Assembly (NCBI GenBank): GCA_013215295.1
Contig: JABSOZ010000029.1
Location: 1 to 42,009 of the forward strand
Direction of reading: 5' to 3'
Source: Colwellia sp.
GTDB lineage: Bacteria; Pseudomonadota; Gammaproteobacteria; Enterobacterales; Alteromonadaceae
Length of the DNA stretch: 42,009 nucleotides
Every line of letters starts with the position of its first letter. The stretch's first letter is position 1. Of this stretch, positions 1 to 42,009 are shown piece by piece. The notes under the pieces are model-generated. The model was not told where the DNA came from. It worked only from the letters and a program-made list of their open reading frames with translations, and did not search any database. The translations under genes and the position numbers were made by a program.

Positions 1-447
1 ATATTCGTATGAAATAGGCACATGATCTGAACACCCTAATTATAGGTTTATTCAGACTGAAAGGACTATATCGTATCTTTGTTAACATTAAGCTAGTGAT
101 CATTAGAAACGTCTTCAGCTAGCCAAAAGCGGTCATTAAGTTTTTGTGAAATTATGGTCATATCTAGGATGATATTACCGAAATAAGCTACTTGCTTGTG
201 AGACGGGTTCAAGACTTAAAGCGGTCGTTAGCATCTATGATCCCCTTATGACTCCTGATCCGACAATATAGGACAGTAATATTTTTAAGACGCATGCTAA
301 CTTTTACCATACTACGGATATTAACAAGTGGATGCTTAAACTTGATTCGGATTAGATTTAGTATCAATAACGCCCAGCATAGCTGGTTCTGGTGGGATTT
401 TTGCGTAAGTAAAAAGTACGACAGGTTCCGACACCTATCCTTATTTG
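1..447. other. No gene recognised at window start
   Basis: No convincing open reading frame or RNA gene was seen on either strand. The only structure noticed is a weak TAAC...GTTA-bounded stretch at 368-450 just after the acetyltransferase stop codon. It is too poorly base-paired to call an attC site. Confidence 0.5.
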
Positions 448-924
448 TTAGTTAGCATATTGAACCGACATTGCTAGTTTTTCAATACCATGTGAGGGAG
501 TCCATTTTTTAAACTCAACAAAGCCATGTTTCTTGTACAAATTTATTGCTGGCTTATTTACCACCGCTGTTTCTACCATTGCATCTTTAAATTCAAATGA
601 AGTTAGAATATAGCTTAACAATTTGTCTGCAATTCCTTTCCTAAAATATGTTGGGTCTACAGTTAAGCTATTAATTTCTAGATGATTATCTACAATTATT
701 ATTTCTATAATTGCAGCGAGACAATTATTATCACTAAAACCATAAAAATCAGTTTGAGAAGTAATTATGTCTTTAGTACTTCGCAATAATGGCGGAAATT
801 CAAGAACACCAATAAGTTGTGCTTCAACTTTATAGGAATTTTGAAAAATAGTGTAAATTTGATGTGCTATTTCTTCATTCGAATTTTCTAGTTTTGTTAT
901 CATACTATCCCACGCCATATCCAA
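448..924 (-). CDS. GNAT-family N-acetyltransferase
   Basis: A 158-residue cytoplasmic protein of the GNAT fold, which transfers an acetyl group from acetyl-CoA to an amine; the substrate cannot be told. The acetyl-CoA-binding motif A is seen as TVDPTYFRKGIADKLL (about residues 88-103), followed by the usual motif B pattern with NKPAINLYKKHGF (about 123-135), typical of RimI-like enzymes. The start at 924 has an AGGA eight bases upstream; a second in-frame Met at residue 8 has GGGAT in front and is an alternative. It lies 47 bases downstream of another acetyltransferase on the same strand, after an exporter gene, so the three probably form one transcript. GNATs are common integron cassette cargo, but no proper attC follows this gene. 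Confidence 0.85.
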   Translation of the reverse strand: MDMAWDSMITKLENSNEEIAHQIYTIFQNSYKVEAQLIGVLEFPPLLRSTKDIITSQTDFYGFSDNNCLAAIIEIIIVDNHLEINSLTVDPTYFRKGIADKLLSYILTSFEFKDAMVETAVVNKPAINLYKKHGFVEFKKWTPSHGIEKLAMSVQYAN

Positions 925-971
925 TATTTCTAATCCTGTACTCTGCTTAATACGTTACTAACAACGCATTG

Positions 972-1487
972 CTACAATTTTATTGCAAAAATCTTGCTTG
1001 GCTGATCATAACCGGGGAAATTAAAATCTCCTTCAGCTTCAAATCCTAACTTTCTTAATACCCGAATTGATGCCTCATTAAGTGCCGAGGTATACCCGAC
1101 GACCCTGCTCAAAGCCAGCACATTTTTAGCATGTTCCAGCACAGTTTGTGCCGCTTCCATCACATAACCTTGTCGTTGGTATTTTTCGAGTAGCGAATAA
1201 CCTAGATCATAGTCTTCGATATCGTCACGTTTTATCAAACCACAGGTCCCTATCGGTGTACCACAATCTCGCAGCTCCACTAATAGTAGGCCAATGCCAT
1301 TTTTTCGATAACTTGCTTGTGCCCAATCGACAATATTATTGATGGCATCATCAATTGAGCGAATTTTTTTGTCGCCTATGTTCTCAAGAAAAGCAGGTTC
1401 ATTGTATTGTTCGAGAATAAAAGGAGCATCCCTTGCTGATAACTGGCGTATGGTTAATCTTTCTGTAGTGATTAATAAATTTTTCAT
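972..1487 (-). CDS. RimJ/RimL-type GNAT N-acetyltransferase
   Basis: A 171-residue GNAT of the Acetyltransf_3 (RimJ/RimL) subfamily, whose members acetylate ribosomal-protein N-termini or small amines and toxins. The N-terminal ITTERLTIRQLSARDA is the family signature. The acetyl-CoA loop region reads LGYSLLEKYQRQGYVMEAA (about 95-113), and NEASIRVLRKLGF (about 137-149) is the conserved C-terminal helix. The length is normal. It starts 15 bases after the EamA exporter stop, which suggests translation from the same mRNA. The substrate is not predictable from sequence; a role in modifying a metabolite that the exporter handles is only an inference from adjacency. Confidence 0.88.
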   Translation of the reverse strand: MKNLLITTERLTIRQLSARDAPFILEQYNEPAFLENIGDKKIRSIDDAINNIVDWAQASYRKNGIGLLLVELRDCGTPIGTCGLIKRDDIEDYDLGYSLLEKYQRQGYVMEAAQTVLEHAKNVLALSRVVGYTSALNEASIRVLRKLGFEAEGDFNFPGYDQPSKIFAIKL

Positions 1488-1502
1488 TTAATTATGATTC
1501 CT

Positions 1503-2372
1503 CTAAATATCATTGTGACTTACTATTTTCAATTGATTACGTTTTTTAAATTTCTCTGGTAGCAGTACTGAGCCTATAACTATTATTATGCCGGTCAATG
1601 TCCATAACTCTATAGGATCATCAAATAACCAGTAACCCAATACGGCAGCAAAAACTAAGCCGCTATATTCGGCCGAGGCGAGGCGGCTTGCATCTGCTCT
1701 TCTTAAAGCATGAATAACCAAATAGGTCATGCCGATGTATAATAGGGCGAGGTAAAAACCGGTACTAAGCAAAGTTATACTCATTGGCGCTTCTTCCCAA
1801 AAAGCTAATGGCATGATGAAAGCCACGGTATATATATTTGACCAAAACAACGTCACCATAGGGTGTTCTTTATTGGCGATTCGCTTCAGGCAGACACTGT
1901 TTAAAGCGAGAGTGATAGCGCTAACCAATGCCAGTACAATATAAATATTCATTTCGCTCGGCCGTGAAATCATTAATACGCCACAAAAACCAGCGCACAC
2001 AGTTATTATCTTTATTTGGCTGAGCTTCTCTGCTAATAAATACGCACTTATCAGCACCAGAATAATAGGTGAGGTATAAACAACGGCAGTTACTGTCACT
2101 AAGGGTAAATGTATTAAAGCCATTAAAAAGGTGACATTACCAACGGTAATTAGCAGCCCACGAAATAAATGAAGCTTAAGGAAGGGGCTGATAGTTAAAC
2201 CACCCGGCAAAGCCATAAGCACGGGGAGCAGAATAATCAGGGCGAATGCTTGGCGATACAAAATTAATTGATAAATTGGGGTTTCGGTTCCTAATTGTTT
2301 TACCAATACTGAGCTGAAGGCGGCAAGTAGCTGTACCCCAAACATCATTATCAGTGCATATTTTATATTCAT
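1503..2372 (-). CDS. EamA/DMT-family transporter
   Basis: A 289-residue integral membrane protein of the drug/metabolite transporter superfamily, with two EamA repeats and about ten hydrophobic segments (first at residues 5-22, last at about 255-272). Family members usually export amino acids, nucleosides or small metabolites across the inner membrane. The repeat signature is seen as AVVYTSPIILVLISAYLLAEKL in the first half and ASAEYSGLVFAAVLGYWLFDD in the second. An AGGGAG sequence lies ten bases before the ATG. It is the first gene of a minus-strand operon with two GNATs and is divergent from a LysR regulator, the usual layout when the regulator controls the exporter. The substrate is unknown. 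Confidence 0.9.
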   Translation of the reverse strand: MNIKYALIMMFGVQLLAAFSSVLVKQLGTETPIYQLILYRQAFALIILLPVLMALPGGLTISPFLKLHLFRGLLITVGNVTFLMALIHLPLVTVTAVVYTSPIILVLISAYLLAEKLSQIKIITVCAGFCGVLMISRPSEMNIYIVLALVSAITLALNSVCLKRIANKEHPMVTLFWSNIYTVAFIMPLAFWEEAPMSITLLSTGFYLALLYIGMTYLVIHALRRADASRLASAEYSGLVFAAVLGYWLFDDPIELWTLTGIIIVIGSVLLPEKFKKRNQLKIVSHNDI

Positions 2373-2453
2373 CAGCAGAATACTCCCTTTAGCATTATTA
2401 ATTTAATTCATGATATAGCGAGATAAACCGATTGAATAGTGAAAATACTTGCC

Positions 2454-2478
2454 TTAGTATGAGATAAATTCATACTAA
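2454..2478. promoter_or_regulatory. 25-bp palindrome, candidate LysR operator
   Basis: Perfect inverted repeat TTAGTATGA-N7-TCATACTAA in the divergent intergenic region, 35 bases before the lysR-type start codon. It fits the T-N11-A style of LysR-family binding sites. A possible -35 TTGCCT (2449-2454) abuts it, so it may serve autoregulation as well as control of the divergent exporter. Function is inferred. Confidence 0.6.
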
Positions 2479-2512
2479 ACCAGTAGCAAACAAAAGATAG
2501 ACAACATAAAAC

Positions 2513-3427
2513 ATGTATAAACATTTACCTCCTTTAAAAGCGTTACGAGTTTTCGAAGCCGTAGCTCGCAATATGAGCTTTAGCCAGGCGGCTCAGGAAT
2601 TGTTTGTTACCCAAAGCGCCGTCAGCCATCAGGTACGCCAACTGGAACAATTTTTAGGCAAGAAACTATTTATCCGTCAAGGTAAAATATTGTCGTTAAG
2701 CAGCGCCGGACAACTATATTTTCCAACAGTGCAACGTATTTTTTCTTCTCTTGATGCGGTTAGCGCCAAAACCATGGGTCAGTCAGCAGGCATTACCCGT
2801 TTAGCGGTATATAGTTCATTTGCATTGAAATGGCTAGTGCCAAAATTGCCGGAATTTCGTAAGCAGCATCCTGAAATTGATTTACGTCTGAACATGGTAA
2901 CTGCAGCCGACATCGACTTAGATCTACTGGGTGTAGACTGTGGCATCAGTGTAAGTTGTGATAATCCAGCCTATCATTTTAATCATTTACGAAGTGAAGA
3001 ATGGTTTCCGATTTGCAGTCCTGAGCTTTATGACAGCTTTTCTCAATTACCTTTTCATGAAGCCATATTGAGTTATGCGCTGCTTGAAGGTGAACATCAA
3101 AATCAACAAAATGACTGGGAACGTTTGTTTAATAAATTGGGTTTATCTCCTGGAAAAGATCAAGCAATCCACTTTTTCAGTCATAGTATATTGTTACAGC
3201 AGGCGGCGATCGAAGGACAAGGTCTAGCGCTAAGTACCGAAATTTTGGCTCGTAATGACATTGAAGCCGGTCGCTTGGTTCAGATCCCGCTAAAGTTTCA
3301 GCAGGCAGCTGACATTTCCACCAATTTCTATTTTTGTTGCGCGCTAGAACGGAAAAATGACATCGCCATCATGGCATTGCAAGCGTGGCTTAAGAGCGAA
3401 TTTGCACAAGATGAAAAACCTTTTTGA
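2513..3427 (+). CDS. LysR-family transcriptional regulator (GcvA-like)
   Basis: A 304-residue LTTR. The N-terminal winged helix-turn-helix spans about residues 5-65, with the recognition segment SFSQAAQELFVTQSAVSHQV and the following QLEQFLGKKLFIR, very close to GcvA. The remainder (about 90-298) is the type 2 periplasmic-binding-like effector domain, beginning RLAVYSSFALKWLVPKLPEF, also GcvA-like. The length is normal. It is transcribed away from the EamA exporter with a 140-base intergenic region carrying a 25-bp palindrome, so the exporter and its own gene are the likely targets. The effector is unknown. There is no strong Shine-Dalgarno before the ATG, but the conserved MYKHLPPLKALRVFEA start supports it. 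Confidence 0.92.
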   Translation: MYKHLPPLKALRVFEAVARNMSFSQAAQELFVTQSAVSHQVRQLEQFLGKKLFIRQGKILSLSSAGQLYFPTVQRIFSSLDAVSAKTMGQSAGITRLAVYSSFALKWLVPKLPEFRKQHPEIDLRLNMVTAADIDLDLLGVDCGISVSCDNPAYHFNHLRSEEWFPICSPELYDSFSQLPFHEAILSYALLEGEHQNQQNDWERLFNKLGLSPGKDQAIHFFSHSILLQQAAIEGQGLALSTEILARNDIEAGRLVQIPLKFQQAADISTNFYFCCALERKNDIAIMALQAWLKSEFAQDEKPF

Positions 3428-3971
3428 CCTGTTCTTATTTCTACTTACACATTATATAAAATTGCTCAAACACATCGAAGATGACCAATAAAATTAACAT
3501 GACTTGAAGTTGAAGTTGAATGATAAAATTAGAAGTTATTCAAAATCATCATTCACCAGCCGAGCTGTTAAAATAGACGCAGCTGAAGAGTTTTGGGTGG
3601 AATGATTCATTAGAAAACATATTGGAAGAATTTTTAAGTCAATTTCCGCTCAGCGCAAAAAATTGATCATTTCAAAAAAATTGGCGCTATAATGAATTTT
3701 TTTCTCAATTGTTTTTTCATAAATTGCTAGCGGTTTAACTTGTTGTCACTGGATAAATTAAGAAGAAGTAAACTAACAAGAATAAAAATACATTGCTCAA
3801 TTGTGGCGAAAATAGGGCAGCTGTTGAATTTACAGGGAGGGTATAGAAAGAGGGTAGGATATTGATGCTGGTAGGGTAAATTTTTGCTAACGCTACGATC
3901 TATTATCCTGCAATAGATCGTCATTCTTTCACATCCATGTGACCATGACATACCGTACCTCCTGTACATAA
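3428..3971. other. Intergenic region without a supported gene
   Basis: AT-rich stretch between the convergent LysR gene and the PEP-CTERM gene. An 83-codon minus-strand frame exists at 3727-3978, but its protein looks random and overlaps the terminator of the next gene. Nothing else recognisable. Confidence 0.5.
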
Positions 3972-3993
3972 AAAGCACCTAAAAAGGTGCTTT
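3972..3993 (-). terminator. Intrinsic terminator of the PEP-CTERM gene
   Basis: Read on the minus strand it is AAAGCACCT-TTTT-AGGTGCTTT followed by further T residues, about 24 bases after the stop codon of the PEP-CTERM gene. The nine-base stem is perfect. Confidence 0.8.
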
Positions 3994-4016
3994 CATTAGA
4001 GATTTATATTCTTAAA

Positions 4017-4706
4017 TTAACTCTTTTTAACTTTTCTCGAAACTAAACCCAAAAGTCCTAAAGATAAAATAGCTAGGCTAGTTGGCTCTGGCACGCTCGT
4101 TGCGTTTGAGCTAGTAAAAGTTGAGGTATTTGGCACTTCGCCAAAACTGATACCTTGAACAGACTGTGCACCATTCCAATATTCCGTAGATGCAGAGTTA
4201 CCAGAACTGTTAGAAAAAGAGTTAGCAAATAAGTCAGCAAATACGATTGCGATATTGTCTGGGTTGGTGAAAAAGTCAGTGCCGTGAGTATTCCAATCAA
4301 TATCCCCGCCAATAATGCGGGTATAAGTAGCGCTTGCACTAGTTGCAATACTTTCTATCTCAAGCTCTTCTTTGTCATCAACTTCAATATCAACACCGCT
4401 GAAGTAGCTAAGGGTTGCACCTGAGGTCAGGCCGGTAAGGCTAAGGGTTGCATTGCTGTCTCTAAATTTACCTTGATTCTCCATACCAGTACCCGTGTCT
4501 AAATCAACAGCACTGTCATCGAAGGTAAAATCAAGCCTAAGTTCTTCGCCTAGTAAAAAGCCCGCCAAGTTTTCTGGACTAAGGTCATCGATAGCAGTGA
4601 TTGCACCGACAGTATCAACGGATATATAAATTATCCCTGCATTCGCTATGCTAGTTACCGACAAAAGTGCTGCCGCAATCATTGATTTAAAAAGCTTATT
4701 ATTCAT
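4017..4706 (-). CDS. PEP-CTERM sorting-domain protein
   Basis: A 229-residue exported protein. Residues 1-23 are a signal peptide ending IANA. The C-terminus (about 204-229) has the PEP-CTERM tripartite signal: VPEP, a hydrophobic segment LAILSLGLLGLV and a basic tail SRKVKKS. In the known pathway, exosortase EpsH/XrtA recognises this signal during export linked to exopolysaccharide production. The body is rich in Ser, Thr, Asp and Asn, with no cysteine and no recognised domain. An AAAAGGA site lies before the ATG. No exosortase or polysaccharide genes are in the window, so the sorting enzyme must be elsewhere. The gene stands alone with its own terminator. The precise function is unknown. 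Confidence 0.9.
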   Translation of the reverse strand: MNNKLFKSMIAAALLSVTSIANAGIIYISVDTVGAITAIDDLSPENLAGFLLGEELRLDFTFDDSAVDLDTGTGMENQGKFRDSNATLSLTGLTSGATLSYFSGVDIEVDDKEELEIESIATSASATYTRIIGGDIDWNTHGTDFFTNPDNIAIVFADLFANSFSNSSGNSASTEYWNGAQSVQGISFGEVPNTSTFTSSNATSVPEPTSLAILSLGLLGLVSRKVKKS

Positions 4707-5338
4707 GGTTATGTCCTTTTAGCCATTTTCGTTAGGAATCTAGCCGTGTTTGTTAAAAGTAAGTATTTTCTATATCGCGAATTAGAACAAAAAATGTGCC
4801 AGTTAATTAATTAATGATAAATTCATTGCATTAGAATGATTCTGGTGGCTAGGTGAAATTCGGGTGTAAAAAAACATGACAGTCAGAATATCTTAATAGT
4901 CTGTTATTTAAGTCATTATTTTATCTAATTAACGAAAACACCGATATTCTGCAGCTTTTATTAGTTGAGTCTGATTTATCTATATTTCACCATAAATATA
5001 CCAACACTGCTTTCATTAGGTATTAATCGGTCACTGCTATTCTCTTTCGTTTTTTGTCGCCATTTAACCGTAATTTCATCCCTACTGCTGCAAATAAGTG
5101 TTTGAGTATATGAGCAATTACTACGAATATTACTTTATTTAAAATTTGTCAGGTTTTATTACACCCTGCTTTTTATATTCACCGACAAAAACACCAAACC
5201 ATTGATAATAAACAGTTAAAAATTAGTGACTCATATTTTGCTTAGTTGCCCTGTCAAAATCGTATAATAAGTTCGTAACGATAATAGCAATAAAGTATTA
5301 ACTTCTTTTAATTTTTAACGTAGTCAAATATTGCAACG
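4707..5338. other. Intergenic region without a supported gene
   Basis: About 630 bases of AT-rich sequence upstream of the PEP-CTERM gene and of the broken cassette gene. No ORF with coding character, no attC-like site and no strong terminator were seen. The promoter of the PEP-CTERM gene should lie here, but no clear -35/-10 pair was picked. Confidence 0.5.
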
Positions 5339-5413
5339 ATGAAAACAACCCTTATTCAAATGCCCGGCCGAATCATTCGGTCGCTGATACCTTTAAATAG
5401 CAAAGCTAAGGAA

Positions 5414-5619
5414 ATGAATCAAATGAGAAAACCATCGTGGCCGATGATGGCTGTATTTTTTGCCTTAAGTTGTGGCACAGCCCAAGCCAGCCTAGTGAAG
5501 TTGCACGATTTTTCGATGGCACCACAGATGGCGCTGGCCCAAATGACGATTCAACCTTGGTCTATGACGGCTCACGTGTCTATGGCGAGACACAACCAAT
5601 TACATCAGTAACTGGTTAA
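5414..5619 (+). pseudogene. Frameshifted fragment of a secreted repeat protein (GloVer-like)
   Basis: The frame starting at 5414 or 5423 (AAGGA at 5408-5412 suits 5423) encodes a signal peptide ending TAQA and then LVKLHDF. At a run of five T (5509-5513) the sense moves to another frame that reads FDGTTDGAGPNDDSTLVYDG and then SRVYGET, ending at 5619. That pattern (F-DGT-DGA-P...G-VYG-T) resembles the first unit of secreted tandem-repeat proteins of the GloVer type. The gene therefore looks like a short remnant with a frameshift, ending 14 bases before an attC site, so it is probably the decayed cargo of an integron cassette. The family call is tentative; the signal peptide and frame switch are seen directly. 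Confidence 0.55.
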
Positions 5620-5632
5620 AAAGTAATGCAAA

Positions 5633-5722
5633 CTAACAAGTCATTAAAGCAGGACAAAAAACAGTTGGCTTTTGCTCCTTCGTCGCTATTTTAACCAACA
5701 ATTAAAAGCCTCTTAGTGGGCA
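5633..5722 (+). repeat. Integron attC site, plus orientation
   Basis: It begins CTAACAAGTCATTAAAGCAGG, shown here only as CTAAC (5633-5637) followed by the AAGCAGGACAAA-type arm. It has the inner arms CAGTTGGCT and AACCAAC around TTGCTCCTTCGTCGCT, and ends CCTCTTAGTGGGC. Over most of its length it aligns with the minus strand of the attC at 40146-40246, including the identical loop sequence TTTGCTCCTTCGTCGCT. The terminal GTTRRRY core is missing because the IS4-type left end starts at about 5721. It marks the end of a gene cassette whose cargo is the broken secreted protein upstream. Confidence 0.85.
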
Positions 5723-5774
5723 ACGCCGATCAGTTAAGAAAACGATCGGTTGACAGAGAAAACGATCATACGAC

Positions 5775-5808
5775 AATAGCCCTATCTTTTTGATAGGGCT
5801 ATTTTTTT
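5775..5808 (+). terminator. Intrinsic terminator inside the IS left end
   Basis: A perfect 12-bp stem AATAGCCCTATC / GATAGGGCTATT with a five-T loop, running straight into a T tract. The T tract ends on the base before the transposase ATG. It should stop transcription entering from outside and so keep the transposase silent. Confidence 0.85.
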
Positions 5809-6696
5809 ATGTTGTCTATGTGGCTGGATGATATCCAACCCTTTGCAGAGCCGGAGAGTTTAAATGTTTTTCAAAAGAGCTTACCTCTTGAGTGGATAGA
5901 AACGGTTCTAAAAACGACAGACAAAGCAAGTGTTAGACGCAGTAAGTTACCCGCAGAGCTTGTTGTTTGGTTGATTGTCGGTATGGGCTTGTACCGTGAT
6001 CGTTCAATTAATGATGTCGTTAGCAAGCTAGATTTATCTCTAGCAGGTGAGTTAGGTGAAACTGTCGCGCCTAGTGCCGTTCCACAAGCTCGCTTAAGGT
6101 TAGGCCAAGAACCGTTAGAAGCCTTGTTTAACTTAACGGCAGAGCATTGGATAAAGCAAGAAGATACCGAAGATGCTTGGCATGGACTACAGCTATTTGC
6201 TGTTGATGGTACTTGTTTTCGCACACCTGACTCACCAGAGCTTGCCGAGCATTTTGGCTATATAAAACATCGAAAAGACCGTCATACTGAATACCCGATG
6301 CTTCGCTTATGTGCCTTGATGTCATTACGCAGTCGACTAGTCCATGATGTCGCTTTTGGCCCTTGCGCCAAAGGAGAAATAACACACACCAAGTCTCTCA
6401 ATATTCCTAAGCAAAGCCTTACGCTGTTTGACCGTTGTTATTTATCCGCAGAATTAATGATTAATTGGCAAAAAACACATACCGATAGCCATTGGCTGAC
6501 TCCTATAAAATCGAATACACGGTTTAAAATTATCGAAGAATACAGTGGTGGAGATTGCCTCATTGAGGTGAATGTTTCAGCCCATGCTAGAAAACAAGAC
6601 CCAAGCTTACCACCGATTTGGCAAGCAAGAATGGTGACCTATAAAGAGCCTAAAGGCCAAATGGTCAGTATTAGTGACCCTCGTCATTTACAGTAA
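5809..6696 (+). pseudogene. IS4-family DDE transposase, C-terminally truncated
   Basis: 295 residues, against roughly 440 for intact relatives. The N-terminal IS4 domain is at about 10-100 (LPAELVVWLIVGMGLYRDRS is typical). The DDE core has its first aspartate at D133 (VDGTCFRTPD) and second at D208 (LFDRCY), but translation stops just after SDPRH. The region that normally carries the catalytic glutamate (the Y-2-R-3-E signature) is therefore absent and the protein should be inactive. The ATG follows a T tract with no Shine-Dalgarno; a second Met at residue 4 has none either. The stop codon falls inside a 17-base sequence that recurs at 6812, suggesting the truncation is a rearrangement junction. 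Confidence 0.85.
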
Positions 6697-6828
6697 AGAA
6701 CTTTATTGCTCGGTTATTAGGACACAGTTATTAACTAAAGGGGATTGGTAAGTAACTTTATTTATATTGCCTATGAAGTGTTGCTACTCAATATGGCTTT
6801 AGCGAATGTAGAGTAAACAACTTTATTG
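6692..6828. repeat. Short direct repeats at the IS truncation point
   Basis: AGTAAAGAACTTTATTG at 6692-6708 recurs as AGTAAACAACTTTATTG at 6812-6828, 16 of 17 bases identical and exactly 120 bases apart. A shorter relative, AGTAACTTTATT, lies at 6751-6762. The first copy holds the stop codon of the truncated transposase. Confidence 0.6.
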
Positions 6829-6893
6829 ATCTCCAACAAAAGGTCAGGAATATATTGGTTGAACAGTTACATTACTGTAAATTTCATTGATAT

Positions 6894-8549
6894 TTATGGC
6901 AGTTGTTCAAGTAACTGAAGAAGCTTTGAAAACTGATAATTCCGAGCCAATGGTGAAATTAGTTCAACAAATTTTCGGCAATCAGGCTGTTCATCGAGTG
7001 TTGAAATTAACTGACGTATTGCCAATACATTATGTTTTGCTGCATACTCTTTCAACTCAAGTAACACTGCATGATCAGGCAAGGATATTGCCTCAGCATG
7101 TTCCCCTGCTTCGATTTTAACTTGCTTGAAATTATTATTCTCATGTTTATGGTGTTTGTTTTCGTTTTGACGACTAGAGATGACATCATTAATGATTGCC
7201 TCATTCCCCGTATTTTCCTCTTTCGAAGTTGAAGACAACATAATGGGTAGAGCCAGTTCAAAAGAAAAAACACTACCCTGACCTAGGGTACTTTCAACAT
7301 TTAGCTTTGACCCCATCAATTCGAGTAAATTTTTACTAATCGACAACCCTAAACCAGAACCTTCTGCGCTAGTGATAACGTTCTCTACCTGTTGATAAGG
7401 TAAGAATATATCTTTAAGCATACTTTTAGGGATACCAACACCCGTATCTGTTACTGAAAATAATAAAGTACGAGTCAGTTGATCTTTATTAACAAGCTTT
7501 AAAGCGATTTCAAAAGTGACAGAGCCACTGTCAGTAAACTTCACGGCATTATTTAACAAATTTAATAGGATTTGTCGTAATCGTTTTTCGTCAATTAACA
7601 CCTCAGCAGGTAAGTCATTGGAGAATTCAGTAATAAGTTGAATATCTTTAATTTCAGCGCGTATTGCCGTCATTTCCACCAAGGTATTAAGAAAAGATAA
7701 CAGCGTAACCTGCTCTGGAAATAATTGTAAATGTTCAGACTCAACTCTTGAAAAATCTAAAATATCGTTTATCAAAGCAAGAAGATGCTCAGCACTGCGA
7801 TGAATAGTATTAACTCCTCTGCCCTGAACTACCATCATAGGAACATCTTTTTTGAATAATTGTGTATATCCTAGAATCGCATTAAGCGGTGTTCTCAACT
7901 CATGGCTAACGTTGGCAATGAACCTTGTTTTAGCGCGATCGGATCTTTCAACATTTCGTCTTACTTTATTGATACGTGACACCAAAAACAAAACAACTAT
8001 CCAGACCACAGAGAAAAGTGCCACCGTGACAAACGCTTGGGATATCAGTCCCGATTTTAGATCTGATCCTAACCATCTATAATAAGCATCCGTAACGTTG
8101 AAATGAGCAATGGCTAACATGTTCAGTTCATCATCAAATAAGGCTACTTCTGTTTTAATACACAAGTCACAGTCTACAATTCCTGCACTCAAATCAATAC
8201 TTCCCTCAATCGCGTTAATTAATTCATAATCGATTTCGAGTGAAATCCCTTTAATAAAGGGTTCATTTATCGAAGGGTCAGTGATCAACAATATTTCTGA
8301 GAATACCTCCTGGAGGGCTTTTTCCCGTTTAATTGGATCTTGAGTCTCTAAGGCTTTTAGTAAGGTACCTGATTGAGATTGTGACAGTATTTCTGCTTGT
8401 GTTTTTGCCGCAAGGCTTAATCTTGGCTCTAATATGTTGTTCCAATATTGAGACAGTGAGATTAAGAAAACGGCCACCATGATAAAAAATACCGCGCTAA
8501 TAACGAGATTAGTCATTACATAATGTGAAGATTTAAAGTTTAGGCGCAT
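6894..8549 (-). CDS. Membrane histidine kinase of the TonB receptor/YfiR locus
   Basis: A 551-residue sensor kinase. A membrane segment at about 14-34, a periplasmic sensor region (35-170) and a second membrane segment (about 171-192) are followed by HisKA with the phosphoacceptor H216 (FIANVSHELRTPLNAILGY). The HATPase_c domain shows NLLNNAVKFT (N box), DTGVGIP (G1) and GSGLGLSISK (G2). There is no HAMP and no receiver domain. The tail (about 480-551) is a helical extension like those after the ATPase domain of related kinases. The periplasmic domain has a C127-x-x-C130 pair. The gene overlaps the yfiR-like gene by 17 bases, so it is co-translated with it. The divergent sigma-54-type response regulator is its most likely partner; the signal is unknown. 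Confidence 0.9.
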   Translation of the reverse strand: MRLNFKSSHYVMTNLVISAVFFIMVAVFLISLSQYWNNILEPRLSLAAKTQAEILSQSQSGTLLKALETQDPIKREKALQEVFSEILLITDPSINEPFIKGISLEIDYELINAIEGSIDLSAGIVDCDLCIKTEVALFDDELNMLAIAHFNVTDAYYRWLGSDLKSGLISQAFVTVALFSVVWIVVLFLVSRINKVRRNVERSDRAKTRFIANVSHELRTPLNAILGYTQLFKKDVPMMVVQGRGVNTIHRSAEHLLALINDILDFSRVESEHLQLFPEQVTLLSFLNTLVEMTAIRAEIKDIQLITEFSNDLPAEVLIDEKRLRQILLNLLNNAVKFTDSGSVTFEIALKLVNKDQLTRTLLFSVTDTGVGIPKSMLKDIFLPYQQVENVITSAEGSGLGLSISKNLLELMGSKLNVESTLGQGSVFSFELALPIMLSSTSKEENTGNEAIINDVISSRQNENKHHKHENNNFKQVKIEAGEHAEAISLPDHAVLLELKEYAAKHNVLAIRQLISTLDEQPDCRKFVELISPLARNYQFSKLLQLLEQLP

Positions 8550-9105
8550 ATAACTTCGACACCTTAATAAAAAATGGTTTCATTTCAACATTACTATGTT
8601 TCAAAGCAGATATATTGACATAAGGACGTACCCTAGATTCCACCGACAATCCGGCCATAACGCCTTTTTCGACATCCCCTTCAAAAGGCGAAAACAAGAT
8701 ATGTTGGTTTTTATGACCTTTGACGATCACCTGTTGAAGACTATTTATATCGATTTTTTCTGTGATAAAAGCACCAATTGATGATACTTGTTGGTCATGT
8801 ACATATTGCGTGATAGAAAGTGGTCGAACAATTACTGGCACGCCATGTATTGCAGTGAGCTCTAACGTTAATCCACTTGCTAATTTTTTAGCTTGTTCAT
8901 CATCATATTGATAGAGTAAATCAACATAAATCCTGCCTTCAGGTGAGATATTGTTTTTATAATTTAGGTTTGATACCAGCATAGTACGAAATAGTTTTTG
9001 CCCAACAATAATTCGCCTCTCGGTAAAAGTGTCGGCAACAGCAGGTGCAAAGGTTGCGGTAAGCAACCAGAGCAACAATACTATTTTCATCCCTGCTATT
9101 CTCAT
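8533..9105 (-). CDS. YfiR-like (DUF4154) periplasmic protein
   Basis: A 190-residue exported protein with a signal peptide (about residues 1-24, ending VADT). The middle (GRIYVDLLY... LTLELTAIHGVPVIVRPLS) and the C-terminal pattern KGVMAGLSVESRVRPYVNIS with a following LKHSNVEMKPFFIKVSKLY match the layout of YfiR/DUF4154: a GMIGL-like stretch, a strand ending in IN, then a helix ending LLKLA. The match is recognisable but distant. In Pseudomonas, YfiR is a periplasmic brake on the diguanylate cyclase YfiN. Here the membrane partner is a histidine kinase encoded directly downstream, so control of the kinase is the natural inference. It starts 43 bases after the TonB receptor gene. Two Met codons (9105, 9090) could be the start. 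Confidence 0.7.
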   Translation of the reverse strand: MRIAGMKIVLLLWLLTATFAPAVADTFTERRIIVGQKLFRTMLVSNLNYKNNISPEGRIYVDLLYQYDDEQAKKLASGLTLELTAIHGVPVIVRPLSITQYVHDQQVSSIGAFITEKIDINSLQQVIVKGHKNQHILFSPFEGDVEKGVMAGLSVESRVRPYVNISALKHSNVEMKPFFIKVSKLYAPKL

Positions 9106-9148
9106 ATTAGTTTGCGCTTTAAGCGCCCTTTAAATGATGAAGAAACTG

Positions 9149-11224
9149 TTAAAATCCGTATTCAACAGTTATATTCCAAGTTCGTTCTCCCTGCGTTAGC
9201 CCTTCGGGCCATTGCGTAGGAAAAGACTGACTTTCCCAATATTCATCCGTCATGTTTTTTACCGCCAGTCGAATCATCATCTTACGAAGACCAAACGCAT
9301 TATTATATGCTAATGAATAGTCAATGGTATTAAACGCAGAGAAGGTTTCAACGTGTGGTAAACGTAAATTAGGTAACTCAGCCCCCTCTTGCTCCCCGAC
9401 ATATTTAAGCAATAAACTGCTGTGAATATTTGATGTCATTTGCCATTGAAACGTTACATTTGCTAACCAATTAACCGTTCCCGTCAGTTCTTCGTCTACA
9501 TCACGATTTTCTTCAGTATTCACATAAGAGACACTGCCCGAAATCGTCCAGTCATCTCGTAGCTTTTCAGTCCATTCAAACTCAATACCATTAGCACTAA
9601 TTTCACCAATATTATGGTACATAGGAAGTAAACCAGGAATAAATAACAATTCAATTAAATCAGTAAATTGAGAATGAAACAGCGTTGTTACTATTTTTCG
9701 TTCCGATTGCCTAAAAGTATAGCTAAGTTCAAAAGTTTCTATGTTTTCAGGCTTTAATGTTTGACTTAAACTAGCTATTTCGTTATTTCGATTAAAGTAG
9801 CTTTGTACTAGCGTTGGCGGCCTAAAGGCTTCGGCGTACTGGGTTTTTAATATATGTTCATCCGTTATTCGCCAAACACCTGCAATTCTAGGTGAAGTAC
9901 TGCTACCAATATCACTATAATGGTCATATCGCACTCCTGCAGTCAGTTCAAAATCATCATGAATTAACCATTGATCTTGTAAAACAATACTAGAGAAGTT
10001 ACGTTCAGAGTTAATCATCTCATTAGAAGTTTTATTCAATAAAAGTGTATCAATATCATCAAACAGAAAGCGATAAGCATCATCAACATCAAATTTAACG
10101 GTTTCAAGTACTAACAAAAAATTGTGATTTTCCATTAACATCCCATTAAATTGTAGGTTAGCTTTTGTGTATGACTCTTCACTACCAAACTTATCAAATT
10201 GGTCGGTTTCGGATATCACAATAGGACCTCTACCTGGCAACCTTGAGCCACTTGGCAGCACCATAGTTTTTGCCGAATCTAAAGTCGTACTTTGATACCC
10301 CAGCGTTAATACTGAATTAATATTCTCGTTTAGTTGCCAACTTTTGCTGAATTCAACATTGAATATTTCTTCAATGTTTGGAGAATAATCAAATTCATTT
10401 TTTCCTAAACGACCGAAATAACTGCCGCGTTCTGTTTCGATGTAATGCACTTTAGCTTCAAAACCTTGATACTGCATATTTAACGCTAAAAAGTCACCTT
10501 GGTCTTGATCAAAAATAGGACCGGGAGCATATCCAGAACCAAGCGGTGAAAAATTATCTTCTCCTGACTCACGACCTGTACCATCAGTTTCCCAATGACT
10601 GGCATTTATATTCCAGCTAACGTCATTCCTATTATTTTGGCTATGATTGCCGGTGCCAATCGAAATATCAGCCTGCCTAAAATTGTTAGCACCCGTGGTG
10701 ATTTGTACAGTATTATCTCCTTGTTGAGTGATAATATTCACGACTCCAGAAAAGGCAAACTCACCATATAAAGAGGAACCTGGGCCTCGAATAATTTCTA
10801 TTCGATCAATTTGACTTACAGGTAAACGTAACACTGCATCTCCTGATCCTGAAACGGCACTGTTAACCGATATACCATTGAGCATGATCTTTAAATGACT
10901 TGAATTTAATGACGATCCAACCCCACGAACGACAGACACAACTTCACCCGTGTTACCCAGACTCATATAAAAACCGGGTACGAGTGATAACGCCTCACCA
11001 GAGGTCAGTATACCTATACGTCTAAGAGTATCGCCATGTAAAACTGTTACCGTACCGGGCACATAATCAGCGTTCATTTTACTTTTAGTGGCAATAGTCG
11101 TTTCTTCGTCGAGTAAAGACATTAACTCAGCCAATTCGCCTTCATTTTCTGCAAAAGATTCTGCGCAAATACTGATGTTTAACAATATTAATGTCCAAAC
11201 CAAGTGACTGTTTATTCGTTTCAT
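9149..11224 (-). CDS. TonB-dependent outer-membrane receptor (YfiR/kinase-linked)
   Basis: A 691-residue receptor when started at 11224. This choice gives MKRINSHLVW and a signal peptide ending ESFA; upstream in-frame codons to 11311 would place 29 polar residues before it. The plug domain (about 55-165) shows VPGTVTVLHGD, GEALSLVPG, VVRGVGSS and the classic IEIIRGPGSSLYGEFAFSGVVNIIT. The 22-strand barrel region ends in aromatic Phe (VEYGF). A short N-terminal ELAELMSLLDEE precedes the plug, as in a receptor group often seen beside YfiR-like genes. It is the first gene of an operon with the YfiR-like protein and histidine kinase, so it may supply or sense the ligand of that pathway. The ligand is unknown, and no Fur box was seen. 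Confidence 0.92.
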   Translation of the reverse strand: MKRINSHLVWTLILLNISICAESFAENEGELAELMSLLDEETTIATKSKMNADYVPGTVTVLHGDTLRRIGILTSGEALSLVPGFYMSLGNTGEVVSVVRGVGSSLNSSHLKIMLNGISVNSAVSGSGDAVLRLPVSQIDRIEIIRGPGSSLYGEFAFSGVVNIITQQGDNTVQITTGANNFRQADISIGTGNHSQNNRNDVSWNINASHWETDGTGRESGEDNFSPLGSGYAPGPIFDQDQGDFLALNMQYQGFEAKVHYIETERGSYFGRLGKNEFDYSPNIEEIFNVEFSKSWQLNENINSVLTLGYQSTTLDSAKTMVLPSGSRLPGRGPIVISETDQFDKFGSEESYTKANLQFNGMLMENHNFLLVLETVKFDVDDAYRFLFDDIDTLLLNKTSNEMINSERNFSSIVLQDQWLIHDDFELTAGVRYDHYSDIGSSTSPRIAGVWRITDEHILKTQYAEAFRPPTLVQSYFNRNNEIASLSQTLKPENIETFELSYTFRQSERKIVTTLFHSQFTDLIELLFIPGLLPMYHNIGEISANGIEFEWTEKLRDDWTISGSVSYVNTEENRDVDEELTGTVNWLANVTFQWQMTSNIHSSLLLKYVGEQEGAELPNLRLPHVETFSAFNTIDYSLAYNNAFGLRKMMIRLAVKNMTDEYWESQSFPTQWPEGLTQGERTWNITVEYGF

Positions 11225-11415
11225 AACAATTCGATCCAACCTAACGCTAATTGATAATTTATCTCTCACCACTATGATAACAAATCTCTGATTATTGAAC
11301 ATGAAATACACACGTTCATCTCATAAATTGGTGCACTCAAATGCAATGCTATTAATGAAATATCTTCTTTTATCTATTCACGCTAACGAATAAAATTATT
11401 TAGTTAGATTTACTT

Positions 11416-11431
11416 AGCAATATATTGACCA
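11416..11431 (-). promoter_or_regulatory. Candidate sigma-54 (-24/-12) promoter
   Basis: Minus-strand TGGTCAATATATTGCT has the key TGG and TTGCT blocks at the exact RpoN spacing (TGG-N8-TTGC). It would transcribe toward the TonB receptor gene with a leader of about 180 bases. The next gene, divergent, encodes a sigma-54-dependent response regulator. The internal consensus bases (CACG) are not matched, so this is a candidate only. Confidence 0.5.
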
Positions 11432-11593
11432 ATAAATTAAATACCATGTACATCGGTTACTTATAACGAATCTCAGGTGGAAAAATACATCAGTAACTTT
11501 TTAATCCTTATAATCATGAAATAGCGCTTATAGAAAACACAAAAATCGCTTATAGTAACTTTATTAAAAGTAATCTATAAGCGTCTAATATAT

Positions 11594-13135
11594 ATGTCTG
11601 ATTCTCAATTATTGTTACTCGTTGATGATAAGCCTGAAAACCTTGATATTTTGGTCTCACATCTTGAAGATCTAGGTTATGACCTAGCCGTCGCATTATC
11701 AGGTGAAGATGCACTAGAGATTGTTGATATACAAACACCGAGTCTAATATTGTTAGATGTAATGATGCCTGGCATCAATGGTTTTCAAACCTGCCAAGCA
11801 TTAAAACAAAAAGCTAAGACGAAAGATGTTCCTGTAATTTTTATGAGTGCATTAACGGATACAGACAGTAAGGTGCTAGGTTTTGCTGCGGGTGGTGTTG
11901 ATTTTATTACCAAACCCTTTCAACGAGAAGAAGTTCTCTCTCGTATCAATGCCCATCTTACTATTCAACGTCAGCGACTATTATTACAGACACAAAATAA
12001 AGATCTGAATGAACTCAATCAACAATTGCAGGATCAAATAGATAAAACCAACATCGTTGAAAAAAAACTAAGTATTGTAGACTCTCGCCTATCCGCGTTA
12101 ACTGCCCAAGAGGCTAAGCAATGGGGTATTGACGCATTTACCGGTAGTAGTCCTATAATTACCGCATTACTTGAAGAGGTTCGCTGTTTACAAAGTGTTG
12201 ATAGAACCAATGTACTGGTACTCGGTGAAAGCGGAACGGGTAAAGAACTAATATCTCGGGCTATACATTTTGGCAGTAATCGCAAAAGCAAACCTTTTGT
12301 AGCAGTAAACTGTTCTGCGATACCCACCGAGCTCGCAGACGCTGAGTTCTTTGGTCATTTGAAAGGTGCGTTTACCGGCGCGTTTAGAGATCGTAATGGA
12401 CACTTTGTTGATGCCGACGGCGGTACACTTTTTCTTGATGAAATAGGTGATATGCCACTGATGTTACAGGCAAAATTACTGCGCGTTTTAGAGGACGGTA
12501 TGGTAACGCCAGTAGGAGGTAATCGCGCATTAAAAGTAAATGTTCGCATTGTTGCCGCCACAAATATGGATTTACATCAAAAAGTAGCAGAGAAGACCTT
12601 TAGACAAGATCTCTACTTTAGGTTGGCAGGATACGTAGTAAAACTACCTCCTTTGCGAAAACGCATTGATGATATACCTCTACTTACAGAACATTTATTA
12701 ACGATACTTGCCAAAGAAATGGGTCGAGAGAAGTCAGTTATTTCACCTTCAGCATTATCTAGTTTGCAAAGTTACCATTACCCAGGAAATGTGAGAGAAC
12801 TTAGAAATATTATTGAACATGCACTTATTAGCAGTAGAGGAAAAACCATAAAACCTGAACACTTCCACTTTATAAATGAACAACATTTTGTAGATGATGA
12901 AGTGGAACAACATCGTTTAATCACTGAAGACCTCCCTGCATTGCACAAGCCTCGTAATGATGAAGAAAGTGTGATTGCTTATATAGAAAAACATAACAGT
13001 ATTGATAACTCTATTGTTCAGCAGTTACTCAATGTAGAACACAATCGAGCGTCGTATTTATTGAAAAAATTACTCTCAGAGAAAAAGATCATCAAGCAAG
13101 GTCAAAGAAGATGGACACATTATGTATTGGTCTAA
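11594..13135 (+). CDS. Response regulator with sigma-54 activator domain
   Basis: 513 residues. Receiver domain at about 6-120 with phospho-acceptor D55 ([10 protein letters not shown]) and conserved K (FITKPF). A coiled-coil linker follows (about 130-165), then the AAA+ sigma-54 activator domain (about 175-410) with Walker A GESGTGKE, the sigma-54-contacting GAFTGA loop, Walker [12 protein letters not shown] and the arginine-finger region [10 protein letters not shown]. The C-terminus (about 455-513) is not the usual Fis-type helix-turn-helix but looks like a winged helix ([20 protein letters not shown], then [14 protein letters not shown]). Divergent from the receptor-YfiR-kinase operon, 282 bases separating the end of the receptor's longest frame from this ATG. 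It probably receives phosphate from that kinase and activates that operon. Confidence 0.92.
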
Positions 13136-13431
13136 AAATATAATGTTTAGTAATACATTGAACACAACTACCGAAAATTTTCAATCTACTTATTAACAGA
13201 TCTTCCATGATTCTTATAATATTGGACACTTGAGCCATATTTTTAATGTTCGTCCCTTCATATAATATCCACAATTCGAAACATCCTATTTATATTGCAA
13301 ACCTGTGCTCCATAAAGTTTTTGCACCTTAATTTTCGATTTAAGCTGAATAAAGTTAAACAGAGACAGTATTTTATAGAGAATTAATTGCAAAAGCCTTA
13401 GATAAAAATAGAAAAGGTTGAACTTTACATT

Positions 13432-14229
13432 ATGATAATAATTTTCAGAAAATTAATATTCCTTCTTTACCTTAGTCCGTTCTTAATTTTTGCGAATACA
13501 GGCATGAACTCGGATACCTTTAGTCCGGACAATGGCAAAGTTATTCTGACCGTCGCTATCGAAGAGATAGGATATTTTCCTTATAATTATGAAGAAAATG
13601 GTGAAATAAAAGGGTTTACAATTGATATTCTTGATTATATTGAAGAAAATTCAAACTATGATTTTGAATTTATAATTCTCCCTTGGCCTCGAACATTATT
13701 TCTTGTTGAACAAGGCGAAGTGGATCTTATATTAACGCTATTTAAAAATAAAAAACGTGAAAAGATATATAATTTCATAGAACCATCATATGGTTACGAA
13801 GTTAATCAATTGTTTACGCTAATTGACAGTAAGCTTGAATTTTCGGGTCAATTACCCCAATTAATCTCTTATTCTATCGGGACTAAAAGAGAGTATTCAT
13901 ATGGTGAAACGTTCGACCGAGCAAGTTATTTAACTAAATTACCAGTACTCACCGAAGAAGTATTATTAAAGCTGTTACTCTCTGAACGCATTGACGTGGC
14001 TATTACGAACCCGTATATTTTTGATAGATTGTCCATAAAACATCAAGTGAGCAATGAAATTAAAGCGATATGGCCGTATATCGACAAGACCCCCGTTTAC
14101 TTAGGGCTAACGAAGAATAGAAGCGATTCATTAGAGATAAAACAAACATTTGGACAGCTAATTGAGCAATTCAAAGCATCGAATGATTACCAAGAACTCT
14201 TAGATAAATATCATCTAAACTTTGAATAA
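13432..14229 (+). CDS. Periplasmic solute-binding protein, family 3-like
   Basis: 265 residues with a signal peptide (hydrophobic 5-20, ending IFANT). The mature part is a small type 2 binding protein of the SBP_bac_3 class: GYFPYNYEENGEIKGFTIDI is the typical first lobe start, followed by PWPRTLFLVEQGEVDLILTL and a SERIDVAITN hinge-region motif. Such proteins bind amino acids or similar small molecules; stand-alone forms may feed a sensor instead of an ABC transporter. No ABC genes are adjacent. The next gene, convergent, is a hybrid kinase with two domains of the same family, so a shared signalling role is possible but not shown. AT-rich, with no strong Shine-Dalgarno; the ligand is unknown. 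Confidence 0.82.
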   Translation: MIIIFRKLIFLLYLSPFLIFANTGMNSDTFSPDNGKVILTVAIEEIGYFPYNYEENGEIKGFTIDILDYIEENSNYDFEFIILPWPRTLFLVEQGEVDLILTLFKNKKREKIYNFIEPSYGYEVNQLFTLIDSKLEFSGQLPQLISYSIGTKREYSYGETFDRASYLTKLPVLTEEVLLKLLLSERIDVAITNPYIFDRLSIKHQVSNEIKAIWPYIDKTPVYLGLTKNRSDSLEIKQTFGQLIEQFKASNDYQELLDKYHLNFE

Positions 14230-14282
14230 CATGTTCACATTCATCATTTGTGATGACCTCATTGAGCTGTCGTAGATTCAGC

Positions 14283-17200
14283 TTAGGGTAACCATCGCTT
14301 TAATGCCTCATGCAACTTACTTGGGTTTATAGGTTTAGAAATAAAATCATCCATTCCCACCGATAGACACTTATCTCGGTCTCCTTGCATTGAATTCGCG
14401 GTCATGGCAACTATAGGTATCTTTTGATTAAGTACTTTAGAATCAGCAAGGCGAATTTTCAGTGTAGCTGCATAACCATCCATCACAGGCATTTGACAAT
14501 CCATCAGCACTAAATCAAAAGGTAAATTCTCTAAGGTATCGAGTGCTTCTTGTCCATTAGCGGCTATATCGACTTGTATACCAAACTTTTTCAATAGACC
14601 TTCAGCCACTTTTTGATTCACCGCGTTATCTTCAACCACCAACACTCTTGCTTTGAACTGAGGAAGTTCGCGCGCACTATAGGCCGTTACCAACGGTTGT
14701 TCTGGAGAATTAACGCCTGCGATTGTCATTAGCGTATTATAAAGAATAGACTGATCAATGGGTTTATTCAGGTATCCGCTAAATCCAGCAGCCTTCAATT
14801 TTTTAGCGTCTCCACGCTGCCCTTGCGATGTGAGCATCATTAAATGGGTATTTGGAAAAAGACGACTATCCGCTTTAATTTTAGTCGCAAGTTGAAACCC
14901 GTCCATTTCAGGCATTTGCATATCTAGGACCGCGATATTATAAGGGCACCCTTTTTCAAAGGCTTCAGTTAAGCTTTCTAGTGCTTTAATACCACTATTA
15001 ACCAATGTATGCTCAACTTGCCATTTTGTAAGTAGCAGACCTAATAACCTGCGATTTGTGAAATTATCATCGACAACCAATATTTTTTGACGATGTAAAT
15101 TGTCATAAGTTTTCTTTGGCCGAACCTTGTTAGAGTTAACAATATTAATGGTAAACCAAAATGTAGATCCTTGACCCTCTACACTTTTGACCCCTATTTC
15201 ACCGTCCATCAACTCCACTAATTGTTTACTGATAGAGAGACCTAATCCAGTACCGCCATATTTACGCGTAGTTGAACCGTCTGCTTGGCTGAAACGTTCA
15301 AAAAGTTTATTTCTTTGTTCATCAGAAAGACCGATACCTGAATCAGTTACCTCAAAAAGAATGGTTGACCTCAGTTCAGTCTGTTCTTGGATTTTACAAT
15401 ATACTGATACTTCACCCTTTTCTGTAAATTTAATCGCATTGCCAACCAAGTTATTGAGGATTTGTCTAATACGTCCAGGATCGGCAATGTACAACTGTGA
15501 TGGTATGATGTTGGCGGGACAAATAAGCTCTAAATGCTTATTGTGGGCCTGAAAAGAAAGCGTACTTCCAAGGTCGTGCAATAACAATTCCAAATCGAAC
15601 TCGAGTGGTTCAAGCTCTAATTTACCGGCTTCGACTTTTGAAAAATCCAAAATATCATTAATAACACCTAAAAGTGACTCAGCGCTGTTTTTTACCGTTT
15701 TGGCAAAATTGTGCTGCTCTTTATTCAACGGTGTATCAAGTAAAAGATTCGTCATGCCTATCACGCCATTCATGGGTGTACGAATTTCGTGACTCATGTT
15801 CGCTAAAAAGTTAGTTTTAGATTCATTTGCAACTTCCGCTTGTTTCTTAGCTTCCGCTAAGTGAGTAATAATCTCCTTTTGATGTGAAATATCGGTACTG
15901 ATATAAGTGTAACCACTCAATTTATTCATGTTGTTATAAAGCGGTACAATCGTAGTATCCACCCAATAAAGTTGTCCCTCTTTTGCTTTTATACAGACTT
16001 CGTCATGCCAAGAGTTGCCTTGAGATACCTCTAAGAACATGGCGTGCCAATAACTGTCATCCTGCTTTTCCGAATTTAGGATTCTATTGTTTTTACCAAT
16101 AAGTTCTTCGCGGGTATAACTACTGAGTGAGCAAAACTTATTATTCGCGTAGGTAATAATACCTTTAACATCTGTAACAAGGACGAGTGAATGTTCATCC
16201 ATTGCAGATTTTTGTGCAGCCAAATCTTGTTGGGCTAAAATCCGTTTTTCTTCATTTTCAATGCGCGCATCTATTTCTGTTTTTAGTCTTTTATTCATCC
16301 AGAAGAATATGACAATGATCAATATAAGCACGGTCAATATGGGTAATACCCAAACTATAATGGTAGATAATTTTGTACCCGTTTGTACGTGTACCGACAA
16401 CCAGTTATTCGCAATGGCTGAACGTTGCTTTTCATCCATGCTTGCAATGGTTTTATTTAATATGGGAATAAGTGGCTCAAGCCCTTTTCGAACAGCCATG
16501 GATAATGCAAGTTTATAAGGTGTAAAAGCAGTAATAATAAGGTCGGTTATTTCATTTTTTCCCATTTCATAATTAATAGCAGCAATAGAATCTGCAAAAG
16601 CGTCAATTTCTCCAGACTGTAATTTCTCAAGTCCATCTTCAATTGAAGTAACATTCACGATATTTATATTTGGGTAATCTTGACTAATAAGTTCATTGTA
16701 AACATAGCCTTTTATGAGACCCAGATTTTTGCCATTGAGGGATGATAAACTTTCGGCATAAAAAGCATCTTTTTTACACACAATGACTAATGATATTTCA
16801 AAATATGGGTCAGTGAAATTTATATATCGCGCCCTTTCCTCTGTATACAAGATTGCTGACATGACATCTATATTGCCACGCTTAAACTCATCTAGCGCTT
16901 CGGCCCAACTAACGCCTAAGATTGGTTTTAGATTTATTTGTAGTTGTTCTTGCGCAAACTCAATGTAATCAGCCGAAATACCACTATGTTCGCCATGTTT
17001 ATCATTAAATTCAAAAGGAGGGAATGCCGAGTCTGTGCCTAAACTAAGTGAGTTATTTTGAGATAACCACTTACTTTCGATAACGGTTAAACTCGAAACA
17101 TCAGAACTTTTTTGAAAAAAGGGTTTCAGGGTCGGTAGCCATTTTTTTTCTAATTCGATGATTTTGCGAATAGGAATATTTTCAATACCCAGATTAATCT

Positions 17201-17882
17201 TGGCTAATAATTCAGGCTGGTCTTTTCTTATAAGCGCAAACACATCATTCGAAACAATAACTTCATCAGAAATAGTAAAAACGCCACTTAATCCTTTTTT
17301 AGCTATATAGGCAAGGGCACTCGGTAATTCAGCGACAACAGCCTGAATATCATTATCTAATAATCGTTCTATGCCCTCATCAAGATTTTCATAGGTGGAT
17401 AGCTCAATATCAGGAAAGTTTTCTCTTAAATATGAATCTTGAAAGCTCAGGCGTTGAGTTGATATAACTAGATCATTGACGTTTTTAAGTTTAGTTTCCT
17501 TATTGATTGAACGGTTATAAATGACGCCAGTTTGTACATTATGAATAGGTAGTGAGAAATTCGCCCATTGTCTGCGTTGTTCATTACTAAAGAGTCCAAC
17601 ATGTAGCGTATTTTTTTGCTTAACTAACGCCAATCCCTCTTCGAAAGACACCAAGACTATACGGATAGGAATATTATTCGTCTTAGCCCATAGTTGCCAA
17701 AATTCAATATATAGTCCACTAAACGTACCATCGGGTAGTTGGAAACTAAATGGCAAGTTATTTTCAACTGCCACAACGGTTAAGACATCAGATTGCTCGT
17801 TGCGATGTTCTTGTGACATCAAAGGTGTACTGCAAAAAAACACAACAATTAATAGCAGATAGAAGAATATTCTGATTTTCAT
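14283..17882 (-). CDS. Hybrid histidine kinase with two periplasmic binding-protein sensor domains (BvgS/EvgS-like)
   Basis: 1199 residues. A signal peptide (1-23) is followed by two tandem SBP_bac_3 domains in the periplasm (about 33-250 and 277-495), the second with the standard FPPFEF and GISADYIEFA motifs. A single membrane segment (about 506-529) leads to PAS (about 555-665) and HisKA with H698 (NFLANMSHEIRTPMNGVIGM). HATPase_c comes next (NLVGNAIKFT, DSGIGL, GTGLGLSISK), then two receiver domains (IAVLDMQMPEMDG and LVLMDCQMPVMDG around their aspartates). The layout is that of BvgS/EvgS, but it has two receivers and no HPt at the C-terminus, so a separate phosphotransfer protein and regulator are needed. 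None is adjacent. The ligand is unknown. Confidence 0.93.
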   Translation of the reverse strand: MKIRIFFYLLLIVVFFCSTPLMSQEHRNEQSDVLTVVAVENNLPFSFQLPDGTFSGLYIEFWQLWAKTNNIPIRIVLVSFEEGLALVKQKNTLHVGLFSNEQRRQWANFSLPIHNVQTGVIYNRSINKETKLKNVNDLVISTQRLSFQDSYLRENFPDIELSTYENLDEGIERLLDNDIQAVVAELPSALAYIAKKGLSGVFTISDEVIVSNDVFALIRKDQPELLAKINLGIENIPIRKIIELEKKWLPTLKPFFQKSSDVSSLTVIESKWLSQNNSLSLGTDSAFPPFEFNDKHGEHSGISADYIEFAQEQLQINLKPILGVSWAEALDEFKRGNIDVMSAILYTEERARYINFTDPYFEISLVIVCKKDAFYAESLSSLNGKNLGLIKGYVYNELISQDYPNINIVNVTSIEDGLEKLQSGEIDAFADSIAAINYEMGKNEITDLIITAFTPYKLALSMAVRKGLEPLIPILNKTIASMDEKQRSAIANNWLSVHVQTGTKLSTIIVWVLPILTVLILIIVIFFWMNKRLKTEIDARIENEEKRILAQQDLAAQKSAMDEHSLVLVTDVKGIITYANNKFCSLSSYTREELIGKNNRILNSEKQDDSYWHAMFLEVSQGNSWHDEVCIKAKEGQLYWVDTTIVPLYNNMNKLSGYTYISTDISHQKEIITHLAEAKKQAEVANESKTNFLANMSHEIRTPMNGVIGMTNLLLDTPLNKEQHNFAKTVKNSAESLLGVINDILDFSKVEAGKLELEPLEFDLELLLHDLGSTLSFQAHNKHLELICPANIIPSQLYIADPGRIRQILNNLVGNAIKFTEKGEVSVYCKIQEQTELRSTILFEVTDSGIGLSDEQRNKLFERFSQADGSTTRKYGGTGLGLSISKQLVELMDGEIGVKSVEGQGSTFWFTINIVNSNKVRPKKTYDNLHRQKILVVDDNFTNRRLLGLLLTKWQVEHTLVNSGIKALESLTEAFEKGCPYNIAVLDMQMPEMDGFQLATKIKADSRLFPNTHLMMLTSQGQRGDAKKLKAAGFSGYLNKPIDQSILYNTLMTIAGVNSPEQPLVTAYSARELPQFKARVLVVEDNAVNQKVAEGLLKKFGIQVDIAANGQEALDTLENLPFDLVLMDCQMPVMDGYAATLKIRLADSKVLNQKIPIVAMTANSMQGDRDKCLSVGMDDFISKPINPSKLHEALKRWLP

Positions 17883-18239
17883 TTTTTTTATTATGAACTT
17901 ATTTGTTATTAATTTAATCCAATATTTATGAGTATAAGTGAAATATATATATTTTGTTCAATATCTTACTGGTGTCCTGTTTAAATATTTCCCTCAGTGA
18001 GTTGAACACAAATTCAACAACATAAAGAATGTGCGAAACAATAGATATAATGCTCGGATATGGAATAAGCTAACGATAACACGATTAAGTTTTCCGTCAT
18101 TCGTTATAAAAAATATATAAAAACCAAAAAGCTTTTATACTCCGTAAATACATACCCACTAGAGAAAAAATAGCAAGAAATGCATTCGGTACATGATGTA
18201 AACGCATAAAATGCCTATACGCTTTCTGAACTAGGAATT
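17883..18239. other. Intergenic region without a supported gene
   Basis: About 360 AT-rich bases between the hybrid kinase start and the fbpC stop. It must hold the kinase promoter and the 3' end of the fbp transcript, but no clear promoter, terminator or RNA structure could be picked by eye. Confidence 0.5.
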
Positions 18240-19379
18240 TTATGTTGCAGTAGGCATGCTAAAAATTTGATACTTATGCGGCTTAATTTTTATCGCTATG
18301 TGTTGACCCAAACTTAATAAAACTTCGCTATAAAAACTCAGCTGGTCAAAGAACAAAGATGAGTCCTTTTCAATACTGCTAAGCAAATAATGAAAACCGT
18401 GTTCTGTCACTCTAATGTGATCAACTTTAACGTTGCTTTTTTCACTCTGCCCCGTGCAATACTCAATCGCTTGAGACTTTAATAACAATTGCCGTGTTTT
18501 TGAATTGTTTTCATCGGTAACAGCACGAGTATTTGAAACAAGTTGAGAGGCTGATGGAAAATCACCTAAGGCCGATTGAAACAGACCATTCGCAGCCTGC
18601 AAAGGTATCCAGCTGCCTAACTGCAAAAAGTCAGCAACTTGCCAACTACTCGGTGTTTGACAAACCTGAGTTGGACTACCTACTTGCAAGATACTGCCCT
18701 GATGCATAACGGCTACTTTATCGGCAAAAGTAAACACTTCATCTTTGTTATGGGTAACAAAAATAGCGCTCATTTTTAATTGCTTTAAAAGTTGGCGCAT
18801 TTCTAACATTAATTCATTGCGTAAACGTGCATCAATATTTGAAAAAGGCTCATCAAGCAATAATAACTTCGGCTGCGGTGCTAATGCTCTAGCAATTGCC
18901 ACTCTTTGCTGCTGCCCGCCAGATAATTGATGGGGAAACCTTGCTTCTAAACCTGTTAATTTAAGTAGATTGAGCAAATCAGTCATACGAGACTTTTGTT
19001 CGCTTTTCGTTAATTTATCCAGTCCAAAGCAGATGTTTTTCTCAACCGACAAATGCGGAAACAGCGCATAGTCCTGAAAGATCATACCAATATTACGATG
19101 CTCAGGAGCTACATTTTTAGCAGGTGTAATCGTCAGAATATCTTCGTCATCAGATGAATAATCACGACTTATATTGCGATTATTTATCTTCAACTCACCA
19201 GTGTTAAACGTATTAAAGCCAGCAATAGTATTAAGCAAGGTCGTTTTTCCGCAACCGCTTGGCCCGACCAAACCAAGAATATCACCATCATTAAGTGTTA
19301 AGTTGATGTCGGACAATATCGTTTTTTTTTGTAACGTCACAGAAAGTTGCTTAATGCTTAACAATTCATTGGTGACCAT
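18240..19379 (-). CDS. fbpC: Ferric iron ABC transporter ATP-binding protein
   Basis: 379 residues. An ABC ATPase domain occupies about 1-240, with Walker A GPSGCGKTT, Q-loop IFQDYALFPHL, signature LSGGQQQRVAIARALA, Walker B LLLLDEPFSNID and H-loop IFVTHNKDE. A C-terminal regulatory domain (about 285-375) follows, as in FbpC/CysA/PotA-type subunits. It energises import of ferric iron by the adjacent permease. The ATG follows the permease stop directly (TAAATG), so translation is coupled. It is the last gene of the binding protein-permease-ATPase operon. The Fbp assignment rests on the binding protein and permease neighbours. Confidence 0.92.
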   Translation of the reverse strand: MVTNELLSIKQLSVTLQKKTILSDINLTLNDGDILGLVGPSGCGKTTLLNTIAGFNTFNTGELKINNRNISRDYSSDDEDILTITPAKNVAPEHRNIGMIFQDYALFPHLSVEKNICFGLDKLTKSEQKSRMTDLLNLLKLTGLEARFPHQLSGGQQQRVAIARALAPQPKLLLLDEPFSNIDARLRNELMLEMRQLLKQLKMSAIFVTHNKDEVFTFADKVAVMHQGSILQVGSPTQVCQTPSSWQVADFLQLGSWIPLQAANGLFQSALGDFPSASQLVSNTRAVTDENNSKTRQLLLKSQAIEYCTGQSEKSNVKVDHIRVTEHGFHYLLSSIEKDSSLFFDQLSFYSEVLLSLGQHIAIKIKPHKYQIFSMPTAT

Positions 19380-21008
19380 TTAGGTTGATTCCTTACTTCT
19401 GTTAAGCCAAATAATAGGTACTAACCCCAGCAAAACTATTAAAATAGCACTCAAGGCACCTTGCTCTAGCATTTCGTCTGATATTAATTGATAAATTTGT
19501 ATGCTCAATGTTTCAAAGTTAAAAGGCCTTAACAATAAAACGGCGGGCAGTTCTTTCATCGACTCGATAAACACTAATAACCATGCCACTAAAATTGAAG
19601 GTCTGAGTATTGGGAGATGTACCTTTTTTAACATCTCTCCTAAACCTACGCCCAAACTTGCCGGTGCAAAATCAAGCGAACGGGGTATTTGTTCAATACC
19701 GCTCGATATTGTTCCATTAGCAATAGCTGCAAAACGAACGACAAAGGCGAAAACGATAGCAAAAATGGTGCCTGACAAGACAAGGCCAGGTTCTATTAAC
19801 TGAAAGTATACTGCTACATCATTAATAAAATGATCCAACGGACCGAAGGTAGCCAATAATGCCATCGCTAATACGGTACCCGGCACAGCATAACCAAAGC
19901 CTGAGAGGATTAAAGGAAACATACGCCATTTATCGTTACTCAACCGACGGTACAAACCAAACAGCAAAGCCAAGCACGTTGCGATAGTAGCGGCATAAAA
20001 TGACACCTCAATACTATTCTTACTTGGCTCAACTAATTTCATCAGCTGACTCATATCGCTGTATTCAATTGCCATAATAACAAGTAAAGTGAAAGGTAAA
20101 AGAAAGCCCACTAAGACTAAAACCCAGCAAAATCCACTGATAAAAACTTGTTGAACAAAAGACAATTTAATAATTTCAATATGCTGATTTGGTCTATTTG
20201 ATTGATGACGTTGTCCTGCTCTTGCTCGCTGCTCTGCTACAACAGCGAATAGAATGATCAGCATCAGTAGACTTGCTAAAGCATTGGCTGTGGCTAAGTC
20301 TCCATAGCCCAACCAAGTATCGTATATAGCGGTAGTCAGCGTATTTACTGCAAAATAATTAACCGTAGCAAAATCAGCTAAGGTTTCCATAAGCACTAAA
20401 CTAGCCGATATTGCGATTGCTGGCCGCGCCAGAGGTAAAGCCACTTTAAAAAAGCTTTGTTTGGCCGACAACCCTAATAAACGCCCAGCTCTTAATAGAT
20501 TTTGATCTTGTTGTTCAAATGCAGTGCGAGCCAACATATAAACATAAGGAAATAATACCAAAGAAATAACAAGGGACGCACCAGGCAAAGTGCGTATATC
20601 AAAGAACCAGTAATCATTTGGCGATTGCCAATCAAACCAGCCACGTAATGTTCGCTGAACAGGGCCTGCGTAGTCCAACAAATCAGTATATAGGTAAGCA
20701 ACTAAATAGGCGGGCATAGCCAAGGGCAATAAAAGTAGCCATCTCAGAAACCCCTTACCTTTTACATTGGTATGTACAATGAAAGCGGCACTCAAAGTAC
20801 CAAAAACTAGCGATAAACAAACCACCGATACGCCGAGTATTAGCGTGTTGGCAATATAATCTGGCAAAACCGTTTGCCAAAGGTGAGAAAATAAATCACT
20901 CGACGAAGCGAAGCTTGCTAATACCATTACCAATACAGGTGTAATGAGTAAACATGCTATCAGCCAGCAGGTACTTCGCCAGATATTATTTTTTAACTGA
21001 GTTATCAA
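19380..21008 (-). CDS. fbpB: Ferric iron ABC transporter permease (fused two-half type)
   Basis: 542 residues with about twelve hydrophobic segments in two homologous halves, the arrangement of FbpB/SfuB permeases. EAA-type loops that contact the ATPase are visible in both halves: RAGRLLGLSAKQSFFKVALPLARPA (first half) and DFAPASLGVGLGEMLKKVHLPILRPS (second half). It forms the inner-membrane channel for iron delivered by the periplasmic binding protein. It lies 17 bases after the binding-protein gene and abuts the ATPase gene. Length and arrangement are normal for the family. Confidence 0.92.
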   Translation of the reverse strand: MITQLKNNIWRSTCWLIACLLITPVLVMVLASFASSSDLFSHLWQTVLPDYIANTLILGVSVVCLSLVFGTLSAAFIVHTNVKGKGFLRWLLLLPLAMPAYLVAYLYTDLLDYAGPVQRTLRGWFDWQSPNDYWFFDIRTLPGASLVISLVLFPYVYMLARTAFEQQDQNLLRAGRLLGLSAKQSFFKVALPLARPAIAISASLVLMETLADFATVNYFAVNTLTTAIYDTWLGYGDLATANALASLLMLIILFAVVAEQRARAGQRHQSNRPNQHIEIIKLSFVQQVFISGFCWVLVLVGFLLPFTLLVIMAIEYSDMSQLMKLVEPSKNSIEVSFYAATIATCLALLFGLYRRLSNDKWRMFPLILSGFGYAVPGTVLAMALLATFGPLDHFINDVAVYFQLIEPGLVLSGTIFAIVFAFVVRFAAIANGTISSGIEQIPRSLDFAPASLGVGLGEMLKKVHLPILRPSILVAWLLVFIESMKELPAVLLLRPFNFETLSIQIYQLISDEMLEQGALSAILIVLLGLVPIIWLNRSKEST

Positions 21009-21025
21009 GGAGTAACCATCACATT

Positions 21026-22051
21026 CTATAAATCAAATTTAGCTTGGTCGATCAGTTTAAGTGCTTCCTTTCTATATTTTGCGATAGTTTCTAACGGTAA
21101 AGAATCCGCTTTAAATGTACCCCATGAGGCAACTAATGCAGAAGGCATCACATCGGTTCTTACTGGATATTCCATATTGGTTTCAGCATAAAGTTTCTGG
21201 GCATCTTTCGATACCAAGAACTCCATTAATATTTTAGCACTTTCACTATTAGGTGCGTATTTAGCCATTGCCATACCTGATATATTTACATGGGCACCAC
21301 GGTTACTCTGGTTAGGAAAATTAATGTACACGCCATCAGCCCATACTTTTTGTTTTTCATCTGCCAACATTTTGCCAAAGTAATAGCTATTACCTAGCGA
21401 AATATCACATAGCTTTTGATGAATGGCTTGAACTTGACCACGGTCACTGCCTTGAGGTTTTCGGGCTAAGTTTGCTTTAAATTTTTCTAACCAAACAAGC
21501 GTTTCAGCTTTTCCATGAGTAGCAATCATCGATGCAACGAGGGCAATATTATAAGCATGCTTACCACTTCGAGTACAAATTTTCCCTTTATATTTACTGT
21601 CGGCTAAGTCTTCATAATTAACATTTATAACACCTAAACGTTTAGCCGAATAAATATTACGCACGCGAGTTGTTAGCGCATACCAAGTATTGTCTTTTGA
21701 TCGATATTGGCTGGGAATAGCATCAAGTAAAGTTTTAGAACTATACGTTTGTAGCAAGTCACGGTCATGTAACTCAATAAGTCGACTAATATCTGTGGTT
21801 AATAGTATATCTGCAGGGCTATGTTTACCTTCGCGAGCTAGACGTTCAGCCATACCTTTTTTAGCAAAAATAACGTTAACTTTAATCCCTGTTTCTTCAG
21901 TAAACTTGTCAAACAAAGGCTCAACTAAAAAGGCCTGACGATAAGAATATACATTTACCTCTTCACTTGCTTGTGCAAGCGTTGAAGAAATTATGGATAA
22001 ACTGGCAAAAATGAGTAGAATTTTTTTCTGGATGAAGGGTATTTTCTGCAT
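21026..22051 (-). CDS. fbpA: Ferric iron-binding periplasmic protein
   Basis: 341 residues with a signal peptide ending AQAS. The mature protein starts EVNVYSYRQAFLVEPLF and contains GIKVNVIFAKKGMAERLAREG and LGNSYYFGKM, close to the FutA/FbpA/IdiA class. The paired tyrosines in NSYYFG are the known ferric-iron ligands of that class. It would capture Fe(III), or iron released in the periplasm, and pass it to FbpB. It is the first gene of the operon. A perfect -35 (TTGACA) with a Fur-like palindrome lies upstream, so iron repression is expected. Substrates other than iron are unlikely given the tyrosine motif, but were not tested. Confidence 0.93.
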   Translation of the reverse strand: MQKIPFIQKKILLIFASLSIISSTLAQASEEVNVYSYRQAFLVEPLFDKFTEETGIKVNVIFAKKGMAERLAREGKHSPADILLTTDISRLIELHDRDLLQTYSSKTLLDAIPSQYRSKDNTWYALTTRVRNIYSAKRLGVINVNYEDLADSKYKGKICTRSGKHAYNIALVASMIATHGKAETLVWLEKFKANLARKPQGSDRGQVQAIHQKLCDISLGNSYYFGKMLADEKQKVWADGVYINFPNQSNRGAHVNISGMAMAKYAPNSESAKILMEFLVSKDAQKLYAETNMEYPVRTDVMPSALVASWGTFKADSLPLETIAKYRKEALKLIDQAKFDL

Positions 22052-22106
22052 TAGCTAATTCTGGCAAGATAATGCCAGTCACTTTCAAAAATGATTATAT
22101 GCGGCA

Positions 22107-22156
22107 AGATTAAAGAAAACATTAGGAACTGTCAATTTATTTGAGAATAATTCTTG
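22107..22156 (-). promoter_or_regulatory. fbp promoter with Fur-like operator
   Basis: Minus-strand -35 TTGACA (22130-22135) and -10-like TAATCT (22107-22112) are 17 bases apart. The palindromic TGAGAATAATTCTTG (22142-22156) sits just upstream of the -35 and resembles the 7-1-7 Fur consensus TGATAAT-N-ATTATCA with four mismatches. It lies about 90 bases before the fbpA start. Confidence 0.6.
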
Positions 22157-22252
22157 TTTAGATCCGTGTCCAATAAATATTATTGATCCCTCATAAATCT
22201 AAATACTTATCAAAAACACGAAAAGTATATCAATAAAAATCTAAGACAAATG

Positions 22253-23215
22253 TCATTGTAATTTCTTATAAATTTTTATAAAGGGTTGCGTATAAATACT
22301 AATAATCGACTTGTGCGACTCCCCTTCTTTGCCAATACCAAAAGATACCGTTCCAACTTCAGATGCTAAAATATTGCAGTTAAACAATCGGTCCCAAATT
22401 GACAGCGCCGTACCAAAATTTTTGTCAAAGTGCTTTACATTATCACTGTGGTGAATTTGATGTTGTGCAGGGCTGAGAAATACACTTTCAATTTTATCCC
22501 CCCAACTTATCCAAATATGACTGTGCCGCAAGTTTGATCCCATAATATTGAATGCAAAAACAAAAATATTTGCACCGATTATGTCAATCATTTTTAATGT
22601 CGGACCAAATAAGTAATAACATAAGCCAACGACAAAACCTTGAGTTAATGCCATTCGACAAGCATAGAGATAATTTTCTACAGGATGTGAGCGATATACC
22701 GTAAAGGGTGTTAATACGGTTGCGGAATGGTGTACTTTATGGAACTCCCACAAAAACGAATTTTTGTGTAATATGTAATGTAAAATGAAGCGGGTAAAAT
22801 CATCAAAAATAAACAGCATTAAGGTAAAAATAACCATAATACTTGTCGATGACCATGCAAATGGGGTCATGGGTCCAAACACCCACTCTATTGCCGATGA
22901 ACTACCTAACGCCACCGGCACCATAGTTAAAACAATAAAAGGAAATAGCGCCGCCTTAAAAAGTTTATTCGCGATTAATAAAGTATAATCATTGAGAGCT
23001 GAACGAGCTAAAAACACCTTACGGGGAAATAAGAAGCCTATTAAACCTCGCGGCTTTTCTTCAGTTGAATCTGGTTTATACCCATTCTTAAGGTTTATAA
23101 AATAAACTATGGTGGCAAATATTAATGCCGATAAAAGATAGCCCCAAAACAATCGTTGATTGGGATCAATAATATATAGAGCTAACTCTTTAAAGTTTGA
23201 GCTAAAAAAATCCAT
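22253..23215 (-). CDS. Fatty-acid hydroxylase/sterol desaturase family membrane protein
   Basis: 320 residues with about five hydrophobic segments. The family's histidine clusters that bind a di-iron centre are present: HYILH (about 145-149), HKVHHS (about 158-163), RHSHIW in the loop before the last motif, and HQIHHS (about 262-267). Members use O2 and a di-iron site to hydroxylate or desaturate lipids; the substrate here is unknown. It sits between the FecA-like receptor (95 bases upstream, with a terminator between) and the ferric ABC operon. This is a position among iron genes that may reflect co-regulation of an iron enzyme or a role in modifying an imported or exported lipid. No link is shown by sequence alone. 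Confidence 0.85.
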   Translation of the reverse strand: MDFFSSNFKELALYIIDPNQRLFWGYLLSALIFATIVYFINLKNGYKPDSTEEKPRGLIGFLFPRKVFLARSALNDYTLLIANKLFKAALFPFIVLTMVPVALGSSSAIEWVFGPMTPFAWSSTSIMVIFTLMLFIFDDFTRFILHYILHKNSFLWEFHKVHHSATVLTPFTVYRSHPVENYLYACRMALTQGFVVGLCYYLFGPTLKMIDIIGANIFVFAFNIMGSNLRHSHIWISWGDKIESVFLSPAQHQIHHSDNVKHFDKNFGTALSIWDRLFNCNILASEVGTVSFGIGKEGESHKSIISIYTQPFIKIYKKLQ

Positions 23216-23251
23216 AAATAAAAATAGTTTACTTAATAAGGGTATGAATAA

Positions 23252-23281
23252 AAAACGCTAAGTAATAACACTTAACGTTTT
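23252..23281 (-). terminator. Probable terminator after the FecA-like receptor gene
   Basis: Minus-strand hairpin AAAACGTTAAGT / ACTTAGCGTTTT with one mismatch and a six-base loop, followed by more T. It lies about 30 bases after the receptor stop codon. Confidence 0.6.
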
Positions 23282-23309
23282 ATTTAAGCTTAAACTCTAT
23301 CAACACTGA

Positions 23310-25523
23310 TTAAAAGCTATATTGATAACCAATGACTGCTGTTCTTGGTTTACTAGGTCTTGCACCGTATGGACGGCGGCTTACTATCTCTTGATCATCA
23401 AGTAAGTTATCTAGTTTAAAATAGACACTGCCCATTTTCCCCAATTCATAACTTGCTGCCAAATCAACGATGGTTAATGCTTCGGTTGTTTCCCCAGATA
23501 ATAAAACATTTTCACCTGACGCTTCTGTCATTTCACTCGTGTAGCGAGTTATTAGATTGACTTGCCAGTTATTTGCTACCAAACCGATATCAAGCGTTAA
23601 TTGGTTTTCAGGTAAGTAGGGTAAAGTATCCCCAACCTTTACGTCTCCCCACATACTAAAATCAGAACTAAAGTCACTATCAAACTCACCTTTGATGTAG
23701 GTGTAACTCAACGAGATAGGAAGGTCATAATCTGCTGATAGCTCGTAGGTGTGCTTAACACTAAGTTCAAGTCCAGTAACACTTGCTTCACCACTATTAA
23801 ACTCCCCATCCGTATTATCTTGGCATAATGAGGCAGTTGAAAAGGAACAACTCTCTTTTAAATTTTCTAAATCATTGTAAAATATAACCGCTTCAAGCTG
23901 GCTATTATTATCATGATAACGTGCGCCCAGTTCATAGTTGATGCTATTTTCAATTTTCACACTCGTTGGCTCTTTCGGGCTAGTCGGTATAAATCCTTCA
24001 TGAATACCAAAAAACAGCCCTGAATTTTTAGATAATGTGTAAAAGCCACTGATACTTGGTAGCCAAATATCAGTCTCTTTTTTCTGCCAGTCGTCTGCTT
24101 GCCCTGGAGCATCATTTTGGTATTCAGCGTCTATAAATTCACCCCGTAGTCCTAGGGTTAAATCTAATGCGCCTAACGTTATTGTATCTTTAAAAAATAT
24201 AGAAACTGCGGTTGTTTTTTCGGTATTAGTATCAGTTGCAAGTGTTGCGCTACCATCACTCACCAATTTACCTGAGGTCATAGTAAACACGTCAGTAGTG
24301 TGGCGTCGCTGAATCTGATCTTGATGAAGTCTAAAGCCAAAATTAAACGCATGCTTTACATCAAATAGTTCTTGGTAAAGATATAACTCAGACTGAACAC
24401 CTTGTGAATAATATTCCCGTTGGTTATCACCTAAAATAACCTTTTCATATTCTCTTTCGGTGTCACGTTGCCCCGTTAAGATTTGATAAAACGGTGCATT
24501 AGCATCAGATTCTGGGTTTGCTAAAATATCCTGTAAATCACTGACTACGGCACCATCTTTAAAGCCATTTATTTTATTCCATGAGCGCTCAAAATCGTTA
24601 CGATACACGCGTGTAGTAATGTCAAAATCTTCATTGCCAATAAAATGGGTGAACTGTATTTGTTGGTGATCCCAAGCCATTAAGTCATCTTGGCTTGCAA
24701 CATAACGGCGATTAGAGTTTTGCTGAAAGTCTGCATCGGTTAAACCTAAATAGGTTTCGTCTGACTTTTCGTCCGCATAAGATAACTTAAGTTCAACGAT
24801 TTGATTATATTGACCGTTAGAAAAGTCATATTGAAACTTAGCCATAACATCATTTTTATCAAAGCCGGTATCACCACCGCCATCTAACTCTTTAAAACCA
24901 TCAGCCTCGATATGTACTGCTTCGACCAAATAACCAAAATTACCGTCAATCGTGCCAAAGTACCCCTTAGTTTTAGCATAACCGTCGCTACCCGCTGCAA
25001 TATCAATTAGAGCTTCCTGGCTAGTCGGTATTTGACGAGTGGTCATATTCAACGCACCCGCAACAGTATTGGGCCCATACTTAATCGCTGCTGGCCCTTT
25101 AAAAACCTCTAAAGCGGTCATCTTACTCATCATTGGAAAATAATATGCTGCCGGTGCAGAGTATGGTGCAGGACCAATTAATACGCCATCTTCCATCACA
25201 GTGATCTTTTTACTACGTTCTGGAGTTGAACCACGAAAACCAATATTGGGTCTTAATCCATAACCATCTTCTTCGCGAATATTGACACCAGGCACGCTAT
25301 AAAGCACACGGTTAATATCGTCAAACTTGAATTTTGCTAGTTCAACTTCACCAATTAATGTCGCGGCCCCTGCTTCTGTACGCAACTTATCATCATGGCC
25401 AATAATTTGAACTCGTTCAGTGTACTCAGTAGGAGTATCATTAGTATCGTCGTCAGCATTGACTTGTGTATGGATGGCTAAAGCAACAGCAAGTGCAATA
25501 TATTTACGCTTGTCAATATTCAT
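23310..25523 (-). CDS. TonB-dependent receptor, FecA-like, of the DUF4856/imelysin operon
   Basis: 737 residues with a signal peptide ending VNAD. The plug domain (about 35-165) carries VLYSVPGVNIREEDGYGLRPNIGFRG, given here by its key parts VPGVNIREEDGYG and PNIGFRG, then ALEVFKGPAAIKYGPNTVAGALNMTT. This is the FecA-like plug signature. The barrel ends with Phe (IGYQYSF). No N-terminal signalling domain and no FecI/FecR genes are present. Its ATG overlaps the stop of the imelysin gene by one base (TAATG), so both are co-translated. Likely iron-chelate uptake across the outer membrane, inferred from the receptor class, the partners and the Fur-like site at the head of the operon. Confidence 0.93.
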   Translation of the reverse strand: MNIDKRKYIALAVALAIHTQVNADDDTNDTPTEYTERVQIIGHDDKLRTEAGAATLIGEVELAKFKFDDINRVLYSVPGVNIREEDGYGLRPNIGFRGSTPERSKKITVMEDGVLIGPAPYSAPAAYYFPMMSKMTALEVFKGPAAIKYGPNTVAGALNMTTRQIPTSQEALIDIAAGSDGYAKTKGYFGTIDGNFGYLVEAVHIEADGFKELDGGGDTGFDKNDVMAKFQYDFSNGQYNQIVELKLSYADEKSDETYLGLTDADFQQNSNRRYVASQDDLMAWDHQQIQFTHFIGNEDFDITTRVYRNDFERSWNKINGFKDGAVVSDLQDILANPESDANAPFYQILTGQRDTEREYEKVILGDNQREYYSQGVQSELYLYQELFDVKHAFNFGFRLHQDQIQRRHTTDVFTMTSGKLVSDGSATLATDTNTEKTTAVSIFFKDTITLGALDLTLGLRGEFIDAEYQNDAPGQADDWQKKETDIWLPSISGFYTLSKNSGLFFGIHEGFIPTSPKEPTSVKIENSINYELGARYHDNNSQLEAVIFYNDLENLKESCSFSTASLCQDNTDGEFNSGEASVTGLELSVKHTYELSADYDLPISLSYTYIKGEFDSDFSSDFSMWGDVKVGDTLPYLPENQLTLDIGLVANNWQVNLITRYTSEMTEASGENVLLSGETTEALTIVDLAASYELGKMGSVYFKLDNLLDDQEIVSRRPYGARPSKPRTAVIGYQYSF

Positions 25524-26770
25524 TAATCGTTATCTCCTGCGGAAGTCGCGGGTAGTTCAAGTGATAAGCTGGTAATAAAATCTACTTTTAACTTATCTGT
25601 TATTGCTTTAACATCAGTATGGGTTTTCGTCACTTGCGCTTCATTGTTAACCAGCATTTCAGCTAAAGTAACCTGATAACTTTGAACATCATCAATTGCT
25701 ATCTGAACGCCTGTAGACATTGAATCTGCCGTATCTTGATCGCCTACATCAATCAAATAATGAGTAAAACCAACACCAGCATCACCCGTTAAAAGCTTTT
25801 GAAATGCCAATAAGTTGTTTTCAATATTAATAACAGAATGATGTGCATATTCTGACTCTACATCTTCAGGACAACGTTGCGAACCACAGCTATTAGCTAA
25901 AAGCCCCAACGGAGTGGCTAACTTTGAATCTTTCGTGAACGTATCTAAGTAAAACATGCCATCACTAATTCGGTTAATGGCCTCCAATTCTGTACTGAAT
26001 GGGTTACCTGAACTACCTGCTGCTTTTAGCGTGCTTGCAAAACCATTACTACCAGACCAAGCTGTTATTAATTCCTGAGCACTATTATTAACATCGCGTG
26101 CAGCCTCAACGGCAAACTCACAGCGAGCTACTTTTCGATATTCATCTGTTTGATTGTCCCAATTTTCAGGCTGAGTACTTGTTGTACAGCTGTGATTGAG
26201 TTGCTCATTAAACAATAAATATTCGATTGCAGCTAAGCCACGTCGCGAAGGGGTGCGATTGGCAATATTATAGGGTTGTCCATTGACTACCCCTGCTTTA
26301 AAATTAACGATTTCAAAATCTACCGAGCATGAATTAACAACAGGCCACGAATAAATTTTATCTCGCAATAAGCCGTCATTTTCAGCTAAAGGCCCTACTT
26401 TCATCACCTCCGCTTGCTGCCATACATTCATCGTATTACGCCATGCAGTCTTTGCTTGATCACGTGAACTGGTAACTTCCTCGCTGGTTGCATTACCTAA
26501 AGCGGCATCGGTTTCCATTTGGCAATATGCCATTAATGCTGGGATTTGTTCAGCAGATATTGTAGAGAATTGTTCAAAAATAGGGGTTATTATATTATCG
26601 GTAATGTTCTCAAGTAACGCTTGTGTATTAAAATTAGTGTCTGGATTTGGCGTGGGAGTTGTACCAAAATCTGAACCACTGCTACTACTGGTACTTTCCC
26701 CGCAAGCACTCACTAATATAGCCGCACCAACAGCTATAGATAGTACGGTACGGTTAATGTTTATTGACAT
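25523..26770 (-). CDS. Imelysin-like lipoprotein
   Basis: 415 residues. The lipobox VSAC ends a short signal peptide, and a Ser/Thr/Pro-rich linker follows (about 25-48). The imelysin (peptidase M75-like) domain covers about 50-400, a two-bundle helical fold found in iron-regulated proteins such as IrpA. The family's GxHxxE motif appears here as GLAAIE (about 180-185, in RRGLAAIEYLLF): glycine and glutamate are kept but the histidine is replaced by alanine. Peptidase activity is not expected for this family. It probably acts in iron handling at the membrane, with the FecA-like receptor encoded immediately downstream. It begins 150 bases after the DUF4856 gene, beyond a strong hairpin. Confidence 0.88.
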   Translation of the reverse strand: MSININRTVLSIAVGAAILVSACGESTSSSSGSDFGTTPTPNPDTNFNTQALLENITDNIITPIFEQFSTISAEQIPALMAYCQMETDAALGNATSEEVTSSRDQAKTAWRNTMNVWQQAEVMKVGPLAENDGLLRDKIYSWPVVNSCSVDFEIVNFKAGVVNGQPYNIANRTPSRRGLAAIEYLLFNEQLNHSCTTSTQPENWDNQTDEYRKVARCEFAVEAARDVNNSAQELITAWSGSNGFASTLKAAGSSGNPFSTELEAINRISDGMFYLDTFTKDSKLATPLGLLANSCGSQRCPEDVESEYAHHSVINIENNLLAFQKLLTGDAGVGFTHYLIDVGDQDTADSMSTGVQIAIDDVQSYQVTLAEMLVNNEAQVTKTHTDVKAITDKLKVDFITSLSLELPATSAGDND

Positions 26771-26822
26771 TTCTTAACCCTGTAATCTAAATAAAAATGA
26801 AATTTGTTTAATATGAATAATG

Positions 26823-26862
26823 TTAATTGCTCAGTAATTTATCAAAATTTCTGAGCAATTAA
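26823..26862. repeat. Inverted repeat upstream of the imelysin gene
   Basis: TTAATTGCTCAG / CTGAGCAATTAA, a perfect 12-bp inverted repeat with a 16-base loop, directly beside the larger terminator-like hairpin and before the imelysin start. It could be a leader hairpin or a protein-binding site. Confidence 0.6.
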
Positions 26863-26867
26863 AACTA

Positions 26868-26901
26868 AATAAGCCTTGGGTTGAAAAACCCAAGGCTTAT
26901 T
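26868..26901 (-). terminator. Strong hairpin between DUF4856 and imelysin genes
   Basis: A perfect 15-bp stem AATAAGCCTTGGGTT / AACCCAAGGCTTATT with a four-base loop, 20 bases after the DUF4856 stop codon. On the minus strand the following bases are TAGTTTTAA, a weak T tract, so termination may be partial and reduce expression of the imelysin and receptor genes. On the plus strand TTTT follows. Confidence 0.7.
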
Positions 26902-26920
26902 TTTACACTAACTTAAAAAG

Positions 26921-28657
26921 TTACCAATTGGCAACATTTGTCGCATCAAAACTTAACGCTGCTTGTAATATATCACGCGCTTTTTTAAGATCTGCAATGT
27001 AAGTTGCTACATCTGTTGTATCAGAAGAACCAAATGCTATCGTTACAGGCTTTAGTCCGATGAACGTGTGAATTTCAGCAAATTGTGCGTCAGTAATGGG
27101 TGAGTGCGGGTTAAATTGTAAGCCTAATGCAAAGCCTTTCATTTCAGACCAATGTTTAGCAACATCTTCAAAATCGTAATCTGCAGTACCTGATTTATCT
27201 AAATCAACACTTACGTCATTAATATAATGAATAACAGTCGCGGCAACTGCTTTTTCCCATGCATTAACGGCAATATCACGTTGTGCTTCAAGGGCTGTTG
27301 TTTGATCCGCAGTAAATGCAGTACCGACGTTATCATTAATAATTTTACGACCGGCTAAAAATGCTTCCATTGCATCTTTAGTGAAATCTGTTGGGTTAGC
27401 ATTATTTGCAGTGCCACGGTCTCGCTTAGCAGCATTAATAGAGTTGCCTAAGTTCACTTCTGATGTTAAATCGAATTTTCCATCAGCGTCAGTATCGTGT
27501 TTACCGTTCCAATCAACACGACCAGTAGCTGCATCATCAGCATCAACTTTACCGGCAATTTCATTGTCGTTATATTCTAAGAAATCTCGAGCAGCGCCAA
27601 AATAACCAAAACCCTCATCGTAGCCATGTTCAAGCGCAGTATCTGGCTTACCATCACCACGAGCACTAATGTTATCGGCGGCTAAGCCTTCATCCAAATA
27701 ATCATCAGTACCTTGAGAATAAGTGATACTCATGAGTAAGAACTTTTGAATCAGTTGTTTTAAATCAGTGCCATTAGTGTTGACATATACTTTGGTAATT
27801 TCGCTATCTGTCGCTTCATCACGTCGAATATTTGCATTTACCGCATTGTCAGCTAATTGATCAAAATAAGCATCAACTAAAGTTTCCGGTGTCATGCCTG
27901 CGCCTGCGCCAACAAAACTTGTACCATCAGTCCATACTTTTCGCATGCGACTAGCGTCACGACCCGCAATTTTACCTTCTAACGTTTTAAGGGTTGAAGA
28001 GACATCAGTAATAAAGGCCTGTTTCGCATCAGACATGAAAGTTAACGCGAAGTTGTTATTGTATTGATCATCAGTCGTACGAAAGTATGTGTTCAACTTA
28101 TCAATTACCGCTTGCTTATCTGCAAATTCATTGGCATCGATATCCGCCTGTAAACCACTACCAATATAGGTATTTAACTCAGCGATTAAGGCATGACGAG
28201 CGCTTTGACCACTATAGCCAACACTTGATTCCCCTGAAATTATTTTACTTTCAAATTTATAAGTATCAAGTAAATCATTTACGGTAATTGTAAGTTCTTT
28301 AGAAAATGAAAGGCCGCCATTATCTGTAACTGTGATATTAGCAGTCAACGACTCTGCATTTTCAAAGTTAGCCATAACATCAGTTTTCAAGCTTAAATCA
28401 TTGCCTGAAATTGCAAACATCTCGCTATCAGTAGTGAAAGTAAAACTATCATCTGAATTTGCATCGGTGGCTGAAAGTGTACCAATCACTGCACCCGCAG
28501 AATTTTCATCTACAACAATACTTGTAACAGCAATGTCAGATGGCGCTGTATTAGTAGGAGTTTCTGGCGTTGATGAACCGCTACTTGAACCACCACATGC
28601 CGATAAAGTTAAAGATGCTGCGATTGCAAGGGCAAGCGCTTTTATATTCGTTTTCAT
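26921..28657 (-). CDS. DUF4856 lipoprotein with N-terminal cadherin-like domain
   Basis: 578 residues. The lipobox LSAC (Cys at about 21) is followed by a Gly/Ser/Pro/Thr linker and a cadherin-like domain (about 40-128: VDENSAGAVIGTLSATDANSDD with calcium-binding-style Asp residues, and ITVTDNGGLS). The rest (about 135-575) is the DUF4856 domain, starting YKFESKIISGESSVGYSGQSARH and containing GHDEGFGYFG-like (ALEHGYDEGFGYFGAARDF) and calcium-like D-x-D-x-D motifs (DTDADGKFD, DLDKSGTADYD). DUF4856 proteins are encoded beside imelysin-like and TonB-receptor genes, which points to an outer-membrane role in iron uptake. Biochemical function is unknown. It is the first gene of its operon and has a Fur-like site upstream. 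Confidence 0.9.
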   Translation of the reverse strand: MKTNIKALALAIAASLTLSACGGSSSGSSTPETPTNTAPSDIAVTSIVVDENSAGAVIGTLSATDANSDDSFTFTTDSEMFAISGNDLSLKTDVMANFENAESLTANITVTDNGGLSFSKELTITVNDLLDTYKFESKIISGESSVGYSGQSARHALIAELNTYIGSGLQADIDANEFADKQAVIDKLNTYFRTTDDQYNNNFALTFMSDAKQAFITDVSSTLKTLEGKIAGRDASRMRKVWTDGTSFVGAGAGMTPETLVDAYFDQLADNAVNANIRRDEATDSEITKVYVNTNGTDLKQLIQKFLLMSITYSQGTDDYLDEGLAADNISARGDGKPDTALEHGYDEGFGYFGAARDFLEYNDNEIAGKVDADDAATGRVDWNGKHDTDADGKFDLTSEVNLGNSINAAKRDRGTANNANPTDFTKDAMEAFLAGRKIINDNVGTAFTADQTTALEAQRDIAVNAWEKAVAATVIHYINDVSVDLDKSGTADYDFEDVAKHWSEMKGFALGLQFNPHSPITDAQFAEIHTFIGLKPVTIAFGSSDTTDVATYIADLKKARDILQAALSFDATNVANW

Positions 28658-28730
28658 GAGAGACCTTTAAGATATAAAATAATGTAAATGTTAATGTTTC
28701 TGTTTTTTATTCAGGAACCTTAACACTAAT

Positions 28731-28749
28731 GTTAATGCGAATCGATACC
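28731..28749 (-). promoter_or_regulatory. Candidate Fur operator of the DUF4856 operon
   Basis: GTTAATGCGAATCGATACC on the plus strand matches the 19-base Fur consensus at about 13 positions. On the minus strand it overlaps the spacer of a weak promoter, TTACGA-N17-TAACAT, about 75 bases before the DUF4856 start codon. Confidence 0.5.
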
Positions 28750-28862
28750 ATTCGTAAAATAATTACTTGTTAACTATAAAAATTATTGAATATTCGCACT
28801 GCTACACAGAGAGATGTTTCACAAATAAATTTGAAAAAAACTCCCTTTTTTGAATGAAAAAC

Positions 28863-28966
28863 CGTCTTGTAAAAACTGGAAATAGCCAGCCCCATTGCTG
28901 GTCCGTTAATTCAGCCCTTTGGTTCGATAGCTTAGTTGTCCATCTGAATTTGTGTTTTTACAAACG
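28863..28966. other. Large nested inverted-repeat element, possible structured RNA
   Basis: Outer stem: CGT-(bulged C)-TTGTAAAAAC (28863-28876) pairs with GTTTTTACAA-ACG (28954-28966). Inside it are two further stems: CCAGC/GCTGG (about 28886-28901) and AATTCAG/CTGAATT (about 28908-28950). Together they can fold into a three-way junction of about 104 bases. It lies between the HmuS-like gene terminator and the Fur-like promoter of the next operon. No known riboswitch signature was recognised and there is no ORF. Confidence 0.5.
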
Positions 28967-28998
28967 TTTGTGGCAAGTACTTTCGTTTCATTTATTAT

Positions 28999-29028
28999 AG
29001 ACAGACTACGTCCCTACGTAATCTGTCT
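28999..29028 (-). terminator. Hairpin after the CobN/HmuS-like gene
   Basis: Minus-strand AGACAGATTACG / CGTAGTCTGTCT with a six-base loop, 12 paired bases with one G-U wobble, nine bases after the stop codon. The downstream tract ATAATAAA is T-poor, so termination efficiency is uncertain. Confidence 0.65.
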
Positions 29029-29036
29029 ACTTCCGA

Positions 29037-32000
29037 CTAAGCCGCTCGGTCTACTATTTTAGAATTACTTGTTGATAATAAATATATCTGCTGTTTATTG
29101 GGTTTAGCGCTTTTGGTTTGCCAAAATGCGCCAAAAATTACCAGTAATAAAATGATTGCTAATGCGTAGTAAATAAAATCGTTGGGCTCTATCGTTTGAA
29201 CCGTTTGCTTCTCAAGCTTTTGGCCTTCCACTTGTTGCTCGTTTTGGTCCGACTTAACTTCAGACAGAGCTTGCTGCTCAGCGAGTTGTTGGTTGTTCAT
29301 TTCTTTCTGAGCTTGTGCACTTGCCGCCATAACTTCCATGGTTTTTGCTACTAACGGTGCTAAACCAAAGCCTTGGGCGAGTTCATTCACATGTGCTTTT
29401 ACCGCGTCGTTTAAAATAACTAAGTCATTTTTATTCACTACATCGATATATTGCTCAACAAGTTGCTTTAAACGCTCAGCATCAGCTTGCCAGTAATCTT
29501 TACGCTCGGCTTCAAGCATTCTTTCCATCATTCGAGCAAAGGCCGCTGGATTAATTTTTTTAAACCATTCATCAAGTGCTATCGCTAATTTGTCATTCAC
29601 ATAAATATCCATATATTCATCCCATTGATCGTTTCTGATCAAGTTAGGGTCAACGACTTGCCAACCAAAAAAGTTATCCATTTTTGAAGCTAATGACACA
29701 GCACCTGAGTAACCTTCTTTTTGCAACTCTTTTATCCAACGTGGGTGAAACATGCGGGTACGTAATTCTTTGGCAAGGAATAAACCGGCGTCTTCAGCTT
29801 TGCCATTTTTAGCATCGCGTAAATTAGCCACCACCATGTCAGGGCTCTTGCCGTCAATATTTCGCACCGCTAAACTTAGTGCGCCAAAATATTCAAAAGG
29901 ATCGTCGGTACTTAGCATACCAAATAGGTTAGATGAACGAGCAAATAGCGCAATGTCGGTGCCCGATAATTGCTTAGCATAAAGTTGTACTTCTTTACCT
30001 TGGCTGTTTTCTGCTTTTTGTCCCCAACGGCTATTGTCAGCGCCGAAAAAATAGCCCATTTTACCTAAGTAAACGTCTGATATTTTTTTGTCATCTTCCC
30101 AAGTATCACTGGCCCAGGCAGCATCATCAACCCCAGTACCGTAGTCCCCTGATTGATTAGAGAATATTCGAATGGTAGATAGGTACTCGGCTTCTTTCTC
30201 ATCAACCCCTTCACTGAGCAAGTCTGCTTTTACTTTTTCGCTGTTTTTCCAAATAGAGTTATTCTCTTCTTTTAAAACCGCGACTTGATTAACGGCCTTT
30301 GCCAGCATTTGCATAACATTAGGAAACGCATCGCGATATAAGCCAGTGGCTGATACAACAACGTCAATGCGTGGACGTTTTAATTCACTGTACGGAATAA
30401 TTTCGGTGCCAATAACACGACCACTTTTACTCCATTTAGGTTTAACACCCATGGCGTATAACACTTGCGATTCAAGCACACCATAATGACGCATAGTTTC
30501 AATTGACCATAATGAGAAGGCCATTTTGTCAGGGTAGGTTTTATGCTTTTGGTAGTAATTAGCAATCATTTGCTGGGTAAGTTCTTTGCCTTGCTCAAAA
30601 GCGGCTTGCGTAGGAACACGTGACGGATTAAAACCAAATAAGTTATAACCGGTTGCCAATGACTCAGGATGACGAATAGGATCGCCGCCCGACTTTACCG
30701 GGATATATTTAGCGCTAAGAAAGTCGACCATGGCATCCAACTCGTGAATATTTGCCATGCTGTTATATAATGTTTTGCCGCGCTCGATATCGGCTTGTAA
30801 ATCTTCGCTAAGTTCTGCAAATGGCACTGGACGTTTGGCTGATTTCTCAGCGCCAGCAAGAATATAATTTTTAACCGTTAGATAACCTGATAAACGGCTA
30901 ATATCATTTTCTTGCGGTTTTTCAGGATTTTTTATTTTATCTTTATCTGGACTTTTCTCATGGTAAGTATGGCTATGTGCAATGCTTTCATCTTCGCTAT
31001 TTTCGTCTGAGTCGCTTTGTTCACCCACTAAGCTTTCTGCGTAATGGTTATGTTCGAACTCACTCGCTCGCACAGCAAATTCGCTGCCAAGCATTTGCAC
31101 TAAAGTTGATATAGTTAGCGGCTCTTCTGGAATATAACCATAAGTATGTAAACCTAGTGGCTGGTTCGCTGTGGCTAAGTCTTCAAGGTGAATATGTAAC
31201 GCGTCGATAAATTTTTCAAATGCTTGCTCAATTTGCGCTGGTTCCCAGTTTAAGTCTTTACAAATATTGGTATCGAAACATAATTTAGTCAGCTGTATTG
31301 CTGTTTTTTGCTTTACCCCACCTTGGTCTAGTTGTTTATATTGATGCATCAACTCATGTAAGTTACGTATTTCACCTTCTAAACCAGCTGCCGCAAACGG
31401 CGGGGTCATATGCGAAATAACGGTGGCTCGTCCACGTCGTTTGGTTTGCATTGCTTCACCAACATCGTCAACAATAAAAGGATAAACAACCGGCGTATCC
31501 CATACGGCTAAGTTACCTTGATCGTAAATAGACAAACCGCGTTCTTTACCCCCTAAATACTCTTGAGAGCCGTGAGTGCCTAGATGAACAATCGCGTCTG
31601 ACTGCCAATATTCACGGGCGTAAAAGTAGGATGCAAGATAGAAATGGTTAATAGGAACTAGGCCTTGATGATAAATCATGTTTTCATCATTTTTATTATC
31701 AGAACGTGGCGGTTGACGCATGATCAGCATATTGCCATTACGTATACGTGGCAGAATAAAAAAGTGTTTTCCGTCTTTTTCTACTGCCATGAAATTGTCT
31801 TGCGGCTTGCCCCAATGGTCGTTGATTTTTTTCGTTACTTGAGTCGGTAAAGCGTTGAACCAGGTTAGATATTTATCAATGGGCATCAGCTCTGCCAAAT
31901 CATTTTCTAATAACTCGGTTAATTGATAATCACGATAAAAAGGGTCGAGAATTTTTCTCGCATTTTCAACAAAATATTCTGCGTCGCGTTCCGCAGTTTT

Positions 32001-33341
32001 ATATCCTTCCTTCGCAAGTCGTTGGCTAATGGCTTCAATACTTTTAGGAATATTCATAAAGGAAGCGCCAACATCTTTGTCGCCCCAAACAAATACCGTG
32101 AGTTTTTTATCTTGGTTGGCTTTATATTTTAAGTTAACAAGATTAATCGCTTTGTTTACTAAGTGTTCAAGTTGGTAGTCGATGATTTCTACATTTTGGT
32201 CACTCATGTTCATCGCTGCAACGATCATCGGATCAATAACACCAGCGTTTTCTGGTAAGACTAAAGTGAATGACATCATATTCGCACTGACACCCTGCTT
32301 ATCATTTTCCCAGGTTTCCTTATCGCCTGAGTAATAGGTCATGGCATGCATCACTGGCACATTGAATTTTTCAAACTCAACTTTACGTTTGTTAGCCCAA
32401 TGAATATTACGGAAATTTATAATCAAGTCGACATCGGTTTGCATTGATAAAGATTCATCAGCGCTATTTTTTTCAGTACTATTTGTTTCAGCATTAGGTA
32501 ACTGCAATAAACGGCTATAGTCACCACTTACTGGGCTGAGTTCAAAAAAGAACGGCACGACATAAGCGCCTTTTGCTTCTAATTGCGCAATGGTGGCATC
32601 AATTAATTGTGTTTGCTCTGTTTCTATTAAAGCTCGTTGTAATAATACGGCTATTTTAGCTTGTTGACCTTTTACTGGACGGAGCTTTTTATAGGCGCTC
32701 AAGTCGTTGATGATTAACTTTGGTAGTGCCGGATGATAAATGCCTTGGCCTGGAAAAATAATCGGCGGTGGCACTTTAGTTGTTAACCGTTGATTTGACG
32801 TTCCGGCCTTGGTTTTAATATTCTTAGCCCTGATATATGCCAACATGTTATCAAGGTTTCTACTCCCTGCATTTTTCCAATAATCTTCTAACGTACTCGC
32901 TTCTTCGGTACTTAAACCTTTATTGAGCTTTTCATTTTGTAAGTAATTAAAGGCAACAACAGCGGTATTCACTTTCTTCATTGCCGTTGCGTAAGTATCA
33001 AAAGTAGCACTGGCTTCTCTTGCCGATACGGCATCAAGGATAACTAAATCATATTGATTAAAAAGTGCAGCAAGTGCTTCTGCTTGATTAACGTTTACTA
33101 GTAATGACTTAGCTGATTTTTGTTCAATTTGCCAGCTGGTATTTTCATTTTCATTAGCCACTTTTTTTAATAAGGTCACTTTAGCTGTATTGCTATGTGC
33201 ACCACTGACAAAGAGCATGCTTTGTACATTTTTTTTGTGTGTTTGCTCTATATCGACGTTCGATGTCTCAGCAGAAACATTACTGATAAAAGCACTGATG
33301 CCGAATAATAGGATGGAAATTTTAATTAGGGAATTTTTCAT
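29037..33341 (-). CDS. hmuS: CobN-like chelatase, periplasmic membrane-anchored (HmuS-like)
   Basis: 1434 residues of the CobN/magnesium-chelatase H family. Family blocks seen: VHLGTHGSQEYLGGKERGLS, YPFIVDDVGEAMQTKRRG followed by HMTPPF, SATGLYRDAFPNVM, and the GDYGTG...W...DVYLGKMGYFFG region. Unlike cobaltochelatase CobN it has a signal peptide (1-24, ending VSAE) and a C-terminal membrane segment (about 1389-1407), so the catalytic body faces the periplasm. An insert rich in His, Asp and Glu (about 775-815) interrupts the domain. No cobalamin genes are nearby; an HmuR-like receptor, HmuY and ExbB/DUF2149 genes are. In Bacteroidota the equivalent HmuS belongs to heme uptake and is reported to remove iron from heme. 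That role is inferred here from family and context. Confidence 0.88.
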   Translation of the reverse strand: MKNSLIKISILLFGISAFISNVSAETSNVDIEQTHKKNVQSMLFVSGAHSNTAKVTLLKKVANENENTSWQIEQKSAKSLLVNVNQAEALAALFNQYDLVILDAVSAREASATFDTYATAMKKVNTAVVAFNYLQNEKLNKGLSTEEASTLEDYWKNAGSRNLDNMLAYIRAKNIKTKAGTSNQRLTTKVPPPIIFPGQGIYHPALPKLIINDLSAYKKLRPVKGQQAKIAVLLQRALIETEQTQLIDATIAQLEAKGAYVVPFFFELSPVSGDYSRLLQLPNAETNSTEKNSADESLSMQTDVDLIINFRNIHWANKRKVEFEKFNVPVMHAMTYYSGDKETWENDKQGVSANMMSFTLVLPENAGVIDPMIVAAMNMSDQNVEIIDYQLEHLVNKAINLVNLKYKANQDKKLTVFVWGDKDVGASFMNIPKSIEAISQRLAKEGYKTAERDAEYFVENARKILDPFYRDYQLTELLENDLAELMPIDKYLTWFNALPTQVTKKINDHWGKPQDNFMAVEKDGKHFFILPRIRNGNMLIMRQPPRSDNKNDENMIYHQGLVPINHFYLASYFYAREYWQSDAIVHLGTHGSQEYLGGKERGLSIYDQGNLAVWDTPVVYPFIVDDVGEAMQTKRRGRATVISHMTPPFAAAGLEGEIRNLHELMHQYKQLDQGGVKQKTAIQLTKLCFDTNICKDLNWEPAQIEQAFEKFIDALHIHLEDLATANQPLGLHTYGYIPEEPLTISTLVQMLGSEFAVRASEFEHNHYAESLVGEQSDSDENSEDESIAHSHTYHEKSPDKDKIKNPEKPQENDISRLSGYLTVKNYILAGAEKSAKRPVPFAELSEDLQADIERGKTLYNSMANIHELDAMVDFLSAKYIPVKSGGDPIRHPESLATGYNLFGFNPSRVPTQAAFEQGKELTQQMIANYYQKHKTYPDKMAFSLWSIETMRHYGVLESQVLYAMGVKPKWSKSGRVIGTEIIPYSELKRPRIDVVVSATGLYRDAFPNVMQMLAKAVNQVAVLKEENNSIWKNSEKVKADLLSEGVDEKEAEYLSTIRIFSNQSGDYGTGVDDAAWASDTWEDDKKISDVYLGKMGYFFGADNSRWGQKAENSQGKEVQLYAKQLSGTDIALFARSSNLFGMLSTDDPFEYFGALSLAVRNIDGKSPDMVVANLRDAKNGKAEDAGLFLAKELRTRMFHPRWIKELQKEGYSGAVSLASKMDNFFGWQVVDPNLIRNDQWDEYMDIYVNDKLAIALDEWFKKINPAAFARMMERMLEAERKDYWQADAERLKQLVEQYIDVVNKNDLVILNDAVKAHVNELAQGFGLAPLVAKTMEVMAASAQAQKEMNNQQLAEQQALSEVKSDQNEQQVEGQKLEKQTVQTIEPNDFIYYALAIILLLVIFGAFWQTKSAKPNKQQIYLLSTSNSKIVDRAA

Positions 33342-33354
33342 GTGATTAATATCG

Positions 33355-33660
33355 CTACTCTTTTACGTAAATCATACTGCCGTCGGCCATTTCATAGGCT
33401 GTACCCGCTTTTTTACCTGTACCTGCCCCCATTTTTCCGTCGCTTTTAAAGCTTTCAATTATATTGCCTTTTTTAACGATAATTTCCATATTATCTTTGC
33501 CTGCGTTTATAATCACAGTGACATCTTCGGCAAGGAAAGGGTTTAAAGGATTTTGTGCGATGGCAATTAATAAAGCGGCAATAAGCACTAAAAACACATC
33601 AACTAGATTAACGACAGACAACGCTGGATTAATGCCTTCATCTTCATCAAGCAGCCTCAT
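33355..33660 (-). CDS. DUF2149 protein, ExbD-like partner
   Basis: 101 residues. The N-terminus RLLDEDEGINPALSVVNLVDVFLVLIAALLIAIA gives an acidic cytoplasmic start and one membrane helix (about 18-36) with an Asp in it (VNLVDVFLV). The NPALSVVNLVDVF pattern is the DUF2149 hallmark, and a small periplasmic domain follows. Position and the membrane Asp recall ExbD/TolR, which use proton flow with an ExbB/TolQ partner. The gene overlaps the ExbB/MotA-like gene by 14 bases and ends 13 bases before the chelatase gene, so the three are made together. It corresponds to a small membrane protein of the hmu operon of Bacteroidota. A direct role in powering the chelatase or the receptor is inferred. 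Confidence 0.85.
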   Translation of the reverse strand: MRLLDEDEGINPALSVVNLVDVFLVLIAALLIAIAQNPLNPFLAEDVTVIINAGKDNMEIIVKKGNIIESFKSDGKMGAGTGKKAGTAYEMADGSMIYVKE

Positions 33661-34255
33661 AATCTGTCTCCACAGCTTGCACTGGCAAGGTTGTTTCTTG
33701 GTGATCTTTTACCTGTGGCTTATTGTTAATTAATGGCATTAATGCCACGAGTTCTTCCACCATCCAACGCTTTTTAACCGACGCTATCCAAAAAGTGATT
33801 GATGCGATAACTAAACCAAAAATAACCGCGGAAAATGCGACGATCAAGTTTTCACTGATCCCTTGTATATTGCCGTCAGCCAAGCTTTTTAGTGCGGGTC
33901 CCATAGGGATCATCGTTGCAATTAGGCCTAACATTGGCGCAAGGCGACTGACGTTACGTACACCTTCAAGTTCTTTTAATGCCGCAACGTCAAGTTGGTC
34001 TTGACTAATATTAGGCATTTCATTTGCCAAGCTAGCCAAAGGATAACCGTTCAACTTCAGTTCGCGGTTACTCCCTAACTTTCCATTTAATAATTGAATA
34101 AACGGTTTGTAGTGGCGACGTCGTTGTACTGTCTGACTAAAAAATTGTCCGGTAGCAAATAATGAGTAAATAAAAAGTAAGGCTATAAGACATAGTACAG
34201 GGGCCATAAACAAGTCTGACAGCTGGTACATGATTTGTTCTATTTGGGGGATCAT
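33647..34255 (-). CDS. MotA/TolQ/ExbB-family proton channel protein
   Basis: 202 residues with three hydrophobic segments: about 16-36 (LCLIALLFIYSLFATG), then a pair around 105-125 and 137-160 (LAPMLGLIATMIPMGPAL and NLIVAFSAVIFGLVIASITF). The RLAPMLGLIATMIPMGPAL signature is the conserved TolQ/ExbB core. In this family the protein forms a proton-conducting ring with an ExbD-like subunit, probably the DUF2149 protein that overlaps it. AGGA lies seven bases before the ATG. A strong terminator separates it from hmuY upstream, so its level may be set by read-through. It could energise the HmuR-like receptor or the periplasmic chelatase. Confidence 0.88.
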   Translation of the reverse strand: MIPQIEQIMYQLSDLFMAPVLCLIALLFIYSLFATGQFFSQTVQRRRHYKPFIQLLNGKLGSNRELKLNGYPLASLANEMPNISQDQLDVAALKELEGVRNVSRLAPMLGLIATMIPMGPALKSLADGNIQGISENLIVAFSAVIFGLVIASITFWIASVKKRWMVEELVALMPLINNKPQVKDHQETTLPVQAVETDYEAA

Positions 34256-34272
34256 AATATATTCCTGATTAT

Positions 34273-34314
34273 AAAAAAAAGCTCAAGGCACTCGCTGGGG
34301 AGAGTACCCTGAGC
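34273..34314 (-). terminator. Intrinsic terminator within the hmu operon
   Basis: Minus-strand GCTCAGGGTACTC / GAGTGCCTTGAGC, a 13-bp stem with two G-U wobbles and an eight-base loop, followed by eight T. It lies 13 bases after the hmuY stop and before the ExbB-like gene. Confidence 0.88.
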
Positions 34315-34327
34315 CTTTAGGGTAAAA

Positions 34328-35509
34328 CTAGTTACTGGCTTCACCGGCCATTTCATTTATTTCATCGGCTCTGAAACTTATATTTCCAGAAACACCGTCT
34401 GCATTGTAATAACTGGTTAGTTGTAATTTGTGCGTTTTAGTCGAGGTTTTAATGATATAAACATCAAATTGAGACCATAATAAATGTCCGCCATTCACAC
34501 CATATTGGTACCAAGGTGTGTTATCAAAAGCTTTAACGCTATAGCTGTTTTCTTGTAAGCCGTAGAAAGGAATAGAGGCTGGGTCTAAAGCGTCATAGTT
34601 ATTATCAAAATCATGCATAGCTTGAGCATCGTCAGCAATGTTGATGATAAATTCAGCCGCAGTTTTATCTTCCGTACAAGGAAAATTAATATCCCAAGCA
34701 TCAACAATAGTAACTTCTTGGTTCGTATCAAAATCAACGTAAACGTGAGTCACATCACCAGAACAGACTAGTGACGCATCAATAATAAGTTCTTGCTCTG
34801 CAGCAAATTCAACATCAGCACTTCCTTGGTAAGCTATTTGTAAGGTAATTTGGCCAATACCTCGACCTACGGTAGTAATGCTTGTTGCTCTAAATTTGGT
34901 AAAAGCACTGTCGGAATGAGTAATGAAATATTTTGTATCAGCTGCAGTAACTACATGAGTTTCTGAGTTGTAATCGTAAAAGCCTTCAATAATGTTTGAC
35001 GTTACATCGCCAACAAACATGGTCTCATCAGTTGGAACATCACTTGTTTTAACGACTAAGTAGTCATCTAATTCTGTTTCAGCATTGGCAGCAATAAAGC
35101 TGTCAGCAATCGCTTGGCCTTCCGTATCAAAAAAATCACTATTATTACCCGTTGCATAGGCTTTAACTGCATTATCACTGTGTTGATTTAAGTACACACC
35201 ACTGCGTTTAAAAGCAACATCCCATACGGTGTTTGTTTCTGCTTGCTCTGCTGTTAACTCAACGATGACGTTGTTATCTAAGTCAAAGTACACAAATGCA
35301 GGTTCGCTCAAACTGCCTGTACTATAAGGGCCATTAATTTCACCTTGTATTGGCCCAGCAGGCGTAGTATCTGGCGTTGGTTCAGGTGTTATAGGTTCAA
35401 CTGTAATATCTTTGCTTGAGCTACTACTACCTCCACACGCTGTTAATAATACACATAATGCAATGCTGGTTAATTTAATGGACTTGCTGAAATTTGAACT
35501 TATTGTCAT
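34328..35509 (-). CDS. hmuY: HmuY-like heme-binding lipoprotein with two HmuY-type units
   Basis: 393 residues from the ATG at 35509, chosen because GGAG precedes it and it gives a clean signal peptide with lipobox LLTAC; an upstream frame would overlap the receptor gene. A Pro/Thr-rich linker follows. Two similar units are seen: VYFDLDNNVIVELTAEQAE then WDVAFKRSGVYLN in the first half, and VYVDFDTNQEVTIVDAWDIN in the second. Each ends in a strand pair (KFRATSITT...ITLQIAYQ; TKTHKLQLTSYYNADGVSGN). In Porphyromonas, HmuY is a surface lipoprotein that binds heme and hands it to HmuR. Which residues bind heme here cannot be told. It lies 19 bases after the receptor gene. Confidence 0.85.
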   Translation of the reverse strand: MTISSNFSKSIKLTSIALCVLLTACGGSSSSSKDITVEPITPEPTPDTTPAGPIQGEINGPYSTGSLSEPAFVYFDLDNNVIVELTAEQAETNTVWDVAFKRSGVYLNQHSDNAVKAYATGNNSDFFDTEGQAIADSFIAANAETELDDYLVVKTSDVPTDETMFVGDVTSNIIEGFYDYNSETHVVTAADTKYFITHSDSAFTKFRATSITTVGRGIGQITLQIAYQGSADVEFAAEQELIIDASLVCSGDVTHVYVDFDTNQEVTIVDAWDINFPCTEDKTAAEFIINIADDAQAMHDFDNNYDALDPASIPFYGLQENSYSVKAFDNTPWYQYGVNGGHLLWSQFDVYIIKTSTKTHKLQLTSYYNADGVSGNISFRADEINEMAGEASN

Positions 35510-35528
35510 ATTATTCTCCGATACTCTC

Positions 35529-37487
35529 TTAAAATTGGTAGCTAATACCGGCACTTATTGTGCGGCTACTAACAGGTCTTATATCAAATGTGTTTTGGCT
35601 ATTCGCCGAAGGGTTTTTATGCTCATCAAAAATATTATCAGCACTAATTCGCCATGATAATGTTTCAGTTAATGTCTGATTTAGTATGAAATTTACTGTG
35701 GTATATTGATTTTTATCGACAGATTTATAGTTATCCGGCACCGCTTCTTCTGCTTGATAGACTGCATAGGCGATCAACTCAATATCGTAGCTTTCAATAT
35801 CGTAACTCAAGTTAAATTTTACTTGATGGCGTGGTCGAGCAAGTAAACGTTGGTTGTTCTCATCTTTACTGGTTAAATAACTGTAATTTAATTGTGTTTT
35901 CCACTGGCTAAAAATTAACGCTGTACTGATATCAAACCCATGGATTTTTGCTGAGCTAATATTTTGGTATTGATAAATAGATAAACCCGTCTCAGCTGAT
36001 TTTTCAATATCAATAATTGAATCGATTAAGTCTTCGGTTTGGGAATAGTGGACACTAATGTCACTGCGCAAGTCGACAAAATTGTCAGTAAGGCTAATAT
36101 TAAAAGTTAAACTTGAACTGATTGATTCCGCGGTTTCAGGTTCAAGCTCTTGATTACCTAAAACCATATACCCTAGCGCACTATGGTCAAAAACATAAAA
36201 GCGTTCTTTTAAATTAGGTACTCGATAACTTTGACCCATACCAGCTCGCCACTGTAATTCCCCTTCACCTAGCGTGAAGTTTGTCATGGTGCTAAGACGA
36301 AACGCACTATGCCAGCCAAAATCCGAGTCATACTGGCTACGCATGCCTGCCAGCACTTGGTAATCTGATTTAACCCAATTACCTTGAACGAAAGCTTCTA
36401 GGCTTTCTCGGCTTTCATTATTTATTTCAATAACGTTTTCTTTAGGCTTGTCTTGATCCAACTTATCAGCGTGAATAACCCCGCCCGTGACTAATTCAAT
36501 ATTGTTAAATTGAAAGACCTTTTGACCATTAATTTCTGCCAAGACAATACTGGTATCACGTAAGCTATTTGATTGACCGCTGGTTTCTTGATGATTAATG
36601 TATCTGGCATTAAGCTGCCAAGGGGATTTGGAGTTGTGAGTACTTTTCAAGCCCAACTCTATTTGCTGCTGTTCAACATCTGTTTGGTAATAAATAATCT
36701 CACTCTGTCCTGGAATTGCCGAGCTATCGCGGAGTTTGTTATCGCTTAACCATTGATATTTAATGCTAGTCGCAATATGTTCATGGGCTTTGTTTGTACT
36801 TAAGGTGATGAACTTTTTTTCGACACTCGCTGCATCTTGACTGATTGTAGTACTATCATAATCATAGCCTTTATCATCAATAATCAAAGCATTGAGCTGT
36901 GTTCGCCAACCTGAGAAACTTTCAACCGCATGTAGTTTAATCGTATGATTTAGATCACCATTGTCGATGGTGTTACCTTGATATTGGCTAACATCGTAAT
37001 CGAGCTTAAGCATCGGCTCATCAGTTTTGTGGGTAATGATATTTATAACTCCCCCCATAGCCGAGCTTCCGTACATAACCGATGCAGCACCTCGAATAAC
37101 TTCTATTTGCGCGATATTGCTGGCAGGGATTTGATCTAAATCTGCTGATGATCCGGTAGGACTTACAACCGGTTGACCGTCAATTAATATCAGTACGTGA
37201 TCGCCATCAAATCCTTGCATTTGAATGTTGTAGCCGTCTTTAACACTGCGTTTTACTACAACACCGGGAATATAATTAAGTGCTTGAGCTAAAGTGCCGT
37301 GACTAATTTTGGCAATGGTTTTACCGTCAATAACATCCACTAAGACGGGGGAATCGCTTAATAGTTTTGCGGTACGCGTTCCTGTTACGACTATACGTTC
37401 ATGTTGATCAATTTCTGATGCAGGCTTTGCTATGGTTAACATAGGCATGACGAGAATTAACGACGATATCTTAATTTTTATATTCAT
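35529..37487 (-). CDS. hmuR: TonB-dependent heme receptor, HmuR-like
   Basis: 652 residues from the ATG at 37487; a GTG five codons upstream is possible but less natural. The signal peptide ends TIAKPA. The plug (about 35-150) has VVTGTRTAKLLSDSPVLVDV, LNYIPGVVVKRS, ILIDGQPV and IEVIRGAASVMYGSSAMGGVINIIT, typical of BtuB/HmuR-type receptors. In the barrel, SYRVPNLKERFYVFDH followed by GNQELEPETAES corresponds to the YRAP...NPDL/GN-L-PE region that is conserved in heme receptors. The C-terminus is GISYQF. It heads the operon with an HmuY-type lipoprotein, and the promoter has a Fur-like operator. Heme is the likely ligand given these neighbours; a cobalamin or other ligand is less likely. Confidence 0.9.
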   Translation of the reverse strand: MNIKIKISSLILVMPMLTIAKPASEIDQHERIVVTGTRTAKLLSDSPVLVDVIDGKTIAKISHGTLAQALNYIPGVVVKRSVKDGYNIQMQGFDGDHVLILIDGQPVVSPTGSSADLDQIPASNIAQIEVIRGAASVMYGSSAMGGVINIITHKTDEPMLKLDYDVSQYQGNTIDNGDLNHTIKLHAVESFSGWRTQLNALIIDDKGYDYDSTTISQDAASVEKKFITLSTNKAHEHIATSIKYQWLSDNKLRDSSAIPGQSEIIYYQTDVEQQQIELGLKSTHNSKSPWQLNARYINHQETSGQSNSLRDTSIVLAEINGQKVFQFNNIELVTGGVIHADKLDQDKPKENVIEINNESRESLEAFVQGNWVKSDYQVLAGMRSQYDSDFGWHSAFRLSTMTNFTLGEGELQWRAGMGQSYRVPNLKERFYVFDHSALGYMVLGNQELEPETAESISSSLTFNISLTDNFVDLRSDISVHYSQTEDLIDSIIDIEKSAETGLSIYQYQNISSAKIHGFDISTALIFSQWKTQLNYSYLTSKDENNQRLLARPRHQVKFNLSYDIESYDIELIAYAVYQAEEAVPDNYKSVDKNQYTTVNFILNQTLTETLSWRISADNIFDEHKNPSANSQNTFDIRPVSSRTISAGISYQF

Positions 37488-37507
37488 TTTAACTGCAAAC
37501 ACTCAAT

Positions 37508-37542
37508 CTAAATAGTAATCATTATCATTTTCGTTCGCAATA
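37508..37542 (-). promoter_or_regulatory. hmu operon promoter with Fur operator
   Basis: The plus-strand AGTAATCATTATCATTTTC (37514-37532) is a good Fur box. On the minus strand it fills the spacer of a promoter with -35 TTGCGA and -10 TACTAT, 17 bases apart, so bound Fur would block RNA polymerase. The start codon of the receptor gene is about 25 bases downstream of the -10. Confidence 0.8.
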
Positions 37543-38191
37543 ATATTTAATCGTGATCAAATTAGCAAGTAAAATGTAACAAAAAGTATGTACATCATTA
37601 AGCAATTAGGTTTTTAGTACCTTGACTTGATAACAAATGGGACGAAATATGGAATTGCTAAATACAAGCTATAGATTGGGTAATGAGTAAACTCAATAAT
37701 TATTACTTATGTACAAAATACGACGGGCAAGCAAAAATTATAATGTGAATATTCAGGTATTACTTATTGATATTATTGAAGGTTTTCTGACAAGGTTGAC
37801 GTAGAACAAACAATTAGATTTGTTTTCATAAATGCGATGATTAAATAATAACTAGCTTTCTTGTGATTAGGATATTAGATAAATTATCTGTTGGGAAAGG
37901 ACTACCTTCAGTACCACTCAATGGCATCTAACCTAGCCAGCCAATTGCATTTTGGTTTGTCACTTTATTGCTTTAAGTTTTCATAAAAGCAGACGTAATT
38001 ATTTATTATCTTAATGGCAGAACAGAGCAAAGCAAAGCAGTCTTTAGCAAGATTTCCTGAGATGATCACTATGTGCGCAAAGGGAAGTTAGCAGTGAAGA
38101 TTTTAAGCCTTCCGCTTCTCGCTAATTTAAAAGAATGATATGCTTTAAGGCCTCCGTCTCCGATTTCATTTTTTATAACAATTGAATTTTC
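37543..38191. other. Intergenic region between heme operon and cassette cluster
   Basis: About 650 AT-rich bases without a supported gene. No complete attC site was found here, although the small ORF at 38192-38374 should be followed by one if it is an intact cassette. Isolated CTAAC and GTTAG words occur without paired arms. Confidence 0.5.
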
Positions 38192-38374
38192 TCAATGTTT
38201 CAAACCGACTTTTAGATCAGATGCACAAATAGAAACATACATAGCTTTATTAAAAACAGGATGAAGGTATTTATTTTCTTCCTCCGATAATATCTTAGGA
38301 TGAGCCTTTAGCATCCTAATAATATTATTTAGCTTATTTATAACTATTTGATAGGATCTCACAATTTCAGCCAA
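38192..38374 (-). CDS. Small hypothetical protein, possible cassette gene
   Basis: 60 residues, not recognised. It starts with TTG, but AAGGA lies four bases upstream, and the ORF begins 16 bases inside a cassette boundary (minus-strand GTTAGCTGCC, 38393-38384), the position expected for the first gene of an integron cassette. The protein is mostly helical by composition, with LNNIIRMLKAHP and LSEEENKYLHPVFNK, and two short polar ends; no signal peptide or membrane segment. The context, next to a toxin-antitoxin pair and other cassettes, supports a real small gene more than the sequence does. No attC follows at the expected place. Confidence 0.4.
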   Translation of the reverse strand: MAEIVRSYQIVINKLNNIIRMLKAHPKILSEEENKYLHPVFNKAMYVSICASDLKVGLKH

Positions 38375-38383
38375 AACGTCCTT

Positions 38384-38422
38384 GGCAGCTAACGTCTTGC
38401 TAAGCGGAAATAATGGTGGCTA
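38384..38422 (-). repeat. Half attC site after yoeB
   Basis: Plus-strand GGCAGCTAAC then GTCTTGCTAAGCGGAAATAATGG-type arm (given by its parts TAAC, TAAGCGG, AAATAATGGTGGCT) matches the R'/L' side of the other attC sites in the cluster. The complementary half is missing: the YoeB stop codon lies only four bases further on. The site therefore looks truncated and unable to fold into a full attC hairpin. Confidence 0.6.
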
Positions 38423-38425
38423 TAA

Positions 38426-38686
38426 TTAATAATGATAGCGACAGGAAATAACTGTTATATGACTATCACTAACGGCATATACAAGACGATTGGATTCATC
38501 CACACGTCTAGACCAAAAACCTGATAAATTTTCTTTTAGAGATTCCGGTTTTCCGATCCCCTCAAATGGGGAGCGTTTAGTGTCTGTAATTAATTTGTTA
38601 ATTCTTTTAAGCGTTTTTTTATCTTGCCCTTGCCAATATACGTAATCAGCCCATGCATCATTGGTCCACGCTAACAACCTAGTCAT
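38426..38686 (-). CDS. yoeB: YoeB-family mRNA interferase toxin
   Basis: 86 residues, full length for YoeB/Txe. Conserved blocks are WTNDAWADYVYWQGQDKKTL, PFEGIGKPESLK, LSGFWSRRVDESNRLVYAV and the C-terminal ISCRYHY. In the family the catalytic residues include Glu (about 46), Arg 65, His 83 and Tyr 84 (E. coli numbering); the matching GIGKPE, SRRVDE and YHY are all present, so the toxin looks active. YoeB binds the ribosomal A site and cleaves mRNA. It overlaps the yefM antitoxin gene by eight bases. It lies in the cassette cluster, where such pairs are known to stabilise arrays. The stop codon abuts a half attC. Confidence 0.93.
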   Translation of the reverse strand: MTRLLAWTNDAWADYVYWQGQDKKTLKRINKLITDTKRSPFEGIGKPESLKENLSGFWSRRVDESNRLVYAVSDSHITVISCRYHY

Positions 38687-38933
38687 TCAATATTTCTCGT
38701 TCAATCACTTGAGCGGATTTAAATTGTTCAATAGAACGGCTTAAGTGAACTGCGTTAGCAGGTGACTTTAATAAATGAACGGTTTCCATCAAGCTGTTGT
38801 AATGATCCAAAGACATAACAACAGCATCTTCAGAATTTCTACGTGTAATTACCGTATAATCAGCGTCGTTTACGACATTATCAAGTACAGATTTAAGCCC
38901 ATTTCTTGCTTCAGTAAAAGATACGATTCTCAT
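38679..38933 (-). CDS. yefM: YefM-family antitoxin
   Basis: 84 residues from the ATG at 38933, which has GAGGA in front; upstream codons in the same frame would give an unrelated hydrophobic leader. The Phd/YefM fold is seen in MRIVSFTEARNGLKSVLDNV and YTVITRRNSEDAVVMSLDHYNSLMET. The C-terminal part (about 55-84) should wrap and inhibit YoeB. The pair normally represses its own promoter, probably in the roughly 90 bases between 38933 and the upstream attC. The cassette starts at minus-strand GTTAGCTGCC (39031-39022), so it carries its own promoter, unlike most cassette genes. Confidence 0.93.
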   Translation of the reverse strand: MRIVSFTEARNGLKSVLDNVVNDADYTVITRRNSEDAVVMSLDHYNSLMETVHLLKSPANAVHLSRSIEQFKSAQVIEREILND

Positions 38934-39024
38934 ATTATCCTCTTTTCTCAGTTGTACAGTTAATAAGACAAGTTTAACTAAAAAGAATGACATGTGCAAG
39001 ATAATGTACAAGTTCGATTGAGGC

Positions 39025-39124
39025 AGCTAACGCCACGTTAAGCGACAAATAATAGCTGGCTAAAATGTGTGAGGCACGAACAACAGCCAGCTGTTATTTG
39101 TCTTACTTGAATAGATTGTTAGTG
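39025..39124 (-). repeat. attC site between VOC and yefM cassettes
   Basis: Bounded by TAAC (39028-39031) and GTTA (39118-39121). The 17-base inner arms (39045-39061 and 39085-39101) pair at 16 of 17 positions around a 23-base loop, ACAAATAATAGCTGGCT with AGCCAGCTGTTATTTGT. The outer arms TTAAGCGAC and CTTACTTGAA correspond imperfectly, as in known attC sites. The site reads on the minus strand, directly after the VOC stop codon. Confidence 0.9.
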
Positions 39125-39128
39125 CTAT

Positions 39129-39500
39129 TTACACGTGCTGATCAATTAGAATCGAATTACCATCGGGATCTTGAATAGAAACACTCGAAGGACCACTTTC
39201 ACCAGTAATAGATTTTTGTATTATGTTTACACCTTGAGCTTCAAATTCTTTCAAAAGCTCTCTAACATCAGTATACGACTCTAGAGTTTTGCAGTTTTTA
39301 TCCCAGCCAGGGTTGAATGTCATGATATTACCTTCAAACATTCCTTGGAATAAACCAATGGTATGATCGCCGTTTCGAAGTATTAACCAGTTTTGCGATT
39401 GCTCTCCGCCAATTTTTTTAAAGCCAATTTTTTGATAAAACACTTTTGACTCTTCGATATCTTTGACCGATAAACTTACTGAAAATGCACCTAATTCCAT
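39129..39500 (-). CDS. VOC-superfamily protein (glyoxalase/bleomycin-resistance fold)
   Basis: 123 residues from the ATG at 39500, preferred because GGAG lies six bases before it; an ATG four codons upstream also exists. The fold signature is clear: FSVSLSVKDIEESKVFYQKIGFK at the start, NWLILRNGDHTIGLFQ in the middle, and SVSIQDPDGNSILIDQ at the end, where the glutamate usually found in the last metal site is replaced by isoleucine/aspartate context. VOC proteins include metal-dependent lyases, dioxygenases and drug-binding proteins; the role here is unknown. It is a single-gene cassette: the cassette begins GTTAGTG on the minus strand and ends CACTAAC, the complementary ends expected. Confidence 0.9.
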   Translation of the reverse strand: MELGAFSVSLSVKDIEESKVFYQKIGFKKIGGEQSQNWLILRNGDHTIGLFQGMFEGNIMTFNPGWDKNCKTLESYTDVRELLKEFEAQGVNIIQKSITGESGPSSVSIQDPDGNSILIDQHV

Positions 39501-39525
39501 TTTACACTCCATAGTTTGATTACAA

Positions 39526-39625
39526 CACTAACGCCACGTTAAGCGGCAAATAATAGCTGGCTAAAAAAGCGACGAATGAGCAAATAGCCAACTGTTATTT
39601 GTCCTGCTTGAATGGCTTATGTGCT
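39526..39625 (-). repeat. attC site between SRPBCC and VOC cassettes
   Basis: TAAC at 39529-39532 and inner arms GCAAATAATAGCTGGCT and AGCCAACTGTTATTTGTC fit the same attC family as its neighbours, with loop AAAAAGCGACGAATGAGCAAAT. The other core is altered: plus-strand CTTATGTGC (39617-39625) instead of GTTATGTGC. This suggests a single change that may weaken recombination at this boundary. Confidence 0.88.
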
Positions 39626-39683
39626 TGAGTCAAAGGACTAAATTCACTTTTATTCGGCTGTAATACTAAAGTTCCCCAGAAAC

Positions 39684-40115
39684 TTATGCATCTAAGCGAC
39701 TTTCATATGGAACTGATTCACCGTGTTCGAGATGTCTCCTGAGTATCCTCAGGTACATAGCCCAACAGTTGCAAGAGATTCTGTAATGTTCATTGGCGTT
39801 TGGCCAGCCCGTGTGCCAAAAACTTACCCATGTTACACCATTGCGACTTTCTAGACGAAAACCAATATGTGTTCCAACCCAATCGTCGTTTGCGCCCATT
39901 ATTTTAAATTCGAATTCAGTGTCTTTCGTACATTTGGTTACTTTCGCGCGCCAATCGTATTCTGGACCGAACCAGAGTTTGTACTCTGTACCCAGCACCG
40001 GCTTTCCTTGCGAACATTTCGTCCACCAGCAGTCCAGCCCTTTGGGGGTGCTCACGGCTTGAAATACACGTTCAACAGGGGTGTTAATAGGAAAATCAAG
40101 AAAAATATCCGCCAT
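39684..40115 (-). CDS. SRPBCC/AHSA1-domain protein
   Basis: 143 residues with a START/SRPBCC fold (activator of Hsp90 ATPase 1-like). The typical start is DIFLDFPINTPVERVFQAVSTPKGLDCWWT, seen here as INTPVERVFQAVSTPKGLDCWW, then KLWFGPEYDWRAKVTKC and TWVSFWHTGWPNANEHYRIS, ending in a helix WAMYLRILRRHLEHG. Members bind hydrophobic ligands in a deep pocket or act as chaperone cofactors; no ligand can be assigned. GGAG lies six bases before the ATG. It is a single-gene cassette starting minus-strand GTTATGTGC and ending GCACATAAG, nearly complementary. About 60 bases separate its stop from the next attC. Confidence 0.9.
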   Translation of the reverse strand: MADIFLDFPINTPVERVFQAVSTPKGLDCWWTKCSQGKPVLGTEYKLWFGPEYDWRAKVTKCTKDTEFEFKIMGANDDWVGTHIGFRLESRNGVTWVSFWHTGWPNANEHYRISCNCWAMYLRILRRHLEHGESVPYESRLDA

Positions 40116-40145
40116 AATAATCTCCTATTTGCAGCTGCTATGTGC

Positions 40146-40246
40146 ACATAACGCCCCATTAAGAGGCAAATGATAGTTGGCTAAAATAAGCGACGAAGGA
40201 GCAAATAGCCAACTGTTATTTGTCCTGCTTGAATGGCTTGTTAGCC
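40146..40246 (-). repeat. attC site between LysE and SRPBCC cassettes
   Basis: Bounded by TAAC (40149-40152) and GTTA (40240-40243). Inner arms GCAAATGATAGTTGGCT and AGCCAACTGTTATTTGTC pair with few mismatches around a loop of about 25 bases. The GTTA core overlaps the stop codon of the LysE-type gene. This site is the closest relative of the lone attC at 5633-5722. Confidence 0.9.
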
Positions 40247-40861
40247 TGATTTTTGCAATGTTGCAGTAACGGCTCCAGCACCAATTAACATTGAGCCACT
40301 GATTTTATTAAATGCTTTCTGGAATTTTACTGATTTAATTTTACTGCGTAAATAACCAGAAAAAAATGAATAAAAAGAAGCGCTAAGTACGGAAACAGCT
40401 AAAAATGATAAGCCCATTATAAGCATTTGAGGTAATGCGGCATTATTTGTATTTATAAATAATGGAAAGAAAGCAATAAAGAAAATTATCCCTTTCGGGT
40501 TTAAGGCTGTAACAATTAATGCCTCTTTAAATATTTTTCCGCTTTTTTTCTGAGTTGTATCAAACTCTTCCATATTAGCTTTAGTGAACCATGCTTTTAA
40601 CCCAAGATAAACTAAATACCCAGCAGCAATCCATTTGAATGCACTAAATAATACAGAAGATGTTGCCAATAAAGCCCCTAATCCTGCAAAAGATATGCTC
40701 ATTGCAATGATATCCCCAGAAAGAACACCCGTTACCAAAGGAATTACCGATTTTTTCCCGTGATTTAAGGATTGCCCCATAACAAGAAAAACCGTAGGTC
40801 CCGGAGTGAAACACAACATCATTGATGCTAATACAAAGGAAATCCAAACTTCAATGCTCAT
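40241..40861 (-). CDS. LysE/RhtB-family exporter
   Basis: 206 residues with about six hydrophobic segments. The family signature is at the start: FVLASMMLCFTPGPTVFLVMGQSL, followed by GKKSVIPLVTGVLSGD and later LIVTALNPKGIIFFIAFFPLFI. LysE/RhtB proteins export amino acids or related small molecules across the inner membrane; the substrate is not known here. GGAG lies five bases before the ATG. Its stop codon TAA is part of the attC core, a compact arrangement typical of cassette genes. The cassette begins at minus-strand GTTAGCC (40882-40876) and ends GGCTAAC, exactly complementary ends. Confidence 0.93.
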   Translation of the reverse strand: MSIEVWISFVLASMMLCFTPGPTVFLVMGQSLNHGKKSVIPLVTGVLSGDIIAMSISFAGLGALLATSSVLFSAFKWIAAGYLVYLGLKAWFTKANMEEFDTTQKKSGKIFKEALIVTALNPKGIIFFIAFFPLFINTNNAALPQMLIMGLSFLAVSVLSASFYSFFSGYLRSKIKSVKFQKAFNKISGSMLIGAGAVTATLQKSG

Positions 40862-40875
40862 ACATACTCCATGAA

Positions 40876-40891
40876 GGCTAACAACTGTTAG
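40876..40891 (-). repeat. Collapsed attC or attI-like core at array start
   Basis: Plus-strand GGCTAACAACTGTTAG holds the LysE cassette start core (minus GTTAGCC) and, only four bases away, a CTAAC core in the opposite sense. A normal attC would have some 80 bases between them. It could be a deleted attC or the end of an attI site. Confidence 0.4.
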
Positions 40892-41314
40892 ACGGGAAAA
40901 AACTTGTTTTGTTACAAGTCATTAACCACCTTGGTTTTATAATAGAAATAAAAGCTACCTTTATATTCTCAGTATATCAAGCGTTTATTGATTTCCTTTA
41001 ATGAGCTTTTGAAGAATGCATGTTTTTATCACATATTCTCTGGTGAAAGCGTGCAAAAAAGTAGTTAGAGAACATATACAAAATTTTTATTACTAATGTC
41101 AGGAATGCGCAGAGGGGAAGCTATAAACTTGTCAATCCTAATGTCTGCTTCATGCTCTACACTGCCTTTGACCTTCCATCAATTGATGATATTTGAGCCT
41201 ACAGCAGATTTTTTATTTCTAATAAAGAATTTGCTGCAGGTTTATAAATGCAACTTTCTATATCCATAAATTAAACTAGACTTAGGGAATATTCATTTTT
41301 TAAGTAAAAATCAA
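40892..41314. other. Intergenic region, no integrase
   Basis: About 420 bases upstream of the cassette cluster in its reading direction, where an intI gene and attI would be expected. No integrase frame is present on either strand. A short inverted repeat ACTTGT/ACAAGT (about 40902-40919) and an imperfect hairpin near 41203-41238 were noticed; neither is clearly functional. Confidence 0.55.
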
Positions 41315-42009
41315 TTGCATAAGAAAATAACAATACAATTTACCTTACCTTTTATAACTTTGCTTTTTGTAACGATATTCTTTTCTTCAATTGCTTTTTC
41401 TTTTGATACAAGGCCGTCTCTTCGCTTTAAGCACTTAACCATTGAAGATGGCTTACCCCAAAATTCGGTAAAAGCAACGCTGCAAGATAGTACAGGTTTT
41501 ATATGGATTGGCACACAAGAGGGGCTGGTTCGATATGATGGCTATAGCCTAAAAGTATTTAAACATGATCCTAGTAATAGTCATTCACTGTCAGATAATG
41601 ATATTCTTAGCCTTATTGAAGATAGCCAAGGCAATCTTTGGGTGGGAACTCGTGGGGGCGGTCTTAATCATTTCAATCCCAAAACCCAGCAATTTACCCA
41701 TTACCGTCATCAGGCAGGTGATGCGAATAGTTTAAGTGATGATGGTGTCTATAGTCTTCTTGAGGATAACCAAGGCAACTTTTGGGTGGGAACTCTTGGT
41801 AACGGTCTTAATCATTTTAACCCTAAAACACAGAAATTCACCCAGTATCGTCATCAGACAGATGATGCCAACAGTTTAAGTCATGATGATGTCAGGAGTC
41901 TTATTGAGGATAGCCAAGGCAATCTTTGGATCGGAACTCGTGGGGGCGGTCTTAATCATTTCAATCCCAAAACCCAGCAATTTACCCATTACCGTCATCA
42001 GGCAGGTGA
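41315..42009 (+). CDS. Two-component-regulator-propeller sensor protein, N-terminal part
   Basis: Open at the window end; 231 codons are visible. The frame runs from 41270 with no ATG. The likely start is TTG at 41315, which gives HKKITIQFTLPFITLLFVTIFF-type signal peptide ending SIAFSFD (key parts: HKK, a 20-residue hydrophobic core, AFS). The mature part begins LRFKHLTIEDGLPQNSVKA, then Reg_prop units of the form NSLS-D-V-SL-ED-QGNLWVGTRGGGLNHF. These blades form a periplasmic beta-propeller in large one-protein sensors that usually continue into Y_Y_Y, kinase or diguanylate cyclase domains; which one follows here cannot be seen. No Shine-Dalgarno was seen at the TTG. Confidence 0.85.
   Translation, partial: MHKKITIQFTLPFITLLFVTIFFSSIAFSFDTRPSLRFKHLTIEDGLPQNSVKATLQDSTGFIWIGTQEGLVRYDGYSLKVFKHDPSNSHSLSDNDILSLIEDSQGNLWVGTRGGGLNHFNPKTQQFTHYRHQAGDANSLSDDGVYSLLEDNQGNFWVGTLGNGLNHFNPKTQKFTQYRHQTDDANSLSHDDVRSLIEDSQGNLWIGTRGGGLNHFNPKTQQFTHYRHQAG
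41582..42009 (+). repeat. 144-bp in-frame tandem repeats in the propeller gene
   Basis: Units at 41582-41725, 41726-41869 and 41870-42009 (cut by the window end), each 48 codons and one propeller blade. Units 1 and 3 share a final 77-base stretch without a difference, while unit 2 between them is clearly more diverged. Confidence 0.9.

What the first reader, a model, noticed from the sequence alone, without database searches (positions are those of the whole stretch)
29037..37532. A Bacteroidota-style Hmu heme locus with rearranged order in a gammaproteobacterium
HmuR-like receptor, HmuY-like lipoprotein, ExbB/MotA-like channel, DUF2149 protein and a giant CobN-like chelatase lie in one Fur-controlled minus-strand unit with tight spacing. 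This gene set is known as hmuYR plus hmuSTUV in Porphyromonas and Bacteroides. Here the order is R-Y-ExbB-DUF2149-chelatase. There is no cytoplasmic heme ABC transporter or heme oxygenase in it. That suggests periplasmic iron removal from heme instead of heme import, and the FbpABC operon 7 kb away could take up the iron.
Basis: partly seen in the sequence, partly recalled or inferred. Interest (0 to 1): 0.78.

Follow-up and report, generated by a model that had tools for sequence, protein, structure and literature searches.

The report
Heme-iron stripping operon in marine bacteria
A Colwellia-like marine bacterium carries an iron-regulated gene set that probably catches heme, moves it into the periplasm and pulls the iron out with a giant chelatase related to, but distinct from, the gut-bacterial enzyme HmuS, perhaps powered by its own proton-driven motor.

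Summary
The five genes are real and in the stated order: TonB receptor, HmuY-like lipoprotein, ExbB, DUF2149, CobN-like chelatase, behind a Fur-like site. The order recurs in Colwellia and relatives, Fur-like sites are enriched there, and in five other loci FbpABC follows the chelatase directly. Searches of the window's genome found no heme oxygenase, HemS, HutZ or CobT. Periplasmic heme de-chelation feeding FbpABC is the best explanation (about 0.6).

"Bacteroidota-style HmuS" needs correction. The chelatase lies in its own clade, outside HmuS, B12 CobN and BchH. It lacks HmuS features (His1209 is Asp, no Met-rich insertion, no His254) but keeps the essential His538. A chelatase with the HmuS motif exists in another genome of the family, behind a Zur-like site.

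New lead: DUF2149 (ExbD-like) tracks membrane-anchored chelatases. It is in 49 of 51 family genomes with a chelatase and 0 of 145 without; across the class, in 17 of 17 genomes with the anchored kind (two known from fragments) and 0 of 17 with soluble CobN/BchH. I propose that ExbB–DUF2149 is a proton-driven motor for the chelatase, in place of the ATPases CobST/ChlID. This is untested.

The parts
37514..37532 (-). Fur-like operator, GAAAATGATAATGATTACT, 15 of 19 consensus bases (consensus recalled)
   Evidence: sequence; score; promoters of relatives
35529..37502 (-). TonB-dependent outer-membrane receptor (HmuR-like); likely start ATG at 37487; carries YRVP..FDHS..GNQELEPE
34328..35554 (-). 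HmuY-like lipoprotein, lipobox LTAC (Cys40), probably two HmuY-like lobes; likely start ATG at 35509
34277..34318 (-). terminator-like hairpin (17 pairs, T-rich tail) between the HmuY and ExbB genes; may set the receptor/lipoprotein to chelatase ratio
33647..34255 (-). MotA/TolQ/ExbB family proton channel protein
33355..33660 (-). DUF2149 protein, one predicted TM helix with Asn18 and Asp21 invariant in 46 aligned sequences (ExbD-like)
29037..33341 (-). periplasm-facing class I chelatase (CobN/ChlH/HmuS superfamily), 1434 aa, N-terminal signal sequence, C-terminal TM anchor
31569..31586 (-). HLGTHG motif, residues 586-591; His590 = B. theta HmuS His538
29901..29903 (-). codon of Asp1147, at the position of HmuS His1209
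29211..29231 (-). juxtamembrane motif VEGQKLE, residues 1371-1377, conserved just before the C-terminal TM
26921..28657 (-). DUF4856 protein (insert between chelatase and fbp genes)
25523..26770 (-). imelysin (Peptidase_M75)
23310..25523 (-). second TonB-dependent receptor, siderophore-type by best model (below cut-off)
21026..22051 (-). FbpA, ferric-ion-binding periplasmic protein
19380..21008 (-). FbpB, permease with two permease stretches
18240..19379 (-). FbpC, ABC ATPase

Best explanation
The locus is a Fur-controlled system that takes iron from heme in the periplasm. The lipoprotein of the HmuY family collects heme and passes it to the TonB-dependent receptor, which moves it across the outer membrane (inferred from family and motifs). 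The chelatase, exported and anchored by its C-terminal helix, holds heme in its central cavity around His590 and removes the iron, leaving protoporphyrin IX (inferred from homology to B. thetaiotaomicron HmuS, where this was shown). The freed iron is bound by FbpA and imported by FbpBC (inferred from gene order in relatives). ExbB and the ExbD-like DUF2149 protein supply proton-motive energy, most likely to the chelatase. The operon anatomy, families, recurring order, Fur-site enrichment, clade and DUF2149 co-occurrence are shown here; substrate, reaction and direction are not.
For: HmuY profile in the window protein and in 22 of 22 members of alignment A4, window included (A4 holds 21 of the 27 full-length relatives listed); predicted fold matches HmuY and BfrB structures first. 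Receptors beside HmuY carry YR(V/S)P..FDH..LGY..L.PE in 33 of 35 (20 by pattern, 13 more in the printed lines). Fur-consensus matches of at least 13 of 19: 26 of 33 HmuY-type and 37 of 44 divergent-type promoters, against 34 of 173 control upstream regions; rank test p 2e-10 and 6e-15 (related genomes, so overstated); Zur consensus not enriched. FbpABC follows the chelatase directly in 2 of 70 loci and 5 of 80 (five distinct genomes, both sub-types). Window FbpA is closest to solved iron-binding FbpA proteins. In the window genome Heme_oxygenase, HemS, HutZ and CobT gave no match, and there is one PF02514 protein. His538 and Glu577 of HmuS are kept in all 66 rows.
Against: HmuS's second axial His (His1209) is Asp in 36 of 36 rows of the two sub-types, as in B12 CobN (12 of 12); two nearby outliers, L045 and L046, keep His. 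The bis-His heme geometry proposed for HmuS cannot hold here. The Met-rich insertion and His254 are absent. The receptor scores almost as well against the B12 receptor model as the hemin one. Three of 22 genomes with an HmuY-type operon have a heme oxygenase match, one of them marginal. HutW-type radical SAM matches, all below cut-off, occur in 22 of 22 genomes and matches also in all 14 controls, so that test is uninformative and an anaerobic heme-cleaving enzyme is not excluded. FbpA binds Fe(III) (recalled), while HmuS releases Fe(II), so an oxidation step must be assumed. FbpABC directly downstream is found in few loci. The window's single Fur-like site is not beyond chance on its own, and some best matches in relatives lie far from or inside the gene (L094, L096, L100, L124, L158).
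Confidence: 0.6

Rival explanations
1. The chelatase acts on another metal tetrapyrrole or metal complex (for example a chlorophyll-derived or cobalt macrocycle, or an iron-siderophore), with the same receptor-chelatase-transporter logic but not heme.
For: Asp replaces the HmuS axial His in 36 of 36 rows of the two sub-types; the 44 divergent-type systems have no HmuY beside them and their receptors mostly show another motif, FKVP..H; sister lineages of anchored chelatases are under cobalamin riboswitches (4 of 6 type C loci) or Zur (P. aeruginosa PA1922-1925, PMC4542158 passages), so substrate shifts within the group are likely.
Against: HmuY family lipoprotein in the operon; Fur-type promoters in both sub-types; FbpABC linkage in both sub-types.
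Confidence: 0.22
2. ExbB and DUF2149 only energise the outer-membrane receptor through TonB, as proposed for HmuU/HmuV; the chelatase works unpowered. (This rival concerns the motor only and can be true together with heme de-chelation.)
For: Published assignment (PMC10100974 passages; PMC12583661 passages); B. theta HmuS expressed alone converts heme with NADH, and lysates need no ATP (PMC12583661).
Against: In the family survey DUF2149 occurs only in genomes with a chelatase match, and in the class set only with the anchored kind, while 11 HmuY-bearing genomes without chelatase lack it; ExbB-DUF2149-chelatase stays together where no receptor-like neighbour was labelled (L133, L140, L149, L159); Methanosarcina acetivorans, which has no outer membrane (recalled), matches both families.
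Confidence: 0.35
3. The protein is a cobaltochelatase for B12 synthesis, as NCBI names such proteins.
For: Best NCBIfam model is cobaltochelatase CobN, 1169 bits, below its cut-off of 1248; Asp pair at the active site as in CobN.
Against: Outside the B12 CobN rows in the tree; export signal and membrane anchor; no CobT match in the window genome; no riboswitch; Fur-like site.
Confidence: 0.04

Closest known systems
Bacteroidota hmuYRSTUV operon with HmuS heme de-chelatase (B. thetaiotaomicron, PDB 9d26; PMC12583661)
   Same: HmuY lipoprotein, TonB receptor, exported and anchored class I chelatase, ExbB, DUF2149; iron context; His538 kept
   Different: order R-Y-U-V-S; no HmuT; chelatase in another clade (phmmer 426.6 bits to 9d26, 340 to ChlH); no His1209, no His254; His- and acid-rich instead of Met-rich insertion; FbpABC linkage; host is a gammaproteobacterium of marine type (habitat recalled, not tested)
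P. aeruginosa PA1922-PA1925 (Zur-regulated TonB receptor, CobN-like, ExbD-like, hypothetical)
   Same: receptor plus CobN-like plus ExbD-like layout (PMC4542158 passages)
   Different: zinc regulon; its proteins were not compared by sequence here
Type C chelatases, several behind cobalamin riboswitches (L050, L060, L118, L119)
   Same: CobN-like with C-terminal hydrophobic helix, ExbB and DUF2149-like genes in the genome or beside it
   Different: RHST and NND motifs, B12 riboswitch in 4 of 6, separate clade that also holds a soluble CobN of a cob operon (L039)
Cytosolic cobaltochelatase CobN (with CobST) and BchH/ChlH (with ChlID)
   Same: class I chelatase superfamily PF02514
   Different: soluble, ATP-driven partners (literature), no DUF2149 in 17 of 17 genomes tested

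Membership tests
Bacteroidota hmu operon | HmuY-family lipoprotein | tested here: met
   39.9 bits, cut-off 27; fold match; single-stretch score 24.1 is below cut-off
Bacteroidota hmu operon | ExbB (HmuU) and DUF2149/ExbD-like (HmuV) genes | tested here: met
Bacteroidota hmu operon | HmuT | tested here: not met
   no gene for it in the unit; in the printed rows (80 loci) no neighbour was labelled by BLAST with B. finegoldii HmuT
Bacteroidota hmu operon | heme-specific TonB receptor HmuR | tested here: inconclusive
   hemin model best but below cut-off; YRVP..H..motif; the motif's link to HmuR is recalled, search found no paper
HmuS de-chelatase family | HFG(T/A)HG with His538 | tested here: met
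   HLGTHG, His590
HmuS de-chelatase family | LSLDHxxEFMGG with His1209 | tested here: not met
   LSTDDPFEYFGA; Asp1147
HmuS de-chelatase family | His254 heme ligand at head/neck site | tested here: not met
   Asn312 aligned; His314, two residues on, is invariant in 36 of 36 rows of the two sub-types
HmuS de-chelatase family | Met79 heme ligand | tested here: inconclusive
   no Met in the matching stretch of the window, but B. theta numbering could not be fixed in the alignment
HmuS de-chelatase family | methionine-rich insertion in domain IV | tested here: not met
   84-residue stretch there with 0 Met, 5 His, 18 Asp/Glu; the two HmuS-motif rows also show few Met (0 and 3) in the columns cut out, so the script did not capture the HmuS insertion itself
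HmuS de-chelatase family | groups with HmuS in phylogeny | tested here: not met
   separate clades, each with SH-aLRT 100, two HmuS rows only
HmuS de-chelatase family | removes iron from heme to give protoporphyrin IX | not testable with these tools
   needs biochemistry
B12 cobaltochelatase CobN | CobST partners in the genome | tested here: not met
   no CobT match in G000; 1 of 22 genomes with an HmuY-type operon has one; CobS not searched
B12 cobaltochelatase CobN | groups with B12 CobN | tested here: not met
Class I chelatase superfamily (PF02514) | full-length domain match | tested here: met
   940 bits, profile 2-1089 of 1090
Fur regulon | Fur box at the promoter, enriched in relatives | tested here: met
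   binding and response to iron not testable here

The most novel reading that the evidence does not exclude
ExbB plus DUF2149 is a proton-motive-force motor for a whole class of membrane-anchored, periplasm-facing class I chelatases, replacing the ATP-driven AAA+ motors (CobST, ChlID) that cannot work outside the cytoplasm. In the window's lineage it would act through the conserved stalk motif VxGQxLE next to the membrane anchor. The Fur-, B12- and Zur-controlled versions would strip iron, cobalt or zinc from imported chelates.
Probability: 0.35. Interest if true: 0.85.

Novelty: new variant of a known kind. Interest (0 to 1): 0.62.

Why it matters
Heme de-chelation was reported in 2025 for a Bacteroidota member as an anaerobic reaction. 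A distinct lineage with Fur-type promoters in marine Gammaproteobacteria would extend this way of using heme iron to other organisms and habitats, and its natural His-to-Asp change gives a direct test of the bis-His mechanism proposed for HmuS. The close pairing of DUF2149 with anchored chelatases makes an open point, what drives a chelatase in a compartment without ATP, directly testable.

Tried and rejected
The first operon walk for Fur sites was cut short by spurious ORFs in some loci and sometimes scored the wrong gene's upstream region. I replaced it and use only for single sites. NCBIfam could not name the ABC transporter: best models are 2-aminoethylphosphonate systems below cut-off; the PDB sequence search settled the binding protein as FbpA-like (one 2-aminoethylphosphonate-binding protein is among the 32 matches, far down). 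HutW search: below-cut-off matches in all 22 genomes, and matches in all 14 controls, not usable. DUF2149 profile against the PDB gave no ExbD; its AlphaFold model is poor (mean pLDDT 66.7). The ExbD likeness rests on the TM Asp pattern, read by eye against recalled ExbD sequences, and on the published statement for HmuV. Archaeal test of the motor idea: of two archaeal plasmid records opened, one is a cob-type locus, one has no annotation; the Methanosarcina point rests on family matches in the control genomes only, adjacency not seen. P. aeruginosa PA1923 was not compared by sequence.

Considered and rejected: B12 CobN; a one-off rearrangement in this genome; horizontal copy of a Bacteroidota hmuS (tree against it for the chelatase; HmuY and receptor trees not built).

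Limits: genomes of one family are related, so the p-values overstate independence; by genus both families are in 21 of 52. The HmuY family search misses some relatives, for example G320, whose HmuY was found by BLAST. Fur and Zur consensus strings are recalled. The tree is a quick search, SH-aLRT only, with long rows L033, L035, L200; the two sub-types are not shown to be one clade without the five outliers beside them. One row that I had put with B12 CobN (L039, soluble, in a cob operon) falls inside type C.


Full report
What is there. The window lies on one contig of a 5.77 Mb genome, G000. The best-scoring named relatives of the chelatase are Colwellia and Cognaticolwellia (81-86% identity), so the organism is Colwellia-like. 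On the minus strand, in order of transcription, lie a TonB receptor, an HmuY-family lipoprotein, an ExbB protein, a DUF2149 protein and a 1434-residue CobN-like chelatase. The chelatase begins with a signal sequence and ends with one hydrophobic helix. A Fur-like site of 15 of 19 bases lies at 37514-37532, just before the receptor gene. The window has two sites this good; 20 shuffles give 0.7 on average and up to 3, so the site alone proves little.

The arrangement recurs. The chelatase query matched 35 of 274 class genomes (soluble CobN and BchH included) and 51 of 196 family genomes. The order receptor–HmuY–ExbB–DUF2149–chelatase is seen in 21 of 70 loci (one with the chelatase as a fragment) and 21 of 80; the two sets share genomes. 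It occurs in Colwellia, Cognaticolwellia and other genera and in Teredinibacter. A second sub-type has no HmuY and a receptor transcribed divergently from ExbB–DUF2149–chelatase (Pseudoalteromonas, Thalassotalea, Microbulbifer, Shewanella and others). L091, L092 and L093 have receptor–HmuY–chelatase without ExbB and DUF2149, but their genomes carry DUF2149 elsewhere. In L088 and L097 two chelatases, one of each sub-type, stand in tandem in an HmuY operon; L099 has the second sub-type alone there.

Iron. Best Fur-consensus matches were taken at the promoters of 33 HmuY-type and 44 divergent-type systems and at 173 control upstream regions from the same loci (the 33 include the Bacteroides control L034, which scores 12). 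Scores of 14 or more: 15 of 33, 20 of 44, 8 of 173. Zur matches are not enriched. Some best matches are far from the start or inside the gene (L094, L096, L100, L124, L158). No Rfam family reaches its threshold in the window. FbpABC follows the chelatase directly in L081 and L089 (2 of 70) and in L125, L127, L180, L185 and L189 (5 of 80; L125 and L127 are the genomes of L081 and L089). In the window four genes (DUF4856, imelysin, TonB receptor, fatty acid hydroxylase) stand between. The window's FbpA is closest to solved FbpA (365.7 bits to 1q35) and other iron-binding proteins. In 22 genomes with an HmuY-type operon, heme oxygenase matches in 3 (one marginal), HemS in 0, HutZ over cut-off in 0 (one weak match) and CobT in 1; G000 has none of them.

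The lipoprotein. It matches PF14064 with two stretches. In G351, G307, G310 and G350 two separate matches, several of them near full length, lie in one frame, so the protein is probably a tandem of two HmuY-like lobes. All 22 members of A4 match HmuY. The AlphaFold model (mean pLDDT 79.0) finds P. gingivalis HmuY and B. fragilis BfrB as best Foldseek matches (E 1e-4 to 4e-4, probability 1.00), with a poor overall superposition (rmsd 14-18 A), as expected if one HmuY domain is laid on two.

The receptor. It cannot be named by model score alone. Receptors beside HmuY share YR(V/S)P..LKE..FDH..LGY..L.PE in 33 of 35 (misses are L034, the Bacteroides control, and L189). I recall that a YRAP, His, NPDL set matters in P. 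gingivalis HmuR, but a search found no paper.

The chelatase is not HmuS. In a 66-row tree the window lies in a 41-row clade (support 100) made of the two sub-types (36 rows) and five outliers. HmuS-motif rows (B. finegoldii L034 and G400's L116, support 100), type C, B12 CobN and BchH lie outside it. One branch with support 99 puts all anchored rows, plus one soluble CobN (L039, in a cob operon, inside type C), apart from the other B12 CobN, BchH and a haloarchaeal CobN. Nath et al. (PMC12583661; I read the abstract, Introduction, three Results sections and the first of two parts of the Discussion, and passages) define HmuS by Met79, His254, a Met-rich insertion and LSLDHxxEFMGG, and show that His538 is essential. 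In the window, His538 is kept as His590 and Glu577 as Glu629. His1209 is Asp1147 in 36 of 36 rows of the two sub-types; outliers L045 and L046 have His. His254 aligns with Asn312, with His314 two residues on, invariant in those 36 rows and absent from the other 30. The stretch at the insertion has no Met. So the enzyme may work like HmuS but is not a member of the HmuS family as defined. By contrast L116, from G400 of the same bacterial family, has LSLDHVYEFMGG and the order receptor–chelatase–198 aa–ExbB–DUF2149, with TGTTATGATATAACA, 14 of 15 of a recalled Zur consensus, before the receptor: a gammaproteobacterial HmuS-type enzyme, possibly in a zinc regulon.

The DUF2149 pairing. Of 196 family genomes, 51 have a chelatase match and 49 have DUF2149; all 49 are within the 51. 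The two exceptions are G348, 84% complete, and G445, whose chelatase is partial and interrupted by a stop. HmuY, by contrast, was found in 11 genomes without a chelatase match. The other 34 genomes with a match were then searched: DUF2149 is in 17 and absent from 17. The 17 without it have soluble CobN or BchH (16 read nearly whole, G191 judged from a fragment's motifs). Of the 17 with it, 15 show a C-terminal hydrophobic helix (14, of which three are weaker than the threshold; L049), and two (G075, G104) are known only from fragments. Three loci were not parsed (L048, L049, L204). Of 126 distinct chelatases, 100 lie near ExbB or DUF2149; 97 of these have an N-terminal hydrophobic stretch and 81 pass the C-terminal threshold. 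Of the 26 not near them, 9 pass both, 9 only the N-terminal one and 8 neither; the N-terminal measure is thus not specific. Just before the C-terminal helix, [V/I]xGQx[L/M] is found in 93 of 95 pattern-sorted members of the two sub-types (misses L136 and L144, cut off), in 3 of 6 unsorted rows, 0 of 7 type C, 0 of 2 HmuS and 0 of 14 soluble ones (two further hits first sorted as soluble, L181 and L191, are second-sub-type members). DUF2149 has invariant Asn18 and Asp21 in its TM helix in 46 aligned sequences, as I recall for ExbD. Published work calls HmuU/HmuV ExbB/ExbD-like and assigns them to TonB and HmuR (PMC10100974, passages and one section; PMC12583661, passages). The 2026 P. gingivalis paper leaves open that they affect HmuS activity (PMC13227078, abstract, passages and section 3.1). 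B. theta HmuS turned over heme in vitro without them, which speaks against a strict need. Searches listed no title or abstract start proposing a chelatase motor; I opened only some of the listed papers.

A hairpin sits between the HmuY and ExbB genes. The gap after HmuY folds better than shuffles (z below -2) in 25 of 33 loci (in 3 of the 33 the next gene is the chelatase), against 39 of 120 sampled control gaps, 0 of 11 receptor–HmuY gaps and 3 of 13 DUF2149–chelatase gaps. Many relatives lack the T tail, so it may be a processing or stabilising hairpin and not a terminator. It may lower expression of motor and chelatase relative to receptor and lipoprotein; in P. gingivalis full-length operon transcript is very low, and hmuY's own transcript is more abundant than the hmuY-hmuR one (PMC13227078 and PMC9331221 passages).

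Verdict. Heme-iron stripping in the periplasm with FbpABC import is the best reading (0.6), but by a chelatase lineage distinct from HmuS, recurrent in marine Gammaproteobacteria. PMC10100974 states that a complete six-gene hmu operon is found only in Bacteroidetes; this five-gene form does not contradict that. The motor hypothesis is new as far as my searches show and is testable.

Noticed in passing
L116 (G400:C56:60001-78000), 4298-12861: A chelatase with the HmuS motif LSLDHVYEFMGG in a genome of the window's own family, with a near-perfect Zur-like palindrome before the receptor gene.
   Followed up: partly
L050, L060, L118, L119: CobN-like chelatases with a C-terminal hydrophobic helix, DUF2149-like genes in the genome and cobalamin riboswitches: a B12-controlled sister system.
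   Followed up: partly
L088 and L097: Two chelatases of different sub-types in tandem in one HmuY operon.
   Followed up: partly
window 22253-28657: Insert between the chelatase and fbp genes: DUF4856, imelysin, siderophore-type TonB receptor, fatty acid hydroxylase; not between them in L081.
   Followed up: no
window 38426-39011: YoeB-type toxin gene with an overlapping upstream ORF that may be its antitoxin, upstream of the operon promoter.
   Followed up: no
chelatase residue 314 (window 29037-33341): His314 is invariant in 36 of 36 rows of the two sub-types and absent from the other 30, two residues from the aligned HmuS His254; a possible substitute heme ligand.
   Followed up: partly
family survey: Eleven genomes have an HmuY match but no chelatase and no DUF2149, so HmuY also works in another context.
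   Followed up: no
G445:C70: Chelatase partial and interrupted by a stop, and no DUF2149 found in that genome: both parts may have been lost together.
   Followed up: no
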